DNA of 59,355 nucleotides from Chromatiales bacterium. Its GTDB lineage: Bacteria > Pseudomonadota > Gammaproteobacteria > RBG-16-57-12. The position numbers and the translations under genes were made by a program. Positions within the stretch are counted from its first letter, which is position 1; every line of letters starts with the position of its first letter. Location: positions 1 through 59,355 of the forward strand of contig JALSJH010000080.1 of the NCBI GenBank assembly GCA_026989455.1, in the 5' to 3' direction. Under the pieces are notes generated by a model that was not told where the DNA came from, did no database searches, and saw only the letters and a program-made list of their open reading frames with translations. This document shows, in pieces, positions 1-59,355 of this stretch.

Positions 1-20
1 CGATAAAGCAGCCTGCAGCC

Positions 21-185
21 GTAGGCGCTGCCTTTAGATAGCGATGTTTTAATTTTTCGCCATCTAAAGATGGCTCCTACGGGGCGGGTTATCTTTGGGT
101 GGTGTTTGGGGTTTTTCGCCATCTAAAGATGGCTTCTACGAGGTGCGGGTTATCTTTGGCTGTAGGCGCTATCTTTAGGTGGCGA
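21..185. repeat. REP-like palindrome array, four copies
   Basis: Four related units of about 24 bases lie at 21-44, 57-80, 116-139 and 162-185. The consensus is GTAG, then GAGCCATCTTTAGATGGCGA. Units 1 and 4 read on the plus strand and units 2 and 3 on the minus strand, so the array is two mirrored pairs. Each unit holds an imperfect palindrome (GCCATC/GATGGC) next to a GTAG tetranucleotide, the classic form of REP sequences mobilised by RAYT (TnpA-REP) transposases. No such transposase lies in the window. Further pairs occur near 25095, 49285 and 54707. Confidence 0.85.
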
Positions 186-242
186 TGTTTGGAGGGAGGC
201 TCACCTGCCCATGGTTTGATGGGGGGTGAGCGGGGTCTGTTT

Positions 243-2120
243 TTACTGCATATATAGATTCAAGCGGCGGGCGGTGAGTGAGCCGTCACTCTCACTGTAT
301 ATTCCGGGGGCTTCGATTCGCTTGACGGTGGCTCCGCTGTTTAGCAGGGTTTGTAGTTCGGTGGCGAACGATTCGAAGCTGAGGTGAAGGTGGTATGAGC
401 CTCTTTGATGAATCACGTAGTGGCTTACTCCTGCTTCACCGGGGAGGATGGTGGGCGGGGTGGTGAGTGCGGTCAGGTCGATGCGTTCGCCTCTGCGGCT
501 GACGTGGTGAAAGCGACCGACACCCTCCAGATTGAGTGCCATGCCGTTACTGTCTAAGCGGCTGATGGCATTGGCTGAGGCGGGTTGCCAGTCGATGACC
601 ATTAAGGCGGGCTGGGTGTTGAGGCTGACCAGTGTTTGTGCGGAAAAATCAGCCGGTGCGGTACCAAATGGGGTCACAAAACCCCGCGCCCGCAGTGGTG
701 TGTTGGGGGTTAGTTGTGAGGTATCAAGCGTGGCGGTTGCCACTTCGTAGTGGCTGGGGTCGGCATCAAATTCGCTTGAAGTCCCGGTGCCGGTGAAGTC
801 GAACGGTGCAATGCGGCGGCGGTCAATGGCACCCAGGTTCATGACTAATCCCCGGCGGTTATCCACTACGGTGCCGGTGATGTTGGTCATTTCCAGGTTT
901 ACCAGGCCTTGGCTAGCATCCAGTGCGATGATCAATGTTATGGAGGGTGTTATTTCGCCAAATACCGTCACCCGTGCGCCGACGGAGATGGCGGAGATGT
1001 CGTGCTGATCCATGGAGCGCTGTTTTTTTACTTTTGTCTCTGGGCCGATGGTGACGATAATTTCACCCATAAAATCAACCCTACCCTGATCACCAGGACG
1101 AATCAGTGTGGCACCGCGCACGGTTAGGGTGTTGCCATCACGGGCGATCACGTTTCCTTTTACAACACTCTGCTCTCCCCCTGGCACGCTGCGGCCAACG
1201 TAGACTTCACGCGCTTCAAATTGACGTGGATTGAGTTTAAGGTCGCCGAAGGCGATGGTGGCGGTGAGGTGCGCTTGTTGTGCCAGTCGCTGGAGGCCGC
1301 GCTCGCCTTGATAGGTTTCGCCATCAATCTGAAAGATGGTTTCATCTGTGGTTTTAACGGTTAGTTTACCGAACGCATCGTTATTGCTGCTTGAGAGTCG
1401 CTGATGGAAGGGGCGCAGGTAGATCTGATAACTGCTATCCGCTAGGTCAACACTTTGTAATGGGCCACGGACACGATGTGGTTTGTTTTTTTCCAGGTCA
1501 ACATCGGCGACCAGTACCGGCATCACGGTGACCACAGGGTCTTCGCCTGTGAAGTCGGTTTGGTGTGAGGCGTTGAGGTCAAAATCGAGCGTCAAATGAG
1601 AGGGTAAACCGGGGACGATCAGCAGGGTGTTGTGGTCTTCTAAGCGCACGGAGAGTTCAACCGTGTCACTTATCGGGTTACCACTCTCATCTTGCAGATT
1701 TTCAGGTTTTACCTGCACCGGTTCACCCGCGCTATTCTCTACCCAGATATCCGCATTGCGATAATCCATCGTCAGGGTACCTTTAACGTAGGTTCCTGAG
1801 GGGATGGTGGCGGCGGTTAAGAGTTCGGTGATCTCGACATATTGAGCAAAGTCGACCCGGGTGGTGAGCGGTAGCGTCTCGACTACGGTGCCATTGGCTT
1901 TAAGCAGGCTGATGGAGGTGACATCGACGGTGTAGGTGCTGAAATCACCCTCTGCATCGGTGAGGCTGATATAGAGTTCGCCCTCCTCGCTACTGGCATC
2001 GGATCCGCTATCGTTACAGCCACTGAGTATGAACACCAGGCTGAGTAGCAGCGCCATGAGTCCATGGCGAATGGCCGAGGTTGGTTGGTGTTTTAATTGG
2101 TCTGTTTTTTCGGTGTTCAT
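243..2120 (-). CDS. DUF4382/DUF5666-type lipoprotein
   Basis: This is a large predicted lipoprotein of about 625 residues. The N-terminus has a signal segment ending in a lipobox (LSGC), followed by a Ser/Asp/Glu-rich linker. The next roughly 170 residues (GELYISLTDAEGDF, then ITSISLLKANG-like strands) resemble DUF4382, and the middle contains repeated small beta modules of DUF5666 type (VKGNVIARDGNTLTVRG and similar). I chose the ATG at 2120 because GGAGAG lies 7 bases upstream; an in-frame ATG at 2135 lacks such a site. It is the last gene of the minus-strand run that begins with the ECF sigma gene at 4765. The molecular function is unknown; it probably faces the periplasm or the cell surface. 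Confidence 0.8.
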   Translation of the reverse strand: MNTEKTDQLKHQPTSAIRHGLMALLLSLVFILSGCNDSGSDASSEEGELYISLTDAEGDFSTYTVDVTSISLLKANGTVVETLPLTTRVDFAQYVEITELLTAATIPSGTYVKGTLTMDYRNADIWVENSAGEPVQVKPENLQDESGNPISDTVELSVRLEDHNTLLIVPGLPSHLTLDFDLNASHQTDFTGEDPVVTVMPVLVADVDLEKNKPHRVRGPLQSVDLADSSYQIYLRPFHQRLSSSNNDAFGKLTVKTTDETIFQIDGETYQGERGLQRLAQQAHLTATIAFGDLKLNPRQFEAREVYVGRSVPGGEQSVVKGNVIARDGNTLTVRGATLIRPGDQGRVDFMGEIIVTIGPETKVKKQRSMDQHDISAISVGARVTVFGEITPSITLIIALDASQGLVNLEMTNITGTVVDNRRGLVMNLGAIDRRRIAPFDFTGTGTSSEFDADPSHYEVATATLDTSQLTPNTPLRARGFVTPFGTAPADFSAQTLVSLNTQPALMVIDWQPASANAISRLDSNGMALNLEGVGRFHHVSRRGERIDLTALTTPPTILPGEAGVSHYVIHQRGSYHLHLSFESFATELQTLLNSGATVKRIEAPGIYSESDGSLTARRLNLYMQ

Positions 2121-2203
2121 TGTCACACTCTCCATATGGTCGGGCTATCAACGACTATAACGCATGGCGTGTGAATCGGTTGACACCTCATTGTGAAGTT
2201 CAT

Positions 2204-3067
2204 TTACCACTCATAGGTCAACGCCAGATTAGCAAAGGTAATTGGGTCGCCTGCGAATCGCTGTTGGCCAAAACCCACACCCATCTCCCACTTCTCTGTG
2301 AGTGGAATATAGTGGTCAATCATCGCGATATGGGTGCGACGGCCATCAACGGCGGATTGGCTCTGCCCAAGGGTCAATGCCATGTAGCCGGTTTTAAGCG
2401 GGAAACCCACATCAAGATAGCCGTGACGACTCTCCAGCCCTTGGGCTTGGCTCAATACGTGGGGTGTAAAGAGGCGCACCACTCTCGGGCTACGCACCGG
2501 ATCGAGCTGGGTGAGGTTTTCTGTGTAGCGGTACTCAGTGTAGCGAAGCCCCATTTGCCAACCACGCGGGGTGAAATAGCGCAGCGAGGCGGTGAGACCT
2601 GTGGCGGAAAAGCTGATTGTTCTGCGCGATCTTTGTCGAGTTCGCACCTCCATTGTCATCTCGCGCTGAGTCGGACTAAGGGCGATGTACCACTGCTCAG
2701 TATTTATGCCGATTAGCAGATTTTGGCTGTTGATCTCAAAACCAGCGCCACTCTGCCAGTGGTCATAACCGATTGAGAGGTGTAGCGGTGCGAACGGATC
2801 ACTACCGAGGTTAATGGCGTACTGTTTGGCGTTTGAGTTGCTGTTTTTTTGCTGGCTAGCGGCGAGTGATAGCCGCAGTTTGTGGGGCAGTACGGAGTCG
2901 GTATAGAGAGCTTGGCTCTGGTTGCCCAGCTCATCAAAGCCCAGCTCCAGAGTGAGCTGTGTTGGCAGGTGGTCTGAGGCGGAGGCCGCCGAACTGATCA
3001 AGAGCAGAAAGAGCGTGCTCAGTTGAGCACACTGTGCGAGGCAGCGCTTATTTTCTATCTTTTGCAC
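2204..3067 (-). CDS. Predicted outer-membrane beta-barrel protein
   Basis: The protein has 287 residues with an N-terminal signal peptide (a hydrophobic stretch ending near SSAASA). The rest has alternating polar and hydrophobic strands rich in Tyr, Gln and Arg, and it ends in Tyr-Glu-Trp, an aromatic C-terminus typical of outer-membrane barrels. I recognise no named family. Its ATG lies only 9 bases after the stop of the DUF3106 gene, so it is very likely in the same operon, and the lipoprotein gene follows about 80 bases downstream. A role as the surface partner of that lipoprotein is plausible but is inference. The barrel call rests on composition and the C-terminal residue only. Confidence 0.65.
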   Translation of the reverse strand: MQKIENKRCLAQCAQLSTLFLLLISSAASASDHLPTQLTLELGFDELGNQSQALYTDSVLPHKLRLSLAASQQKNSNSNAKQYAINLGSDPFAPLHLSIGYDHWQSGAGFEINSQNLLIGINTEQWYIALSPTQREMTMEVRTRQRSRRTISFSATGLTASLRYFTPRGWQMGLRYTEYRYTENLTQLDPVRSPRVVRLFTPHVLSQAQGLESRHGYLDVGFPLKTGYMALTLGQSQSAVDGRRTHIAMIDHYIPLTEKWEMGVGFGQQRFAGDPITFANLALTYEW

Positions 3068-3076
3068 ATGAGTTCA

Positions 3077-3526
3077 TTAGTAACGGCGATTCTCTATAAT
3101 CCGCCGCTTTACCTTTGGAGGCAAGTTATTCCAACGCTGTCGTAACTGCTGCCGTTGTGCGGCGGGTAGCTGGTTAAACCGCTGGTAGCGTTGGCGAATG
3201 TTCTCTCTGTTTTGCGGTGTCATCGCTAGGTAGCGTTGAAACTGTTTGCGTACTTTCTCTCGCCTATCGGCGGGGAGCTGTTGCCAGCGTTCAAAGCGCC
3301 CTTTAAATTGCTGACGTTGCTGGGGGGTGAGTTTTTCCCAGCGCTCGACACCTTTTAATATTTTTTGCTGACGCGGTGCGGGAAGGCTATTCCACTGATC
3401 AGAAAATGGCTTCAACAGCTGCTGCTGCCCTGCACTCAGTTCACTCCAAGTAAGGGGTGTGGTGTCGGCAATTAGCGCCGAGCTAACACTCATTAATAGC
3501 AGTACAAACAGTAGTCGATTAATCAT
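3077..3526 (-). CDS. DUF3106 domain protein, secreted
   Basis: The protein has about 149 residues: a signal peptide, then a string of short helical repeats of the type W-x-x-L-P-x-x-x-R-x-x-x (LPAPRQQKILKGVERWEKL, LTPQQRQQFKGRFERWQQL, LPADRREKVRKQFQRY). This is the signature of DUF3106, an uncharacterised family often found beside ECF sigma factors and DUF3619 genes. I placed the start at the ATG at 3526, which overlaps the stop of the preceding gene by 8 bases and directly precedes the signal peptide. The repeats are very basic and glutamine-rich, giving a strongly cationic periplasmic protein. Function is unknown. Confidence 0.82.
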   Translation of the reverse strand: MINRLLFVLLLMSVSSALIADTTPLTWSELSAGQQQLLKPFSDQWNSLPAPRQQKILKGVERWEKLTPQQRQQFKGRFERWQQLPADRREKVRKQFQRYLAMTPQNRENIRQRYQRFNQLPAAQRQQLRQRWNNLPPKVKRRIIENRRY

Positions 3527-3776
3527 TGCGACGCTCCTCATCTTTATCACCGGCCTCCAGCTCCTCCTCACTAACCACTAATGCCAGTGGGTCGACCCAG
3601 TGCCCTTCGTCATCCTGCCACTCGGCAATAAACTCAAAGAGTTCAAGCGGGAGTGGCGCTTCATCCGCTGCAAAAACTGCCGGCGAGAAGAGTAGTAGTA
3701 TGAGTACACCAACCACGCTATATTGACGGGTCAGCGCTTCTGTGGCATTTCGCATCAAGGCATCGCTCGCAGACAA
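3519..3776 (-). CDS. Small secreted acidic protein, unknown
   Basis: This short gene encodes about 85 residues: a hydrophobic signal segment (VVGVLILLLFSPAVFA) followed by an acidic tail rich in Glu and Asp. The start is uncertain. A TTG at 3776 has AAGGGA 7 bases upstream, while an ATG at 3755 has only a weak site; both give a plausible signal peptide. The stop overlaps the start of the DUF3106 gene by 8 bases, implying translational coupling. The acidic tail next to a very basic DUF3106 partner is notable, and the two mature proteins could pair electrostatically, though that is inference. I recognise no family. Confidence 0.6.
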   Translation of the reverse strand: MSASDALMRNATEALTRQYSVVGVLILLLFSPAVFAADEAPLPLELFEFIAEWQDDEGHWVDPLALVVSEEELEAGDKDEERRND

Positions 3777-3869
3777 TGGTTGTTCCCTTGGCAAGGGCTA
3801 TAACGCCGAGGTGGAATGCCACAGAATCGCCCGAAGGGTTGATCTACTGGCAGGTAACTCGCTTTGCGG

Positions 3870-4220
3870 TTAACCCAAGTCACTATTAGCCTCCTCTTCC
3901 AATAGCCAGAGAATCAGGTCAATATCTTCATACATCTCCGGCTCTTCCTCGGCGCTTAATAGTGCAATATCTTCAAACAGTGCCATCGGTACCGGCGGTT
4001 CACTCGGCACCATGAGGCTGTTAACCAGCACCGCGCCAAAAATCAGCGAGGCAAAAGCGGCACTGGGCATTTTCCAGCCAAGACGGCGCGGCGTGGTGAG
4101 TGCCTCTTGGCGGGCGGTGCGTAACGCCGCTACGGTGGCTGGATCAAGCGCGGCCTCTGTTCGGTCCAGCCGGGCTTTCAGCTGCTCGGTAAACCGATGG
4201 TGCTGTTCATCTTCACTCAT
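3870..4220 (-). CDS. DUF3619-like membrane protein, possible anti-sigma
   Basis: The protein has 116 residues. Residues 1-45 are hydrophilic and helical (FTEQLKARLDRTEAAL, then TVAALRTARQEAL). A single membrane segment follows near residues 50-70 (AAFASLIFGAVLVNSLM), then a short acidic tail. Size, layout and position directly after a sigma factor gene match the DUF3619 family. Its ATG overlaps the sigma stop as ATGA and has GGAGGGG upstream, so translation is coupled. By analogy with other sigma-adjacent single-span proteins it may hold the sigma factor at the membrane, but I see no zinc-binding anti-sigma motif. Confidence 0.72.
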   Translation of the reverse strand: MSEDEQHHRFTEQLKARLDRTEAALDPATVAALRTARQEALTTPRRLGWKMPSAAFASLIFGAVLVNSLMVPSEPPVPMALFEDIALLSAEEEPEMYEDIDLILWLLEEEANSDLG

Positions 4221-4765
4221 AACGGTTGCCCCTCCAGGTGACAACGCAGTGCCTTTAATGCACGCGAATAGTGAGTTTTTACGCTGCCACTGGAGCAGCC
4301 CATGGCCGCTGCAGTCTCGGCGGTGTTCAGCCCCTCCCAGCAGCGCAATAAAAAAGCTTGTTGCTGGCGCAGTGGCAGGCGACGAATAGCCACATCCAGT
4401 CGCGCCATTGTGGTCTCTGCTTGCAGCTGTTCTTCGGGCTGCCACCGCTTTGCTGATGGCAGGTTATCCATGGGGTCGCCCTCATCACCCCAGCCAATCA
4501 GTTTACGCAGGCCGTTACGGAATTTGTTGCGGCGGTATCCATCTCGAATACGGCTCTGCATAATACGATGAAAAAGCGGCCCCCACTCGGCCTCATCTTT
4601 TGAGGCATATTTTTGTACCAGCTTAATCATCGCATCTTGCACGATATCCAGCGCATCCTCGCGGCTGCCGGTTGCAAGATAGGCCATCCGGTAGGCGCGA
4701 CGTTCCACACTGGCCAGAAACTGCTCTATCACACCACCCCCAACCTTTCCGCTGGGTAGCTGCAT
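4217..4765 (-). CDS. ECF-type sigma-70 family RNA polymerase sigma factor
   Basis: The protein has 182 residues with sigma region 2 near residues 15-80 (including ALDIVQDAMIKLVQK and FHRIMQSRIRDGYRR) and region 4 near 125-175 (LPLRQQQAFLLRCWEGLNTAETAAAMGCS, then GSVKTHYSRALKALR, a helix-turn-helix). It lacks regions 1.1 and 3, as ECF factors do. It heads a run of six minus-strand genes with short gaps or overlaps: DUF3619-like, small secreted protein, DUF3106, predicted barrel, lipoprotein. It therefore probably controls an envelope-related operon, including its own expression. The inducing signal cannot be read from the sequence. Confidence 0.9.
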   Translation of the reverse strand: MQLPSGKVGGGVIEQFLASVERRAYRMAYLATGSREDALDIVQDAMIKLVQKYASKDEAEWGPLFHRIMQSRIRDGYRRNKFRNGLRKLIGWGDEGDPMDNLPSAKRWQPEEQLQAETTMARLDVAIRRLPLRQQQAFLLRCWEGLNTAETAAAMGCSSGSVKTHYSRALKALRCHLEGQPL

Positions 4766-4891
4766 TGACAGGGTATCAATAGGTTCACATTTTTCTCTTG
4801 AGGCGATTCTATGGTGTGTTTAACGCATCAACCTAGCATTGGTTGACACGTTTGTGGGATTTTTTGGTGTTGTGCGGGGGAAAGGGGAGGG

Positions 4892-6019
4892 TTAATCGCT
4901 AAACACATCGTCAAGACGCGCCTTTACGGTATCGAACTGCGCTTCAATAAAGACCACACGGCCAAATACCGCTTCGATCGCATCGGTGGTTTTCATGGCA
5001 ATTTCGCGGATTCGGTTCTCCTCTTCATCGGTTAAACCTAACACCATCATCGCGTTATCGACATCATTGACCATGGTTTCGATGACCGCCATATTATCTT
5101 TCTGCATTTCGGCCATGGTCTGCTTTAGCTCATGCATGGCATCCTGTATCGCATCGACCAGCGCTTGGCGTTTTCTGTTTTTATCATCACTCATAATGAC
5201 CGTAACACGTGCTTCTATGGCGTTACAGAGCGTACCGATGGTGTCTTTATAGATGCCATATTTATCTGGGTTATCAATGGGCATGTTTTTTATCAGGATA
5301 GAGAAGTCCTGATAGTTGATGATGGTGCGACTGCCAAAATCAAAGAAGCGGGATTTTTTGCGTGACATCTCAATCACATTGGCTTCAAGTGGCGACACTT
5401 CACCCTGGTCACCAAAATTCAGTTGCCCTTGTGGGGTATGAAACTGAATCGAACTGTGCAGGCCATTGTTACGCATAAAATCAAAAAACAGCTCGGCTAT
5501 GGCGGCATAGCTCTCACATGTCACGCTGTTTTTAAAGAATTCGATCACCTGACCTAGGTCACTTGAGTAGGTCATCGCTTGCATCGCCACACTCTGAGAT
5601 TGGGTTATCTCTTCTTTTAGCTGGCGATTTTTATTTCGCACATCCAGCACTCGGGCAATTTTTTGCACTAACTCTTTGGGGTCGATTGGCTTGGTAATGT
5701 AGTCATCGCCGCCTACCTCATACCCTTTCAGGCGCTCTTCCAGTGTGGAGAGCGAGCTGACAAAGATAAACGGCACATCGAGCCACTCGGGTAATTGATG
5801 TACTTCGCTACAGAACTCATAGCCATCCATGCCCGGCATTACAATGTCTGAAACAATCAGGTCTGCCGCGTGTTCTGGCTGTTGCATTAACGCCAGAGCC
5901 TCTTCGGCGCTCTCTGCACGCAACACCTCGTAGCCCTCCGTGGCGATATGCAGCGCGTTCAACTCCATGAGTGCGGGGTCATCTTCAATTATAAAAACAG
6001 TGGGGATTTTATCTGACAT
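4892..6019 (-). CDS. Response regulator with uncharacterised output region
   Basis: Residues 1-130 form a CheY-like receiver domain. Acidic pocket residues are in FIIEDDPAL, the phospho-acceptor Asp is in LIVSDIVMPGMDGYEF, and the conserved Lys is in DDYITKPIDPKEL. A short coiled linker follows, then about 230 residues that are neither a known DNA-binding domain nor GGDEF, EAL or HD-GYP. The C-terminal part (MHELKQTMAEMQKDN and after) is strongly helical and probably dimeric. No histidine kinase gene adjoins it. The region between this gene and csiV (6020-6165) must carry both promoters because the genes diverge. Confidence 0.85.
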   Translation of the reverse strand: MSDKIPTVFIIEDDPALMELNALHIATEGYEVLRAESAEEALALMQQPEHAADLIVSDIVMPGMDGYEFCSEVHQLPEWLDVPFIFVSSLSTLEERLKGYEVGGDDYITKPIDPKELVQKIARVLDVRNKNRQLKEEITQSQSVAMQAMTYSSDLGQVIEFFKNSVTCESYAAIAELFFDFMRNNGLHSSIQFHTPQGQLNFGDQGEVSPLEANVIEMSRKKSRFFDFGSRTIINYQDFSILIKNMPIDNPDKYGIYKDTIGTLCNAIEARVTVIMSDDKNRKRQALVDAIQDAMHELKQTMAEMQKDNMAVIETMVNDVDNAMMVLGLTDEEENRIREIAMKTTDAIEAVFGRVVFIEAQFDTVKARLDDVFSD

Positions 6020-6165
6020 AAGTAGACTCTTGTGCGGCTCAGGATATTGCCACTATAACGACATCGTGGTGATAAAAATGAGCACTTCATGGTCAAATAT
6101 TTAGGATCGATCTAAATCGACTGAAAACGGTGACGTAACCGAGCAACTTGCGTAACATAACCCTA

Positions 6166-7080
6166 ATGACTAGAGACCTTTTTATAAACAATAGTGCCGT
6201 AAAGCCTCTGCTGCTTATCTCGCTACTCTTCTGTTCAAATGGGCTTCAAGCTGAAGCCGAATCAGAACCCACGCCCGCACCCTGGTATGAGGTTGAGATC
6301 ATTCTATTTGAGTGGAACTCAAAAAAAGCGCCGTTCCGTGAGGCGTTAAACCAACAAGCAACCACGCCCGAGTTGATCGGCACCCTTGAGTTAACCCCTC
6401 CATTTAAGCCTGAACTGGATGATGGCAAAGCGCTCGAAACGGCATATCAGCAGTTAACGGAGTCGCAGCTTCAGCTCTCTGATGCCTTCAATAAGCTGGA
6501 AAGAAACCCTGCCTATACCGCACTGCTACACATCGGCTGGCGACAACCCGGGCTGAGCCGTGATCTCGCCCCGGCGGTTTTGATTTACCCCTATGCGACG
6601 GATCAGCAGATTAGTGAAGCACGCTATATGGGCCTTAGTGAAGAGGAGGGTGATGCCTCCCCCCCTAGCGAAGCCACTTCCGAATGGCACGATGGCAGCC
6701 ACATCTTCGGTTACATTCGTCTCTTTTTGAGTCGCTACCTGCATATCGAGAGTGACCTGGTACTTTCGAAACCCGCTGAGGTGGTCTCACACCACTTGCT
6801 TCTAAATGATATTTCAGCACGTCTACAGGTGGCGGAGAGTGGCCGCTATTTCAACTCACCCGATCAATTATTAACCCCGGCGAATATCCCCTGGCGACAG
6901 GAGACCTCTCTGCATGAAAACCACTATTTCAGAATTGATGAGAGCCGCCGTGTGCGCAAGCAGGAGCTGCACTATTTTGATCATCCGCGTTTTGGGATGT
7001 TACTGGTGGTGCGAGATTACACACCACCGGTTGAAGAGATTGATGAGGTAGAGGAAGCCGCTGAGTACGCCGTCGAGTAG
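6166..7080 (+). CDS. csiV: CsiV family periplasmic protein
   Basis: The protein has 304 residues: a signal peptide (PLLLISLLFCSNGLQAEA), then the family signature WYEVEIILFEW directly after cleavage, and the C-terminal block RVRKQELHYFDHPRFGMLLVV. CsiV is a periplasmic peptidoglycan-binding protein that activates the lipoprotein LpoA and so the synthase PBP1a; this was shown in Pseudomonas aeruginosa and Vibrio. The mfd gene that often adjoins csiV is not in the window. I used the ATG at 6166; a TTG at 6148 in the same frame is possible, and neither has a clear ribosome site. It is convergent with the phosphorylase gene, with no gap between the two stops. Confidence 0.85.
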   Translation: MTRDLFINNSAVKPLLLISLLFCSNGLQAEAESEPTPAPWYEVEIILFEWNSKKAPFREALNQQATTPELIGTLELTPPFKPELDDGKALETAYQQLTESQLQLSDAFNKLERNPAYTALLHIGWRQPGLSRDLAPAVLIYPYATDQQISEARYMGLSEEEGDASPPSEATSEWHDGSHIFGYIRLFLSRYLHIESDLVLSKPAEVVSHHLLLNDISARLQVAESGRYFNSPDQLLTPANIPWRQETSLHENHYFRIDESRRVRKQELHYFDHPRFGMLLVVRDYTPPVEEIDEVEEAAEYAVE

Positions 7081-7821
7081 TTACAGCTCGCTAACTACCC
7101 GTGTTAGCAACTGCCGCACCCGCTGCATTCCCAGCTCCAGTGTTTGCTCGATCTCGGCCATGGTGATAACACCCTCTGTACACCCTGCGGCCCAGTTGGC
7201 CACCACGGCACAGCAGGCGTAATCAACGCCTAGCTCCCGCGCTAAAACCGCCTCTGGCATTCCGGTCATCCCCACTAGGTCACAGCCATCCCGTTGCATA
7301 CGGATGATCTCGGCGGCGCTCTCCAGCCGTGGCCCCTGGGTCGCCCCATAGGTTGCGCCTGCGAGCACTGAAAAATCGACACCTTGCGCCGCCTTTAGCA
7401 GCTTTTGGCGCAGCGTTTCAGTGTAGGGGTAGCTAAAGTCAACGTGCTCAACTGGCTGATCTCCACCATCATAAAAGGTGGCTTCACGGCTGTGGGTGTA
7501 ATCGATAATCTGATCCGGAATCGCCACTTGTGCTGGCCCCATGGCGGCCGTTATGCCACCCACCGCCGCTACCGCAATGATCTGCTCAACACCCACTGAG
7601 TGCAGTGCCCACAGGTTAGCCCGATAGTTCACTCGATGGGGTGGAAGGGTGTGGTGTTCTCCGTGCCGCGCAAGAAAGACCACCTCACGCCCGGCCAGTT
7701 TGCCGATGGTCAATTCACCAGAGGGTGCGCCGTAGGGTGTCTCTACCGCTTGTCGCTGTGTCACCTCTAAGCCCGAGATGGAAGCCAGCCCGGTACCCCC
7801 GATAAATGCAATTTTAACCAT
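7081..7821 (-). CDS. S-methyl-5'-thioinosine phosphorylase (MTAP/PNP family)
   Basis: The protein has 246 residues of the trimeric purine nucleoside phosphorylase fold. Features include the N-terminal IGGTGL loop, phosphate-site motifs (LARHGEHH, NYRANLWAL), and the substrate block YGATQGPRLESAAEI followed by DLVGMTGMPEAVLA. The base-contacting loop reads VVANWAAG, with Asn where adenine-specific MTA phosphorylases have Asp. That favours 6-oxopurine substrates, as in the Pseudomonas aeruginosa enzyme PA3004. The reaction splits methylthioinosine into hypoxanthine and methylthioribose-1-phosphate. Hpt, the hypoxanthine salvage enzyme, is encoded 5 bases upstream, which supports the assignment. 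Confidence 0.88.
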   Translation of the reverse strand: MVKIAFIGGTGLASISGLEVTQRQAVETPYGAPSGELTIGKLAGREVVFLARHGEHHTLPPHRVNYRANLWALHSVGVEQIIAVAAVGGITAAMGPAQVAIPDQIIDYTHSREATFYDGGDQPVEHVDFSYPYTETLRQKLLKAAQGVDFSVLAGATYGATQGPRLESAAEIIRMQRDGCDLVGMTGMPEAVLARELGVDYACCAVVANWAAGCTEGVITMAEIEQTLELGMQRVRQLLTRVVSEL

Positions 7822-7826
7822 AATCG

Positions 7827-8384
7827 CTACTTCTCTTTCATGGCATAGATTGCCGGTAGGTTACGCAGGTAACCCTTATAGTCCATACCGCAGCCAAAAA
7901 TATAGCGATCTTCTACATCCAGGCCGACAAAGTCGGCACGCATTTTTACTTTTCGGTCATGTATTTTATTAACTAGAACGGCGCTATAAACGGCCTCGGC
8001 TCCCACACGGTAGCACTCATCAATAATCGATTGCAGCGTGGCACCTACATCGTGAATATCATCGACGATTAACACGGTACGCCCCTGCAAGTCACTCTTG
8101 GGTTTCACCCGCCACGTCAGCTCACCGCCCTCGGTACTGTTGCTGTATCGCGTGGCGTGCAGGTAATCCATCTCCAGCGGAAACAGACAGCGTGGTAACA
8201 GCTGGCCTGCGGTAATCAAGCCGCCATTCATAACACTCAAGACCAGCGGATTTTTATCAGCCAACTGCTGGGTGATCTCGGTGGCCATCTTATCCAGCGC
8301 TTGCTGGATCTGCTGTTCATTGTAAAGGCAATCGGACTCTTGGTAGATCTGCCAGGCGTGGGGGGCTATCTCATTCATGGTCAT
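7827..8384 (-). CDS. hpt: Hypoxanthine-guanine phosphoribosyltransferase
   Basis: The protein has 185 residues of the type I phosphoribosyltransferase fold. The PRPP-binding motif VLIVDDIHDVGATL sits near residues 100-113, the flexible loop near 70-90, and a C-terminal base-binding segment (FVGLDVEDRYIFGCGMDYKG) follows. It converts hypoxanthine or guanine plus PRPP to IMP or GMP in the cytoplasm. It is followed after 5 bases by methylthioinosine phosphorylase, which releases hypoxanthine, so the pair forms a salvage route. Its start overlaps the mscS-type gene by 14 bases. Two in-frame ATGs (8384 and 8378) are equally possible, and no strong ribosome site is seen. Confidence 0.9.
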   Translation of the reverse strand: MTMNEIAPHAWQIYQESDCLYNEQQIQQALDKMATEITQQLADKNPLVLSVMNGGLITAGQLLPRCLFPLEMDYLHATRYSNSTEGGELTWRVKPKSDLQGRTVLIVDDIHDVGATLQSIIDECYRVGAEAVYSAVLVNKIHDRKVKMRADFVGLDVEDRYIFGCGMDYKGYLRNLPAIYAMKEK

Positions 8385-9498
8385 ATTTTCGGTTTGGGGT
8401 TAGGGGGGGTTCACTTTGCGCTTCGCCCGCAAATTGCAGGGAGTCCGCGAAATGCAGGGTCGACGTGGGGAATGCGATTTCCGCACTGTGCTGAGCAATA
8501 ATATCGCTTATTTTCAATAACACATCCTGCTTGATGGTGTGAAACTCCACCCAGTTGGTGGTGTGGGTGAAGGTATAGACGAAGAAGTCCACCGATGAGT
8601 CTGCAAACTGGTTGAAGTTGACCATCAAGGTCTGGCTGGTATCAATATCGGTGTGTGAGCGTAACATCGCCTCAACCTCGGCCACAATGGCAGGCATTTT
8701 ATCAATATCGTCATAACGAATACCAATGGTTTCATAGATGCGTCGATGGCTCATGCGCGATGGATTCTCTACCGAGATGGTGGTGAAAGTGGCATTGGGC
8801 ACATAGAGCGGGCGCTTATCGAAGGTGCGGATTTTGGTCAAACGCCAGCCAATCTCCTCTACGGTACCTTCGATGTTTTTATCCGGTGAGCGCACCCAGT
8901 CACCAATTGAAAAGGGGCGGTCGAGGTGAATCATCAACCCACCAAAGAAGTTGGCTAGTAGATCCTTTGCCGCCAAACCCACCGCCAAACCACCGATACC
9001 CCCAAAAGCCAGCACCCCGGAGACGCTGAAACCGAGGGTCTGTAGCCCCACCAGCACCGAGGTTATGATCACCGAAACGCGCAGCAGTTTAGCAAAGGCA
9101 CTGGCGGTGGTGATGTCAACACGTTTGAGTGATACCAGGTTTTTTTCGGCCTCTCCAATAAAACGAATCAGGAACCAGGCCAGGGCGAAAATCACCCCCA
9201 CATCACGCAGCGGGCCTAGCGCAGCAAAGATCGGCTGATCCTTGATGCCCTGTACCATTTCTGCCGCAAAAGTGAGGCCCACCACCCAGATCAACAACGA
9301 CAGCGGCTTGATAATGGCCATAATCAGCGCATCATCCCACGGGTTGGCGGTCTTCGATGCTTGCTTGGCGATGCGCAAGAAAATACGCTTTTGTATAAAG
9401 TTCAGCAGCAGCACCAAAAACACCACCACAAACACCTGGATAATCCACCCATTGCCATCTTTGGGTAGTCCAAGGGTTGTCATCAGCTCTTCGATCAT
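8371..9498 (-). CDS. MscS family mechanosensitive ion channel
   Basis: The protein has 375 residues with about four or five membrane segments in the first 190 residues. The MscS pore helix and beta domain follow: GIGGLAVGLAAKDLLANFFGG near residues 170-190, then HLDRPFSIGDWVRSPD and GTVEEIGWRLTKIRTFDKRPLYVPNATF. The C-terminal domain (about 270-350) matches the MscS vestibule. It is longer than E. coli MscS (286 residues) because of extra N-terminal helices, as in YnaI- or YbdG-like channels. It lies between nagZ and hpt in the long minus-strand run and probably releases osmolytes during osmotic downshock. Confidence 0.9.
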   Translation of the reverse strand: MIEELMTTLGLPKDGNGWIIQVFVVVFLVLLLNFIQKRIFLRIAKQASKTANPWDDALIMAIIKPLSLLIWVVGLTFAAEMVQGIKDQPIFAALGPLRDVGVIFALAWFLIRFIGEAEKNLVSLKRVDITTASAFAKLLRVSVIITSVLVGLQTLGFSVSGVLAFGGIGGLAVGLAAKDLLANFFGGLMIHLDRPFSIGDWVRSPDKNIEGTVEEIGWRLTKIRTFDKRPLYVPNATFTTISVENPSRMSHRRIYETIGIRYDDIDKMPAIVAEVEAMLRSHTDIDTSQTLMVNFNQFADSSVDFFVYTFTHTTNWVEFHTIKQDVLLKISDIIAQHSAEIAFPTSTLHFADSLQFAGEAQSEPPLTPNRKYDHE

Positions 9499-9515
9499 TA
9501 TTTCACCCTATAGTC

Positions 9516-9576
9516 ACTCTTCAGCGAGTTCACCTTTTGCCTCAATTTGAGGAAAAATCCAAACACGCTGAAGAGT
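9516..9576. repeat. Nested inverted repeat between nagZ and mscS-type gene
   Basis: An 11-base perfect inverted repeat (ACTCTTCAGCG at 9516-9526 and its complement at 9566-9576) encloses a second palindrome, CCTCAATTTGAGG, at 9540-9552. It fills the short gap between nagZ (stop at 9587) and the channel gene (start at 9498). It could act as an RNA stem controlling read-through between the two genes, or as a protein-binding site. There is no clean U-tract on the minus-strand transcript, so I do not call it a terminator. Confidence 0.5.
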
Positions 9577-9586
9577 TACCTTTTTT

Positions 9587-10633
9587 CTATAAATTGAGTA
9601 GTCGCTCATCATCATGGTGAAACCTATCCATCACCATGACCGCCTGTTTCCATTTGGGGTCGCGCAGCAACTCTACCCGGGTCACGCTGTGTCGCCCATG
9701 CATTCGCGCTAAACGACTGTGGGAGGCGGCATCATTGCGATCTTTAAGCCCTTGTAATATTTCGAGTGCGGCGCTGCGGTGGTTACACACTAGCAGCATA
9801 TCACAGCCCGCATCCAACGCTTTTTCGGCACGTTCAACAAAATCCCCACCCGCTCCGGCCGCCGCCATACTGAGGTCGTCACTAAAGATAACCCCCTGAA
9901 AATTCAAACGCTTGCGCAGTACCTCCTGTAACCAGAAGTGTGAGAAGCCTGCCGGTTGCTCATCACAGCGGCGGTAGATCACATGGGCGGGCATAATGGC
10001 GGCCATACCGTAGTTGATCATGCGTTCGAAGGGCAAGATGTCATCCGGGTAGATATCTTCATAGCGACGTTCATCTACCGGCATTGCGGTATGTGAATCG
10101 GCACTGACCCAGCCATGACCGGGAAAGTGCTTACCGGTTGCGGGCATACCCGCCGACTGCATACCGATCATGTACGCGTGGGCAAGCTCGGCCACCGCTT
10201 GCGGGTCACGGTGCCATGCGCGGTCGCCCACCACCTCACTCTGGCCATAATCAATATCCAGCACCGGGGCAAAGCTGAAATCAACCCCCACTGCGCGCAG
10301 CTCTGCGGCCATTAACCAACCGGCGGTTTCGGCCATCTTTTTGGCACGGCGTGGATCTTTTTTATAGTGCACACCGATTTGAGCGACCGCTGGCAAACAG
10401 CTAAAGCCGGAACGAAAGCGCTGCACACGCCCCCCCTCATGGTCGACCGCCACCAGTAGTTTCGGCTGGCGTAACAAGTGAATCTCACTGATCAGCGCCG
10501 CTAACTGCTCGGGGCTTTCATAGTTGCGACTAAACAGAATCACACCGCCCACTAGCGGGTTTTGTAGCGTCTCACGATCTTCAGCGGTGAGTTCCACCCC
10601 TTGCAGGTCGAGCATAACAGGGCCAAGTGACAT
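9587..10633 (-). CDS. nagZ: Beta-N-acetylglucosaminidase NagZ
   Basis: The protein has 348 residues of glycoside hydrolase family 3. The signature AVDHEGGRVQRF sits near residue 80, the catalytic loop KHFPGHGWVSADSHTAMP near 165-180 carries the His acid/base, and the nucleophile Asp lies in GVIFSDDLSMAAA near 245. There is no signal peptide, so it acts in the cytoplasm. It removes N-acetylglucosamine from anhydro-muropeptides during murein recycling. It lies downstream of the peptide-type ABC permeases and a signal-less YkuD protein, and mpl is elsewhere in the window, so several recycling functions are encoded here. In some bacteria its product induces AmpC; no ampR or ampC is visible. Confidence 0.95.
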   Translation of the reverse strand: MSLGPVMLDLQGVELTAEDRETLQNPLVGGVILFSRNYESPEQLAALISEIHLLRQPKLLVAVDHEGGRVQRFRSGFSCLPAVAQIGVHYKKDPRRAKKMAETAGWLMAAELRAVGVDFSFAPVLDIDYGQSEVVGDRAWHRDPQAVAELAHAYMIGMQSAGMPATGKHFPGHGWVSADSHTAMPVDERRYEDIYPDDILPFERMINYGMAAIMPAHVIYRRCDEQPAGFSHFWLQEVLRKRLNFQGVIFSDDLSMAAAGAGGDFVERAEKALDAGCDMLLVCNHRSAALEILQGLKDRNDAASHSRLARMHGRHSVTRVELLRDPKWKQAVMVMDRFHHDDERLLNL

Positions 10634-10662
10634 AACGACTTTTCCATTAACGACTATTGTAA

Positions 10663-11472
10663 CTACCGACTATTTTGCAAGCGGACATCCAGGCGATCCC
10701 GTAGCTGATCACCCAATAAATTGGCAGCCAGCACCACCAGCATCAACGCCACGCCCGGTACCAGAATCATATGCGGTGCCACCAGCAAGTAGCGGGTGCC
10801 ATCACGGATCATGCTACCCCATGAGGCTTCAGGTGCCTGCACCCCCAAACCAAGGAAGGAGAGCCCCGCCTCTGCAATCACCACCGAGGCGACTCCAAAG
10901 GTCGCCTCGATGATCAGTGGTGCCATAATTAATGGGATCAGATGACGCACGACAATCAAAGCTGGTGAGACACCCAGGGCAATCGCGGCCTGCACGTGGT
11001 CGCGGTGTTTAATCGCCAGCACCTGAGCGCGACTCAGGCGGGCAAAACCAACCCAGCCGACCACCGCTAGGGCAATCACTACATTCTCCACTCCGGGGCC
11101 AAGAATACCCGCCATGGCAATTGCCAAAAGAATGCCGGGGAAAGCCAGAAAAATGTCGATAACACGGGTGACCAAGTGGTCGAACCAGCCGCCAATATAG
11201 CCACTCACCGCACCCACTAAGGTGCCAAAAAAAAGTGAAATGGTGACCACGCCAACCGCCACCATAAAGGAAGTTTGTGCGCCCATTACCAGGCGATCCC
11301 AGAGTGGCCGCCCCAGATCGTCATACCCCAGCCACGCTGCGCTATCGTGACTCAGCAAAATTTTTGACAGCTCAATCTGATTGGGTTGCAGCCCCATCAA
11401 TGGCCCAAACAACGCCATCAGCAGCCACAGCAGGACGATCCCCAGGGGGAACCATAAACGCATCGGCATCAC
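10663..11472 (-). CDS. Peptide-type ABC transporter permease (DppC/OppC family)
   Basis: The protein has 269 residues with about six membrane helices. The permease EAA-type loop is near residues 160-180 (FARLSRAQVLAIKHRDHVQAAIALG), and an N-terminal helix is followed by a short periplasmic region (DDLGRPLWDRLVMGAQTSF), typical of OppC/DppC/NikC. Its ATG overlaps the stop of the DppB-type gene as ATGA, so the two are co-translated. Together with the substrate-binding lipoprotein at 13375-14847 it would form a peptide or muropeptide importer. No ATPase gene is found in the window, so the energy subunits must be encoded elsewhere or be shared. Confidence 0.9.
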   Translation of the reverse strand: MMPMRLWFPLGIVLLWLLMALFGPLMGLQPNQIELSKILLSHDSAAWLGYDDLGRPLWDRLVMGAQTSFMVAVGVVTISLFFGTLVGAVSGYIGGWFDHLVTRVIDIFLAFPGILLAIAMAGILGPGVENVVIALAVVGWVGFARLSRAQVLAIKHRDHVQAAIALGVSPALIVVRHLIPLIMAPLIIEATFGVASVVIAEAGLSFLGLGVQAPEASWGSMIRDGTRYLLVAPHMILVPGVALMLVVLAANLLGDQLRDRLDVRLQNSR

Positions 11473-12395
11473 CCTTCTCCCAAGCGGATACGGGGATCAA
11501 GCCAGCCATAAACCAGGTCGGTGAGGGTATTGACTACGACATAGGCCAAGCTGATCAGCAAGATACACGCTTGCAGCACTGGATAGTCCCGACGTTGAAT
11601 CGCTTCGATGGTGAGCTGGCCAATGCCGGGCCAGGAGAAGATGGTCTCGGTAATCACCGCGCCACCCAGCAAAACCCCCAACTGTAACCCCAGCAGCGTC
11701 ACCACCGGCAACAGCGCATTACGCACCCCATGTAGCCAAACCACTCGCCACTCACTCAACCCTTTTGCACGGGCGGTACGGATGTAATCTTCCGAGAGCA
11801 CTTCGAGCAGTGAGGCGCGCACCATCCGCGACAACACCGCTGCCAGCGCACTGCCCAGCGTAATGGCGGGTAATAGCAGTGATGCGAACCCCTCACGCCC
11901 GGAAACAGGCAGCCAGCCCAGTATCACCGAGAAGAGCAGAATCAGCAGCGGCCCCATCACAAAATTGGGAATGGAGACACCAACCAGGGCAAAACCCATC
12001 GCCCCTTGATCCCACAAGGTGTGTTGGCGAATCGCCGCAATAGTACCCAAGGGAAAGGCGATAGCGACCGCCACAATCAATGAGGCCAGTGCCAGTTCGA
12101 GGGTGGCCGGTATGCGCTCAGCCATTAACGCCAGCACCGGGCGTGAGGAGTGCAGGGAGTGGCCAAGGTCAAACTGAAATAGGCCAATGTAGTAATTTTG
12201 TAGCTGCTGGAGAATCGGCAGGTGCAGCCCAAGGGCTTCGCGCAGTGCTTCACGGTCTGCGGGGCGGGCGCTCTCTCCCAGCATCACTTCAACCGGATCA
12301 CCTGGAATCAGGTGAATAAAAAGAAAAACGATACAACTGACACCCAGCACCACAACAAAGGCACTGAGCAGGCGTGAGGCGATGAAATTAACCAT
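11469..12395 (-). CDS. Peptide-type ABC transporter permease (DppB/OppB family)
   Basis: The protein has 308 residues with about six membrane helices. Family hallmarks are the first helix SAFVVVLGVSCIVFLFIHLIPGDP, the segment VSIPNFVMGPLLILLF, and the inner loop SLLEVLSEDYIRTARAKGLSEWRV near residues 190-215, which docks on the ATPase. The C-terminus carries TETIFSWPGIGQL, a strong OppB/DppB marker. It starts about 77 bases after a small lipoprotein gene, and that gap contains an 8-base inverted repeat. The substrate is probably a peptide, judged from family and from the recycling genes around it. Confidence 0.92.
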   Translation of the reverse strand: MVNFIASRLLSAFVVVLGVSCIVFLFIHLIPGDPVEVMLGESARPADREALREALGLHLPILQQLQNYYIGLFQFDLGHSLHSSRPVLALMAERIPATLELALASLIVAVAIAFPLGTIAAIRQHTLWDQGAMGFALVGVSIPNFVMGPLLILLFSVILGWLPVSGREGFASLLLPAITLGSALAAVLSRMVRASLLEVLSEDYIRTARAKGLSEWRVVWLHGVRNALLPVVTLLGLQLGVLLGGAVITETIFSWPGIGQLTIEAIQRRDYPVLQACILLISLAYVVVNTLTDLVYGWLDPRIRLGEG

Positions 12396-12398
12396 TCA

Positions 12399-12462
12399 GA
12401 GCGCTTTGTACAAAAAGTGGTTTTCGTTCCAGCAAGGAAAAAATAAATTGGACCAAGCGCTC
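12399..12462. repeat. Inverted repeat before the ABC permease pair
   Basis: GAGCGCTT at 12399-12406 and AAGCGCTC at 12455-12462 form an 8-base inverted repeat with a loop of about 48 bases. It ends just 3 bases before the DppB-type ATG on the minus strand. It might be an operator or an RNA stem affecting expression of the permeases relative to the upstream lipoprotein and YkuD genes. The evidence is symmetry and position only. Confidence 0.3.
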
Positions 12463-12472
12463 ATTCAAAAAA

Positions 12473-12865
12473 TCAATACCCCATCGCGTGTACACGATCA
12501 ACCACCTTGCGAGACGAAACATCCACAATCACCACATTCCAGCCCACCATTGCCCGGGCCAGCCCTCTATCCAGCGGCGACAACATGCTCTCCAGTTTTT
12601 TAGGCAGTGGAAATCCGGCACCCCTTGCCAGTTTTTTATTCATAATACTGGGTTGATTGCTAACACTCTTTACTTTCGCCGGTTGGGTGCGATAGCTGCC
12701 CGGGCCGGGGGTGGGAGGCGCGGCCATATCACCGTAATAGGCCAAGATGACCTTACGATCCTCATCACTGAAGTCGTCGCGGGTGCTCATGCTGTTGGTG
12801 CCACAAGCTGAAACAAACAACAAAACTACAAGGGTGATCACTCCCGTTGCCGTTAATCTGTGCAT
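12473..12865 (-). CDS. Small lipoprotein of unknown function
   Basis: The protein has 130 residues with a clear lipoprotein signal (LVVLLFVSACG). A Pro/Gly-rich segment follows (APPTPGPGSY), then a C-terminal block of about 45 residues (LPKKLESMLSPLDRGLARAMVGWNVVIVDVSSRKVVDRV). That block resembles the short RcnB-like or DUF1236-like domain found at the end of many periplasmic proteins; the match is by eye and weak. I chose the ATG at 12865, which has AGGGA 7-8 bases upstream, over a GTG at 12898. The gene lies between the YkuD gene and the ABC permeases in the same direction. Confidence 0.7.
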   Translation of the reverse strand: MHRLTATGVITLVVLLFVSACGTNSMSTRDDFSDEDRKVILAYYGDMAAPPTPGPGSYRTQPAKVKSVSNQPSIMNKKLARGAGFPLPKKLESMLSPLDRGLARAMVGWNVVIVDVSSRKVVDRVHAMGY

Positions 12866-12890
12866 TCCGCTTTCCCTTTTAAGTAAAACA

Positions 12891-13391
12891 TTATTCACCG
12901 ATAAAGACCTTGCACCGCCCTTTCAACAGCGCAAACAGTGCCATTATATCGCGATTTCTCATCCTGATACAGCCATGCGATAGCGGCTTGCCCATGGGCA
13001 GTTCATCAGGGGTTCCATGAATATAGATATAGCGCCGCATACTATCCACCCGCCCCAGGCGATTTCTACCGATCTCCAGCCCCGAGAGCCACATAATTCG
13101 CGTTAGCACCCAATCCCGCTGTGGATGTTTTTTGGCCAGTGCCGGAGTATAGATTTCTCCGGTAGCACGCCGCCCGACAAAGACGCTATTTTCGGGCGCG
13201 TCTTTACCAATCATCGCTCGAATCAGATGCCAACCCCGTGGAGTGCAACCGCTACCCACCTGCTCACCCGGGCCATTTTTAGCGGTTGAGACAGCATATC
13301 GTTTTAGACAGCGATCTCCTTGGCGTAGCTCAAGCTGTTGATCCGCAATTGAGACAATAATATGTTGTGGAGAATCACTGCCGCTGTACAT
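12891..13391 (-). CDS. YkuD-fold protein without signal peptide; putative cytoplasmic L,D-carboxypeptidase
   Basis: The protein has 166 residues. The YkuD catalytic signature is complete: H125-G-T, then S138-H139-G-C141-I-R143, with C141 as the expected nucleophile. There is no signal peptide or membrane segment before the domain, unlike normal periplasmic L,D-transpeptidases. Short signal-less YkuD proteins, ElsL of Acinetobacter and LdcV of Vibrio, are cytoplasmic L,D-carboxypeptidases that trim tetrapeptides to tripeptides in murein recycling. Its place between a peptide-binding lipoprotein (17-base overlap) and peptide permeases, with nagZ downstream, fits that role. A transpeptidase exported in another way is the alternative. 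Confidence 0.8.
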   Translation of the reverse strand: MYSGSDSPQHIIVSIADQQLELRQGDRCLKRYAVSTAKNGPGEQVGSGCTPRGWHLIRAMIGKDAPENSVFVGRRATGEIYTPALAKKHPQRDWVLTRIMWLSGLEIGRNRLGRVDSMRRYIYIHGTPDELPMGKPLSHGCIRMRNRDIMALFALLKGRCKVFIGE

Positions 13392-14847
13392 GAATCAAGC
13401 CATCGTAGTTACCATCGCTGGAGAGAACATAACCCTTAATATCGGGACGTGCCACATAAAGATGCTCTTCGTACCAGAGTGGTACATAGGGCAACTCTTT
13501 AAATACCAGCGCCTGTAGCTTCCGATAGGCTTCCACCCGCGCAGGCTGGGTAGCCGCTGACTCCGCCTGTTCAATCAGCCGATCCACCTCGGGGTTAACA
13601 TAGCGCCCACGGTTGGCTCCATTGGGAGGAATCGCCTCGCTGTGAAACACATAACGGTAGATATCGGGGGTTTTGATTCCCACCCAGGCGAGGCTGTACA
13701 TCTGAAACACCCCTTTTTTGATGTCACCATAGAAGGTGCCCCAGTCGTAGCTCTGAATATTCACCTTGATATTCACCTCACCCAGCTGCTGCTGGATCAC
13801 CGTTGCCAAACGAATTCGAAAGGGGTCACTTGAGGTTTTGTAGGAGATCTGCAACGGTTCACTTGCGCTCACCCCGATCGATGAGAGCAGTTGACGGGCG
13901 TGATCAGGGTCGTAGGGGTAAGGTGTCAAACTAGGGTGACCCGCCCAATGGGAAGGGGGGAGCAGTGAGGTGGCAAGCTGTGCGCCGTCGGCAAACAGGT
14001 AGTGAATAATCGACTCACGATCCAGTGCATAGGCAATCGCCTCGCGCACCACCTGCTGGCCAGTAAGTGAATCTTCAAAATTAAAACCAAGGTAACTGAA
14101 GTTGGAGCCTGCCCGCCGCTCAACCTGCATCCCCTCTGCAACAAGGTGCTGCACAATCTCGGATGGCAGTTCGTTCTGTAGCAGATCCACCTCGCCACGC
14201 AGTAGTTTAAGGGCACGAACAGTGGGGTCTTTTACCCGGATAAAGGTGACTGAACGCTGGTCGGATAGTCGCTCCAGCTGCAAACGCCCCTCTTCCGGCC
14301 ACGCCACAAAGCGGAATGGCCCACTGCCCACGGGCTGAGTATTAAAGGGGTGCTGAGTGGCTAGTAGCTTGCGGGGAAGAATGCCGATGACCAGGTAACC
14401 GGGAAAAAGCGGATCACTTTTATTGAGGTGAAAATCGATTGTCCGCTCATCAACTATCGCCATCGACGCTATCAACTTCAACGCCGCTCGGTGGGGCGAC
14501 GCAGTCGCCGGATCAAGGACAGATTGATAGGTAGCCAACACATCCGCCGCCTGTAGGGGGGTTCCATCGTGAAAGAGTGATTCACCCATCAACTGAAAGC
14601 GGTAGTGGCGCTCACTCAACTGCCGCCATTCAGCAAGCGCCGGTATGGCGCGATTGGCCTCATCAAAATCAATCAACTGTTGATAGATAAGTCGATTGAC
14701 TCGCGCCGAGGTGGCATCGGTAGAGAAACGAGGATCGAGCGTCACCGCCGCATTGGCAATCGCAAAACGCAGCCCCTCCGGCGGCGGTGAGCCACACCCC
14801 ACCAGCCCCAACATGAGCAATAGCCAGAGTAGATATTTAGCGATCAT
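13375..14847 (-). CDS. Peptide-type ABC transporter substrate-binding lipoprotein
   Basis: The protein has 490 residues of the SBP_bac_5 (OppA/DppA) family. A lipoprotein signal ends in LGLVGCG. The family core follows: TLDPRFSTDATSARVNRLIYQQLIDFD near residues 35-62 and a lid region with FHDGTPLQAADVLATYQSV near 110-130. The C-terminal lobe (YKTSSDPFRIRLATVIQQQL and onward) completes the fold. It would capture peptides in the periplasm for the DppB/DppC-type permeases about 1 kb downstream. Its start overlaps the stop region of the CYTH gene by 11 bases and its end overlaps the YkuD gene by 17, so it is in the same operon. Confidence 0.9.
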   Translation of the reverse strand: MIAKYLLWLLLMLGLVGCGSPPPEGLRFAIANAAVTLDPRFSTDATSARVNRLIYQQLIDFDEANRAIPALAEWRQLSERHYRFQLMGESLFHDGTPLQAADVLATYQSVLDPATASPHRAALKLIASMAIVDERTIDFHLNKSDPLFPGYLVIGILPRKLLATQHPFNTQPVGSGPFRFVAWPEEGRLQLERLSDQRSVTFIRVKDPTVRALKLLRGEVDLLQNELPSEIVQHLVAEGMQVERRAGSNFSYLGFNFEDSLTGQQVVREAIAYALDRESIIHYLFADGAQLATSLLPPSHWAGHPSLTPYPYDPDHARQLLSSIGVSASEPLQISYKTSSDPFRIRLATVIQQQLGEVNIKVNIQSYDWGTFYGDIKKGVFQMYSLAWVGIKTPDIYRYVFHSEAIPPNGANRGRYVNPEVDRLIEQAESAATQPARVEAYRKLQALVFKELPYVPLWYEEHLYVARPDIKGYVLSSDGNYDGLIHVQRQ

Positions 14848-15313
14848 CCCAATCCTTATAGGGGTGATTCACTAGGCAAACATTATAGTAACGCGCATCA
14901 CCCGAGACCTCTTCACCGGCCCAAGGCGGTTTTTCGAAGGGTTGATCTTCACTCTCCAGTTCAACCTCAGCGACCACCAAACCTGCATTATCGCCCTCAA
15001 ACAGGTCGACTTCCCAGATATGATCGCCCACTTTTACCTCATAGCGGTGCTTCTCAATCAGTGGTTTCTGGCAGAGGTTATTCAACATCTCCAACGCCTC
15101 ATCCCGAGGAATGGGATATTCATACTCCGTGCGGCGAATGCCTAACGTCACCCCTTTGATATTGATATTGGCTCGTTCACCTTCAACTCTCACTCGTACC
15201 GAGGCGTGTTTGGCATCCCCTAGATAACCTTGGCTGATAAAAACAGCAGGCCCGGCATTATCACGCCAGCTGTCATCCACTATTAAAAACTTTCTTTCGA
15301 TCTCTTGTGCCAT
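14837..15313 (-). CDS. CYTH domain protein (inorganic triphosphatase-like)
   Basis: The protein has 158 residues forming one CYTH domain. The EIERKF motif (the ExExK metal and phosphate-binding signature) is at residues 4-9, followed by alternating charged strands (VRVRVEG, NINIKGVTLGIRRTEYEYPI) and the C-terminal motif VAEVELESEDQPFEKPPW. Short bacterial CYTH proteins hydrolyse inorganic triphosphate using divalent metal inside a tunnel. It follows rlmD after 20 bases and overlaps the next gene, a substrate-binding lipoprotein, so it is translationally linked to transport genes. The link in function is unclear. Confidence 0.88.
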   Translation of the reverse strand: MAQEIERKFLIVDDSWRDNAGPAVFISQGYLGDAKHASVRVRVEGERANINIKGVTLGIRRTEYEYPIPRDEALEMLNNLCQKPLIEKHRYEVKVGDHIWEVDLFEGDNAGLVVAEVELESEDQPFEKPPWAGEEVSGDARYYNVCLVNHPYKDWDDR

Positions 15314-15333
15314 ACGCTATGCCCCGCAACCTC

Positions 15334-16677
15334 TCAGCACTGACGTTCAAACAGCGCAATCGACTCGACGTGAGTCGTATGGGGAAACATATCCATCACC
15401 CCAGCACATTTCAAGTGATAGCCATACTCATTGATCAACACGCCGGCATCTCGCGCCAGTGTCGCGGGGTTACAGGAGACATAAACCAGTTTTTCCGGGG
15501 TGAATTTAGCCAACTGGTGTAACACCTCCAGCGCGCCACTGCGTGCCGGATCAATCAAAATTTTATCGTAGTGCTGCGCCATCCACTCCAGCTGCGAGAC
15601 ATCTTCTGCCAAATTAGCCACATGGTACTCAACATTCTCGATACCATTACGCCGCGCATTTTCAATCGCCCGCTCAACCAAGCCCTCATCGCCCTCCACA
15701 CCCACTACCTGCTTGGCCTTACGCGCCAGTGGTAAGGTGAAGTTACCCAAACCACAAAACAGATCCAGCACCGTTTCATGGGGCTGGATATCCAGCAACT
15801 GCAACGCTTTAGGTATCATTTTTCGGTTAATATCGGTATTCACCTGGGTGAAGTCACCGGGCCGGAACTTCATCTCGATGTCATACTCAGGGAGGCGATA
15901 AAACAGCTCGCCATCGGCTGGCCACAGTGCGGCCACCGTTTTTGGCCCCTTGGGCTGTTCATAGAGATGAATGCCCGTTTTCTTGGCATAGGCGACCAGC
16001 TTTTCACGATCCCCCTCACTCAGGGCAACCAAGTTACGAAAAACCATTGCGGTCGCATCATCACTCACCGCCACTTCAATCTGCGCAATCTCACTACGAG
16101 CATCCAGCGAACCGATCAACTCCGACAGCTCATCCAACCGCTCACCCACATCAGGGTGCAACACTTCGCAGCGGTGCATATCTGCCAAGTAGGGACTATA
16201 ACGCTCGCGAAACCCCACCAGCACCCGCCCCTTACCGTGCACATTACGCACCCCAAGTCGCGCCTTGCGGCGGTAGCCCCACAGTGGCCCTGTTAACGGT
16301 GGCAACACCTCTTCGGGCACCACTTTGCCAATGTGTTCAAAATGTTCCAGCAGCTGAGCCTGTTTCGCCTCAATCTGCTTGTCGCTGCGCATATGTTGCA
16401 GGCTACACGCGCCACACACTGCAAAGTGGGGGCACTTTGGCTCAATGCGCTCTGCGGATGCCTTTAACACCTCATCAACCCGCGCCTCATCAAACTTGCT
16501 GGCGCTTCGCACATAGCTGATCACCACCTCCTCCCCAGGAAGTGCACCATTCACAAACACCACTTTGTCATCAACCCGCGTCACACCGCGCCCCTCATGA
16601 CTGAGTGACTCAATAGTGACCGTCACCTGACCATCAGGCACCTTTTTAAAGCGTCTTCTTCTTGTTCTGCGTGCCAT
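15334..16677 (-). CDS. rlmD: 23S rRNA (uracil-1939-C5)-methyltransferase RlmD
   Basis: The protein has 447 residues. An N-terminal TRAM domain (VTVTIESLSHEGRGV) is preceded by a very basic stretch. The [4Fe-4S]-binding cysteines are in KCPHFAVCGACSLQHM near residues 80-95. The SAM-binding methyltransferase core has DLFCGLGNFTLPLA near 305-320, and the catalytic Cys is in VSCNPATLARD near 405. It uses S-adenosylmethionine to methylate U1939 of 23S rRNA. It lies 11 bases after the degenerate exonuclease gene. The relA gene that commonly follows rlmD is absent, and a CYTH gene takes that place. Confidence 0.95.
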   Translation of the reverse strand: MARRTRRRRFKKVPDGQVTVTIESLSHEGRGVTRVDDKVVFVNGALPGEEVVISYVRSASKFDEARVDEVLKASAERIEPKCPHFAVCGACSLQHMRSDKQIEAKQAQLLEHFEHIGKVVPEEVLPPLTGPLWGYRRKARLGVRNVHGKGRVLVGFRERYSPYLADMHRCEVLHPDVGERLDELSELIGSLDARSEIAQIEVAVSDDATAMVFRNLVALSEGDREKLVAYAKKTGIHLYEQPKGPKTVAALWPADGELFYRLPEYDIEMKFRPGDFTQVNTDINRKMIPKALQLLDIQPHETVLDLFCGLGNFTLPLARKAKQVVGVEGDEGLVERAIENARRNGIENVEYHVANLAEDVSQLEWMAQHYDKILIDPARSGALEVLHQLAKFTPEKLVYVSCNPATLARDAGVLINEYGYHLKCAGVMDMFPHTTHVESIALFERQC

Positions 16678-16688
16678 AGGATTATTGA

Positions 16689-17375
16689 TTACTCATTTTT
16701 TAGATTTAACCTAACGGATTCAAGCGCTGCCTGATAGGTATCGCCACACAGAACCCCTTGAATCATCGCCAACCGCAGATAGAGCAGATAAATATGTTGG
16801 GCATTGGCTAAACACCCCTGCTGTAACACGACTAGTTGCGCGCTGTTTTCGATTTCACGACACTCTCCGCTAGCGATTCCCGGCGGCAGAGGCAGTGCCA
16901 TCAATGAAGCCAGTTCGTTCAGGCTGTTATCACCTCCCTCTACCGCCAGCATCTGATGCAGATCAAACCAACCGCACTGCATGGCACGACGTTGATCCGT
17001 GCGTGATAACGGCCAGTCTTGTGGCAGGGGAATAGCGAACTTCAATGCTCGAAACTGCAACAGCGCCAAAACCGAGTTCTGTTGCCAATAAATACGACAG
17101 GATTCACTCTCCAAAATAGCGAATAACTCACGCAATAACTGCGCCTCATCGTCACTCTGTAACTGAATGGAGGAGAGTTCATCACCCTCAGCGATCACCA
17201 GTGAAACTGCTACCAAGCGCTGCAAATGTAAGGGGAGCGTCTCATCTCTCTGCTGGCGCTGCTTATAGAGCATCACATTGGTAATGGCGTGCTGATCAAG
17301 CCCTTTAAGTCCATACAGTCGACTGCCCGCTATCAAGTCTGGCGCAGTAATAATATCAAAACTTATACTCTGCAA
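16689..17375 (-). CDS. PolB-type 3'-5' exonuclease homologue, probably inactive
   Basis: The protein has 228 residues and aligns by eye to the family of predicted 3'-5' exonucleases related to the PolB exonuclease domain. Shared blocks include RLYGLKGL near residue 19, LPLHLQRLVAVSLV near 47-60 and FDLHQML near 147. The usual Exo I motif FDIET-x-PD reads FDIITAPD here, so the metal-binding Glu at position 9 is Ile. The usual Exo II motif of the NGRGFDLP type is replaced by a stretch without it (YWQQNSVLALLQFRALKF). The reading frame is intact and tightly placed between cysM and rlmD, the normal neighbours of this family. I infer a retained but non-catalytic protein. Confidence 0.75.
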   Translation of the reverse strand: MQSISFDIITAPDLIAGSRLYGLKGLDQHAITNVMLYKQRQQRDETLPLHLQRLVAVSLVIAEGDELSSIQLQSDDEAQLLRELFAILESESCRIYWQQNSVLALLQFRALKFAIPLPQDWPLSRTDQRRAMQCGWFDLHQMLAVEGGDNSLNELASLMALPLPPGIASGECREIENSAQLVVLQQGCLANAQHIYLLYLRLAMIQGVLCGDTYQAALESVRLNLKNE

Positions 17376-17384
17376 AACAGCGCC

Positions 17385-18275
17385 TTATCCCGGAAATAGA
17401 TCAGTGGAGAGGTAGCGATCACCGCGGTCACAAATAATTGCCACGATCACTGCATTTTCAAGGTGTTCAGAGAGCGCCAATGCCGCCGCCACTGCCCCCC
17501 CTGAAGAGACACCGCAGAAGATTCCCTCTTCGGCAGCCAGCGCACGGGTTGTCTGTTCCGCCTGCTGCTGGTTCACATCAATCACCTGGTCAACTCGGGA
17601 TGATTCGAAAATTGCGGGCAGATAAGCCGCGGGCCAGCGGCGAATGCCGGGGATACTCGATCCCTCCTCTGGCTGCACCCCGACAATCTGTACCTGTTGA
17701 CGCTGCTCCTTCAAATAGCGCGAAACCCCCATAATGGTACCCGTGGTGCCCATGGCACTCACAAAGTGAGTGATCGTACCTTGAGTATCACGCCAAATTT
17801 CCGGGCCGGTACCTTCATAGTGAGCCAGTGGATTATCAAAATTAGCAAACTGATTCAGCACCAAGCCACGTCCTTCCGCCTGCATCTGTAGTGCCCGATC
17901 CCGCGCACCCTCCATCCCTTGCTCCTTGCTAACCAGCACCAGCTCGGCACCATATGCCTTCATGGCACCCCGGCGCTCGGCGCTCATGGTTTCAGGCATT
18001 ATCAGCACCATTTTATAGCCCCGAATAGCCGCCACCATCGCCAGCGCAATGCCGGTATTACCACTGGTGGCCTCAATCAACGTATCACCCGGCTTGATAT
18101 CACCCCGCGCTTCAGCGCACTGAATCATGCTCAATACGGGACGGTCTTTCACCGAACCTGCCGGGTTATTACCCTCCAGTTTAACCAGCAGCGTATTGGA
18201 GCTGTTGCCCGGTAGACGCTGCAAACGGACCAGTGGGGTGTTGCCGATAAAAGATTCAATGGTTGGAAAAGTCAT
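17385..18275 (-). CDS. cysM: Cysteine synthase B
   Basis: The protein has 296 residues of the PLP-dependent fold type II family. The PLP Lys is in NPAGSVKDRP near residue 43, the substrate loop is EATSGNTGIALA near 70, and the phosphate-binding glycine loop is MGTTGTIMGVSRYL near 173. The form NPAGSVKDR and the short C-terminus favour CysM over CysK. It makes cysteine from O-acetylserine and sulfide or thiosulfate in the cytoplasm. It heads the minus-strand run cysM, exonuclease homologue, rlmD, CYTH, which is tightly spaced (9, 11 and 20 bases). Its promoter must lie in the 115-base gap to rsmD, which diverges. Confidence 0.93.
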   Translation of the reverse strand: MTFPTIESFIGNTPLVRLQRLPGNSSNTLLVKLEGNNPAGSVKDRPVLSMIQCAEARGDIKPGDTLIEATSGNTGIALAMVAAIRGYKMVLIMPETMSAERRGAMKAYGAELVLVSKEQGMEGARDRALQMQAEGRGLVLNQFANFDNPLAHYEGTGPEIWRDTQGTITHFVSAMGTTGTIMGVSRYLKEQRQQVQIVGVQPEEGSSIPGIRRWPAAYLPAIFESSRVDQVIDVNQQQAEQTTRALAAEEGIFCGVSSGGAVAAALALSEHLENAVIVAIICDRGDRYLSTDLFPG

Positions 18276-18390
18276 CGCACTATTTTCTCAAAAAAGGTCG
18301 CCTTAGTTTACACCAGAATCTATCGAGTAAGCGCCAAATTATCACCAACTCCTGTGGACTCAACCCGGCAGGGCCGTATAATCACCCCCT

Positions 18391-18984
18391 ATGAACAGCC
18401 GAAATAACCAAAAAAAGAATCAGTTACGCATTATCGGCGGGGAGTGGCGTGGTCGAAAACTCCCCTTCGGCACCTCTGAGGGGCTGCGCCCTACCCCTGA
18501 CCGGGTACGGGAGACGCTCTTTAACTGGCTACAGCCGGTGATTACAAGCGCACACTGCATTGACCTCTACAGTGGCAGCGGCGCCTTGGGCTTTGAGGCC
18601 ATCTCCCGGGGTGCAGCCAGCGCTACCATGCTCGACAACCAGAGCCGTGTTACCCGCCAGCTCCAAGACAATGCGCTGACCCTGAAATGCAGCCGGGCAA
18701 AAATTGTCAATCAAAGCGCCCTCGACTATTTGGCTCACCCCGCCAGCCACACCTATCAAGTCGCCTTTATTGACCCGCCCTACCAGAAAGGGATGGCCGA
18801 ACCCAGCTGCCGCCTATTGGAGGAGAACAACTGGCTCGCACCCGGCGCGATGATCTACCTTGAAGTCGAAAAAGCGCTCTCTACCCTACCGGTTCCGGAT
18901 AACTGGGAGCTGCTGCGCAGCAAAAAGGCCGGACACCTCAGCTTTCATCTACTACAGCGCCACCCATTGCAGGAGCAAACATGA
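18391..18984 (+). CDS. rsmD: 16S rRNA (guanine-966-N2)-methyltransferase RsmD
   Basis: The protein has 197 residues of a Rossmann methyltransferase. It has the N-terminal RIIGGEWRGRKLPF block with RPTPDRVRETLFNWL, the SAM site DLYSGSGALGFEA near residue 55, and the catalytic motif FIDPPYQKG near 130. It methylates G966 of 16S rRNA. A TATAAT sequence at 18377-18382 lies only 8 bases before the ATG, so if used as a -10 box the transcript would be almost leaderless. The stop overlaps coaD as ATGA, the usual rsmD-coaD coupling. Confidence 0.95.
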   Translation: MNSRNNQKKNQLRIIGGEWRGRKLPFGTSEGLRPTPDRVRETLFNWLQPVITSAHCIDLYSGSGALGFEAISRGAASATMLDNQSRVTRQLQDNALTLKCSRAKIVNQSALDYLAHPASHTYQVAFIDPPYQKGMAEPSCRLLEENNWLAPGAMIYLEVEKALSTLPVPDNWELLRSKKAGHLSFHLLQRHPLQEQT

Positions 18985-19457
18985 GAATTGCGGTCTACCC
19001 GGGCACTTTCGACCCGATCACCCTTGGCCACCACGACATTGCAATGCGTGCCGCCACGCTGTTTGACAAAGTGATCCTTGCCATCGCCCACAACCCAAAA
19101 AAAGTACCCGCCTTCACCCTCGATGAACGTGTCGCCATGGCACAATCGGCCTTTGCTGACAATCCTAAAATTGAGATTAAAGCCTTCGACACTTTATTGG
19201 TACACTTTGCTCAGCAGCAGCAAGCCAAGGCGATTATTCGAGGCTTGCGGGCGGTTTCTGATTTTGACTATGAGTTCCAGCTTGCAGGCATGAATCGCAA
19301 GCTCGACCCACAGATTGAAACGGTATTCCTCACCCCATCAGAGCAGTACACTTATATCTCATCAAGCTTAGTACGCGAAATATCAGCCATGGGAGGCGAT
19401 GTATCAAACTTTGTAAATAGAGAAGTAGAGGCTGCACTTCATCAACGTTTGCGGTAG
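18981..19457 (+). CDS. coaD: Phosphopantetheine adenylyltransferase
   Basis: The protein has 158 residues of the nucleotidyltransferase fold. The N-terminal motif YPGTFDPITLGHHDIA carries the T/HxGH-type ATP site, and the C-terminal motif YISSSLVREISAMGGD matches the ISST-x-VRE signature. Length equals the family norm. It transfers AMP from ATP to 4'-phosphopantetheine, the next-to-last step of coenzyme A synthesis. It is translationally coupled to rsmD by a 4-base overlap and followed after 46 bases by the yfhL-type ferredoxin gene, the normal gene order in gammaproteobacteria. Confidence 0.96.
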   Translation: MRIAVYPGTFDPITLGHHDIAMRAATLFDKVILAIAHNPKKVPAFTLDERVAMAQSAFADNPKIEIKAFDTLLVHFAQQQQAKAIIRGLRAVSDFDYEFQLAGMNRKLDPQIETVFLTPSEQYTYISSSLVREISAMGGDVSNFVNREVEAALHQRLR

Positions 19458-19479
19458 AATTCCCACTCAAACCATTTAA

Positions 19480-19749
<270 letters not shown>

Positions 19750-19771
19750 GGCTTAAGGCCTCCTTCACTAA

Positions 19772-19825
19772 AGGAGGCTCTGATCAAATCATGAATGTTT
19801 TATGCTGGCTTAATCAGAGCTTCCT
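19772..19825. repeat. CTCTGAT inverted-repeat element, copy 1
   Basis: A 54-base element has arms AGGAGGCTCTGATCAA and TTAATCAGAGCTTCCT, matching over 16 positions with two mismatches, and an inner loop containing ATGTTTTATGCTGGC. TA lies at both ends. It sits between the yfhL stop and a terminator. Its left arm also forms a second stem with upstream GCCTCCTT (19758-19765). The loop sequence is shared with the copies at 43304 and 47735. Confidence 0.85.
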
Positions 19826-19856
19826 AAAAAAAAGGCCCCATTCGGGGCCTTTTTTT
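19826..19856. terminator. Bidirectional rho-independent terminator
   Basis: A stem GGCCCC/GGGGCC (19834-19839 and 19844-19849) with loop ATTC is flanked by eight A on the left and seven T on the right. It can therefore terminate both the rsmD-coaD-yfhL transcript from the left and the hemerythrin-like gene from the right, which converge here. Confidence 0.93.
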
Positions 19857-19880
19857 ATCCAGAAAGCGATTCGATCGACC

Positions 19881-20384
19881 CTAATCAGGCGGCGGAAGAT
19901 AGAGCATATAGAGCCCACTCTCCTCCTCCGCAATTCGATTGGTCAGCACCTCACCAATCACGTCAAAATCTCTTTTGAATTCAGCATGATAGACAGCGTA
20001 CGAAACAGAGTAATCGGTTAAAAACTTAAACGCCACCTTACCAATCTCATCCATATCGCGACGAAAGCTCTTGATAAGCTCGCGGGTGTTTTCATCTTCT
20101 TTGTAATAGTGACTGACATAGACATAAAAACAGGCATTCTCAACCAGCAGGTGGCTGGTTAGTTTGCTTTTCAACTGATTCAGCAGTTGATTCAATTTTG
20201 AGTAGCTCTTCTTTTCATAGGCATTGGCACAGGAGGTGTAAATTGCCACTAGCTCCTGATGGTCATTTTCAAGTTTGGTGATCAAATTCTCATCGTACGA
20301 AAGCCGGGTACCCGGTAGATAGCGTTTCTCTGCTTTCTCATGACCAACCCTTGCCTTTTTCTTCCCAAAAAGCCAATCCCACAT
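19881..20384 (-). CDS. Hemerythrin-like domain protein
   Basis: The protein has 167 residues. After a short basic start (WLFGKKKARVG) there is a four-helix pattern with candidate iron ligands in LENDHQELVAIYTSC near residues 38-52 and LTSHLLVENACFYVYVSHYYKED near 75-97. The H-x-x-x-E spacing matches hemerythrin HHE domains. Later helices (DYSVSYAVYHAEFKRDFDVIGEVL) carry another His. Such small proteins bind oxygen or nitric oxide at a di-iron site, or regulate in response to them. It is a single gene bounded by a terminator on one side and about 150 AT-rich bases on the other. The fold assignment is by motif spacing only. Confidence 0.7.
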   Translation of the reverse strand: MWDWLFGKKKARVGHEKAEKRYLPGTRLSYDENLITKLENDHQELVAIYTSCANAYEKKSYSKLNQLLNQLKSKLTSHLLVENACFYVYVSHYYKEDENTRELIKSFRRDMDEIGKVAFKFLTDYSVSYAVYHAEFKRDFDVIGEVLTNRIAEEESGLYMLYLPPPD

Positions 20385-20544
20385 TTTTTTAACCTATTTA
20401 GCTGTTGATATTTATACAAAATAAATAATATATTGCCACCACAAGGTGCCGGCTAAGTATATGCTAAACACGTTAAAATGTTGTCATAAATTTGGCTTTT
20501 TGTGTTAATCACCCTGCCAATGGGAGAGAGGATATGCCAGAACC

Positions 20545-20964
20545 CTAACCCCCAATAAGGTTTCGGCGTTCATCGGTATCAATCAACTCAACATTCAAAC
20601 CACTGCCAAGGTAGGCAAAGGCGATTAACGCCTCATCAAAAGCCTCACCGGGCTGAGGAGCGGCGGTTACTCTGACCCCCTGTCCCGCCAGAACATCCAG
20701 AGAGTGTGTCACATCATCCACTTTGAAACCCAAGTGGTGCAAACCCTCGCCCTTCTTCAAGAAAGAGACCAATGGCGATGCCAAGCTACTCGGTTCAATT
20801 AGCTTGATATCCAGCCCACCCGGCTTGCTAAAAAACTGCACAACCACCTGCTGGCGGCTATTTTCAACTTTTTCAGTTTTCGGCGTATAGCCCAGCAGCG
20901 TGGTTAACACTGAACGCGCCTTGTCGATCTTACGAACCGCTAAACAGATATGATCCAACTGCAT
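20545..20964 (-). CDS. VOC (glyoxalase-fold) family protein, methylmalonyl-CoA epimerase-like
   Basis: The protein has 139 residues with two beta-alpha-beta-beta-beta modules. The N-terminal LDHICLAVRKIDKAR, the middle GEGLHHLGFKVDDV and the C-terminal LNVELIDTDE supply His, His and Glu metal ligands in the usual order. The pattern is closest to methylmalonyl-CoA epimerase and related VOC proteins, but no mutase or carboxylase lies nearby, so the substrate is unknown. I chose the ATG at 20964, which has AAGGAG about 9-10 bases upstream, rather than the in-frame GTG at 20970. It follows glgP after 19 bases, so the two may be co-transcribed. Confidence 0.8.
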   Translation of the reverse strand: MQLDHICLAVRKIDKARSVLTTLLGYTPKTEKVENSRQQVVVQFFSKPGGLDIKLIEPSSLASPLVSFLKKGEGLHHLGFKVDDVTHSLDVLAGQGVRVTAAPQPGEAFDEALIAFAYLGSGLNVELIDTDERRNLIGG

Positions 20965-20983
20965 GACCACTCACTCCTTCAGA

Positions 20984-23491
20984 TTATTTGACCGCAGCAG
21001 GCTTCACCGCTTCGAGCTTCCAGATCTCATCGTTGTAGTTGCGCATGGTACGATCGGTAGAGAATTTACCGCTGGTCGCGGCATTCAAAATGCTCATACG
21101 AACCCAGCGATCCTGATCTCGATAGGCGGTGGCGACGCGCTCTTGTGCGTCCACAAAACCGCGAAAGTCGGCTGCGGTTAACCAAGGGTCATGGGGGCTG
21201 GTGATGCTCTCAATGATGCCGTCAAAGATACCGGATTCGAATTGACAGAAGTGGCCACTTTGCAGCAGGTTCATTACCGATGCAAAATCAGCATCGTGGT
21301 TGATATAGTCCCACGGCTGGTAGCTGCCTCGCAGGGTTTCAACTTCTGCAGCGGTTAAACCAAACAGGAAGAAGTTATCATCGCCCACCTCTTCTCGAAT
21401 CTCGATGTTCGCACCATCCAGCGTACCAATAGTCACCGCGCCGTTCATCATGAATTTCATGTTTCCGGTACCCGAGGCCTCTTTGCCGGCGGTAGATATC
21501 TGCTCTGAAAGGTCGGTTCCCGGAGCGATCACTTCCATTGCCGAGACGCGATAGTTCGGGAAGAAAACCACCTTTAGCAGGTCGCCCACATCCGGGTCGT
21601 TATTCACCACTTCAGCCACATTGGCAACCAGCTTAATAATCGACTTCGCCATGGCATAGCCGGGAGCCGCCTTACCACCGATCAAGACACAACGTTTGGT
21701 CCAGTTTTGAGTATCACCCCGTTTAATACGATCATAAAGGTGGATAACGTGCAGGATATTTAGCAACTGACGTTTGTATTCATGGATACGCTTAACCTGC
21801 ACATCAAACATAGCCGAGGTATTAAAGGTGACGCCACACTCCTCTTCCACTAACTTGGCCAAGCGCTGCTTGTTGGCCAGTTTTACATCAGCCCACGCTT
21901 TGCGAAACTGTGTTTTGCTGGCGTAGGGTGTCAACTTGCGCAGCTGTTCAAGTTCGGTAATCCAGCCACGGCCGATCGTCTGGGTGATCAACTTATTCAA
22001 ACCCGGGTTGCACATCGCCAGCCAGCGGCGCTGGGTAACCCCATTGGTTTTATTGTTAAACTTCTCCGGCCACATCTCATGGAACTCTTTAAACAGCCCC
22101 TCAACCAACAGCTTGGAGTGCAACTCGGCAACACCGTTAACCGAAAAACTACCGACAATCGCCAGATTAGCCATACGAACCATTTGACAAGGCCCCTCTT
22201 CAATAATCGACATGCGCTGCTGGCGAGCCGTATCACCTGGCCAACGCTGTGCAACCTGCTTCATAAAGCGGGCATTGATCTCATAGATGATCTCCAGCAG
22301 TCGCGGCAGCAAATAGGCGAACATCGGTACCGGCCAGCGCTCTAACGCCTCTGGCAGCAGCGTGTGATTGGTGTAGGCCATCACCTGGGTAACAATGCCC
22401 CACGCGTCATCCCATGCCATTTGATGCTCATCAATTAACAGCCGCATCAGCTCAGCAACGGCAATACTGGGATGGGTGTCATTTAATTGGAAGCAGTTTT
22501 TATCAACAAAGGTGCCAAAGTCATTGCCATGCAGCCGCACCCAACGGCGCAGCACATCTTTTAGTGATGCCGAGGCGAGGAAATATTGTTGGCGCAGCCG
22601 CAACTCTTTGCCATTTTCACTGGCATCATTGGGGTAGAGCACCATGGTGATATGCTCGGCTTTGTTTTTGGCGGCAACCGCTTCGATGTAATCACCGGCA
22701 TTAAACTCGCTCAGGTTGAACTCATCGGTGGCGGTCGATTTCCATAGCCGCAGGCTATTCACCGTATCATTTTCAAAACCGGGAATCGGCACATCATAAG
22801 GCACCGCTAACACATCAAGGGAGTCGACCCAACGCACCCGTGTGACACCCGCATAGTCGGTGTAGTGCTCGGTGCGACCACCAAAGTGGATGCGCTGGGT
22901 AAATTCAGGGCGCTCCAGCTCCCACGGGTGGCCATCACGAAGCCAGTGATCCGGCTCTTCCAATTGGTGGCCGTTTTCCAGCTGCTGGCGAAACATGCCG
23001 TATTCATAACGCAGCCCATAACCCAACACAGGTAGTTGCAACGAAGCGCAGCTATCAAGGAAACAGGCGGCCAAGCGACCCAAGCCACCATTTCCGAGGC
23101 CGGCATCTGGCTCACTATCAACAATCTGCTCTTGATCAATACCGTAATCGTACAGCGCCTTGTGTACCGCATCATCAATACCGAGGTTTAGCATCGCATT
23201 ACCCAGCGCTCGCCCCATTAAAAACTCCAATGAGAGGTAGCAGGTGCGACGAGCATCGACCTTTTCATAGGTTGCACGGGTATTTTTCCAGCGCTCCATC
23301 AGGCGGTCTCGAACGGTATACGCCAACGCTTCATATAAATAGTGCGGTGTACAGTTATCAAGATCGCGCCCCAAGGTGCGACTAAAATAGCGAATCAGGT
23401 CATCGGATATCGCTTTATCATCCATCGCCAGTGGTGGCAGTTTGATGAGTTTGGTGGTACAAGATTTGGCTTTAGCATTAGATTTCGGCAT
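20984..23491 (-). CDS. glgP: Glycogen/starch/alpha-glucan phosphorylase
   Basis: The protein has 835 residues, the usual length of GT35 phosphorylases. The PLP-binding Lys is in EASGTGNMKFMMNGAVTIGTLDGANIEI near residues 670-697. Other hallmarks are YLSLEFLMGRAL near 86, DAGLGNGGLGRLAACFLDS near 128-146 and VKRIHEYKRQLLN near 565. It releases glucose-1-phosphate from storage glucan, so the organism can probably use glycogen. No other glycogen gene is present in the window. A VOC gene follows directly in the same direction. Confidence 0.96.
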   Translation of the reverse strand: MPKSNAKAKSCTTKLIKLPPLAMDDKAISDDLIRYFSRTLGRDLDNCTPHYLYEALAYTVRDRLMERWKNTRATYEKVDARRTCYLSLEFLMGRALGNAMLNLGIDDAVHKALYDYGIDQEQIVDSEPDAGLGNGGLGRLAACFLDSCASLQLPVLGYGLRYEYGMFRQQLENGHQLEEPDHWLRDGHPWELERPEFTQRIHFGGRTEHYTDYAGVTRVRWVDSLDVLAVPYDVPIPGFENDTVNSLRLWKSTATDEFNLSEFNAGDYIEAVAAKNKAEHITMVLYPNDASENGKELRLRQQYFLASASLKDVLRRWVRLHGNDFGTFVDKNCFQLNDTHPSIAVAELMRLLIDEHQMAWDDAWGIVTQVMAYTNHTLLPEALERWPVPMFAYLLPRLLEIIYEINARFMKQVAQRWPGDTARQQRMSIIEEGPCQMVRMANLAIVGSFSVNGVAELHSKLLVEGLFKEFHEMWPEKFNNKTNGVTQRRWLAMCNPGLNKLITQTIGRGWITELEQLRKLTPYASKTQFRKAWADVKLANKQRLAKLVEEECGVTFNTSAMFDVQVKRIHEYKRQLLNILHVIHLYDRIKRGDTQNWTKRCVLIGGKAAPGYAMAKSIIKLVANVAEVVNNDPDVGDLLKVVFFPNYRVSAMEVIAPGTDLSEQISTAGKEASGTGNMKFMMNGAVTIGTLDGANIEIREEVGDDNFFLFGLTAAEVETLRGSYQPWDYINHDADFASVMNLLQSGHFCQFESGIFDGIIESITSPHDPWLTAADFRGFVDAQERVATAYRDQDRWVRMSILNAATSGKFSTDRTMRNYNDEIWKLEAVKPAAVK

Positions 23492-23570
23492 GATATTTTC
23501 CGTTTATATCGATTTCAGCAATAGCATTATAGGGGAAGATTATCGCTTCGCGAGAATATAACCGCCATCA

Positions 23571-24026
23571 TCACTTTGGCTTATGGTGAGCGGTAACCAG
23601 GCGGTCTAAATGGTTGGCAAAGTTTTGGCGATCTTTTTGATTCAGTGCCGGAGGGCCGCCGGTCTGAATACCACTTGAGCGCATGGTGTCCATAAAATCA
23701 CGAATATTAAGCCGCTGCTTGATGTTCTTTTCGGTGAACAACTCCCCCCGTGGTGAGAGTGCCAGTGCCTTTTTCTCCACCACCTCCGCCGCCAGTGGAA
23801 TATCACTGGTGATCACCAAGTCACCCGGCTGAACCAATCGCACAATTTCATCATCCGCCACATCGAAGCCACTGCTTACTTGGCGGAACCCGACAAAGGG
23901 AGAGCGCGGCACTTGAATCGAGTGGTTAGCCAGCAACATCACCTGAATCTTTGCCCGCTTAGCCACCCGAAACAGCACCTCTTTGACCACCTTGGGACAC
24001 GCATCCGCATCAACCCATATCTGCAC
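23571..24026 (-). CDS. YaiI/YqxD family protein (DUF188)
   Basis: The protein has 151 residues and begins with [23 protein letters not shown], the family hallmark. The conserved Asp cluster ([24 protein letters not shown]) matches the PIN-like nuclease fold assigned to DUF188, and the C-terminus has [21 protein letters not shown]. The biochemical role is not established in the family; RNA processing is often suggested. It is transcribed away from the polysaccharide deacetylase gene, with only about 105 bases between the two starts. Confidence 0.88.
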
Positions 24027-24131
24027 GCCACACCCCCTCCCACTAATTTAGTCGCTATTATGACACAGCCAGCCGTCCTTTTAGCGTGCTATGATTGCCC
24101 GCAAGCCAATATGAACCTACCGGAATCCAAG

Positions 24132-25079
24132 ATGAAGATAATAGGCAACGCACTGCTCATTAGCACACTGCTCTTCCTTATCAGTTGCGAAAAGAGTGCT
24201 GAACCGGCCATAGAGAAGTCGATTGAGATGGCCATCACCTTTGATGACCTACCTGCTAGCTCTCTTGCCAGTATTGAAAAAATGGCGAGCGCACTCAAAC
24301 AGCACCAAGTACCCTCACCCTATGGCTTTGTGAATGGTAGCTATATCTACAAAAGGGGTGTCGATAGTACCGCCAAACTGGCGATACTCGACTATTGGCT
24401 ACAACAGGGGTTCTTGCTCGGCAATCATAGCTTCAACCACGTTGCCATCAAGCGGCAAAAAAGCTTAGCGGATGCTCAGAAAAATAGCCAGATGAATGAG
24501 CAGGTACTGGCGCAAGTTGAGCGCTACAACAATCGCACTCAAAAAGATGACTTGATCTACCGTTACACTTTTCTTGATGAGGGGTTTAATAGCGAGGTCG
24601 GTACTGATTTTCGTAACTACCTAACAACAGCGGGCTATAAAATAGCCCATGTCTCTATCAATCCGGCTGATTGGGTATGGGCTGAGAAGTACCAAGCGTG
24701 TCGACAAAAGGGCGATACGGCGGCTATGAGCGGCCTAAAAAGTGCATTTATCAGCTATACACTTGATGTACTCAAAAGCCGCCAAGAGGCGTCTCAAATG
24801 CTACTACAACGTGAAATAAAACATATTCTACTACTGCATTTCAATGAGTTTACTGCAGATGTACTGGAGCCCTTATTGGCGGCACTCTCACAAGCGGGGG
24901 TTAAGTTCATCTCGCTTGATGAGGCCATGGGCGACCCTCTTTACCAGCAATACCAGCAACAGATCCTACCCAAACAGAGCGACATTCTGAACAAACTGGC
25001 ACTGATGCAGCGGCAATATAACTTCAGCACACCGACCCGACCACAGCTACCGGAAAACTTTTCCCAACTCTGCATCTGA
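24132..25079 (+). CDS. Polysaccharide deacetylase family protein, lipoprotein
   Basis: The protein has about 315 residues. A lipoprotein signal (LLISTLLFLISC) places it in the envelope. The NodB-type motifs are AITFDDLPAS near residue 36 (catalytic and metal Asp) and GNHSFNHVAIKRQ near 98 (metal His pair). A later motif, LLHFNEFTADVLEPL, supplies the C-terminal His. These enzymes remove acetyl groups from chitin, peptidoglycan or exopolysaccharide; the substrate is not evident. I used the ATG at 24132; an upstream ATG at 24111 would add seven residues. A REP pair follows its stop. Confidence 0.85.
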   Translation: MKIIGNALLISTLLFLISCEKSAEPAIEKSIEMAITFDDLPASSLASIEKMASALKQHQVPSPYGFVNGSYIYKRGVDSTAKLAILDYWLQQGFLLGNHSFNHVAIKRQKSLADAQKNSQMNEQVLAQVERYNNRTQKDDLIYRYTFLDEGFNSEVGTDFRNYLTTAGYKIAHVSINPADWVWAEKYQACRQKGDTAAMSGLKSAFISYTLDVLKSRQEASQMLLQREIKHILLLHFNEFTADVLEPLLAALSQAGVKFISLDEAMGDPLYQQYQQQILPKQSDILNKLALMQRQYNFSTPTRPQLPENFSQLCI

Positions 25080-25094
25080 AACAAATATATCGCC

Positions 25095-25155
25095 GTAGGA
25101 GCCATCTTTAAGGTGGCGATGATCTAGGATTTCGCCATCTAAAGATGGCTCCTAC
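25095..25155. repeat. REP-like palindrome pair
   Basis: Two units of the GTAGGAGCCATCTTTAGATGGCGA family face each other: 25095-25119 on the plus strand and 25132-25155 on the minus strand, separated by 12 bases. The pair fills the space between two convergent genes and would form a long stem in RNA from either side. It belongs to the same family as the array at 21-185. Confidence 0.88.
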
Positions 25156-25161
25156 GGGGTG

Positions 25162-25839
25162 CTATAAACTATCCAGCCGCTCCAACTCTCTCTTTATCCG
25201 TAAAGCGTTGCTCTGCTCTGGACGCAGTGTTGATGCCAGCTCATATTGGTAGAGATCACCGGTCATGAAGTTCTTCACCTCACGCCGCACATAGTGCTCC
25301 ACCGCAGGGGAGTAACTCCAAGTATAGCGCCGTAAAACACGCATACTCTCGCCCGAGTAGTGATCACAAACAATGCGGTAGCTGGCAAACTCACCCGCCA
25401 ACACTTGAATATTTTCCTGAGCAGCAACACGACAACTCCACAACTCCACACGGCGTGTCTCGTGCTGTTTTTTATCATCATGAACGGTTGTCAAGACACG
25501 AAAGTGGATGTGGTTACCCACGTGCAAAGGCCACAACGCATCAACATCACCATGGAGGGTCCGCTGACCATGCTTACCCGCCAGCTGCCACTGCATAATC
25601 GGTAATACAATATTGCGGTGACGAGTATAGTGCCGCCCTTTCCTGGATGAAAAGGTAATCAGGTCACCCGCTATTTTTTCGACATGCTCAACCCGCTTAT
25701 TGGAAAAAATGAAAGTTTCACCCTCCTCGTAATCAGGCAATGGTGCTGATATTTCATCCTGAGCCTGCACCCCATTGGTGGCTAGGCAGCCAAGAGCAAA
25801 AATGGCAATATATACCCGTGTGACGCTATTTTCCAACAT
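25162..25839 (-). CDS. Secreted protein of unknown function, partner of subtilase
   Basis: The protein has about 225 residues: a signal peptide (VYIAIFALGCLATNGVQA), then a soluble domain rich in strands and charged residues (GETFIFSNKRVEHVEKI, DLITFSSRKGRHYTRHRNIVLP). It has two Cys (near LWSCRV and RIVCDHY) that could form a disulfide in the periplasm. I recognise no family. The ATG at 25839 overlaps the end of the subtilase gene by 14 bases and has GGAGAG upstream, so the two are translationally coupled. It could be a chaperone, inhibitor or co-secreted partner of the protease; this rests on coupling only. Confidence 0.7.
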   Translation of the reverse strand: MLENSVTRVYIAIFALGCLATNGVQAQDEISAPLPDYEEGETFIFSNKRVEHVEKIAGDLITFSSRKGRHYTRHRNIVLPIMQWQLAGKHGQRTLHGDVDALWPLHVGNHIHFRVLTTVHDDKKQHETRRVELWSCRVAAQENIQVLAGEFASYRIVCDHYSGESMRVLRRYTWSYSPAVEHYVRREVKNFMTGDLYQYELASTLRPEQSNALRIKRELERLDSL

Positions 25840-27331
25840 CCTGACTCTCCCCAAGCAGACCATAACCAAAGACCGGGTCACGCCCAGCCACCCCGACATC
25901 CACCGCTTGATGCTGCAGTTGCGCAAGCAAATGTTGTTGACGTGCCACACTCGGTATATCTAGGCGATTCGCCAACAGCGCACTGACCACCGGTGCCGCG
26001 TAGGATGTACCACTGAACACGCCGTAACCACCTTGTTGATTGGCAGCCTTCACCTTTACACCCGGCGCTGAAAAATCCACATATTGACCCCGATTAGCAC
26101 GCCGATAGACGTGCCGACTGGCATCCACTGCGGTCACCGCAACGACCCCTGAATAAGCGGCCGGATAGAGTGGTGGCGCGGCGGGGCCATCATTACCTAC
26201 CGCAGCGACAACCACATGCCCTCGCGCCAGTGTTTTGCGCACGGCCACCTGTAACAGCACATTATGTGGCCCAGCCAGGCTCATATTAATAACCGGCACT
26301 CGCTGTTCAACCAGCCAGTTAAGTGCAGATGCCAAACTATCGGCACTGGCTTTAACACCGCCAGAAACACCCTCGGTAAACACCGCAGCACTATAGAGCG
26401 TGGCGTTCGGCAGCAACCCCTGTATAGCATCCGACTCCCCCACCAGCACCGAGGCGATACTGGTGCCATGAGCCATAGGTAGCTCACCGGCACCAATGAA
26501 TGATTGGTGGATAATATGGCTATTGCGTAACGCCTCATGTTCCCTATTCACCGCTGTATCGATCAGCCCGATAACGGGGCTATCTGAACTCAACTCTAAC
26601 AACGACTCTGCAGCCGGAAGAGAGCCACTCTCTGTGCTATCACGCATAGTCTCGTAAAGGTGATTATATTCATACAGGGCATTTTGATCACTCTGGCGCA
26701 AGCGTTCAATCGCCTCGCGCACCGAGAGATCTGCCGGTGTTTCGATCACCGCAATACTAATACCCAGCGCCCCGAGACTTTTTTTGCGCAACACTGCGAA
26801 ACCTAGCGCCTCAATCAACTCCAGAGAGGTATCATCAACATCAATAGCGAGGATCTCTTCGGTACGGACAACAAAGCCATAATGGTCAAGCTCTTCATCC
26901 ACCTCGTCAATCTCCTCATACTCCTCGTCTATTGAAAACTCCTCATCTTCGACCTCATCATAATCCTCGCCATCATCGCCATCATCGCCATCATCGCCAT
27001 CATCGCCATCCTCGCCATCCTCGCCATCATCGCCATCATCGCCATCATCGCCATCATCGCCATCATCGCCATCATCGCCATCATCGCCATCATCGCCATC
27101 ATCGCCATCATCGCCGTCCTCGCCATCATCAAAACCATCCTCCTCGGTCTCATCTTCCTCACCATCCAGGTCAAGCTCATCATCATAGTCTTCATCTGCG
27201 ATGGCCTCAGAGACAAAGATCGACAGCAGTGCTTCTGCCCGTGGCGCTGTCTGCATCACAGACTCATTCAACAGCAAAGTACTGCCGGCCACACCAAGCA
27301 AAACGCCCATTATTGCGGTTATTTTTTTCAT
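25826..27331 (-). CDS. S8 (subtilisin-like) serine protease with acidic DGD repeat
   Basis: The protein has about 501 residues. A signal or anchor segment occupies residues 3-23. Residues 67-122 are almost pure Asp/Gly/Glu repeats (about 18 units of three), flanked by more acidic sequence. The subtilase domain follows, with catalytic D258 (GLIDTAVN), H288 (AHGTSIASV) and S443 (GTSYAAPV) and an oxyanion Asn in AVGNDGP. The region between repeat and domain resembles a pro-peptide. The acidic stretch may bind calcium, which stabilises subtilases. I chose the ATG at 27331, which precedes the hydrophobic segment. It diverges from an ECF sigma/anti-sigma pair 0.5 kb away. Confidence 0.9.
   Translation of the reverse strand: MKKITAIMGVLLGVAGSTLLLNESVMQTAPRAEALLSIFVSEAIADEDYDDELDLDGEEDETEEDGFDDGEDGDDGDDGDDGDDGDDGDDGDDGDDGDDGDDGEDGEDGDDGDDGDDGDDGEDYDEVEDEEFSIDEEYEEIDEVDEELDHYGFVVRTEEILAIDVDDTSLELIEALGFAVLRKKSLGALGISIAVIETPADLSVREAIERLRQSDQNALYEYNHLYETMRDSTESGSLPAAESLLELSSDSPVIGLIDTAVNREHEALRNSHIIHQSFIGAGELPMAHGTSIASVLVGESDAIQGLLPNATLYSAAVFTEGVSGGVKASADSLASALNWLVEQRVPVINMSLAGPHNVLLQVAVRKTLARGHVVVAAVGNDGPAAPPLYPAAYSGVVAVTAVDASRHVYRRANRGQYVDFSAPGVKVKAANQQGGYGVFSGTSYAAPVVSALLANRLDIPSVARQQHLLAQLQHQAVDVGVAGRDPVFGYGLLGESQDVGK
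26965..27130. repeat. Nine-base tandem repeat coding for (D/E)DG units
   Basis: About 18 copies of a nine-base unit (GATGGCGAT on the coding, minus strand) are nearly identical, with a few C/A changes giving Glu in place of Asp. The low divergence suggests recent expansion by slippage, so copy number may vary between strains. The repeat stays in frame and lies inside the subtilase gene. Other frames read through it as His-His-Arg or Met-Ala-Met repeats and are not genes. Confidence 0.95.
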
Positions 27332-27386
27332 ATCACTCTTCAAAGACACTCGAATTGCTTGGCTTGCTTTTTCTCTACCCACTCAA

Positions 27387-27435
27387 TTAAGGAGGCTCTG
27401 ATTAAGTCTGGATGACTTAATCAGAGTCTCCTTAA
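27387..27435. repeat. CTCTGAT inverted-repeat element, copy 2
   Basis: This 49-base element has 20-base arms beginning TTAAGGAGGCTCTGATTAAG that match with one mismatch, and a loop of TCTGGATGA. TTAA lies at each outer edge. It is the most perfect copy in the window. It lies upstream of the subtilase start in the sigma/protease intergenic region. Confidence 0.9.
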
Positions 27436-27511
27436 GGTTGAAGCAGCACTCTTAAATAGATATTAAAAAGATAAAATAAGGCATTGGTATGACGTAAAAT
27501 AGATTCAACTC

Positions 27512-27560
27512 GTATGGAAACTCTGATTAAGTCTGGGTGAGTTGATCAGAGCTTCCGTAT
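27512..27560. repeat. CTCTGAT inverted-repeat element, copy 3
   Basis: The arms are GTATGGAAACTCTGATTAAG and its imperfect partner ending CAGAGCTTCCGTAT; the loop is TCTGGGTGA. TA is present at both outer ends. Copy 4, 84 bases downstream, is its reverse complement, including the loop. Confidence 0.85.
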
Positions 27561-27644
27561 GGAATCATTTATAAGCCGTGCTCACTAAAACCCGACTACC
27601 CAGTCAAGCATAGACCTTCATACAAAAAGTTTCATTTAGACCGA

Positions 27645-27687
27645 GAACGCTCTGATCAACTCACCCAGACTTAATCAGAGGCTTCCT
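27645..27687. repeat. CTCTGAT inverted-repeat element, copy 4
   Basis: The arms are GCTCTGATCAAC and TTAATCAGAG around the loop TCACCCAGAC, which is the complement of the copy 3 loop. Copies 3 and 4 therefore form a large inverted pair around 27561-27644. The right end has TTCCTA; the left end is degraded. It lies about 120 bases before the ECF sigma start. Confidence 0.82.
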
Positions 27688-27763
27688 AAAGATCACGTAT
27701 ATGCGCTATAACAACGAGCACCGGCCGATTTTATTCCCGCTGGAAAAAAATTTTCATTCTTGT

Positions 27764-27790
27764 GGAATAAATAACAACCCAGACCGTTAT
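27764..27790 (+). promoter_or_regulatory. Candidate ECF-type promoter before sigma gene
   Basis: GGAAT at 27764-27768 and CGTTAT at 27785-27790 are separated by 16 bases, matching the GGAA(T/C)-N16-CGTT pattern of many autoregulated ECF promoters. If used, transcription would start only a few bases before the ATG at 27804, giving a very short leader that still includes much of AGGA. This tight spacing lowers my confidence. Confidence 0.4.
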
Positions 27791-27803
27791 CCTAGGAATG
27801 AAG

Positions 27804-28310
27804 ATGAATAGAGATGAGAGTGACCTCAGACACGAGATTGTCGCACTGATTCCACGATTGCGCCGTTTTGGTTTGACGCTAACCGGAAACTCTCATGACA
27901 GTGATGACTTGGTGCAGAGCGCAATTGAGCGCGCCCTGAAAAGTCTGAAGAGCTGGGAGCGAGGAACACGTCTGGATAGCTGGATGTTTCGAATCACACA
28001 AAACCTGTGGATCGATCAGTGCCGAGCCAACCAACGCCGTGATACCAGCACATCGGTCGATGAACTGCATGATTTAAGCGGTGAAGATGGCCGAAAAGTA
28101 ACAGAGGATCAACTGATGGTGCGTAAAGCGGAGATAGCAATTAGTAAATTACCGGAAGAGCAGCGCAATATTGTGGCCCTAGTATTGGTTGACGGCCTCT
28201 CTTACCGCGAAGCATCACACATTCTGGAGGTTCCCATGGGCACCGTAATGAGTCGCTTGGCTCGTGCCCGCAAGACATTGGCAGATCAACTACTGCCCGG
28301 AGGTGAGTAA
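27804..28310 (+). CDS. ECF RNA polymerase sigma factor
   Basis: The protein has 168 residues. Region 2 spans about residues 10-80 (LRRFGLTLTGNSHDSDDLVQSAIERAL, then DSWMFRITQNLWIDQCRANQRR). Region 4 spans about 115-165 (LPEEQRNIVALVLVDGLSYREASHIL, then VPMGTVMSRLARARKTL). Layout and motifs are those of ECF factors. I chose the second ATG at 27804 because AGGA lies 6 bases upstream; the first ATG at 27798 has no space for a site. Its stop shares one base with the start of the anti-sigma gene, so the pair is co-translated. A GGAAT/CGTTAT promoter candidate upstream suggests autoregulation. Confidence 0.92.
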   Translation: MNRDESDLRHEIVALIPRLRRFGLTLTGNSHDSDDLVQSAIERALKSLKSWERGTRLDSWMFRITQNLWIDQCRANQRRDTSTSVDELHDLSGEDGRKVTEDQLMVRKAEIAISKLPEEQRNIVALVLVDGLSYREASHILEVPMGTVMSRLARARKTLADQLLPGGE

Positions 28311-29083
28311 TGCCGGTATCTGAACATAATAATATTGATGATAAAATGCTGATAGCCTTTCTGGATAATGAGCTATCAAATGAGCAGATGGCTTGGGTAG
28401 AGCAAGCGATAAACGACGATAGCGCACTGGCCGCCAGAGCAGAAACCTTGGCGCTGGCTGACGACTTAGCATCACAAGCCTATCAACATGTCATGCATGA
28501 GCCAACACCTCAGCATTTAATCGATACTGTATGGCAAAAGAGTGCTGATCAATCGCGCACTAACGTGGTCAGCCTGGCCAGTCGTCGACGTTTTTCAGGC
28601 TTGCTACCCTTGGCAACCGCCGCTTCGTTAGCACTGGTAGTGGGCGCAATACTCGGGCCACAACTCACCAACGATGAGATTGGCAGCCATCAGTTAGCAC
28701 AAACAGAGCAAGGCTCCCTCAGCGTGCAAAACCCCTTATACATTGCCCTAGAGAAGACCCCCAGCCTACAACACTTCGAAGTTGAAAGTGGCTATACCAT
28801 TCTACCGGTAATGAGTTTTCAGGCTGTTGATGGTCGCTATTGCCGCGAGTTCCAAGTCAACAAAGAGAAAAGCATATCTGTGGGCGTAGCCTGTAAACAA
28901 GATGGCAGCTGGAATACTGAAATTCTATTGGCCGCTGACCACCACCCAGCAGATCAGCAAAACTATCAACCCGCCTCAGGGTATAGCCAAGTCGCGCTGG
29001 ATGCCGTGCTTGATGACCTATGGAGCGGTATCGCCTTCGATCAAACAGAAGAGCAAGCCCTTATCCAGAAGGCTTGGCACTAA
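28310..29083 (+). CDS. Membrane anti-sigma factor
   Basis: The protein has 257 residues. The N-terminal 75 residues (DDKMLIAFLDNELSNEQMAWVEQAI) follow the anti-sigma pattern in which a small cytoplasmic helical domain grips the sigma factor. I do not see the H-x3-C-x2-C zinc motif of ZAS domains. One membrane span follows near residues 100-120 (FSGLLPLATAASLALVVGAI), then a periplasmic domain of about 135 residues with two Cys. Start and sigma stop overlap in TAATG. Release would need cleavage or a conformational change outside the membrane; the secreted subtilase encoded divergently is a candidate actor, which is inference. Confidence 0.85.
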   Translation: MPVSEHNNIDDKMLIAFLDNELSNEQMAWVEQAINDDSALAARAETLALADDLASQAYQHVMHEPTPQHLIDTVWQKSADQSRTNVVSLASRRRFSGLLPLATAASLALVVGAILGPQLTNDEIGSHQLAQTEQGSLSVQNPLYIALEKTPSLQHFEVESGYTILPVMSFQAVDGRYCREFQVNKEKSISVGVACKQDGSWNTEILLAADHHPADQQNYQPASGYSQVALDAVLDDLWSGIAFDQTEEQALIQKAWH

Positions 29084-29243
29084 CCCGAGGACCTGGGGTG
29101 CCCTTGGGTAAAAATATGATTGCCGCCTTCGCCGCAATCAGATATAAACCCACCTTATAGCCTTCATATCAATTATCTATTGAAAGGCGAGCGCATGCTG
29201 GACGCTAATTGGCTGAGTGTGTTGATAATGAATGGAGAGCCAC

Positions 29244-29630
29244 ATGACATCCTTTAACATTAGGCCTGATGATGCGGGCATTCGAAACCTGCGAAATGAA
29301 AACCTCAAGCCTCACACCACCAAAGCCACAACCGCCGTTGACCCTTATCCGAAAGTTAATCCGGTAAAAATAGGTTTTCAAGAGAGCGTACTGCGCGAAG
29401 AGATCGCCCTGAGGGGATACCCAGAAAAAGAGAAAGAACAGGCACCGGCGGCACCCCAAGTGGAAAACAAGGATCGCCGCAGTGATCGGCGACAGCAACA
29501 AGTACCGGTCATTCTCGACACCCGAAGTGGCCGCGAACGACGCCAGTTAAGTAACAATATTGACACGCCAAGTGCTAACAGTACCGATCAAGAGGGTCAC
29601 AAAAAGGTGGGGATTGACCTGTATACCTGA
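29244..29630 (+). CDS. Small basic protein with DRR motifs, unknown
   Basis: The protein has about 128 residues, is hydrophilic, and has no signal peptide or membrane span. It has a Pro/Lys-rich middle and a C-terminal block DRRSDRRQQQVPVILDTRSGRERRQL. I have seen this DRR-x-DRRQ...PV-L-DTRSGR-RR pattern at the ends of uncharacterised gammaproteobacterial proteins, but its role is unknown to me. The ATG at 29244 has GGAGAG 5 bases upstream, which favours it over the ATG at 29232. It stands alone between the anti-sigma gene and the convergent nfeD-type gene. Nothing else is evident in the 160 bases before it. Confidence 0.65.
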   Translation: MTSFNIRPDDAGIRNLRNENLKPHTTKATTAVDPYPKVNPVKIGFQESVLREEIALRGYPEKEKEQAPAAPQVENKDRRSDRRQQQVPVILDTRSGRERRQLSNNIDTPSANSTDQEGHKKVGIDLYT

Positions 29631-29646
29631 TAACCCGCAAACAACA

Positions 29647-30081
29647 TCACTTTTGAATATAAGCTACATTATTTTTTAACCTCTCAACCATCACCTCATC
29701 GCCCTCGGCAATGTCACTCTCTCCTCTATTTTCGAACACCCAGGTGGTGCCTTTATACTCCAAGCGCAACTCCCCATCATTTTTAACGATTTTACCTAAC
29801 TCCCCTACTTGCATCGTCTCTAGGAGTAAATCATCTTTATTCATCGAGTTTATAAAGAGAGGCCGTAGAGTGAAGGTTAAAATACCGCCCAATAACATGG
29901 CACTTAATAGTTGAAATTCACCGGCACTCCACCCTATAAAAAAGCCACTGATGCCAATAACAACGAAACCTATCCCAAAAAAAAGGATCACAAAAGCGCC
30001 CGTCATCAATTCAGCAGCCAACAGCAACAAGCCTATGGTAATCATCAGCCAGGCAGGAATTTCCGCTAATAAGTTTTCCAT
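29647..30081 (-). CDS. NfeD family membrane protein
   Basis: The protein has 144 residues. Two or three membrane helices in the first 75 residues (WLMITIGLLLLAAELMTG, VILFFGIGFVVIGISGFFIG) are followed by a C-terminal OB-fold domain of about 60 residues (VGELGKIVKNDGELRLEYKGTTWV). This is the short NfeD type without the ClpP-like protease domain. Its start shares one base with the stop of the SPFH gene (TAATG). NfeD and SPFH proteins form membrane microdomain complexes; in E. coli the pair is YbbK (QmcA) and YbbL-type NfeD, with proposed roles in membrane quality control. Confidence 0.9.
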   Translation of the reverse strand: MENLLAEIPAWLMITIGLLLLAAELMTGAFVILFFGIGFVVIGISGFFIGWSAGEFQLLSAMLLGGILTFTLRPLFINSMNKDDLLLETMQVGELGKIVKNDGELRLEYKGTTWVFENRGESDIAEGDEVMVERLKNNVAYIQK

Positions 30082-30995
30082 TAACTACTCCCTGTATTCT
30101 TTTGTCCAAACAGAGTAGCAAAAGCCGTCAAAGAACCCACCATTTCAGCCGTCTCTACGGGGACAACCACTTTATTTGCCGAATCGCTGCTCGCCAAACC
30201 GGCAAAAGCCGCAATCCGGTCTTTAGCCAGCAAGAAACTCGCAGCATCTTTATTTTCTAACATCGCCTCATTGATCAGCGCGATCGACCTTTGATCCCCG
30301 GTCGCAAGTTGCTCCTTTTCATAACGCTGGGCATCGGCCATTCGCTCAAGCGCTTCTGCTTGTTTAAAGGCTTGTTGACGCTCACCCTCCGCCTGCAAAA
30401 TAAGGGCATTTTTATCCCCTTCTGCTTCTGTTTCAGTGGCTCGTCGACGGCGCTCAGCCTCCATTTGCAGCTCCATCGCAGTCTGCACCGCCTTTGGCAC
30501 TGAAATGTCTGCCACTTCAACACGCGTGACTTTAGCCCCCCAAGTACCACTGGCTAAATCTAAGGCGCTCAGTAATACCGCATTAAGGTCGGCCCGTGAG
30601 CTGAGTGTTTCATCTAACTCCATACGGCCAATTTGAGCGCGTAACGTGGTTTGAGCCAGTTGCGCAATGGCCACTTTTAAATCTCTAATTTCATAGGTCG
30701 CTTGCCTGGCATCGTTAATTCTAATAAATACCACCGCATCAATCTGAATACTCACGTTATCTTTAGTAATCACCGCTTGACGAGTCACATCAATAATCTG
30801 CTCTTGGGTACTAAAACTAGAGCGCTTCCGATCAATAAAGGGAATAATGAAATTAATACCCGCACCCAGTGTTCGGTGGTACTTCCCCAGACGCTCAAGA
30901 ACCCAGAGCTCTGCCTGAGGCACGATCTTTATCGCGAGCACAAAATAAATCAAAACGACTGCTGATAAGGAACCCGCAAACCATAAAAACTCCAT
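30081..30995 (-). CDS. SPFH/Band 7 membrane protein (QmcA/paraslipin type)
   Basis: The protein has 304 residues. One N-terminal membrane segment (SLSAVVLIYFVLAIKIV) is followed by the SPFH domain (VPQAELWVLERLGKYHRTLGAGINFIIPFID near residues 25-55). A long helix rich in Glu, Arg and Ala runs from about 185 to 250 (MELQMEAERRRRATETEAEGDK), and a hydrophobic tail follows. This matches paraslipin and QmcA. It assembles into large rings on the membrane and is thought to scaffold proteases or NfeD. It is co-translated with the nfeD gene. Confidence 0.92.
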   Translation of the reverse strand: MEFLWFAGSLSAVVLIYFVLAIKIVPQAELWVLERLGKYHRTLGAGINFIIPFIDRKRSSFSTQEQIIDVTRQAVITKDNVSIQIDAVVFIRINDARQATYEIRDLKVAIAQLAQTTLRAQIGRMELDETLSSRADLNAVLLSALDLASGTWGAKVTRVEVADISVPKAVQTAMELQMEAERRRRATETEAEGDKNALILQAEGERQQAFKQAEALERMADAQRYEKEQLATGDQRSIALINEAMLENKDAASFLLAKDRIAAFAGLASSDSANKVVVPVETAEMVGSLTAFATLFGQKNTGSS

Positions 30996-31185
30996 ATTCC
31001 CACCCCTTTAGGTATCTTCATAATCAATTAACTATGAATGACTGGGTTAATACAATACAACCCTCGCCACGGCTAAAAAACCCAAATCGGGCGAGTGGTT
31101 AATACCCGCACTAAGTGGTTGCTATATCCATTAAACTGAGAGAAAACCGGGCTAAAATCCGCTTACCCGATTAAAAACAGGTTAA

Positions 31186-31629
31186 TTAGAGCCCCGCCTG
31201 CCTTGCTGAAACGGATTGATCCCGCTCCTCATTTGCATCGTCGACAACTTTTTCTGGTTTTTTTGGCGGCGGCTCGCCTTCTGCCTCTTCATGGGACTTC
31301 TCTACCGCTTGCGGTAATGCGGCCGCCGGCTGCTGAGTTATATTCGGCGGCTGCACAACTTGAAGGGTGGTTTCACAATCGGTTAACTGCTGGGCACCCT
31401 GGGCAAGATGGTGGTATACCTCGCGGTAGTTTTCATTCATTCGTTCAATAAGTTGTGCCGTTCCCTGAAAATGAGCGGTCACACTCTCGCGATACTCTGC
31501 CAACGCTTGCTCGGCTTTTTCCAATCGCTGCTGATTCACTTTTTTTTCCTTCCCTTCTCCGCTACTAAAGCGGCCGATGAAAAACCCGATAATCACTGCA
31601 ATCACTCCAATAGCAATTTCCACCAGCAT
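31186..31629 (-). CDS. zapG: ZapG/YhcB family membrane protein (DUF1043)
   Basis: The protein has 147 residues. One N-terminal membrane span (EIAIGVIAVIIGFFIGRFSSG) is followed by a coiled coil near residues 30-90 (RLEKAEQALAEYRESVTAHF, then TAQLIERMNENYREVYHHLA), which is the family core. The C-terminal third is disordered and rich in Pro, Glu and Lys. YhcB/ZapG links cell division with elongation and envelope synthesis in E. coli. I chose the ATG at 31629, with GGAGGGA just upstream; longer forms would overlap the PilZ gene. It lies 14 bases after the PilZ stop. Confidence 0.88.
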   Translation of the reverse strand: MLVEIAIGVIAVIIGFFIGRFSSGEGKEKKVNQQRLEKAEQALAEYRESVTAHFQGTAQLIERMNENYREVYHHLAQGAQQLTDCETTLQVVQPPNITQQPAAALPQAVEKSHEEAEGEPPPKKPEKVVDDANEERDQSVSARQAGL

Positions 31630-31642
31630 AACTTCCCTCCTG

Positions 31643-32299
31643 TTAACGCGCGGTAACGCGTGAAATACTATCTTGAATAAAGCGGGCAATAAATAGCTGC
31701 GCCGCCTCGTCCAGATGGTCAAATTCAACACCATGATGAAAGGTGGTCGCAACCCCCATTGCATCGGGGTACTGCTCACACACATGACGAACAACACAGG
31801 GTAGCGACAGGGTTTCACCTGCCCCCCCTATGTCGGGCATTTCAATAACAAAATGATCCCCGCGCCCGCCTAGGCAGCTCGATGAGATAAAACGAGCACC
31901 TTGCGTGCTGATATCCGCCATTGTCACTGAAAGCGACTGCTCACCCTCACGAATATTCAGACGCATCACCGGCCCTTCAATAGGGACCCGACTGGCTCGC
32001 CGCGCAGATAACCCCTGAACGCCTTTGGGGTACGCCAAGTGCAGATAGTGGTATGGCTTATCGCACACAAAGGTTACCTCGCTGTAAAAAGCATAACTTT
32101 TGTCACTTCCCAGATAGCGCACCGCCAGCTTATCACCCTCTTTAAGTGCTTGAATGCTGTCATCACCGTATGCGGGTGTAACCATCAAGCTTTTATCCGT
32201 AACATAACCAATCAGCTCAACCAAGTAACATGAATCACCGTTCTCTGGCTCAATTTTGAGGCTGGCACCCACCATCAGATTTAATGCACGTGATAGCAT
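31643..32299 (-). CDS. PilZ domain protein with YcgR-like N-terminus
   Basis: The protein has 218 residues. Residues 10-95 form a YcgR-N-type beta domain. The PilZ c-di-GMP site follows: RRASRVPI near residue 100 (an RxxxR motif) and ADISTQGARFISSS near 128 (D/N-x-S-x-x-G). A strand-rich tail completes the domain. It should bind c-di-GMP in the cytoplasm and act as a flagellar brake or a regulator of surface structures. No flagellar genes are in the window. It is upstream of zapG in the same direction. A diguanylate cyclase is encoded at 49382. Confidence 0.9.
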   Translation of the reverse strand: MLSRALNLMVGASLKIEPENGDSCYLVELIGYVTDKSLMVTPAYGDDSIQALKEGDKLAVRYLGSDKSYAFYSEVTFVCDKPYHYLHLAYPKGVQGLSARRASRVPIEGPVMRLNIREGEQSLSVTMADISTQGARFISSSCLGGRGDHFVIEMPDIGGAGETLSLPCVVRHVCEQYPDAMGVATTFHHGVEFDHLDEAAQLFIARFIQDSISRVTAR

Positions 32300-32332
32300 A
32301 ATATTTCCTTTTGTCCGTTCACTTTCTTGCGA

Positions 32333-32360
32333 TTAAGGACGCTCTGAAAAAGTCATGATA
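32333..32360 (+). repeat. Half copy of CTCTGAT inverted-repeat element
   Basis: TTAAGGACGCTCTGAAAAAG followed by TCATGATA matches the left half of the long form (TTAAGGAAGCTCTGATCAAG followed by TCATGAAT) at most positions, but no right arm follows. It lies in the divergent promoter region between the PilZ and HIT genes. It is probably a decayed element. Confidence 0.5.
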
Positions 32361-32402
32361 AAATAGCACCCATCACTAATTAACAATAAAAACAGGCACC
32401 CC

Positions 32403-32825
32403 ATGTTTCAACTTGATCCAAGGTTTAATAACGATTGTACTGTCATTGGGCGCTTTAAGCTCAGTTTATTACTGCTGATGAATGATGCCAATTATCCTTG
32501 GTTTATCCTCGTACCTCGAGAGGCCAATATACGGGAAATATACCAACTCAGCGATCAACAGCAGCAGCAACTTACCCGTGAATCCTGCCAACTTTCTAGA
32601 GCGCTGGCTGCCACATTCAATGGTGATAAAATCAACATCGCATCCCTAGGCAATATCGTCGAGCAACTCCATATTCACCATGTGGTGCGCTACCAAAACG
32701 ACCCCTCCTGGCCTGCACCCATTTGGGGGCGGCATAAGGCGCTGCCCTATACTGCGGAAGAGCAAAGAGTCGTCACTCAGCAACTCATTCATGCGCTGGA
32801 CAGCCACTTTGTCCCCGCAGGCTAA
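32403..32825 (+). CDS. HIT domain protein
   Basis: The protein has 140 residues of the histidine triad fold. The triad region is QLHIHHVVRYQNDPSWPAPIWG with His at positions 90, 92 and 93. Downstream residues differ from the HxHxHxx form of classic HINT proteins: after H92-H93 comes V-V-R. This variant is typical of a proteobacterial HIT subgroup. These proteins hydrolyse or transfer nucleotide phosphates; the substrate is unknown. The next gene (YcgN type) starts one base after its stop, so the two form an operon. Confidence 0.85.
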   Translation: MFQLDPRFNNDCTVIGRFKLSLLLLMNDANYPWFILVPREANIREIYQLSDQQQQQLTRESCQLSRALAATFNGDKINIASLGNIVEQLHIHHVVRYQNDPSWPAPIWGRHKALPYTAEEQRVVTQQLIHALDSHFVPAG

Positions 32826-32826
32826 A

Positions 32827-33303
32827 ATGAACACCTCCCTCCACTTTTGGCTAACCACGCCCCTTAAAGAGATGAGTAACGCACAGTGGGAGCAGCTGTG
32901 TGATGGCTGCGGCCTCTGCTGCCTTAATAAGCTTGAGGATGAGGATAGCGGTGAAATCTTCCTGACCCGCATTGCCTGTGATCTATTAGACAAGTGTAGC
33001 GCCCAGTGCAGTGATTATGAAAATCGTTTTTCATTAGCCCCTGATTGCACCCAACTTACGCCGAAAATTGCTGAAACCGCAAGCTGGTTACCCAGCACCT
33101 GTGCCTATAAGCGGTTGGCAGAGGGTAAACCACTGTTAGCATGGCATCCACTCATCAGCGGCGAATGTGATAGCCCGCAAAAGGCCAACATTTCGGTTCG
33201 CGGCAAGGTGATTCATGAGCGTGAGGTGGGTGAGCGGGAGTATGCCGATTTCATTCTTACAGAAGAGGAATTAAAGCTGCACAGAGCAGAATTCCCCTGT
33301 TAA
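32827..33303 (+). CDS. YcgN family cysteine cluster protein
   Basis: The protein has 158 residues with a zinc- or iron-binding-type cysteine cluster: WEQLCDGCGLCCLNKLEDED near residues 22-41, TRIACDLLDKCSAQCSDYENR near 47-67, and CTQL, TCAYK and GECDS later. The pattern matches the YcgN family (UPF0260), whose function is unknown. The start is the ATG at 32827, directly after the HIT gene stop. The C-terminal end carries another Cys. Confidence 0.9.
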   Translation: MNTSLHFWLTTPLKEMSNAQWEQLCDGCGLCCLNKLEDEDSGEIFLTRIACDLLDKCSAQCSDYENRFSLAPDCTQLTPKIAETASWLPSTCAYKRLAEGKPLLAWHPLISGECDSPQKANISVRGKVIHEREVGEREYADFILTEEELKLHRAEFPC

Positions 33304-33333
33304 GATAGCGAAAGGAATTGTTAGGAGAGAGAC

Positions 33334-33447
33334 ATGGGCGCATTCATTGAACTATTCATCATCTTTGGGCTTTTAGGCTTAGTCTACTGGGCAATTGCAC
33401 GTAAAAAGCCGGATCGTAGTAAAGGTGACAAGCGCAACCCAGACTAG
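33334..33447 (+). CDS. Small single-span membrane peptide, 37 residues
   Basis: A short frame begins with ATG at 33334, preceded by TAGGAGAGAGAC, a good ribosome site. It encodes one hydrophobic span (IELFIIFGLLGLVYWAIA) and a strongly basic, hydrophilic tail (RKKPDRSKGDKRNPD). It lies 30 bases after the YcgN-type gene in the same direction and is probably the third gene of that operon. The downstream repeat element begins at its stop codon. I recognise no family, but signal and composition look like a real small membrane protein. Confidence 0.6.
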   Translation: MGAFIELFIIFGLLGLVYWAIARKKPDRSKGDKRNPD

Positions 33448-33515
33448 GGAATCTCTGATAAGCCTGGATGAATTCAGGCTGAGTAGTTACAGAAGAAGTT
33501 ACTCAGAGCTCCCCT
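33446..33515. repeat. Diverged CTCTGAT inverted-repeat element, copy 5
   Basis: Outer arms are AGGGAATCTCTGAT and CTCAGAGCTCCCCTT. An inner hairpin, AGCCTGGATGAATTCAGGCT, sits at 33460-33480 and resembles the right-hand part of copy 7. It is more diverged than the other copies and has no clear TA at its right end. It starts within the stop codon of the small membrane peptide. Confidence 0.6.
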
Positions 33516-33540
33516 TGAGCTGCACAGACAAAGCCCGAAG

Positions 33541-34050
33541 CTAGTCAGCTTGGACCACCGGTGTTTCACCTAAAAACTTTTCGCGATCACTCTCATCTAA
33601 ATAGCCTTTTGCCGCTTTGTTCAGTGACTCTGACTCCATAACAGTCAAGATAAGAACCAAAACCATTGTGGGCAAAATCCCCAAGCCACCCACAATGGCG
33701 TACGCCATCTCTTTAATTGCAATTGAGTTATGCACCAGCCAAGCAACGGTGGCGGCGACACCCAGCAAGGCGTAGGCGATCATAAATATCTTGGTGCGTT
33801 TGACCACCATCCGCCAGTGGCAACGAATAAACTCACTCTCGTGATTCACCTGACTCATGCCGCGAATAAAGGTGTAACCGACAATAAACAGCGAGATAAC
33901 CGGTACGCCGAGTGCCAACCAGGGGACGGTCGAGTTACTCAAAGCAATAATGCTTAGAAGAATATGGTTTCCTACCATATTAAATAAGAAAAGCTGATGC
34001 GGCCACTGCGCTTCTTTTATCTCTTGTTCGCTATATTTTGATTCTGACAT
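33541..34050 (-). CDS. Four-span membrane protein of unknown function next to ccoS
   Basis: The protein has 169 residues with four predicted membrane helices (LFNMVGNHILLSIIALS, WLALGVPVISLFIVGYTF, IFMIAYALLGVAATVAWLV, AYAIVGGLGILPTMVLVLIL) and charged ends. The first helix pair is separated by RGMSQVNHESEFIRCHWR. The start is the ATG at 34050 with AGGGG upstream; a GTG lies one codon earlier. It lies downstream of ccoS in the same direction, about 90 bases away, so it may belong to the cbb3 maturation operon. No family is recognised. Confidence 0.7.
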   Translation of the reverse strand: MSESKYSEQEIKEAQWPHQLFLFNMVGNHILLSIIALSNSTVPWLALGVPVISLFIVGYTFIRGMSQVNHESEFIRCHWRMVVKRTKIFMIAYALLGVAATVAWLVHNSIAIKEMAYAIVGGLGILPTMVLVLILTVMESESLNKAAKGYLDESDREKFLGETPVVQAD

Positions 34051-34139
34051 CACTCACCCCTAGGTAGTTGACGAGAGCGCTTGCGCACATTACTTCATTC
34101 CGCATCAGCGCTAATAAGCGCATCTCTCGTGCAAAGATT

Positions 34140-34331
34140 TCATTCAGTCTCTTTTTTGTCGCTCTGTCGATTATTAGTTGGCAACATCGGGTCATCATCA
34201 TCATCGAGTATTCGATGGGCGGGACCTTCGAGATCATCATATTGCCCTGCGCGAGCAGCCCAGAAAAAAACGGCCACACTCACCAGCGCCAGCATAATCA
34301 TTGCCGGCAGCAATGCATAAATAACATCCAT
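34140..34331 (-). CDS. ccoS: cbb3 oxidase assembly protein CcoS
   Basis: The protein has 63 residues with one N-terminal membrane span (YALLPAMIMLALVSVAVFFWAA) followed by the family motif AGQYDDLEGPAHRILDDDD. CcoS is needed to insert haem and copper cofactors into the cbb3 oxidase. It follows ccoI after about 60 bases, the normal order ccoGHIS. The tail after the Asp run is short and basic. Confidence 0.93.
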   Translation of the reverse strand: MDVIYALLPAMIMLALVSVAVFFWAARAGQYDDLEGPAHRILDDDDDPMLPTNNRQSDKKETE

Positions 34332-34392
34332 AACCTTCTCCTGCGCTACTCGCTACCCTGAGTCGCTTTACATGATTCAATTTGCAGCAGCC

Positions 34393-36873
34393 TCATGAAA
34401 GATTCGCGTCGAGCTTAGCGCGACGTTTTATCAAAATGGCATTACCAATCACCAGCAAAGAGCTGATCGGCATTGCAATAGAGGCAAATACCGGCGTTAA
34501 GCTCGCACTTACCGCTGTGGGTATCACGATAACATTATATCCAAGCGAAAGGTTGATGTTTTGCTTGATGGTTCTGATTGTCTGTTGCGCTAGGTCAAAT
34601 GCAAACAGTAAGCGCATCAGTTGATTGCTCATTAACACCATATCAGCACACTCAAGCGATACATCGGTGCCCGATCCCATGGCAATTCCCACATCGGCGC
34701 GTGCCAGTGCCGGGGCATCATTCACGCCATCGCCCACCATCACAACAGATTCCCCCTGTTTTTGCAGCTCAGCAATTACATTGTCTTTATCTTGAGGCAG
34801 CACCTCGGCAATCACATTCAGTTCACCACCCAGCTGTTTTGCCACTGCGGCGGCGGCCATTTGACTATCACCGGTTAGCAGGGTGACTTCGATATTTCTC
34901 TCATTAAGCGCCTTGATCAGGGCAGAAGCGCCCTTACGAATTTGGTCAAATACGCTAATAATACCCAGCACAGCGCCATCCACCACCACCACTACGGCAA
35001 CCCCCATCGATGCCTCTATCTTATCGTAGGCAAGTAACAAATTTGGTGGCAGAGCAATATTCAGGTGATCAAGCAGACGTCGACTACCCAGCTGAATGGT
35101 TCGCCCCCCCGCTTCAGCCACCACTCCGAGACCCGGCAGACTGGAAAAACTATCCAGAGGCGTGCCCTGGGTAGTGATACCTTGGTCTTTTGCGTGCTGA
35201 ACAATCGCTCGCGCAACCAGATGTTCAGAGCGAGACTCCGCCAACAGCGCATAGTGCAGTAGCTGCTTGCAATCAACTTCGGATGCAGCGTTAAGCGTCA
35301 CATCCCCGACCCCCATGCGCCCCTCAGTAATGGTTCCAGTTTTATCAAAAACAACATGATTAACCGTGGCAAGCGTTTCAAGTGCCGCGCCATTACGAAC
35401 CAGCAAACCATTTTTTGCACCGTGGCCAACGCTCACCGCAATACTCATGGGGGTTGCCAAACCAAAAGCACAGGGACAGGTAATAATGAGCACTGAGACA
35501 GCCGCCAACATTGCCACATCAAAGTCGCCCGCGTATGACCAGTAGATGAATGTCCCACTGGCCAGCAGTAGCGTGGTGAGAACAAACCAAGGCACCACGC
35601 GATCCGTCATACACTGTATCGGCGCTTTCGAGCCTTGCGCCGCTTCAACAAGGTGAATGATTTTTGACAGTGCTGTCTGCTGCCCCAGCGAGACCACCTC
35701 TACCACCAGCGTCCCCTGGCCATTCACACTACCCGCCACCACCTTGCCGCCCAAGGATTTTTTAACCGGAAGAGCCTCACCCGTCAGCATCGACTCGTTG
35801 ACATCACTATCGCCGTCGACCACCACACCATCCACAGGAATACGCTCACCCGGCCGTATAATGACTTGGTCACCCACTGTCAATTGGCGCACCGCGACGA
35901 GTGTCTCTTCACCCGCCACAACCCGGGTGGCTGAGCGCGGCTGTAACTCCATTAAACGACTGGTTGCCGAGGTTGCATTGCGGCGGGTGACTCTTTCGAT
36001 GTACCGACCCACAAGAATAATAAACAGAAAGCTGACCACGGTTTCAAAATAGACATCTGTACCGTTATTAACGGTGGCCCAAGCGGAGTAGAGGTAGGTA
36101 ACCATTACGCCAAGCGCAATGGGTAGATCCATGGTCATCTGTCGGTAGCGAAGCCCGCTCACAGCACCTTTAAAGAAGGGCCAGCCAGAGTAAAGAAGTA
36201 CCGGTGTCGCAAGCAGCAGGCTGATCCATTGCAAAAAATGGCGATGTTCAAGATCCATTCCCGATGCTGACATATCCGCCGCATAGATCGAGATAGAGAG
36301 CCACATCATGTTCATGGCTCCAAAGCCCGCAAATGCCATGCGATAGAGCAGCGTCCGGTTCTCTTTCTGCTGCTGACCCTCAAGCTTTTCCATATCGAAG
36401 GGGACGGCAGAGTAGCCGATGGCCGCCAGTCGTTTTAAAATTGCAGAGAGCTTTAGATCGGTGTCATCCCAACGCACACGCAGGCGGTGGTGAGCCAGGT
36501 TAACCTCAGCCTCCAGCACCCCACCCAGTGAGGCGAGTGCACGCTCAATAAGCCAGACACAGGCCGCACAGTGAATACCCTCAACCAGTAGCATCGCTTC
36601 ACGGCGGCTGCCGTTAACTTTAACAAACTCTTGTTGGATATCTTCAAGGTCGTATTGGGCCAAATTACCCAGAAGGTCAGGCGGGGGGGCTAGCTCATTT
36701 TCTCGAACACGCTGATAGAAGCCATCCAGACCAGAATCATGAATGGTTTGACACACCAGTGCACAGCCTGAGCAACAAAATCGCCTCAGTTGCCCACTAA
36801 TCGCCTGCTGCTGCAACGCACCCGGTTTAATCTCCAAACCACAGTGGAAACAGCTATCAACATCACTGCCCAT
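34393..36873 (-). CDS. ccoI: Copper-transporting P1B-type ATPase CcoI
   Basis: The protein has 826 residues. The N-terminal cysteine-rich domain ([12 protein letters not shown] and [11 protein letters not shown]) is typical of CcoI/FixI. A ferredoxin-like domain with [10 protein letters not shown] near residue 95 follows, then eight membrane spans with the CPC motif in [12 protein letters not shown] near 455, the phosphorylation site [12 protein letters not shown] near 500 and the hinge [20 protein letters not shown] near 705. It exports copper towards the periplasm for cbb3 oxidase assembly. It starts 8 bases after the ccoH stop. Confidence 0.95.
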
Positions 36874-36881
36874 GCCAGTCG

Positions 36882-37415
36882 CTAATCTTGTACAAAGATA
36901 CGCTGAGCGAGGTCAAGCGCATCCTCCTCACTCTTCATGGCAGAGACGATCAGATCCCAGTGACCGGGTAAGTTAAATTCAATTTCCGCGGCATAATAGC
37001 CGGGCCGAATCTCTTTCATGGGCAGAGAAAAGTCTTTACTGGCATCATTTACGCGGTAGGCAAACAGCTCCACAGTGGCATCACTGATCGCCTCACCCTG
37101 CTTATCTTTTAGTATGAATTGATACTGCTGTAGCTGGTTAAGCTTCGGAGTGCTGGGCTCTCTTAAAACCAAGCGCCACTGCAAGCGTTGCTCGACCTCA
37201 TCACGCCTCACCTCTTCATGTAGATAGGCCTTTCCTTTGGCATAAAACTCATCAATCACCAAACCCGTGTGGGTATTCAAGCCAATGGTAATCATCGTAA
37301 AATTAACCACCAACATGGTGGTTACCAGTATCGCCATGCCCCAAACCCAAGGGCTTTTCCATGCGGGAACGAATCCCTTAGCATTGGTTTTATCTTCTCT
37401 TTCATTGACACTCAT
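36882..37415 (-). CDS. ccoH: cbb3 oxidase assembly protein CcoH (FixH family)
   Basis: The protein has 177 residues. One membrane span near residues 25-45 ([21 protein letters not shown]) is followed by the FixH motif [17 protein letters not shown] and a periplasmic immunoglobulin-like domain ([46 protein letters not shown]). It binds CcoI and the oxidase during assembly. I used the ATG at 37415, with AAAGG upstream, which follows the ccoG stop by 16 bases; a longer form would overlap ccoG. Confidence 0.92.
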
Positions 37416-37431
37416 ATTTTCAAACCTTTTC

Positions 37432-38853
37432 CTAGCGAGCCGGGCCGGCAAAGAAGCTCTCATGCTCTTCATTTATAGTCGGATCATTTAGAGCTTCAAC
37501 CTTAAAATAGACCGGCACCCTCTCCGCTGCCATATCATCCTGCTTTGCTCTAATTCGTATGGTATAGGGGATGACCTTAGCAGACTGCAGCGTTAAAATA
37601 TCGGGCAACCCAATAATATTGGCCCCTTCAACGCCATTCACCGTCACCTTCACATCAAGCGGCTCTGGCAATTTATTTAAAATCTTAATGGTATAGCTGT
37701 TTTGTATAGAACCATCAGACATCTTCACATAGAGTGGCTGGCGCTCATGTACCACATGCATCTCCAGCGGAGGGATGCTCGCCAAACCAAAAACGATTGC
37801 CAATATCGAAGCCAGCGAAATAGCCAAATAGATGAGGACCCGAGGCCGCCTCATCAATGGCGGTTGAACCTGGCCCTGAATCTCATTATCTGACGCGTAA
37901 CGAATCAGCCCCTTTGGCTTATCGATTTTTTCCATCACCTTGTCACAGGCATCGACACAGAGACCACACATAATGCACCCCTCTTGCAGTGCGCTTTGGC
38001 GTATATCAACACCGGTCGGACAGACGGCCACACACTGGTTACAGTCGACACAGTCACCTTTCTGTTCATTATCCACACCCTTCTTGAGCCTGCCTCGCGG
38101 CTCGCCTCGAGGGATATCATAGGATGGGATGATGGAGTCTCGATCAACCATAACAGACTGAATTCGAGCATAGGGACAGAGCCAGAAGCAGACTTGCTCG
38201 CGCATAAAACCGGCAAGAATAAAGGTACCCAGAAAAAATGAAAGTAGCGTGACCCAAGCGGCAATATGGGCATCAAATGTCACCAGGTCTTCCAACAGCT
38301 CATATGAGTCCATAAAATAAGCCGCAAAACTAATACCAGTGACTAATGAGATGAGCGACCAGATCGCATATTTAATACCGCGCTTAGTGATTTTCTCACT
38401 ATTCCAGGGAGCTTTATCCAGTTTGCGACGTTGCAGTGGAGAGCCTTCAATTTTCTCCTCTATCCAGACAAACCAATCGGTCCAAACCGTTTGAAAGCAG
38501 AAAAAACCACAAAATATTCGACCGGCAATTGCGGTAATTCCAAACAGCATCATGGCTAACAAAATAAGGGCAAAGGTCAACATCCAAATATCTTGGGGAT
38601 AGATGGTGGCACCAAAAAAGTGAAACTGCCGCGCAGGAATATCAAACAGGACGACTTGCTCACCACCTATACGCAAGAAAGGTAGAATCAGGTAGCTAAA
38701 CCAAAAAACCCAAACCAGGTCTTTATATCTACGAAATCGCCCACTCACACGTTTAGCGTGAATGGTCTCCCCGCCCACGTTAACAACGTGTACTTCTTCA
38801 TAAATATCGCCAATATCCCCAGCACTTTTTGTCTTTTTATCTTGTTCCGCCAC
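37432..38853 (-). CDS. ccoG: cbb3 oxidase accessory protein CcoG (RdxA/FixG)
   Basis: The protein has 473 residues with about five membrane spans. Cysteine motifs include GRIFCGFFCFQTVWTD and QVCFWLCPYARIQ within membrane loops. Two [4Fe-4S] ferredoxin-type motifs follow, CVDCNQCVAVCPTGVDI and CIMCGLCVDACDKVM, near residues 270-310. The C-terminal 140 residues form a periplasmic Ig-like domain (FixG_C). CcoG reduces copper for oxidase assembly. It is the first of the maturation genes and follows a gap of about 257 bases after the structural operon, with its own promoter presumably there. Confidence 0.94.
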   Translation of the reverse strand: MAEQDKKTKSAGDIGDIYEEVHVVNVGGETIHAKRVSGRFRRYKDLVWVFWFSYLILPFLRIGGEQVVLFDIPARQFHFFGATIYPQDIWMLTFALILLAMMLFGITAIAGRIFCGFFCFQTVWTDWFVWIEEKIEGSPLQRRKLDKAPWNSEKITKRGIKYAIWSLISLVTGISFAAYFMDSYELLEDLVTFDAHIAAWVTLLSFFLGTFILAGFMREQVCFWLCPYARIQSVMVDRDSIIPSYDIPRGEPRGRLKKGVDNEQKGDCVDCNQCVAVCPTGVDIRQSALQEGCIMCGLCVDACDKVMEKIDKPKGLIRYASDNEIQGQVQPPLMRRPRVLIYLAISLASILAIVFGLASIPPLEMHVVHERQPLYVKMSDGSIQNSYTIKILNKLPEPLDVKVTVNGVEGANIIGLPDILTLQSAKVIPYTIRIRAKQDDMAAERVPVYFKVEALNDPTINEEHESFFAGPAR

Positions 38854-39061
38854 TTATTAATCCATCCCGACAAAGCTGTTACACAATCAGCAAACACTAT
38901 ACTCGGTCAGGGTGAGTTTATACAGTAATATGCAGTAACCAGATAATAAATAATTTTGTCAACAGCAGACGGGATAATCCAAAACATGGAAGGTTTGTGA
39001 ATAAAACAGGGGGGGTAACTGGCTATCAATACTGCAGATAAAAAACGAGAGAGGGGGGATA

Positions 39062-39089
39062 CAAAAACAAAGGGGCCATAAGCCCCTTT
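39062..39089 (-). terminator. Rho-independent terminator of the cco structural operon
   Basis: On the minus strand the stem AAAGGGGC/GCCCCTTT with loop TTATG is followed by GTTTTTGT. It lies about 20 bases after the stop of the 38-residue peptide gene, so the structural operon ccoNOQP plus that peptide ends here, ahead of ccoG. Confidence 0.85.
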
Positions 39090-39110
39090 ATTAACTACTA
39101 CCACTTGGTC

Positions 39111-39227
39111 TTATTTATCTTCGGGTGGATCCTGGTTAATCAAGGCAATGCCTTTGATGACCATAACGACCAAGATAACAGCAGATCCAGCTACAGAGAG
39201 TATCGATAAAATTACTACTGCATCCAT
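39111..39227 (-). CDS. 38-residue membrane peptide in the ccoNOQP operon, candidate small subunit
   Basis: A short frame begins at the second ATG (39227), preceded by TAAGGAG with 6 bases spacing; the first ATG at 39233 lies directly on the ribosome site. It encodes a single membrane span (VVILSILSVAGSAVILVVMV), a short loop and an acidic tail (NQDPPEDK). It lies about 50 bases after ccoP and before the terminator, so it is the last gene of the structural operon. Small single-span subunits of cbb3 oxidases such as CcoM of Pseudomonas stutzeri are known; whether this is an equivalent is inference. Confidence 0.7.
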   Translation of the reverse strand: MDAVVILSILSVAGSAVILVVMVIKGIALINQDPPEDK

Positions 39228-39280
39228 TTCCATCTCCTTATTTCGTATAGATGAGAGGGGAGGCCCCTCTCAACAAGAGA

Positions 39281-40135
39281 TTACTCAGTCTGGCCACCAC
39301 CTAGAGACCAAACCCTTACTGTCAGAAGCTTAATGTCGTTCGCTGACAACACTTCGCTAAATCCAGGCATTACGCCACTCCGCGTACCTTCAACACCATC
39401 CTGGTTTACACCAAATTTGATAGTATGAAGAACTTCATCACGGCTGCCGCCAAAGCGCCAGATGCTATCGGTCAGGTTAGGTGCACCCACCCATTTATTT
39501 CCTGTGGCATCTTCAGCATGACAACCAGAGCAGCCTGCATTGTTATAGGCATCCCAACCGGCTTGTGTTGCCTTGCCAGATGAAACATTGAGCACGAAGT
39601 CAGCAAGCTGACCCAACTCTGCCTCATCAAGCTGCCCCTGAAATGCAGACATAAAGCCAAGACGACCATCAGCAATAGTGTCGGTTATATCTTGCAGGGT
39701 ACCGCCATACAACCAGTCATCATCATTCAGCACAGGGAACATATCGTCAACACCCTGGCCGTTTGAGCCGTGACATGATGCACACCGGTCACCAAACAAC
39801 GCTTTAGTATAGGAGTCTGCAAAGTTTTTCATTTCCTGGTCACCCAAGATCTCTTCAGCACTCATCTTCTCAAGCTTTGCGATGTAAGGTGCACGAACAG
39901 CGTCATTTTTAGCAACGGCATCCTTGTACTCTTGCAGCGCACTCCAGCCCATAACCCCTTTGGTGTAGTCATTCACTAGAGGAATGGATGGATAGATGAT
40001 GATATACGCCACCAGCCATACAAAACTCATAATGAATGCAATATTCCACCAGCGTGGCGGTGGGTTAGTCAACTCACGAATACCATCCCACTCGTGGCCG
40101 GTATCAGGAGTTTTGTTTTGATTATTTTCTGCCAT
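39281..40135 (-). CDS. ccoP: cbb3 oxidase dihaem cytochrome c subunit CcoP
   Basis: The protein has 284 residues. An N-terminal membrane span lies near residues 30-50 (WWNIAFIMSFVWLVAYIIIYPSI). Two class I cytochrome c domains follow, with haem motifs CASCHGSNGQG and CSGCHAEDATG; each is followed by a Met ligand region (FPVLNDDDWLYGG-type and GVMPGF). It passes electrons from periplasmic cytochrome c to CcoO. I chose the ATG at 40135, with GGAG upstream. It overlaps ccoQ by 14 bases. Confidence 0.96.
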   Translation of the reverse strand: MAENNQNKTPDTGHEWDGIRELTNPPPRWWNIAFIMSFVWLVAYIIIYPSIPLVNDYTKGVMGWSALQEYKDAVAKNDAVRAPYIAKLEKMSAEEILGDQEMKNFADSYTKALFGDRCASCHGSNGQGVDDMFPVLNDDDWLYGGTLQDITDTIADGRLGFMSAFQGQLDEAELGQLADFVLNVSSGKATQAGWDAYNNAGCSGCHAEDATGNKWVGAPNLTDSIWRFGGSRDEVLHTIKFGVNQDGVEGTRSGVMPGFSEVLSANDIKLLTVRVWSLGGGQTE

Positions 40136-40340
40136 GGTTATTCTCCCCATCGGTCAAATCATCTTTAAGGACAAAATCTCTGTGTGATTCCAGTTTCTCT
40201 TTATTGCCCGGTGAAAACACATAGACATAGAGAACGAACATAAGGGTCGCTAAGATCACAACTACCAACAGGCCAAACCAGTCAATAAAGGTCAACGCCG
40301 CCCAGTCTGTTGATAGATGTTCCCTTAGCGAGTCAATCAT
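40122..40340 (-). CDS. ccoQ: cbb3 oxidase subunit CcoQ
   Basis: The protein has 72 residues with one membrane span ([24 protein letters not shown]) and the family motif [12 protein letters not shown], then a charged tail. CcoQ stabilises the oxidase complex. Its ATG overlaps the ccoO stop as ATGA and its end overlaps ccoP by 14 bases, so translation is coupled along ccoO-Q-P. Confidence 0.93.
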
Positions 40341-41002
40341 TTACGATAGTCCTTACCTTCCTGGAAATTCACCATAGTCCCAAGAACTTGCAGATAAGCG
40401 ATCAACGCCTCCATCTCTGTCTTACCCTTCACAGCATCTGCGGCTCCCGCCTCATCTGCGGCCGAGTAAGGCACGCCAACCATTCTCAGAGCAGCCAGTT
40501 TCTTGGCTGTCGTTGTATGATCAACCAGAGCATCTGCCAACCATGGGTAGTTAGGCATCACCGTGTCAGGTACCACACACTTCGCACATATGAAGTGCTG
40601 GAAATGCCACTCATCTGAGTATTTCCCACCGACGCGAGCCAAATCAGGACCTGTTCGTTTTGAACCCCACTGGAACGGATGATCATACTTGGATTCAGCT
40701 GCAATCGAGTAGTGACCATAACGCTCTTTCTCATCACGGAACGGACGAATCATCTGTGAGTGGCAAAGGTAACACCCTTCACGAATGTAGACATCTCGGC
40801 CTTCCAGCTCAAGCGCTGTATAGGGACGAACATTGTCCTCTTCCTCCGTCAAGCCCGCATCCATTGTCTGCGGGAGATAGAACAGTGGAACAATCTCCAC
40901 AATACCCGCAACGGTAAGGCCAAGTGCCAGTGTTGCCACCAGCAGCCAGACGTTAGTTTCTGTCTTTTCCTGGAAAGACATTTTTTCATTATTAGAAGCC
41001 AT
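40337..41002 (-). CDS. ccoO: cbb3 oxidase monohaem cytochrome c subunit CcoO
   Basis: The protein has 221 residues. One N-terminal membrane span ([23 protein letters not shown]) is followed by a haem c motif [14 protein letters not shown] near residue 75, with the axial Met region MPNYPWLAD later. It accepts electrons from CcoP and passes them to the haem b centre of CcoN. It lies 14 bases after ccoN and overlaps ccoQ. Confidence 0.96.
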
Positions 41003-41016
41003 TATCTTTCTCCTCC

Positions 41017-42441
41017 TTACGCTTTAGCGGTCGCCATATTGGGTTGCTTATCCGCATTACGAATCGTCAAAACGATATTGTAAAGCATGATGATAGAGCC
41101 AAGCAGGAAGATCATTCCACCAATGGCACGCATTGCATAGAACGGATGCATTGCAGCAACAGACTCCACAAAGGTGTAGGTCAAGTTGCCATAGTCATCT
41201 GTCGCACGCCACATCAAACCTTGCATGATACCCGACACCCACATCGCACAGACGTAGATAACAGCACCAATTGTCGCAAGCCAGAAGTGCGCACCCATCA
41301 TCGCGGTAGAGTAAATCTTGGTATTCCACATTCGCTCTACCATATGGTAGATCGCACCGATAGAAACCATCGCTACCCAACCAAGCGCACCGGAGTGTAC
41401 GTGGCCGATTGTCCAATCAGTGTAGTGTGACAGTGCATTAACTGTCTTAACCGACATAACAGGACCTTCAAAGGTAGACATTGCGTAGAATGCCAAAGAG
41501 ATGATAAGGAAGCGCAAGATATAATCATCACGAAGCTTGTGCCATGCACCAGAAAGAGTCAGAAGACCATTCAGAGCACCACCCCAAGATGGAATGATCA
41601 TCGCAATAGAGACTGCCGCGCCCAGCGAACCGGTCCAATCAGGAAGTGCAGTATATTGCAGATGGTGAGCACCCAACCAAGCATAACCGAACATCAGCGC
41701 CCAAAAGTGAAGGACAGATAAGCGGTATGAGAAGATAGGCAGATTTGCCTGCTTAGGAATGAAGTAGTACATAATCCCCAAGAAGCCAGCCGTCAGGAAG
41801 TAACCTACTGCATTGTGACCGTACCACCATTGAATCATTGCATCCTGAACACCAGGAAACATTGAGTAGGACTTGGTGAAGTCAACCGGAATTGCCAGCG
41901 AGTTACCCACATGTAGATAGGTAATCATGATCATCATGCCCAAGAAGAACCAATTCGCAACATAGATATGCGAAGTTTTACGGATCGCCAAGGTCATAAT
42001 AAAGTTGAACATATACGACAACCACACCACCGCAATGATGATATCAATCCACCACTCCAGCTCTGCGTACTCTTTACCACTGGTCATACCCAGAGGGAGA
42101 GTTATCACCGCTAATACCATTACAAGGTTCCAACCCCAAAAGGTGAACCATGCCATCTTATCGCTCCACAGGCGCACATGACATGTACGTTGTGCAACAT
42201 AAAATGATGTTGCCATCAGTGTACAACCACCAAAAGCAAAAATAACCACATTAGTGTGAAGCGGACGTAAACGTCCAAATGTTATATAAGGAATATCGAA
42301 ATTCAGAACAGGCCAGGCCAGTTCTGATGCGATGTAAACACCAACGAGTGCACCGACTACTAGGTAGACGACTGCACAGATGGTGAATGCCCGCACGACA
42401 TCAAAATTGTATGTCTTATCATCGGTTGTTATTGCAGACAC
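41017..42441 (-). CDS. ccoN: cbb3-type cytochrome c oxidase catalytic subunit CcoN
   Basis: The protein has 474 residues with about 12 membrane helices and the conserved His ligands of the haem b and b3-CuB centres (for example [38 protein letters not shown], and [17 protein letters not shown]). It reduces oxygen to water and pumps protons; cbb3 enzymes have high oxygen affinity. I chose the GTG at 42441: GGAGGGAGG lies 4-5 bases upstream, and the ATG 15 bases earlier would sit on that ribosome site. It is the first gene of ccoNOQP. Confidence 0.96.
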
Positions 42442-42922
42442 GAAGCCTCCCTCCATACTTTGTTAGAAAATTCCGCTTCATCACTCCAAAATAGTGCCAT
42501 GAATTGATTCGCGACCTTTTTTTATCACCCCCAAACCCAGAGTGGCCTCTGAGCCCCAACACTTTCAACTGATAGCTAAATGAGCTGACTAGGCGTTAAC
42601 CGCAGCGTACTTGATTTCATACCGCTAAGCAAGCCTGTCTTTAGCTACTTTTCAATAATAAATTTACGGATAAAATCAGAGTGTTATGGTGGGTTTTTAA
42701 GCGGGTGATGCGTGAGTCGGCACCAGAACAACGATGCCATCACACATCGCACGACAAAGAGGGTGGTATTTAGTTCAATGCGGCCCGAATAATTCATAAA
42801 TTATGCGGGGATAAGCGCTATAATTGGAAAACCAAGACCCTTGTGCAAAAACAGTAAGATACAAGCTACAGAGCATCAATCGCACACAAGTCTCGTCGAA
42901 TAACCCCAAGAAGAGTGATTAC
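42442..42922. other. Intergenic region between ccoN and apaG
   Basis: This divergent region of about 480 bases must hold the promoters of ccoNOQP and apaG. I searched for an FNR/Anr box (TTGAT-N4-ATCAA) and saw only half sites, such as TTGAT near 42504 and 42611. A TATAAT at 42819-42824, about 100 bases before apaG, is a possible -10 box, but no good -35 is present at 17 bases. I see no gene, repeat element or riboswitch here. Confidence 0.5.
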
Positions 42923-43306
42923 ATGCCAAAAGAGCCACTTCACAAAATCGATGTGAAAACCAAGAGCGCCTATATCAGCGAACACTCCACTCCGACAGAG
43001 GGGCATTTCGCCTTCTCTTATACCGTTTGCATTCAAAACCATGGGAGTATGGCGGCAAGAGTGATAACCCGCCATTGGGTTATCACTGATATTGATGGTA
43101 ATCAACAAGAGGTATTTGGTGAAGGCGTAGTAGGTAAGCAGCCCTTGTTACGACCTGGGGAGCAGTTTGAATACACCAGCGGCACGGTGCTGAATACGCC
43201 AATAGGCTACATGACAGGTCATTATCAAATGATGAGTGAAGATGGCGCACTTTTTAAAGCTGAAATAGCGCCGTTTACACTTTCACAGCCCCATCAGCTG
43301 CATTAA
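42923..43306 (+). CDS. apaG: ApaG family protein (Co2+/Mg2+ efflux associated)
   Basis: The protein has 127 residues, the normal ApaG length, when started at the ATG at 42923; an upstream extension to a TTG at 42824 is possible but would exceed the family length. The sequence shows the immunoglobulin-like ApaG fold: FAFSYTVCIQNHGSMAARVITRHWVITD, then GEGVVGKQPLLRPGEQFEYTSGTVLNTPIGYMTGHY. ApaG is associated with cobalt/magnesium tolerance and Ap4A metabolism, but its mechanism is unclear. No apaH or ksgA neighbour is present. A repeat element starts at its stop codon. Confidence 0.93.
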   Translation: MPKEPLHKIDVKTKSAYISEHSTPTEGHFAFSYTVCIQNHGSMAARVITRHWVITDIDGNQQEVFGEGVVGKQPLLRPGEQFEYTSGTVLNTPIGYMTGHYQMMSEDGALFKAEIAPFTLSQPHQLH

Positions 43307-43356
43307 GGAAGCTCTGATCAAGTCACGCATATTTTATGCTGGCTTAATCAGAGCCT
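43304..43356. repeat. CTCTGAT inverted-repeat element, copy 6
   Basis: A 53-base element has arms TAAGGAAGCTCTGATCAAG and CTTAATCAGAGCCTA with a loop containing ATATTTTATGCTGG. It starts on the apaG stop codon (43304-43306) and contains the rnd stop codon (43344-43346), so both convergent genes end in it. TA is present at both ends. The sequence closely matches copies 1 and 7. Confidence 0.9.
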
Positions 43357-44510
43357 ACCAAACTAACAGCCACCAGCTCGACCACGCCATCACGAATTTG
43401 CAGTGTTGATTCGCCATTAAGTACCGCAAGAAGAGGCCTCCCCAGCAACTCGCCACGCCACCCTTGTAGCAACGCTTGCTGGTGATCACCCATCACCAAC
43501 GCCTCAATCTCTTTACGGCTGCTTAACGATGCCATGGCAATGCGGCTCTCCGCCGCCACCCTGCGCACCACCGACATCAACAGATCAGCCTGTGCCTCCT
43601 GATTAACCGTTGGGGTTCTCTTTTTTGGAAAAGAGGGGCACTCATCTTTAACCACTGACTGCCCTTTCGCCACCAATGCCAACAGCGACTTACCCCACTG
43701 ACGAACACTATTTTCATTAAGTCCGCGAATACGGCCAAGCCGAGCAAGGTCAGCCGGGGCATGGCGCGCCACATCCAGCATCACATCATCTGACAATATC
43801 CACTTGCGTGGCTTATTTTTCTCGCGGGCAACCTGCTCACGCCAAGCGGCCAACTCACGCAAAATTGCCAATTGCTGTGGCTTGAGTCGATTCGCACCGC
43901 GCACCCGCTGCCAGAGCTGATAATCATCTTTTTGATAACGCGCTTCATCTGCCAACACCATAAAATCGCGGGCCAACCAGTCGCTACGACCCAGCGAGGC
44001 CAGCTCATCAACCAGACGATGGTAAACCGGCAATAGATAGCGCACATCATCAGCCGCATACTCCAACTGCGCCTCATCCAGCGGACGCAACAGCCAGTCA
44101 GTGCGACTATGGGACTTATCCAAACTAACACCGAGCACCGCCTGCACTAGGTTGCCATAGCCAATTTGGTTACCGTGCCCTAGCAGGGCTGCGGCAATTT
44201 GGGTATCAAATAGCGGCTTTGGTAGTTTCCCGTAAGCATCAAAAAACAGCTCCAGATCCTGGCCTGCGGCATGAAATACTTTAATTATCTGCGGATCATA
44301 AAGTACATCCATCAGTGGTGTCAGATCCTCAATCGCCAGCGGGTCAACACAAGCAATCACCTCATCCGTCGCCAATTGAAGCAGGCAAAACTGTGCGTAG
44401 TAGTGTTTCTCACGCATAAACTCGGTATCCAACACCACTACAGCAGCACCCTCAAGCTGTTGGCACAACTGCTGAAGCCGCTCTGGTGTATCAATATAGT
44501 GTGCCTGCAT
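43344..44510 (-). CDS. rnd: Ribonuclease D
   Basis: The protein has 388 residues. The DEDDy exonuclease domain shows VVLDTEFMREKHYYAQFCLLQL near residue 22, FHAAGQDLELFFDAYG near 79 and the Tyr-containing YAADDVRYLLPVY near 150. The first HRDC domain follows near 205-285 (LKPQQLAILRELAAWREQVAREKNKPRKWIL). It trims the 3' ends of tRNA and other stable RNAs. The last codons (GSD-stop) lie inside the repeat element at 43304-43356, so the C-terminus appears to have been altered by that element. Confidence 0.95.
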   Translation of the reverse strand: MQAHYIDTPERLQQLCQQLEGAAVVVLDTEFMREKHYYAQFCLLQLATDEVIACVDPLAIEDLTPLMDVLYDPQIIKVFHAAGQDLELFFDAYGKLPKPLFDTQIAAALLGHGNQIGYGNLVQAVLGVSLDKSHSRTDWLLRPLDEAQLEYAADDVRYLLPVYHRLVDELASLGRSDWLARDFMVLADEARYQKDDYQLWQRVRGANRLKPQQLAILRELAAWREQVAREKNKPRKWILSDDVMLDVARHAPADLARLGRIRGLNENSVRQWGKSLLALVAKGQSVVKDECPSFPKKRTPTVNQEAQADLLMSVVRRVAAESRIAMASLSSRKEIEALVMGDHQQALLQGWRGELLGRPLLAVLNGESTLQIRDGVVELVAVSLVGSD

Positions 44511-44665
44511 GGCAAGGTGCCCCTCTCTGTTTTCTCAAAACCCATACAAAGCAACACAGATGGACTTTGGTTTTGGTTAATTCATATCCAGCTGGTTTCG
44601 GTCAGCCGCTTTTTTGAGTTACTATGGTGCCACTATAACAGAGGCTAACGCCGTTATTTCTTTAC

Positions 44666-45154
44666 ATGAATCTATTACTTAAAGCTTTTATCGACCTCTG
44701 CCTGTTCCGAAATGGCCCCCAACATCTGCCAGCCTCAATCTGGCTGCGCAATAGCACCCTTATCGGCTACTTTTTAATAGGCGTTGCGCTCTCCATATCG
44801 ATTGAGCCCAGCGTAGACTCACTCCTAGCAACACTGTTTGACACCCTTTTTCTGGCATTACTCGCCGTCGCCCCTCTACAGCTATTAGGCAAACGTGAAC
44901 GTATAAACCAGACTCTAAGCGCAATCTACGGCAGCGGAATACTCTTTAACCTTGCCATTACACCCTTGGCAATCATCTACCTTGCAATGGATAAGCAGGC
45001 GGGACCACTGCTCGCCACTGCCATTACCACTCTCGGCCTGTGGAACCTTGCGGTTCTGGGTAATATTTTGCGTCATGCGCTTAACCTGCCGCTGATCGCA
45101 GGCATCGCCATCGCCATCACCTATCTAGCCATCTCATCGCTACTCACACGTTAA
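44666..45154 (+). CDS. Membrane protein of unknown function upstream of mpl
   Basis: The protein has 162 residues with about four hydrophobic segments (STLIGYFLIGVALSISI, TLFLALLAVAPLQLLG, LFNLAITPLAIIYLAM, LIAGIAIAITYLAISSLL) and few charged residues. It resembles small integral membrane proteins of the YIP1-like type but I cannot assign a family. Its stop is 13 bases before mpl, so co-transcription is likely. It starts about 155 bases after the divergent rnd gene, and I see nothing else in that gap. Confidence 0.7.
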   Translation: MNLLLKAFIDLCLFRNGPQHLPASIWLRNSTLIGYFLIGVALSISIEPSVDSLLATLFDTLFLALLAVAPLQLLGKRERINQTLSAIYGSGILFNLAITPLAIIYLAMDKQAGPLLATAITTLGLWNLAVLGNILRHALNLPLIAGIAIAITYLAISSLLTR

Positions 45155-45167
45155 ACGGATAGAGACC

Positions 45168-46553
45168 ATGCACATTCACATACTCGGCATCTGCGGGACT
45201 TTTATGGGGGGCATTGCCCAACTGGCCCAACAGATGGGGCACGTCGTCAGCGGCTCAGACACCAACATATACCCCCCGATGAGCACTCAACTTGAACAGG
45301 CGGGCATCCAAATAAAAGAGGGATTTCACCCCACCCACCTCGAACCAGAGCCAGACTTGGTCGTTATCGGCAACGCCATGTCACGGGGCAACCCGCTCGT
45401 AGAATTAGTACTCAACCGTGGTATGCGCTACTGCTCTGGCCCCGCTTTTTTGGCTGAACATATTCTGCCGCAACGCTGGGTAATCGGGGTATCCGGCACC
45501 CACGGCAAAACCACCACCAGCTCAATGATCGCCTGGATTTTAGAGCACGCGGGCTTTAACCCTGGTTTTTTGATTGGCGGTGTCGCCCGCAACTTTAATA
45601 TCTCCGCACGCCTAGGAGCCGCCCCTTTTTTTGTGGTCGAAGCCGATGAGTACGATACCGCCTTCTTCGACAAGCGCTCCAAATTTGTCCATTACCAACC
45701 ACGCACACTGGTAATAAACAACCTGGAGTTTGATCATGCCGATATTTTCTCAAACATTGATGAGATAAAACAACAGTTCCACCACCTGGTCCGCACCATA
45801 CCCAGCAACGGGCGCATTATTTTTCCTGATAACGAGCCACATATTCACCAGACCCTCGAAATCGGCTGCTGGACACCACAAGAGTTAATCGCCTCACCCC
45901 AAGGCTGGGAAGCCCGCAACCAAGCGCCTGACGGCTCAGCCTTTGATGTCTACTTTGAGGAGAAAATGGTTGGCCACATAGCGTGGGAACTGATTGGCCA
46001 GCACAACATCTTCAACGCCCTGACAGCCGTCGCCGCAGCGCGCCACGCCGGCATCCGTGCCAGCGACGCAGTAGCCGCCATGTGTGAATTCGAAGGTGTT
46101 AAGCGGCGACTTGAGCTGTGTGGCACCCTTAACAATATTTCGGTTTATGATGATTTTGCCCACCACCCCACCGCCATTGCCACCACTCTTGAGGGGTTGC
46201 GACAGCAGGTAGGTGCGCAAGCGCGCATCATCGCCGTCATGGAGCCGCGCTCCAACACCATGCGCATGGGTGTACATAAAGATAATCTAGCCAATAGCCT
46301 AAGAGAGGCCAATGAAGTTTTGATACTCAAACCCAAAGCAGTCAGCTGGAACATGGAGCAAATGGTGGAATCGCTGGCGGGCAGTGGCAAACTCTTCGAC
46401 GAAGTGGCATCCATCATTGAATATTTGCAACAACACGCAGAGAGTGGCGACCACATTCTGATTATGAGCAACGGTGGCTTTGGCAACATACACACCCTGT
46501 TGCTAGAGGCATTAGCGGAAGAGAATAAAAGCACCATTACCCCAATAATTTAA
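45168..46553 (+). CDS. mpl: UDP-N-acetylmuramate:L-alanyl-gamma-D-glutamyl-meso-diaminopimelate ligase
   Basis: The protein has 461 residues of the Mur ligase family. It begins with HIHILGICGTFMGGIAQLAQQ, the N-terminal UDP-binding domain. The ATP site is GVSGTHGKTTTSSMIAWIL near residue 110, and the central and C-terminal domains carry VVEADEYDTAFFDKRSKF and YDDFAHHPTAI. It joins recycled murein tripeptide to UDP-MurNAc in the cytoplasm. It needs tripeptide made by an L,D-carboxypeptidase, such as the putative YkuD-type enzyme at 12891-13391. Confidence 0.96.
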   Translation: MHIHILGICGTFMGGIAQLAQQMGHVVSGSDTNIYPPMSTQLEQAGIQIKEGFHPTHLEPEPDLVVIGNAMSRGNPLVELVLNRGMRYCSGPAFLAEHILPQRWVIGVSGTHGKTTTSSMIAWILEHAGFNPGFLIGGVARNFNISARLGAAPFFVVEADEYDTAFFDKRSKFVHYQPRTLVINNLEFDHADIFSNIDEIKQQFHHLVRTIPSNGRIIFPDNEPHIHQTLEIGCWTPQELIASPQGWEARNQAPDGSAFDVYFEEKMVGHIAWELIGQHNIFNALTAVAAARHAGIRASDAVAAMCEFEGVKRRLELCGTLNNISVYDDFAHHPTAIATTLEGLRQQVGAQARIIAVMEPRSNTMRMGVHKDNLANSLREANEVLILKPKAVSWNMEQMVESLAGSGKLFDEVASIIEYLQQHAESGDHILIMSNGGFGNIHTLLLEALAEENKSTITPII

Positions 46554-46619
46554 AGGAATAGGCAATATTAGCCGATCAACCCTCTGATGCAATAAATAGG
46601 CGACCCACTTCATGAGCTT

Positions 46620-47702
46620 GTGTTTCGATTTATAATGCCCCGTATTTATCTCCTCATTATACTCCTGCTCAGCAGCTCCTCTCTTAGCGCCTTGGAAAGC
46701 TACCTCGACATGGAGGGCTTTGTTTATAGCGGTCCGGTGCCCTATAGTGAATTCACTGGCGAATGGTCATCCGGCTTTCAAGAAAAAAGCAGTGCCCTTG
46801 GTTACACTTGGTTAGAAGCGGGCGTACATAACCAGCAGTGGGGGCTCTCCATTGTGCAGCAGCAATATGCACAGATGCAGTTCTCCGGTGATATGGCCGA
46901 GTTCCACTATCTCACACAAAACAGGCTCCCCCTTGAAGCCGGAAGGCGCTATGAGATGGAGTACCAGATAAACGCCTACACCACCGAGGGCGTTCGCCTG
47001 TTTCGCCGCCTGCAACCACACCAAAATATTTCACTCCAACTGGGTGCTCATTTCATGAAGGGGAGTGACTTCCAATCAGGGCGCATCCGAGGCAGTGTGA
47101 CGGCCCTCAGCGACCGTGATTATGACTACGACAACTTACAGATCGACTATCGCTACTCCGAAGATAGGATATTTAATAGCGTGATTAATTCGATGAGAGG
47201 CGAGGGACTTGCGCTGGATCTAGCAGCTCACTGGGAGATCAATCGTAACAACCAACTCTCACTTCAAATTCGAAACTTGGCAGGCTATATAAAGTGGAAA
47301 AAAAGCCCCTACAGTTCAGGCACCCTCTCATCCGATGATAAAAGCTATGATGAAAACCGCTATGTAACGATTAACCAAACACTCAACGGCAGCACACAAA
47401 CAGAAGCGTACCGCCAACCGCTCTCCCTCTTGTGGCAGGCCGAGTTTGAACACCACTACAGCTCACGCAACCGGCTGCATGCACAGATAGTCGGTAGCGA
47501 GGTACAGAACTTTTATCGCATCGGCATCAGCCACCGCATATTTGGCAAACAGAGCCTAAAGTTCCTCTACACCCTCAATACCCGAGCCTTCGGCTTCGCC
47601 TATGAAAATGACGAATTCAAACTTCAGTTACAACTCGACAGCCTTAAACCCAACGAGAGCTACACCCTTGGCCTGCTGATACAAACAGGCATCAAATTCT
47701 AG
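46620..47702 (+). CDS. Predicted outer-membrane protein, unknown
   Basis: The protein has 360 residues: a signal peptide (IYLLIILLLSSSSLSA), then a strand-rich sequence with many Tyr, Gln and Arg and alternation typical of a beta-barrel (YDYDNLQIDYRYSEDRIF, FKLQLQLDSLKPNESYTLG). It ends in Lys-Phe, a typical C-terminal aromatic for outer-membrane insertion. The start is uncertain: a GTG at 46620 or an ATG at 46635 are possible, and neither has a strong ribosome site. I recognise no family. It is followed by a composite repeat element and then ubiX. Confidence 0.6.
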   Translation: MFRFIMPRIYLLIILLLSSSSLSALESYLDMEGFVYSGPVPYSEFTGEWSSGFQEKSSALGYTWLEAGVHNQQWGLSIVQQQYAQMQFSGDMAEFHYLTQNRLPLEAGRRYEMEYQINAYTTEGVRLFRRLQPHQNISLQLGAHFMKGSDFQSGRIRGSVTALSDRDYDYDNLQIDYRYSEDRIFNSVINSMRGEGLALDLAAHWEINRNNQLSLQIRNLAGYIKWKKSPYSSGTLSSDDKSYDENRYVTINQTLNGSTQTEAYRQPLSLLWQAEFEHHYSSRNRLHAQIVGSEVQNFYRIGISHRIFGKQSLKFLYTLNTRAFGFAYENDEFKLQLQLDSLKPNESYTLGLLIQTGIKF

Positions 47703-47734
47703 CCACCTGACATAGCGCTACTCACTCATCTCTA

Positions 47735-47896
47735 AAGGAAGCGCTGATCAAGTCATGAATATTTTATGCTGGCTGAAATCGCCCTCACTTATCCCTAAAA
47801 TTGCACCAATAGAACAGCTATTACTGCGCATTTCGGAATAAGTGAGAACAATTTCCTCTCAGCCTAAATTCATCCAGGCTTAATCAGAGATTCCTA
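47735..47896. repeat. CTCTGAT inverted-repeat element, copy 7, interrupted by a second palindrome
   Basis: The left half (AAGGAAGCGCTGATCAAG, then TCATGAATATTTTATGCTGGC) matches copies 1 and 6. Its right arm (GGCTTAATCAGAGATTCCTA) is displaced by about 100 bases. The insert contains a second inverted repeat, CTCACTTAT at 47784-47792 and ATAAGTGAG at 47838-47846. This looks like one palindromic element that landed in or beside another. Confidence 0.75.
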
Positions 47897-47966
47897 AAAT
47901 AACGTGTACACAAGCGGCAACTCGACTATATTGATCCAATCTTTATAAAAAGCACCCAAATCATAA

Positions 47967-48602
47967 ATGGCTTATTTAACAGATAACAGCAGACAGAGCA
48001 TATCCCTCGCCATCACCGGCGCATCCGGAGCCTGCTACGGCTTGCGACTACTCGAATGCCTGATTCAGGCAGAGCAACAAGTATTCTTGATGGTCTCTCA
48101 GGCAGCACACGTAGTTATCGCCACAGAGACCGACCTCAAGCTCAAGTCGCGCCCGGCAGAACTGCAACAGCAACTAAGCCACCACTTCAGCGCAAAAGAG
48201 GGACAACTTCAGGTCTTTGGAAAGGAGCAGTGGATGGCACCCGTTGCCAGCGGCTCCAACGCACCGCGTGCAATGGTAATCTGCCCCTGCTCCACCGGCA
48301 CCCTCTCCGCCATTGCCACCGGAGCCAGTAACAACCTGATCGAGCGCGCCGCCGACATCATGCTCAAGGAGCAGAAAAAACTGATCCTGGTAATCCGTGA
48401 GATGCCACTCTCCGCCATTCACTTGGAGAACATGCTAAAGCTGTCACGTTTGGGGTGCCTGATGATGCCCGCCAGCCCCGGTTTTTATCACCGACCCACC
48501 GAGATCAGCGACTTGATCGATTTCGTGGTTGCCCGCATACTTGACCAGTTACAAATCCCACAACAACTGATGCCTCGCTGGGGTGAAAAATACCATGGAT
48601 AA
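47967..48602 (+). CDS. ubiX: Flavin prenyltransferase UbiX
   Basis: The protein has 211 residues of the flavoprotein family. The FMN-binding motif LAITGASGACYGLRLLE is near residue 15, and the second motif ICPCSTGTLSAIATGASNNLIERAADIMLKE is near 108-138. UbiX adds a dimethylallyl group to FMN, producing the cofactor of UbiD decarboxylase in ubiquinone synthesis. Its stop overlaps the next gene by 8 bases. The start is the ATG at 47967. An intergenic repeat lies upstream. Confidence 0.95.
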   Translation: MAYLTDNSRQSISLAITGASGACYGLRLLECLIQAEQQVFLMVSQAAHVVIATETDLKLKSRPAELQQQLSHHFSAKEGQLQVFGKEQWMAPVASGSNAPRAMVICPCSTGTLSAIATGASNNLIERAADIMLKEQKKLILVIREMPLSAIHLENMLKLSRLGCLMMPASPGFYHRPTEISDLIDFVVARILDQLQIPQQLMPRWGEKYHG

Positions 48603-49173
48603 ATTACGCATACCGCTGTTCCCGCTCCACTCAGTACTCTTCCCTGGCGGGGCATTACCTCTGCGCGTGTTTGAAAGCCGCTACCTCGACATGATCAGCC
48701 AGTGTATGCGCAACAAAAGTGATTTTGGCATCTGCCTGATCAGCGATGGCTCAGAGGTTGGCGATGCGGCCACCCCCTTCACCGTCGGTACGCTGGTGGA
48801 GATCAGCTATTTCCAGCAACTCAAAGATGGCTGCCTTGGTATTACCGCCCGAGGCAAACAACGCTTTCGCATCCTCGCCAGTGAAGTAGAAGCCAACCAA
48901 CTGACTGTGGCTGATGTTGAGCTATTACCACTCACCGATGAACTGACACTGCCAGAAGAGTTCGAAGACTTTCGCAGCATACTCAGCGACATCTTCAATG
49001 AACTAGGACACCCCTACACCAGCCTACCAAAACACTACAACAGCGCCACCTGGGTCAGTGCCCGACTGGCCGAACTGCTCCCCATCGGCCTGCAAGAGAA
49101 GCAGACCATGCTGGAGATGGAAGACCCGATCCAGCGCTTGATTAGAATTCGTGAAATACTGAAAGAGAAGTAA
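48595..49173 (+). CDS. Lon substrate-binding domain protein
   Basis: The protein has 192 residues. It consists of a Lon N-terminal (LAN) domain only, without ATPase or protease: LRIPLFPLHSVLFPGGALPLRVFESRYLDMI at the start, then FGICLISDGSEVG, and a helical C-terminal part. Such proteins are common in gammaproteobacteria and of unknown function. The ATG at 48595 overlaps the ubiX stop by 8 bases. A GTG at 48583 would overlap more. The 200 bases downstream hold only a REP pair. Confidence 0.88.
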   Translation: MDKLRIPLFPLHSVLFPGGALPLRVFESRYLDMISQCMRNKSDFGICLISDGSEVGDAATPFTVGTLVEISYFQQLKDGCLGITARGKQRFRILASEVEANQLTVADVELLPLTDELTLPEEFEDFRSILSDIFNELGHPYTSLPKHYNSATWVSARLAELLPIGLQEKQTMLEMEDPIQRLIRIREILKEK

Positions 49174-49284
49174 CCATTCGGAGTGGTGGTGTTTTTCTTC
49201 ACGCCTTTGCACCTGCGCAAAAATTCAGGCTTGGCCTTTTCTCCTTTTACCTGCCATAACAAAAAACCAGCCCCGGGCATAAAT

Positions 49285-49334
49285 GTAGGTGCAAGCTTTA
49301 GCTTGCGACTTCGCCATCTAAAGATGGCTCCTAC
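49285..49334. repeat. REP-like palindrome pair
   Basis: Two opposed units: 49285-49308 (GTAGGTGCAAGCTTTAGCTTGCGA, plus strand) and 49311-49334 (minus strand, GTAGGAGCCATCTTTAGATGGCGA). The first has a different stem (GCAAGC/GCTTGC) but keeps GTAG and the final GCGA. The same two stem types pair again near 54707. The pair lies between convergent genes. Confidence 0.88.
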
Positions 49335-49381
49335 GGGGGCTTTGGGGACACAAGTTTTTTAGCCTCATCCTCTTCGTGATT

Positions 49382-50905
49382 TCATGCAGGCGGATACACC
49401 GCCACTTGATTACGACCGTTTTTCTTGGCGTGATAGAGCGCTTCATCCGCTTCTTTAAAGAGACTCTCCACCGCCTCGGTCTCCGCTCTTAAGCAGCTGA
49501 CACCGATACTGGCGGTGACTGAAATCGAGCCGTTATTATCCAGCTCAACCGGCATTTCACCAATAGCATTACGCACTTTATTGGCAATTTCGCTTACATA
49601 TTTAGTGTCGGTTTCAGTGAGTATGACCACGATCTCCTCCCCCCCATAACGCCCGATAAAATCTGTCTCCCGTAAGCTGTTGCGAATGCGGGTACTGGCT
49701 TGGCGTAATACTTCATCTCCAGCCAAGTGACCATAATTATCATTGACGAGTTTAAAGAGATCGAGGTCGATGATCAGGAGGGCAAACTCGTGGCGATAAC
49801 GGCGTGCCCGTTTAAACTCCATCGCCAGCATCTCCTCCAGATAGCCCCGGTTCCAGAGTCCGGTAAGCGCATCGGTTTTGCTCAGCATCTCTATCTCCTG
49901 GGTACGCTCCTTCACCATGGCTTCCAGTCGTGCTTTCTCTTCTCGGGACTGTTCATGGGTATAACGATAGATAGTGTAGGCTATAAACAGAGCAAAGATA
50001 ATCGCCGCGCCACTGGTCGCTACAGCGGTGGCTAACAGTTTCTGTTTATTGGCGGCATAGGGGGCCGCGTCGATCAGCAGCAGCAGGCGTTCATCATTCA
50101 CGGAGATGTGGCTCCCCTCATCGGCAAGGATTCGATAGACCGGGCTGTTATCGACTTCAATCAACTGAGAGGTATTAAAAGATGTAAAGTCGATGCGCTC
50201 TCCAATGCTCTCAACATTGCTACTCATTACAATCTCCCCACTTTCATTGACAATGGCGAGTTGAATAATATTTTTGGCTGATTTTACATAGCTATCCAAA
50301 AAGGTGTGAATATCAATGGTTTTAAAAATATCCAAGCTATTTTTCACCGAACCCTCAATGGCCTTGAGCAGATTGAGAATATCGACCTGGCGACGTAACA
50401 GCGAAAATTCAACATTGTCACGAACAACAACATCATATTCAGAAATATCCACGGAGAGATCAATATAGCCAATCACTTGCCCACTCACCCTTAGGGGGTA
50501 GTAAATCGCCATCACCGGCACGTAGTCACGCTCTTCGAAAAAGAATTCCCCGCCATATTCCGGGTTGCTCATCACCCGTTTAAAGCCTGTTCGATGATAT
50601 TGGACACCGATCTCCTCTTTAAACATCGAGTTACTGATGGTGCCATCCGGTTCGATGTAACGAAACTCGAAGATCTCCAGCCCAAGGGAGACCTCACCCA
50701 TCAGCTTCTGTAAGTTCATGGTACTTTTAACTTCATGAAAGCGGTCAATACTGGCAATAATGGAACTGACAATATCACCCGCATCACTCTGCATTTGATG
50801 CAGTAACAGATCTTTTTGGGTGTTGTAATTATATAACGACAACGATGACAGGGTGATCGCCAGGGTCAGCAGCGCGAGGGGGATGTTATATTTTTTAAAA
50901 CCCAT
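49382..50905 (-). CDS. Membrane diguanylate cyclase (GGDEF) with periplasmic sensor
   Basis: The protein has 507 residues. A membrane span near residues 9-28 (ALLTLAITLSSLSLY) is followed by a periplasmic region of about 255 residues (probable dCache/PAS-like sensor), a second span near 290-312 (ATAVATSGAAIIFALFIAYTIY), a coiled linker, and a GGDEF domain. The active site is GRYGGEEIVVIL, and the inhibitory-site motif RETD lies 5 residues before it. It should make c-di-GMP, with product inhibition. It starts 18 bases after the tetrahaem cytochrome gene, with GAGG upstream, so it is probably part of the cytochrome operon. Confidence 0.92.
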   Translation of the reverse strand: MGFKKYNIPLALLTLAITLSSLSLYNYNTQKDLLLHQMQSDAGDIVSSIIASIDRFHEVKSTMNLQKLMGEVSLGLEIFEFRYIEPDGTISNSMFKEEIGVQYHRTGFKRVMSNPEYGGEFFFEERDYVPVMAIYYPLRVSGQVIGYIDLSVDISEYDVVVRDNVEFSLLRRQVDILNLLKAIEGSVKNSLDIFKTIDIHTFLDSYVKSAKNIIQLAIVNESGEIVMSSNVESIGERIDFTSFNTSQLIEVDNSPVYRILADEGSHISVNDERLLLLIDAAPYAANKQKLLATAVATSGAAIIFALFIAYTIYRYTHEQSREEKARLEAMVKERTQEIEMLSKTDALTGLWNRGYLEEMLAMEFKRARRYRHEFALLIIDLDLFKLVNDNYGHLAGDEVLRQASTRIRNSLRETDFIGRYGGEEIVVILTETDTKYVSEIANKVRNAIGEMPVELDNNGSISVTASIGVSCLRAETEAVESLFKEADEALYHAKKNGRNQVAVYPPA

Positions 50906-50923
50906 AGCAATGCCTCATTAAAA

Positions 50924-51505
50924 CTATTTTGGCGTGGGATTACTGTATTTTTTGTAAACCACCTCAAAGTCGCTTGGGTGAAAAGAGCGATCCCAACGTT
51001 CTGTATGGCAGCTTTGGCACATCTTTTTTATCCGCTCGGGGCGATCTGTCCCTGACAAAAAGCCACCGGCATCTCGACGTTTCACATGTACACTGCCGGG
51101 GCCATGACACCCCTCACACTGCACATTGGCCAGGCGCGGGGTCTCTTTCATACTGGTAAACCCACCCTCTATACCATAACCTGTCGCATGACAGGTGAGA
51201 CAACGCGGATTTTCCCCATACCCCATCTCAATCACCTTTTCCAAGGCGAAGTCATGCTTATCTTTTTTCCGGCCAAGGAAAAATTCACGATGACAAAGCC
51301 GGCATTTAGTGTTGCCCGCGTATGAGTAACGACCCGTAGCCATCGCCGCATCATAAATCTCTTGGCCCAGCACGTTGATTAAGGGGGGAACGGGTAACGG
51401 CTCTTTTAACACAGCCTGAATCCGCGCCTCGCTGGCCTGCAAGGTGGCACAAAAGAGCGTCAACAACAAAACAACCACCAATAACCGAAACAACTCCATC
51501 ACCAT
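50924..51505 (-). CDS. Periplasmic tetrahaem cytochrome c
   Basis: The protein has 193 residues with a signal peptide (LFRLLVVVLLLTLFCATLQASEA) and four CxxCH haem motifs (CRLCH, CLTCH, CEGCH, CQSCH), resembling the cytochrome c554-type family. It would carry electrons in the periplasm, perhaps between inner-membrane quinol enzymes and the decahaem protein. The start overlaps the barrel gene stop: the ATG at 51505 overlaps by 7 bases, and a second ATG at 51499 shares one base (TGATG). It lies between the MtrB-like gene and the GGDEF gene. Confidence 0.9.
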   Translation of the reverse strand: MVMELFRLLVVVLLLTLFCATLQASEARIQAVLKEPLPVPPLINVLGQEIYDAAMATGRYSYAGNTKCRLCHREFFLGRKKDKHDFALEKVIEMGYGENPRCLTCHATGYGIEGGFTSMKETPRLANVQCEGCHGPGSVHVKRRDAGGFLSGTDRPERIKKMCQSCHTERWDRSFHPSDFEVVYKKYSNPTPK

Positions 51506-53697
51506 TTAAACCGCAAAGCCGTATAGACAATATAGGCGGTATAATCGGGTTCTGCTGCCATCAGTGTAATCAACTCCTCCGAGGCATCAGAGCCCGGTGA
51601 AATAAGATCTCGGGACCACTCTCTGTCGCGAAGTGATTCATAAGCGAATCCAAGGCGAACATCCAACCGCCTATTAATGTAGTAGTCAGCCTCAACCTCA
51701 ACGCCCCTACGGCTGGCATAATCGTCTGGAATCGGCTCAGCCGTCAGGTTTGCCGCAGTGGTTAAAGCAATCGCATTTTTTTCCCGGCTATAAAAGGCTT
51801 TGATGTTAATCATTAAATCACCCCGCAGCAGTGAAAAACGGCTACCCGCACCCACAGTATTCAGGAGATCACGGTTATCAGCACGCCAATTATTTTCAGG
51901 ATCATTGGCGGTAACCTCTTTGGTGCCCGGTGGGCCAGCAGAGTTGAACTCACGACCGTCAATGGCAGAGCCCAGCCATTCACGGGTAAAGTAACCAAAC
52001 AGGGTGAAATCCGGGTTGGGCGTATAACTGACATCGAGGGTAGTCACGCGTTGCCTTTGGCCATCCAGCCCTAACTGCTCCTCCGTGTAACGCTGCCGAT
52101 TGAGCGTATGGTACAGCCCGACAACCACATCCGGATAGGGGTAAAGGTTAAGCGTCAGGTTCAGATTATTGCGGTTGCGATTGGCAATATCATATTGACG
52201 CAGTGCCGGGTTGTTACTGAACTGCTCATTGCTATCGACCGTATCGGTGTAGTCACTGGTATAAAAAGGTTGGTAAGCCAGAGAGTGATCATAAGCCCCT
52301 TTATAACGGCGCTTATCCCGTTGCAAACCAATACCAACGCTCATTTGAGGGGAGAGTCGACTGTTAAAGCGGGCACTAATACCCCGTTCCTGGGTCATTT
52401 TAGCGGCCCGCTGGCTGCGTTCGACACCCTCCTGAAAGAGAGCTATTTTCAGCGAAGTACCTCGACCAAAATAGTAGCTACTATCCAGCTTCAGCCGTGA
52501 GCGTCTCTGTTGATAAGGGCGATTATAGTTGGCTCGGCTACTATCGATGGCACTTTGAGCGGTACCACCCACCTCACCCGTGTCATTGACCACCCGCTGA
52601 AACAGATCAACCGGGGTGTTGTTGCGGCTCCTGTCATAGTTGTAACCCAGGTTAAGCGACAATCGTCGAAGTGGCTTGCCACTGAGTTTTAGGTGCAGGC
52701 GGCGGGTTTCGACTTCTGCTTGTGTGGCGCTTCGTAGCAACGGATCCGTAATGAGAGCGTCAGGGTTAATGGTATAGGCCTGCATGCCACTATCTTGCCT
52801 CATCTTCCCCATATTAGCCGCAATAACCAATCGAATTCTAGGTGCGAAATTGAGTGCGCCACTGAAACCTAAATTGTAGTAACGGTTATCGGGGTCCAGT
52901 GAGATGGCGGCCTGCTGTGGATAGTCAGAGCGTTCATTGTAGGGATTATCCCAGGTTAGCGTGGTATCACGGTTATTGAAGCGAGACCACTGATAGTTAA
53001 GCTCCCACTGCTTAACCGGATCCTGGTAACCTAGGGTACCTTCAATATTTTCGGTGCGTTGATCCACTGGGGCAGGTAGTACAATGGCTGGATAATTATC
53101 GGCGCGACGCGCAATACCGACAACAGCACCCAACGATTCACTGCCTGATCGTTTCTCGCGAAAGAAAGCGATGCGTGCATACCAGTTTTCACTGGGAGCC
53201 AGCACCAGCTCCAGTCGGTTACGGTTTCGTTGAGTGGCAAGATCGATGGGCTTTAGATACTCAGCCAGCGTCATATCTCCTGGCGTAGCACCAAGTATAA
53301 AGCCTTCCGGCAACGTGAGCCGATCACTGCCCACCCCCTCGTACGAGGTGAGCCCATTAACACCAGAAAATGCAACCATTTGACGATGTTGGAACGAGAG
53401 CTCAAATAACCCGTACTCTCCCCAACTTAACCCCAGCTGCCGAGAGTCCAGCCCTAAATTATCACCGTCAAACCTTAAATATCTATTTTTTTTGTAGATG
53501 TTAAAGTCAAATTCAGCTAGTAATTTTTGTGCATTATCACTCACGCCATTATACTGCCCGACCACCGTATTGGGTTGATCAATATCAAAGTTGATAAACC
53601 CCACCGAAAGCTCACCCTCCAGCTCCGTCGCCTGAACACCATTGAAAAGCGCGCCACCCAACAGCAAAAAAGTTTGAAAAAAAGCTCTTTTTCTCAT
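51499..53697 (-). CDS. MtrB/PioB family outer-membrane porin of a cytochrome conduit
   Basis: The protein has about 732 residues: a signal peptide, then a long barrel with alternating strands and many Tyr, Arg and Asn residues. It ends in Tyr-Thr-Ala-Leu-Arg-Phe-Lys-Trp. Length and layout match MtrB/PioB, the barrel that holds a decahaem cytochrome in the outer membrane. I see no Cys at all, so the N-terminal CxxC found in some Shewanella MtrB proteins is absent. The ATG at 53697 has AGGAG 9 bases upstream, and that AGGAG overlaps the stop of the decahaem gene, giving tight coupling. Confidence 0.88.
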   Translation of the reverse strand: MRKRAFFQTFLLLGGALFNGVQATELEGELSVGFINFDIDQPNTVVGQYNGVSDNAQKLLAEFDFNIYKKNRYLRFDGDNLGLDSRQLGLSWGEYGLFELSFQHRQMVAFSGVNGLTSYEGVGSDRLTLPEGFILGATPGDMTLAEYLKPIDLATQRNRNRLELVLAPSENWYARIAFFREKRSGSESLGAVVGIARRADNYPAIVLPAPVDQRTENIEGTLGYQDPVKQWELNYQWSRFNNRDTTLTWDNPYNERSDYPQQAAISLDPDNRYYNLGFSGALNFAPRIRLVIAANMGKMRQDSGMQAYTINPDALITDPLLRSATQAEVETRRLHLKLSGKPLRRLSLNLGYNYDRSRNNTPVDLFQRVVNDTGEVGGTAQSAIDSSRANYNRPYQQRRSRLKLDSSYYFGRGTSLKIALFQEGVERSQRAAKMTQERGISARFNSRLSPQMSVGIGLQRDKRRYKGAYDHSLAYQPFYTSDYTDTVDSNEQFSNNPALRQYDIANRNRNNLNLTLNLYPYPDVVVGLYHTLNRQRYTEEQLGLDGQRQRVTTLDVSYTPNPDFTLFGYFTREWLGSAIDGREFNSAGPPGTKEVTANDPENNWRADNRDLLNTVGAGSRFSLLRGDLMINIKAFYSREKNAIALTTAANLTAEPIPDDYASRRGVEVEADYYINRRLDVRLGFAYESLRDREWSRDLISPGSDASEELITLMAAEPDYTAYIVYTALRFKW

Positions 53698-53709
53698 GTT
53701 CAATATCTC

Positions 53710-54606
53710 CTAGCGCTGTAACGCTGCGCCGGATGGATGGCTTGAACCGTGAATCTTGCTGTGGCAATTCACGCAGGACTTCCCGCCCATAAACTTGCTA
53801 ATCGAGGTACCTGAAAGCCCGCTCCCCCCTCTAACCTCACTGGGGTGAAATACGGTCTGGTGACAGCTTTGACACAGATAGGGGGGGCGCATTTTCAGCA
53901 TTCCATTATGACTGGAGCCGTGAGGGTCGTGACAGGTCGCGCAGTTTTCCTGTACCGGCGCATGCCCCCAAATGAATGGCCCACGTTTTTCCGCATGGCA
54001 CTGGTAACAAGTCTCATTCAGTGAGGGCTTGCTCAACGCCGCATCGGTGCTGCTGCCGTGTGCGTTGTGGCAGTCCATACATGATATAACCCCTTCACGC
54101 ATCGGCATGTGGCTGGAGCGTTGCAGCTTGGCGCGAATCTCAGTATGGCAATTTTCACAGACCTTGGGCTTTACCTCACGCTGTTTACTGTGAAGGGTGT
54201 GGCAACTGGTACAGGCGAGATCACTCATCTGGTGTAGACTGCCAGACCAGTGCAGGGTATCCCCACCTTGATGACAACCACTACACAGCTCATTAATTGA
54301 CTCTATATTGTCACTCTCAGGCTTGAAGGATTGGATCAGTTGCGGGCCACTGTAACCATCAACTCCGGCAACATCCAGATGCCTGGCTCCCTCTCCATGA
54401 CAAGCCTCACACCCTCGCGCCTCCCACTTATTGCGCGGTGTGTTGGAGAAGAGCACACCGTGGCTACTCTGCAAGAAACCTGTATTTTTTTTAATGTATT
54501 TATGACAGAGATAGCACTCTTTATCACCCACATCGTGATTGTCCGGCTCAGCGTTAACCGATGAACTGAGCACAAACAGCATCAACACCAACATCCATGC
54601 AGACAA
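53710..54606 (-). CDS. Decahaem c-type cytochrome (MtrA/DmsE/PioA type)
   Basis: The protein has 298 residues with a signal peptide (LVLMLFVLSSSVNA) and exactly ten CxxCH motifs (CYLCH, CEACH, CSGCH, CTSCH, CENCH, CMDCH, CYQCH, CATCH, CQSCH, CVNCH). This matches the DmsE/MtrA family, which forms a haem wire inside an MtrB-type barrel. It starts with TTG at 54606, supported by AAGGGG 6 bases upstream; the next ATG (54594) lacks a site. It is the first gene of the operon with the barrel, tetrahaem cytochrome and GGDEF genes. No MtrC/OmcA-type outer cytochrome is in the window. Confidence 0.94.
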   Translation of the reverse strand: MSAWMLVLMLFVLSSSVNAEPDNHDVGDKECYLCHKYIKKNTGFLQSSHGVLFSNTPRNKWEARGCEACHGEGARHLDVAGVDGYSGPQLIQSFKPESDNIESINELCSGCHQGGDTLHWSGSLHQMSDLACTSCHTLHSKQREVKPKVCENCHTEIRAKLQRSSHMPMREGVISCMDCHNAHGSSTDAALSKPSLNETCYQCHAEKRGPFIWGHAPVQENCATCHDPHGSSHNGMLKMRPPYLCQSCHQTVFHPSEVRGGSGLSGTSISKFMGGKSCVNCHSKIHGSSHPSGAALQR

Positions 54607-54706
54607 AACAGACCCCTTAATAGCGCGCTCACCACCCCACGGGCGAGCCGTCGTAACGTACCAGCTTATCGCCCTTTTTTAGCATAGCTTTAACCCAAAC
54701 ATAGAG

Positions 54707-54769
54707 GTAGGAGCAAGCTTTAGCTTGCGATAAACCCTGCGGCTTCGCCATCTAATAGGTGGCTCCTAC
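54707..54769. repeat. REP-like palindrome pair
   Basis: Units lie at 54707-54730 (plus, GTAG then GAGCAAGCTTTAGCTTGCGA) and 54745-54769 (minus, GTAGGAGCCACCTATTAGATGGCGA). The two stem types are the same as in the pair at 49285, but in this copy the second stem is less perfect. The pair sits between the dgkA stop and the decahaem cytochrome start, both on the minus strand. Confidence 0.85.
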
Positions 54770-54822
54770 AAAACAGTAGAGGCCTATTTTTTGATTTCTC
54801 ATAAGGAAGAGCGAAGTAACCC

Positions 54823-55176
54823 TCAGCCAATCGTATCAAAAACCATGCAACCCGTTACCACAATAGCCGCTAAACTCAACAGCAGCACCGCCCCCGCTGC
54901 ACAATCTTTTGCTATTTTGATATTGGGGTGAATCTCCGGGTGTAGATGATCAATCATCTGTTCCAGTGCGGTGTTAAACAGCTCCGCCGCAAGAATCAGC
55001 GCCCCCACCATGATCATCACGCCCCACCACAGCAGTGTCGGCTGCAACCAAAGCATAACCGGCAACATCATGAGCGCTAGGGTAAACTGACTACGAAAGC
55101 TTCGTTCACCTTGCCACGCGGCAACAATACCGGAAAAGGCAAAGACAAGGCGTTCACTGAATTGGCGGTTTTTCAT
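54823..55176 (-). CDS. dgkA: Diacylglycerol kinase DgkA
   Basis: The protein has 117 residues with three membrane helices. The family motif AWQGERSFRSQFTLA (Glu and Arg near the active site) is near residue 22 and AELFNTALEQMIDHLHPE near residue 63, the catalytic and metal-binding region. It phosphorylates diacylglycerol at the inner membrane to recycle lipid. I chose the ATG at 55176, which has GGAG 8 bases upstream; the ATG at 55194 would overlap tmcA further and lacks a site. The start overlaps tmcA by 23 bases. Confidence 0.93.
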   Translation of the reverse strand: MKNRQFSERLVFAFSGIVAAWQGERSFRSQFTLALMMLPVMLWLQPTLLWWGVMIMVGALILAAELFNTALEQMIDHLHPEIHPNIKIAKDCAAGAVLLLSLAAIVVTGCMVFDTIG

Positions 55177-57364
55177 ACCCAGCTCCACTCTCATTTGATC
55201 TGTGTTGCAGCAAAACCAATAACACTCGCACCGCCTGCCGCAGTGCTGAGATTAGCTGCTTGCGCCCAGTAAGTCCCGTCAACTCTGCACACTGCGCCAT
55301 GGGGCGCTGTTGCAATACCCGACACAGCAGCAAAACAGCATGCTCGCGGCTGAGGTCTACTTGGCAATTCACCAGCCCCCAGCACACTAGAGGCCGTAGT
55401 GCATGGAGTGTCAACTCGTATCCACGCTGATGATGCGCGAAGTGGTGTAGGTCACCCTCATCCAGGCGATCAAACAGCGGCAGAGGCAAATCTTGCTGCT
55501 GTTGTAACAGTGGCAGTGCCACCTCAACCTCCAAGCGCGCTAGAGGTTCGGCTAACTGTGCCAGTAGAAACTTGCGACCGCGTCGCCGCGCATTTTGGAA
55601 CAGCCGCTCGCCCGCAGCACTCAGTGGTTGCAACATCAGTGCCCCATGGGCACCACTACTCGGCTCACGCCCTACACCCAACAGTACCGGATCAAGGCCT
55701 TGCTGTTTCCAAAAGTGTAAAAGCTCGCTGGTAGCGCCAAAACTGGCACCCAGCAGGTCTATTTTTCGTGCCTGAGAAGCCACCTTCACCGCCGAGACCA
55801 AGCAGTGCCCAAACCCACGCCGCTGGAGTTGCGGGTGAATGGCTATCCGCATGACCCGCGCACACTTCAGCTGTGCACCGCTTAATAAGCCAAGCTGGGC
55901 GATTAAGGTCTGGGCCATTAAGTGGCCACGCGGACGCCGCCGCCCCTGCTGAATCTGCTCCGCCATCTCCCACTCAAGGCCACCCTCATCAGCAAGTAAT
56001 AACACCCCCACCACCTGCTCGCCCATCGCTGCGGGTGTCTGCATCACATAGAGGGATAAACAAGGATCATCGAGCAGCTTTTTAAGGTCAGAAGGGGAGG
56101 TTCGGTAGTGGGCATTCACTAACAGACCGAAGAGTGAATTTAACAACGCACTGTTTTCCAGCAACACTTGCGGATCAACTTTCTGGATGGAGCACTGCTC
56201 GGATGTCAAGCAGCTGGCAACGGCATCCACACTCGCTGCCTCAGCATTCAGACACAGAGCTTTGGCAAGTAACGCCTCAAGTGGATCATGCTCAGACCAA
56301 CGAATCGGCTGTTTTAAATGCAACCGCCGCCAGCTGGGTGCTACCTCATCAAGGTACTCTTTAAAACGGATCGCAAAGCCATGGCCGCTCCCCTCATAAC
56401 CATGAATTGTCGAGGCGAAAACAGTTCGGCTATATGCGGCTAATAGCTGTTGTAACATCCCCACCGGAATCGCCGCCGCCTCATCCACCAATAACAGGTC
56501 GGCTTTTTCTGTGGAGGCCAGCAGCTGATCTGGGGCAACAAACTGTAGCACCGCACCCTTCCAGTGAAGAGAGCTGCCGGTCACTTCAACTGCCAATAGC
56601 ATCGCTGCCTGCTCAAAAACAGCACCCACCGCCTCTCGATTAGGCGCAGTTAACAGAATTCGTTTTACCCCTTGCTGCATGAGCTGTGCAGCCGCCAACC
56701 CTAGCGCGCCACTCTTTCCCCGACCGCGATCAGCGGTCATCACTAAGGGGCGACGACGATGGCCACGCAGCACACGATGAATCGCCTGCACCGCTATTTG
56801 TTGGTCATCGGTAAGATAGGGGTACTCTGCTGCTACGCGTTGAATAGCTTGGACAGAAATTGGAGAGAGTGGCGGCAACGCATCCCCCTGAGCAGATAGC
56901 AGCACCCCGTCGGCACCTTGTAGCTGCTGGATGACGTATTGAATAAAGCGTCCGGCACTCTTTTCGTGCTCAGCACCCCTGTTTGAGTCATCACTAGCAG
57001 GCCACACTGAGAAGTGCGGTGTTAACAGCAGCAGCAAGCCGCCACCACAAATGGCACCGGCTGCCGCACCAAAAGCATCCGCATCAAGTGTGTCATGCGC
57101 GTCGTAAACAAGCAGCGAGCACTCACCTCCCAGCACTCCCTTGGCCTGCTGATGAGTGATTGTTTCGATACCACCCGGTGTCTCTTTGCCGACCCAGCAC
57201 TGGCTTAAATCAGCAAACTGCCGGCAGATCGCCACTGCCCGCTGCCGACACCAAGCCGCCTCGCCGGATAAAACCAATGTGCGACGGTGATTGCTCTGAC
57301 TCGCCTGATCACGCAAGCGCTGAGCAAGCTGAAGGTAATCACTTATCGTCCCGGCTGGCACCAT
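55154..57364 (-). CDS. tmcA: tRNA(Met) cytidine acetyltransferase TmcA
   Basis: The protein has 736 residues. An N-terminal DUF1726-like domain precedes the helicase-like ATPase with Walker A ADRGRGKSGALGLA near residue 205 and Walker B LLVDEAAAIPVGML near 300. The GNAT acetyltransferase domain follows, with CoA-binding motif MRIAIHPQLQRRGFGHCLV near 510. It acetylates the C34 wobble base of elongator tRNA-Met using acetyl-CoA and ATP. I chose the ATG at 57364 with GAGG upstream; an in-frame GTG is two codons earlier. Its end overlaps dgkA. Confidence 0.94.
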   Translation of the reverse strand: MVPAGTISDYLQLAQRLRDQASQSNHRRTLVLSGEAAWCRQRAVAICRQFADLSQCWVGKETPGGIETITHQQAKGVLGGECSLLVYDAHDTLDADAFGAAAGAICGGGLLLLLTPHFSVWPASDDSNRGAEHEKSAGRFIQYVIQQLQGADGVLLSAQGDALPPLSPISVQAIQRVAAEYPYLTDDQQIAVQAIHRVLRGHRRRPLVMTADRGRGKSGALGLAAAQLMQQGVKRILLTAPNREAVGAVFEQAAMLLAVEVTGSSLHWKGAVLQFVAPDQLLASTEKADLLLVDEAAAIPVGMLQQLLAAYSRTVFASTIHGYEGSGHGFAIRFKEYLDEVAPSWRRLHLKQPIRWSEHDPLEALLAKALCLNAEAASVDAVASCLTSEQCSIQKVDPQVLLENSALLNSLFGLLVNAHYRTSPSDLKKLLDDPCLSLYVMQTPAAMGEQVVGVLLLADEGGLEWEMAEQIQQGRRRPRGHLMAQTLIAQLGLLSGAQLKCARVMRIAIHPQLQRRGFGHCLVSAVKVASQARKIDLLGASFGATSELLHFWKQQGLDPVLLGVGREPSSGAHGALMLQPLSAAGERLFQNARRRGRKFLLAQLAEPLARLEVEVALPLLQQQQDLPLPLFDRLDEGDLHHFAHHQRGYELTLHALRPLVCWGLVNCQVDLSREHAVLLLCRVLQQRPMAQCAELTGLTGRKQLISALRQAVRVLLVLLQHRSNESGAGYEKPPIQ

Positions 57365-57653
57365 AACCACCTCGTTTTTATTATAAGGAGCCTTTGGACA
57401 AGAAGATTGCCGCTAGCCACGAAAAATTATCCCATAGATGTCAATAGATACAAAGCCTGCTCCCCCACACCTAAAAAGGACAAAGATAAAAAGAACCGAT
57501 GAAAATAGTCTGGAATAGCGTGTAATAATTCTGTAATATTTCCGACATATTTTTTCAATAAAAACTATTTACAATCCGCCACACGGAAACTTGCTGTACT
57601 TAACCCAAATATCTTACGAGAACATTACAACTCACACACCGAGGACTCATGAA
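57365..57653. other. Intergenic region between tmcA and the porin gene
   Basis: About 290 AT-rich bases must carry the tmcA and porin promoters. A TTTACAAT sequence near 57568-57575 could be a -10 for the porin, but I see no matching -35. No repeat element, terminator or small frame with a good ribosome site is evident. A trans-acting small RNA that controls the porin would not be recognisable by eye. Confidence 0.4.
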
Positions 57654-58619
57654 ATGAAAAAAGCGATCTCACTGCTTATTGGCTCTGTTGTTGCACAAGG
57701 CCTTGTCGCCAATGCAATTGCTGATGGCCCTATCGATGGCACCGTCTATGGAAAAATCAACACTGCCATTATCATGGAAGATGGCGATGCAGCAGGTAGC
57801 GATGACACCTATCTAAGCAACTGGTCTTCACGCCTCGGCTTCAAAGGCAAGACCAAGCTGGATGGTGGCCTGTATGCCATCTATAAACTGGAGTATGGTG
57901 TCTCTCCTGATGAGACTGCGGGTAAAACGAGCAGCGACGATGCGGGTGACAAGCAGATTTTCAAGCAGCGTAACGCCTACGTTGGATTACAAGGCGAGTT
58001 CGGTAAAATCCTTGCCGGTACTCACGACACCCCGCTAAAGAAAACCGCCGGAAAAATCGACATGTTTGACCGCCTGCCCAACGGTGATATCAAGTATGTC
58101 ATCGTCGCTCAAGAGCGTATCAACGACTTGGTTCACTACACCTCACCCAAAATAGCCGATGCCATCACCGTAAAAGCGGCCACCCAGTTGCAAGAAAATG
58201 GTGACGGTAACAATGGCACCTCATTTTCGGCGACCTACGACAAGGGCGCAATCTTTGCTGCTATCGGTGTTGATAGTGATGTAGTGGGCTATGACACCAC
58301 TCGCTTGGCCCTTCAATATAAAGCCAAAAAATATACCGCTGGCATCATCTACAGCATGTCTGAAGATGCCACAGTGGCTAACGCTGAGAGTAAAGATGGC
58401 TTCATCGTCAGTGGCTCCTATAAAATCGATGCCTTTAAGCTGAAAGCTCAATATGGTGCTGGAGACGGAAAGAAAAAAGATGCCAAGCTGATGGCTGTGG
58501 GTGCTGATTATAAACTGGGCGAGAAGACCAAACTGCACGGCTACCTCTCCAGCTATGAATACTATGTCGCCGACAGCAAGGTCACTACACTGGGCTTTGG
58601 TATGGAGCACAATTTCTAG
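57654..58619 (+). CDS. Gram-negative general porin
   Basis: The protein has 321 residues: a signal peptide (ISLLIGSVVAQGLVANAIA), then a 16-strand type barrel of the Gram-negative porin family. It begins with DGTVYGKINTAIIMEDGDAAG, has strands such as YAIYKLEYGVSPDETAG and VGLQGEFGKILAGTHDTPLK with an eyelet-type loop, and ends in GFGMEHNF with a C-terminal Phe. It should form trimers in the outer membrane for passive uptake of small solutes. The ATG at 57654 has GAGGA upstream. A strong terminator follows the stop. Confidence 0.93.
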   Translation: MKKAISLLIGSVVAQGLVANAIADGPIDGTVYGKINTAIIMEDGDAAGSDDTYLSNWSSRLGFKGKTKLDGGLYAIYKLEYGVSPDETAGKTSSDDAGDKQIFKQRNAYVGLQGEFGKILAGTHDTPLKKTAGKIDMFDRLPNGDIKYVIVAQERINDLVHYTSPKIADAITVKAATQLQENGDGNNGTSFSATYDKGAIFAAIGVDSDVVGYDTTRLALQYKAKKYTAGIIYSMSEDATVANAESKDGFIVSGSYKIDAFKLKAQYGAGDGKKKDAKLMAVGADYKLGEKTKLHGYLSSYEYYVADSKVTTLGFGMEHNF

Positions 58620-58650
58620 GAGTCTGTCGTTTCATAAAGCTGTAAAACCA

Positions 58651-58672
58651 GGGAGCTTCGGCTCCCTTTTTT
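58651..58672 (+). terminator. Rho-independent terminator of the porin gene
   Basis: GGGAGC-TTCG-GCTCCC followed by six T forms a textbook stem with a stable UUCG tetraloop, starting about 30 bases after the porin stop codon. Confidence 0.96.
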
Positions 58673-58772
58673 ATCCCCAATAAAAAACATTACCCGCTGG
58701 TTACGCTAAAGGTATACAACATCCCCGTCGATAATTAAAATTACGTTAAAAGAGAGTTTGGGCGGAGAGGAT

Positions 58773-59355
58773 ATGCGTTTTGCTTCAGTAACCGTGTTAT
58801 GCGTGACATCACTCATGGCATGCAGTGATTCTAATCACTACCCGGTGCCACCAGAATACAACTATGACATCCCTAAGCCTGCCGCTGAAGGTGAGGAGAC
58901 CCCCTCTTCAAGTAACGTATTATCCATTGCGCTCGCCATGGGTGACAAACCAGCCACCGCCCCTGCACTGCCAGAGCAGAAAACCACAACAACCAATAAA
59001 ACAACAGAGCCCGTGCGTGCCGTAAAATCAACAATAGAGAAAACACCTAACGCCGCACCCGCACCCGCACCCGCACCCGCACCCAAAAAAGTAGCCGCCG
59101 CTGTTACTGTTGAAAATAAGCCCACAGCAGAAAAATCTAATACCGGCTTCAGAGAGCTGGATTTCTCCTCTAGCACCCTGACGGAGAAGAAAATAACCAC
59201 CGTCAAGCTGGACAGTGAAGAGTCAACTCAGGGTCGCGTACAGAAAAAATCACTTTATAGCTCAACTGAGCGAGGCAGATTCTACAAAACGGATCGGCGC
59301 GGCAAAGTCATAAATGCCGAGAGCGAGCGCTGGTTTTGTGTAAAAGATAATACCC
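58773..59355 (+). CDS. Lipoprotein of unknown function, cut by the window end
   Basis: The frame begins with ATG at 58773, preceded by GGAGAGG, and remains open to the end of the window (194 codons). A lipobox (LMAC) ends the signal peptide near residue 17. A low-complexity region follows, rich in Pro, Ala, Thr and Lys, with five Ala-Pro repeats near residues 93-103 coded by a GCACCC tandem repeat. The last part (TERGRFYKTDRRGKVINAE) looks like the start of a folded domain. The protein is probably anchored to a membrane, with a stalk spanning the periplasm. No domain can be named. Confidence 0.75.
   Translation, partial: MRFASVTVLCVTSLMACSDSNHYPVPPEYNYDIPKPAAEGEETPSSSNVLSIALAMGDKPATAPALPEQKTTTTNKTTEPVRAVKSTIEKTPNAAPAPAPAPAPKKVAAAVTVENKPTAEKSNTGFRELDFSSSTLTEKKITTVKLDSEESTQGRVQKKSLYSSTERGRFYKTDRRGKVINAESERWFCVKDNT

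Follow-up and report, generated by a model that had tools for sequence, protein, structure and literature searches.

Outer-membrane electron conduits of the MtrAB, PioAB and MtoAB types share a common arrangement, in which the gene for a ten-haem MtrA/DmsE protein is followed by that for an MtrB/PioB barrel. In Group 5 Acidobacteriia, a tetrahaem cytochrome is encoded directly after mtrB; the survey of MtrCAB neighbourhoods reporting this order makes no mention of a tetrahaem cytochrome plus a cyclase after the conduit (PMC8805035). A cytochrome also contacts a signalling protein in the TMAO respiration of E. coli, wherein TorC binds the periplasmic domain of TorS (PMC11727998). In this study, a block of four genes was analyzed in a window of 59,355 nucleotides (the whole stretch of DNA examined, from contig JALSJH010000080.1 of a Chromatiales bacterium). 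The genes for MtrA, MtrB, the tetrahaem cytochrome TetH and the diguanylate cyclase DGC lie in that order in one row on the minus strand (Table 1). A search of the open-access literature revealed no description of a c554-type cytochrome with a cyclase, nor of a GGDEF gene after MtrB.

Table 1. Features of the four-gene block and its flanks (positions in the window)
Feature	Position	Strand	Remarks
MtrA/DmsE-type decahaem c-type cytochrome (MtrA)	53710..54606	-	298 aa from TTG start; ten CXXCH; TIGR03508
MtrB/PioB outer-membrane barrel (MtrB)	51499..53697	-	PF11854, TIGR03509; likely ATG start 53697
Predicted periplasmic tetrahaem cytochrome (TetH)	50924..51505	-	193 aa; signal peptide; c554 family; PF13435
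Membrane diguanylate cyclase (DGC)	49382..50905	-	507 aa; TM, periplasmic tandem Cache, TM, coiled coil, GGDEF
Membrane-anchored sensor region of DGC	49961..50905	-	residues 1-315
REP-like palindromic element, immediately downstream	49278..49335		direct-repeat family D1, copy 1; pattern match
Second REP-like copy, upstream of MtrA	54700..54780		direct-repeat family D1, copy 2

The genes are tightly packed in one direction, as the initial annotation had described. The gap between MtrA and MtrB is 12 bases, counted to the ATG at 53697; this start was chosen from the spacing to GAGAT, while the listed reading frame opens at a TTG at 53703. The MtrB and TetH frames overlap by 1 or 7 bases, depending on which of two candidate ATGs is used, and 18 bases separate TetH from DGC. 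Promoter- and terminator-like sites in the block region were no commoner than in shuffles, so the sequence is neutral on co-transcription. A scan against Rfam gave no match above chance. The two D1 REP-like copies that bracket the block have the same orientation, are 90% identical over 31 nt and are spaced by 5422.

Both conduit proteins matched their families above the curated cut-offs: MtrA scored 243.8 bits against TIGR03508 (cut-off 192.2), and MtrB scored 307.6 bits against TIGR03509 (cut-off 240.05) and 344.8 bits against PF11854 (cut-off 23). By family match and adjacency, the two are assigned to an MtrAB-type outer-membrane conduit, in agreement with their original identification. Unlike the described conduits, this one is followed by TetH and the cyclase. 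It also has no adjoining gene for an MtrC-type decahaem surface cytochrome, its flanking genes being DgkA and TetH, and no quinol dehydrogenase of the NapC/CymA family was found in the genome. Matches to PF22113 elsewhere in the genome fall mainly in one separate cluster on contig C69.

TetH belongs to the cytochrome c554 family (PF13435, 51.5 bits; cut-off 20.8), with four CXXCH motifs. Its profile matched the Nitrosomonas cytochrome c554 structure 1BVB with an E value of 4e-12, and the haem motifs and a CHGPG stretch align between the two. Cytochrome c554 of Nitrosomonas serves hydroxylamine oxidation, whereas TetH sits beside a cyclase. His84 and His140 are the sole conserved histidines outside the four motifs; thus two of the four haems have no conserved distal histidine. 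AlphaFold2 gave no usable model of TetH (pLDDT 55). Matches to TetH proper reached at least 286 bits and the next-best profile matches fell to 88 bits; one match of this lower tier, when inspected, was a longer, UshA-like protein that contains PCGC and has a tetrahaem region at its C-terminus.

DGC scored 164.4 bits against PF00990 and 194.1 bits against TIGR00254. It carries the active site GGEEI and the inhibitory site RETD, and the GGEE[FIL] and RxxD sites are kept in all 26 DGC homologues. In a 14-row alignment, N388 and D397 are invariant, and D397 provides an Asp at the position that distinguishes Hypr enzymes. Asp at this position marks c-di-GMP makers and Ser at 347/348 marks Hypr cGAMP synthases (PMC6456294); on this basis, a Hypr identity was ruled out for DGC by its invariant Asp. 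DGC is therefore classed, from its sequence, as a canonical diguanylate cyclase predicted to synthesize c-di-GMP. The membrane cyclase with a periplasmic sensor of about 255 residues proposed initially was thus recovered.

The sensor consists of two tandem Cache domains (approximately residues 65-153 and 199-279) joined by a linker helix (162-196). The AlphaFold2 model of DGC (pLDDT 81) shows two alpha/beta modules in this region, and Foldseek gave matches to WalK (best E value 2e-11) and to dCache domains (best E value 1e-7), the global TM-scores being low. Pfam Cache matches were weak but recurrent, with as many as 15 of 16 members matched. None of the 26 homologues has a cysteine or a CXXCH motif in residues 1-320, and the sensor alignment contains no invariant histidine. 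Without cysteine, the sensor cannot itself carry a c-type haem, and haem binding by DGC's own sensor was ruled out. A haem-binding fold, one outcome that the initial annotation had proposed to look for in this region, was not supported; the region is two Cache domains, and the haems reside in TetH.

Across bacteria, 26 TetH-DGC pairs were found, divided between Gammaproteobacteria and Campylobacterota; the Campylobacterota carriers were mainly Sulfurimonas. The gaps within these pairs range from -14 to +66 bases and are mostly -4 to +3, so that the genes usually touch or overlap by 4 bases, and nine or more distinct gene neighbourhoods surround the pair. TetH and DGC were present in the same 5 of 369 sampled Gammaproteobacteria genomes and in the same 10 of 259 sampled Campylobacterota genomes. 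No further sensor beyond that of the window was found in a sample of 339 Pseudomonadota genomes. The initial annotation had regarded the locus as a conduit operon with an added cyclase; this was not supported, as an MtrB barrel is missing from all 12 other named genomes with the pair, and neither TetH nor a related cyclase lies beside any of 25 other gammaproteobacterial MtrB-type loci. Two MtrB candidates in Campylobacterota (genomes G377 and G380) were rejected, being weak PF11854 matches that cover 65 residues in what look like TonB-dependent receptors. Outside the host genus, the sensor with a GGDEF output always neighbours TetH, not MtrAB. TetH and DGC are inherited together and adjacent in two phyla, with or without a conduit; the comparison indicates that what is conserved is the TetH-DGC pair and not a conduit-DGC unit. 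The trees of both genes group the window and its congener with Campylobacterota, apart from four other gammaproteobacteria. In Nitrospinota, the same sensor occurs on kinase outputs and TetH does not adjoin it, and one gammaproteobacterium has a solitary TetH copy (G313:C98).

MtrAB and TetH-DGC were found together in two genomes only, this one and one congener (G001:C45, locus L019), which has the four-gene block in the same order. Protein identities between the two are about 82% for MtrB, 85% for DGC, 87% for TetH and 90% for most of MtrA. Homology between the contigs ends at the block ends, and the block sits at different chromosomal sites in the two congeners with the MtrB/TetH overlap kept. 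The block genes are under purifying selection (dN/dS of 0.06-0.11 between the congeners for all but the short first piece of MtrA). Because the same order recurs at a different site under purifying selection, the conduit-pair linkage looks real within the genus. The initial annotation had named a lack of conservation in close relatives as a refutation; among the relatives compared, the linkage is kept in the congener and missing from the genus's third genome and one other family member. In the congener, MtrA has lost one base from a run of A and MtrB has a 1-base frameshift, and TetH and DGC are intact; if real, these lesions argue against dependence of the pair on the conduit.

The explanation we favour, with roughly even confidence, is that two modules were joined in one genus, an MtrA-MtrB conduit and a widespread TetH-DGC signalling pair in which TetH would bring the haems to the cyclase as its co-sensor. 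We infer that TetH is exported, holds its four haems in the periplasm and acts as co-sensor of DGC. The redox state of TetH, or a small ligand on a haem without a conserved distal histidine, would alter its docking on the tandem Cache domains; this would set c-di-GMP synthesis and, in turn, attachment or motility. With less confidence, the position of TetH right behind MtrB in the host genus suggests that the cyclase may report MtrAB electron traffic, so that conduit expression and surface life would be set together. This explanation is favoured by the strict pairing, the many neighbourhoods, the lack of a cysteine for c-type haem in the sensor itself, the conserved cyclase motifs, the purifying selection, the retention of the block at two sites and the TorC-TorS precedent. 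It is weakened by the Nitrospinota sensors without TetH, which imply that the sensor may act alone or with another partner, by the solitary TetH copy, by the congener's frameshifts if real, and by the restriction of the four-gene block to two genomes.

In a quite unlikely reading, TetH is a periplasmic electron shuttle of MtrAB and the cyclase an addition that ties extracellular electron transfer to attachment. The TetH overlap with MtrB in both congeners, the Acidobacteriia gene order (PMC8805035) and retention of the block despite its changed genomic site are consistent with such a shuttle. However, TetH accompanies the cyclase in genomes without MtrB, and the congener frameshifts hit MtrA and MtrB only. 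As TetH proper (at least 286 bits) is absent at the 25 MtrB loci and present without MtrB, a mere shuttle role was rejected as the main reading.

The haem chemistry of TetH leads to another reading, which appears unlikely: TetH may work in the periplasm as a small oxidoreductase or as a scavenger of, for instance, NO or some other haem ligand, and its substrate or product would be bound by the Cache domains, so that the two proteins share a chemical rather than contact. Cache folds generally bind small molecules, and membership of the c554 family and the two haems without a conserved distal histidine fit this reading, as do the genes adjoining the congener block, which read as norCBQD. However, this nor neighbourhood is absent at the window and the other pair loci, and we know of no conserved catalytic signature for TetH's c554-like family. 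It is possible, though doubtful, that a mobile TetH-DGC pair simply landed behind MtrAB, leaving a junction without function beyond shared transcription. The REP-like copies that bracket the block, the many unrelated neighbourhoods of the pair and the restriction of conduit linkage to one genus point that way; the purifying selection on all four genes and the preserved order and MtrB/TetH overlap at two sites in two species argue against it.

A bolder and rather unlikely extension of the co-sensor reading is that TetH-DGC forms an undescribed class of redox receptor, in which a soluble multihaem cytochrome serves a Cache-domain cyclase as co-sensor. Such a class would have spread between the two phyla and, in the host genus, become wired to an outer-membrane conduit; cells would then turn how fast, or in which direction, electrons flow outside the cell directly into c-di-GMP. 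For bacteria that respire or feed on solids, TetH-DGC is a directly testable candidate for a sensor of electron flow that bears on the decision to stay attached. The locus also illustrates that neighbouring genes are misleading when taken by themselves, the small cytochrome and not the conduit being the cyclase's informative partner.

As in TorC-TorS, a multihaem c-type cytochrome would act in TetH-DGC on a membrane signalling protein, at the latter's periplasmic domain, a contact that for TetH and DGC the strict gene pairing supports indirectly. TorC is a NapC-type pentahaem cytochrome acting on a histidine kinase, whereas TetH is a c554-type tetrahaem cytochrome beside a GGDEF cyclase, and the comparison is one of working principle only. 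The Geobacter Esn network and the Hypr cyclase GacA likewise tie cyclic dinucleotide signalling to extracellular electron transfer; in the available text of these reports, neither is said to be encoded next to a conduit or together with a partner cytochrome (PMC5585712, PMC6456294). Unlike GacA, DGC carries the canonical Asp where Hypr enzymes have Ser. The sCache_heme proteins (DUF3365/Tll0287, GSU0582) share an extracytoplasmic Cache fold, a link to c-type haem and outputs that include GGDEF (PMC12889525); their CXXCH lies inside the Cache domain, whereas here the Cache domains lack cysteine and the haem is carried by a separate protein.

All four genes of the conduit-cyclase operon proposed in the initial annotation were found, with the spacing it described: 12 bases to the MtrB ATG (53697), an MtrB/TetH overlap of 1 or 7 bases, and 18 bases between TetH and DGC. 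By family searches, MtrA is a decahaem cytochrome of the DmsE family, MtrB a barrel of the MtrB/PioB type, TetH (193 residues) a tetrahaem protein of the cytochrome c554 family, and DGC, the last gene of the block, a GGDEF cyclase. A scan of the block region revealed no promoter- or terminator-like sites distinguishable from shuffled sequence. The host genome encodes 16 GGDEF domains, so a cyclase near a cytochrome is unremarkable by itself; the weight of the argument rests on comparison with relatives. The block is flanked by a LON-domain/flavoprotein pair on one side and DgkA on the other. A REP-like palindromic element (GTAGGAGCAAGCTTTAGCTTGC...) brackets the four genes in two copies of the same orientation, spaced 5422 bases apart, and short pieces of it match elsewhere.

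Coordinates of the block, its repeats and related loci
Feature	Sequence	Coordinates	Strand
MtrA	window	54606-53710	minus
MtrB	window	53697-51499	minus
TetH	window	51505-50924	minus
DGC	window	50905-49382	minus
REP-like element, two copies	window	49278-49335; 54700-54780	
REP-like element, short pieces	window	~55-146; ~25130	
REP-like element, short pieces	congener contig	~10300-10390	
Nucleotide homology to congener contig	window	49402-54608	
MtrA and MtrB of congener	L019 (G001:C45)	449-3554	
Lone TetH copy	L116 (G313:C98)	6212-6958	
Nitrospinota sensor copies	L032	5779-12469	
Nitrospinota sensor copies	L033	4577-7990	
PCGC-motif c554-domain protein	L117 (G000:C22)	6029-7438	
Second multihaem cluster of host	L137 (G000:C69)	1-10768	

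Close relatives were represented by three other genomes of the order: two congeners and one other family member. The expected linkage of conduit and cyclase held only in part of the genus: the MtrA-MtrB-TetH-DGC order is identical in the congener G001, but barrel and sensor are both absent from the second congener and from the single other family member. At the nucleotide level, window and congener contig are homologous over the four genes and otherwise only in short repeat pieces; after DGC, the congener contig continues with a Crp/Fnr-type regulator and genes reading as nitric oxide reductase norCBQD. This confinement of homology, together with the different flanks, indicates that the block was preserved as a unit despite a change of site. 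The dN/dS values between the two copies were low (most of MtrA 0.06, MtrB 0.11, TetH 0.08, DGC 0.09; 0.20 for the short first piece of MtrA, 46 codons). Despite these values, the congener carries 1-base deletions in MtrA (near 563, in an A run) and MtrB (near 2675, not in a run), which may reflect sequencing error or recent decay; its TetH and DGC reading frames are open.

The TetH-DGC pairing extends across phyla. Searches with the sensor region (DGC residues 1-315) alone reached Sulfurimonas, other Campylobacterota, one gammaproteobacterial MAG and Nitrospinota, where relatives share 41-54% identity, and three further gammaproteobacteria at ~39-40%. In every campylobacterial or gammaproteobacterial locus with a visible upstream side, a TetH homolog directly precedes the cyclase. 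These distant loci contain no MtrA or MtrB homolog, with one partial exception: in L031, an eight-haem protein encoded on the opposite strand shows 30% local similarity to MtrA. The 26 assembled pairs are separated by -14 to +66 bases, mostly -4 to +3, with frequent 4-base overlaps, and occupy at least nine neighborhoods including those of the window and congener (e.g., tuf with ribosomal genes, rplM/rpsI, and several unrelated sites). One genome with a pair (G313) also has a lone TetH copy without a cyclase near ATP synthase genes, and another (L080, G336) has two tandem TetH genes ahead of the cyclase. In Nitrospinota, the same tandem Cache sensor occurs in tandem copies on other outputs, namely hybrid histidine kinases and an Hpt/CheA-like protein with HATPase; no TetH adjoins the copies in L032 and L033.

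Among 369 genomes drawn evenly from the class, the five with TetH proper (at least 286 bits; next best match 88 bits) were also the five with the sensor, two weak matches of 24-30 bits being set aside. Among 259 genomes of the Sulfurimonas order, TetH and the full sensor occurred in the same 10; an eleventh sensor match is broken off at a contig start. No probability is attached to this co-occurrence because the genomes are related. MtrB was present in 25 of the 369 genomes, and accompanied TetH-DGC only in the window and congener. At none of 25 other MtrB loci inspected (23 genomes; three loci end inside MtrB or within ~0.6 kb after it, and one further fragment, G055:C158, was left out) did TetH or a related cyclase adjoin. 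None of the 13 genomes behind loci L020-L033 encodes an MtrB barrel, and 12 carry the pair. The interpretation of the block is thus partly supported, and is re-centered from the conduit onto TetH-DGC. In maximum-likelihood trees, window and congener group with Campylobacterota as against four other gammaproteobacterial pairs (support 93/91 for TetH, 100/99 for DGC). On these trees, joint transfer of the pair between Campylobacterota and the gammaproteobacterial group is the simplest reading; midpoint rooting and several long branches leave its direction open.

In an AlphaFold2 model of the sensor region (16 sequences, mean pLDDT 81), two alpha/beta modules (~65-153 and ~199-279) are separated by a linker helix and enclosed between a long membrane-anchored helix at the start and a second membrane helix at the end. 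Foldseek matched WalK and dCache ligand-binding domains (E down to 2e-11; global TM-scores low), and Pfam Cache matches were weak but recurrent. The first 320 residues of the DGC homologs hold no cysteine and no invariant histidine, so the sensor itself is unlikely to be a haem protein; instead of the haem-binding fold once considered, tandem Cache-like modules are predicted. Catalytic and inhibitory sites of the cyclase are preserved, and so is the canonical Asp, which by the signature separating c-di-GMP from cGAMP makers (PMC6456294) predicts c-di-GMP as the product. TetH aligns with Nitrosomonas cytochrome c554. Apart from the histidines of the four haem motifs, full conservation is confined to His84 and His140, so at up to two haems the sixth position may be free or unusual. 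The host has other multihaem proteins. One combines a PCGC motif with a C-terminal tetrahaem c554 domain and resembles the NCBI UshA-like (seleno)protein family; ~40 gammaproteobacterial genomes each have a single match of comparable strength and length. A second multihaem cluster, possibly another porin-cytochrome system, encodes a 12-haem NHL-repeat protein, further proteins whose CXXCH motifs number 3, 6, 6, 8 and 7, a membrane protein resembling a polyferredoxin, and a candidate barrel of 464 aa that has no Pfam match.

Established family properties suggest that TetH would be periplasmic and haem-loaded, and that DGC would make c-di-GMP under the control of its periplasmic Cache region. 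TetH might act on this region, and in the host's genus the signal could conceivably be electron flow through MtrAB, the least certain step. No NapC/CymA family protein, which could have passed electrons to or from the conduit, was found in the host genome.

The main survey of MtrCAB neighborhoods places tetrahaem and other cytochromes beside mtrB in some groups, and terms for GGDEF, chemotaxis or kinases do not occur in it (PMC8805035). The open-access literature searched yielded no account of a cyclase paired with a c554-type cytochrome. In a Geobacter study (PMC5585712), growth on electrodes is affected by cyclic dinucleotide enzymes; the locus numbers of the genes it names are separate from those of the conduit genes. 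Described haem-bearing Cache domains hold the haem within the domain (PMC12889525), unlike the cysteine-free DGC sensor. For TetH acting on the Cache region, the nearest precedent is the binding of TorC to the periplasmic domain of the TorS kinase (PMC11727998). In sum, the block is a variant that combines known kinds, a Cache cyclase, a c554 cytochrome and an MtrAB conduit, and its proposed mechanism is testable.
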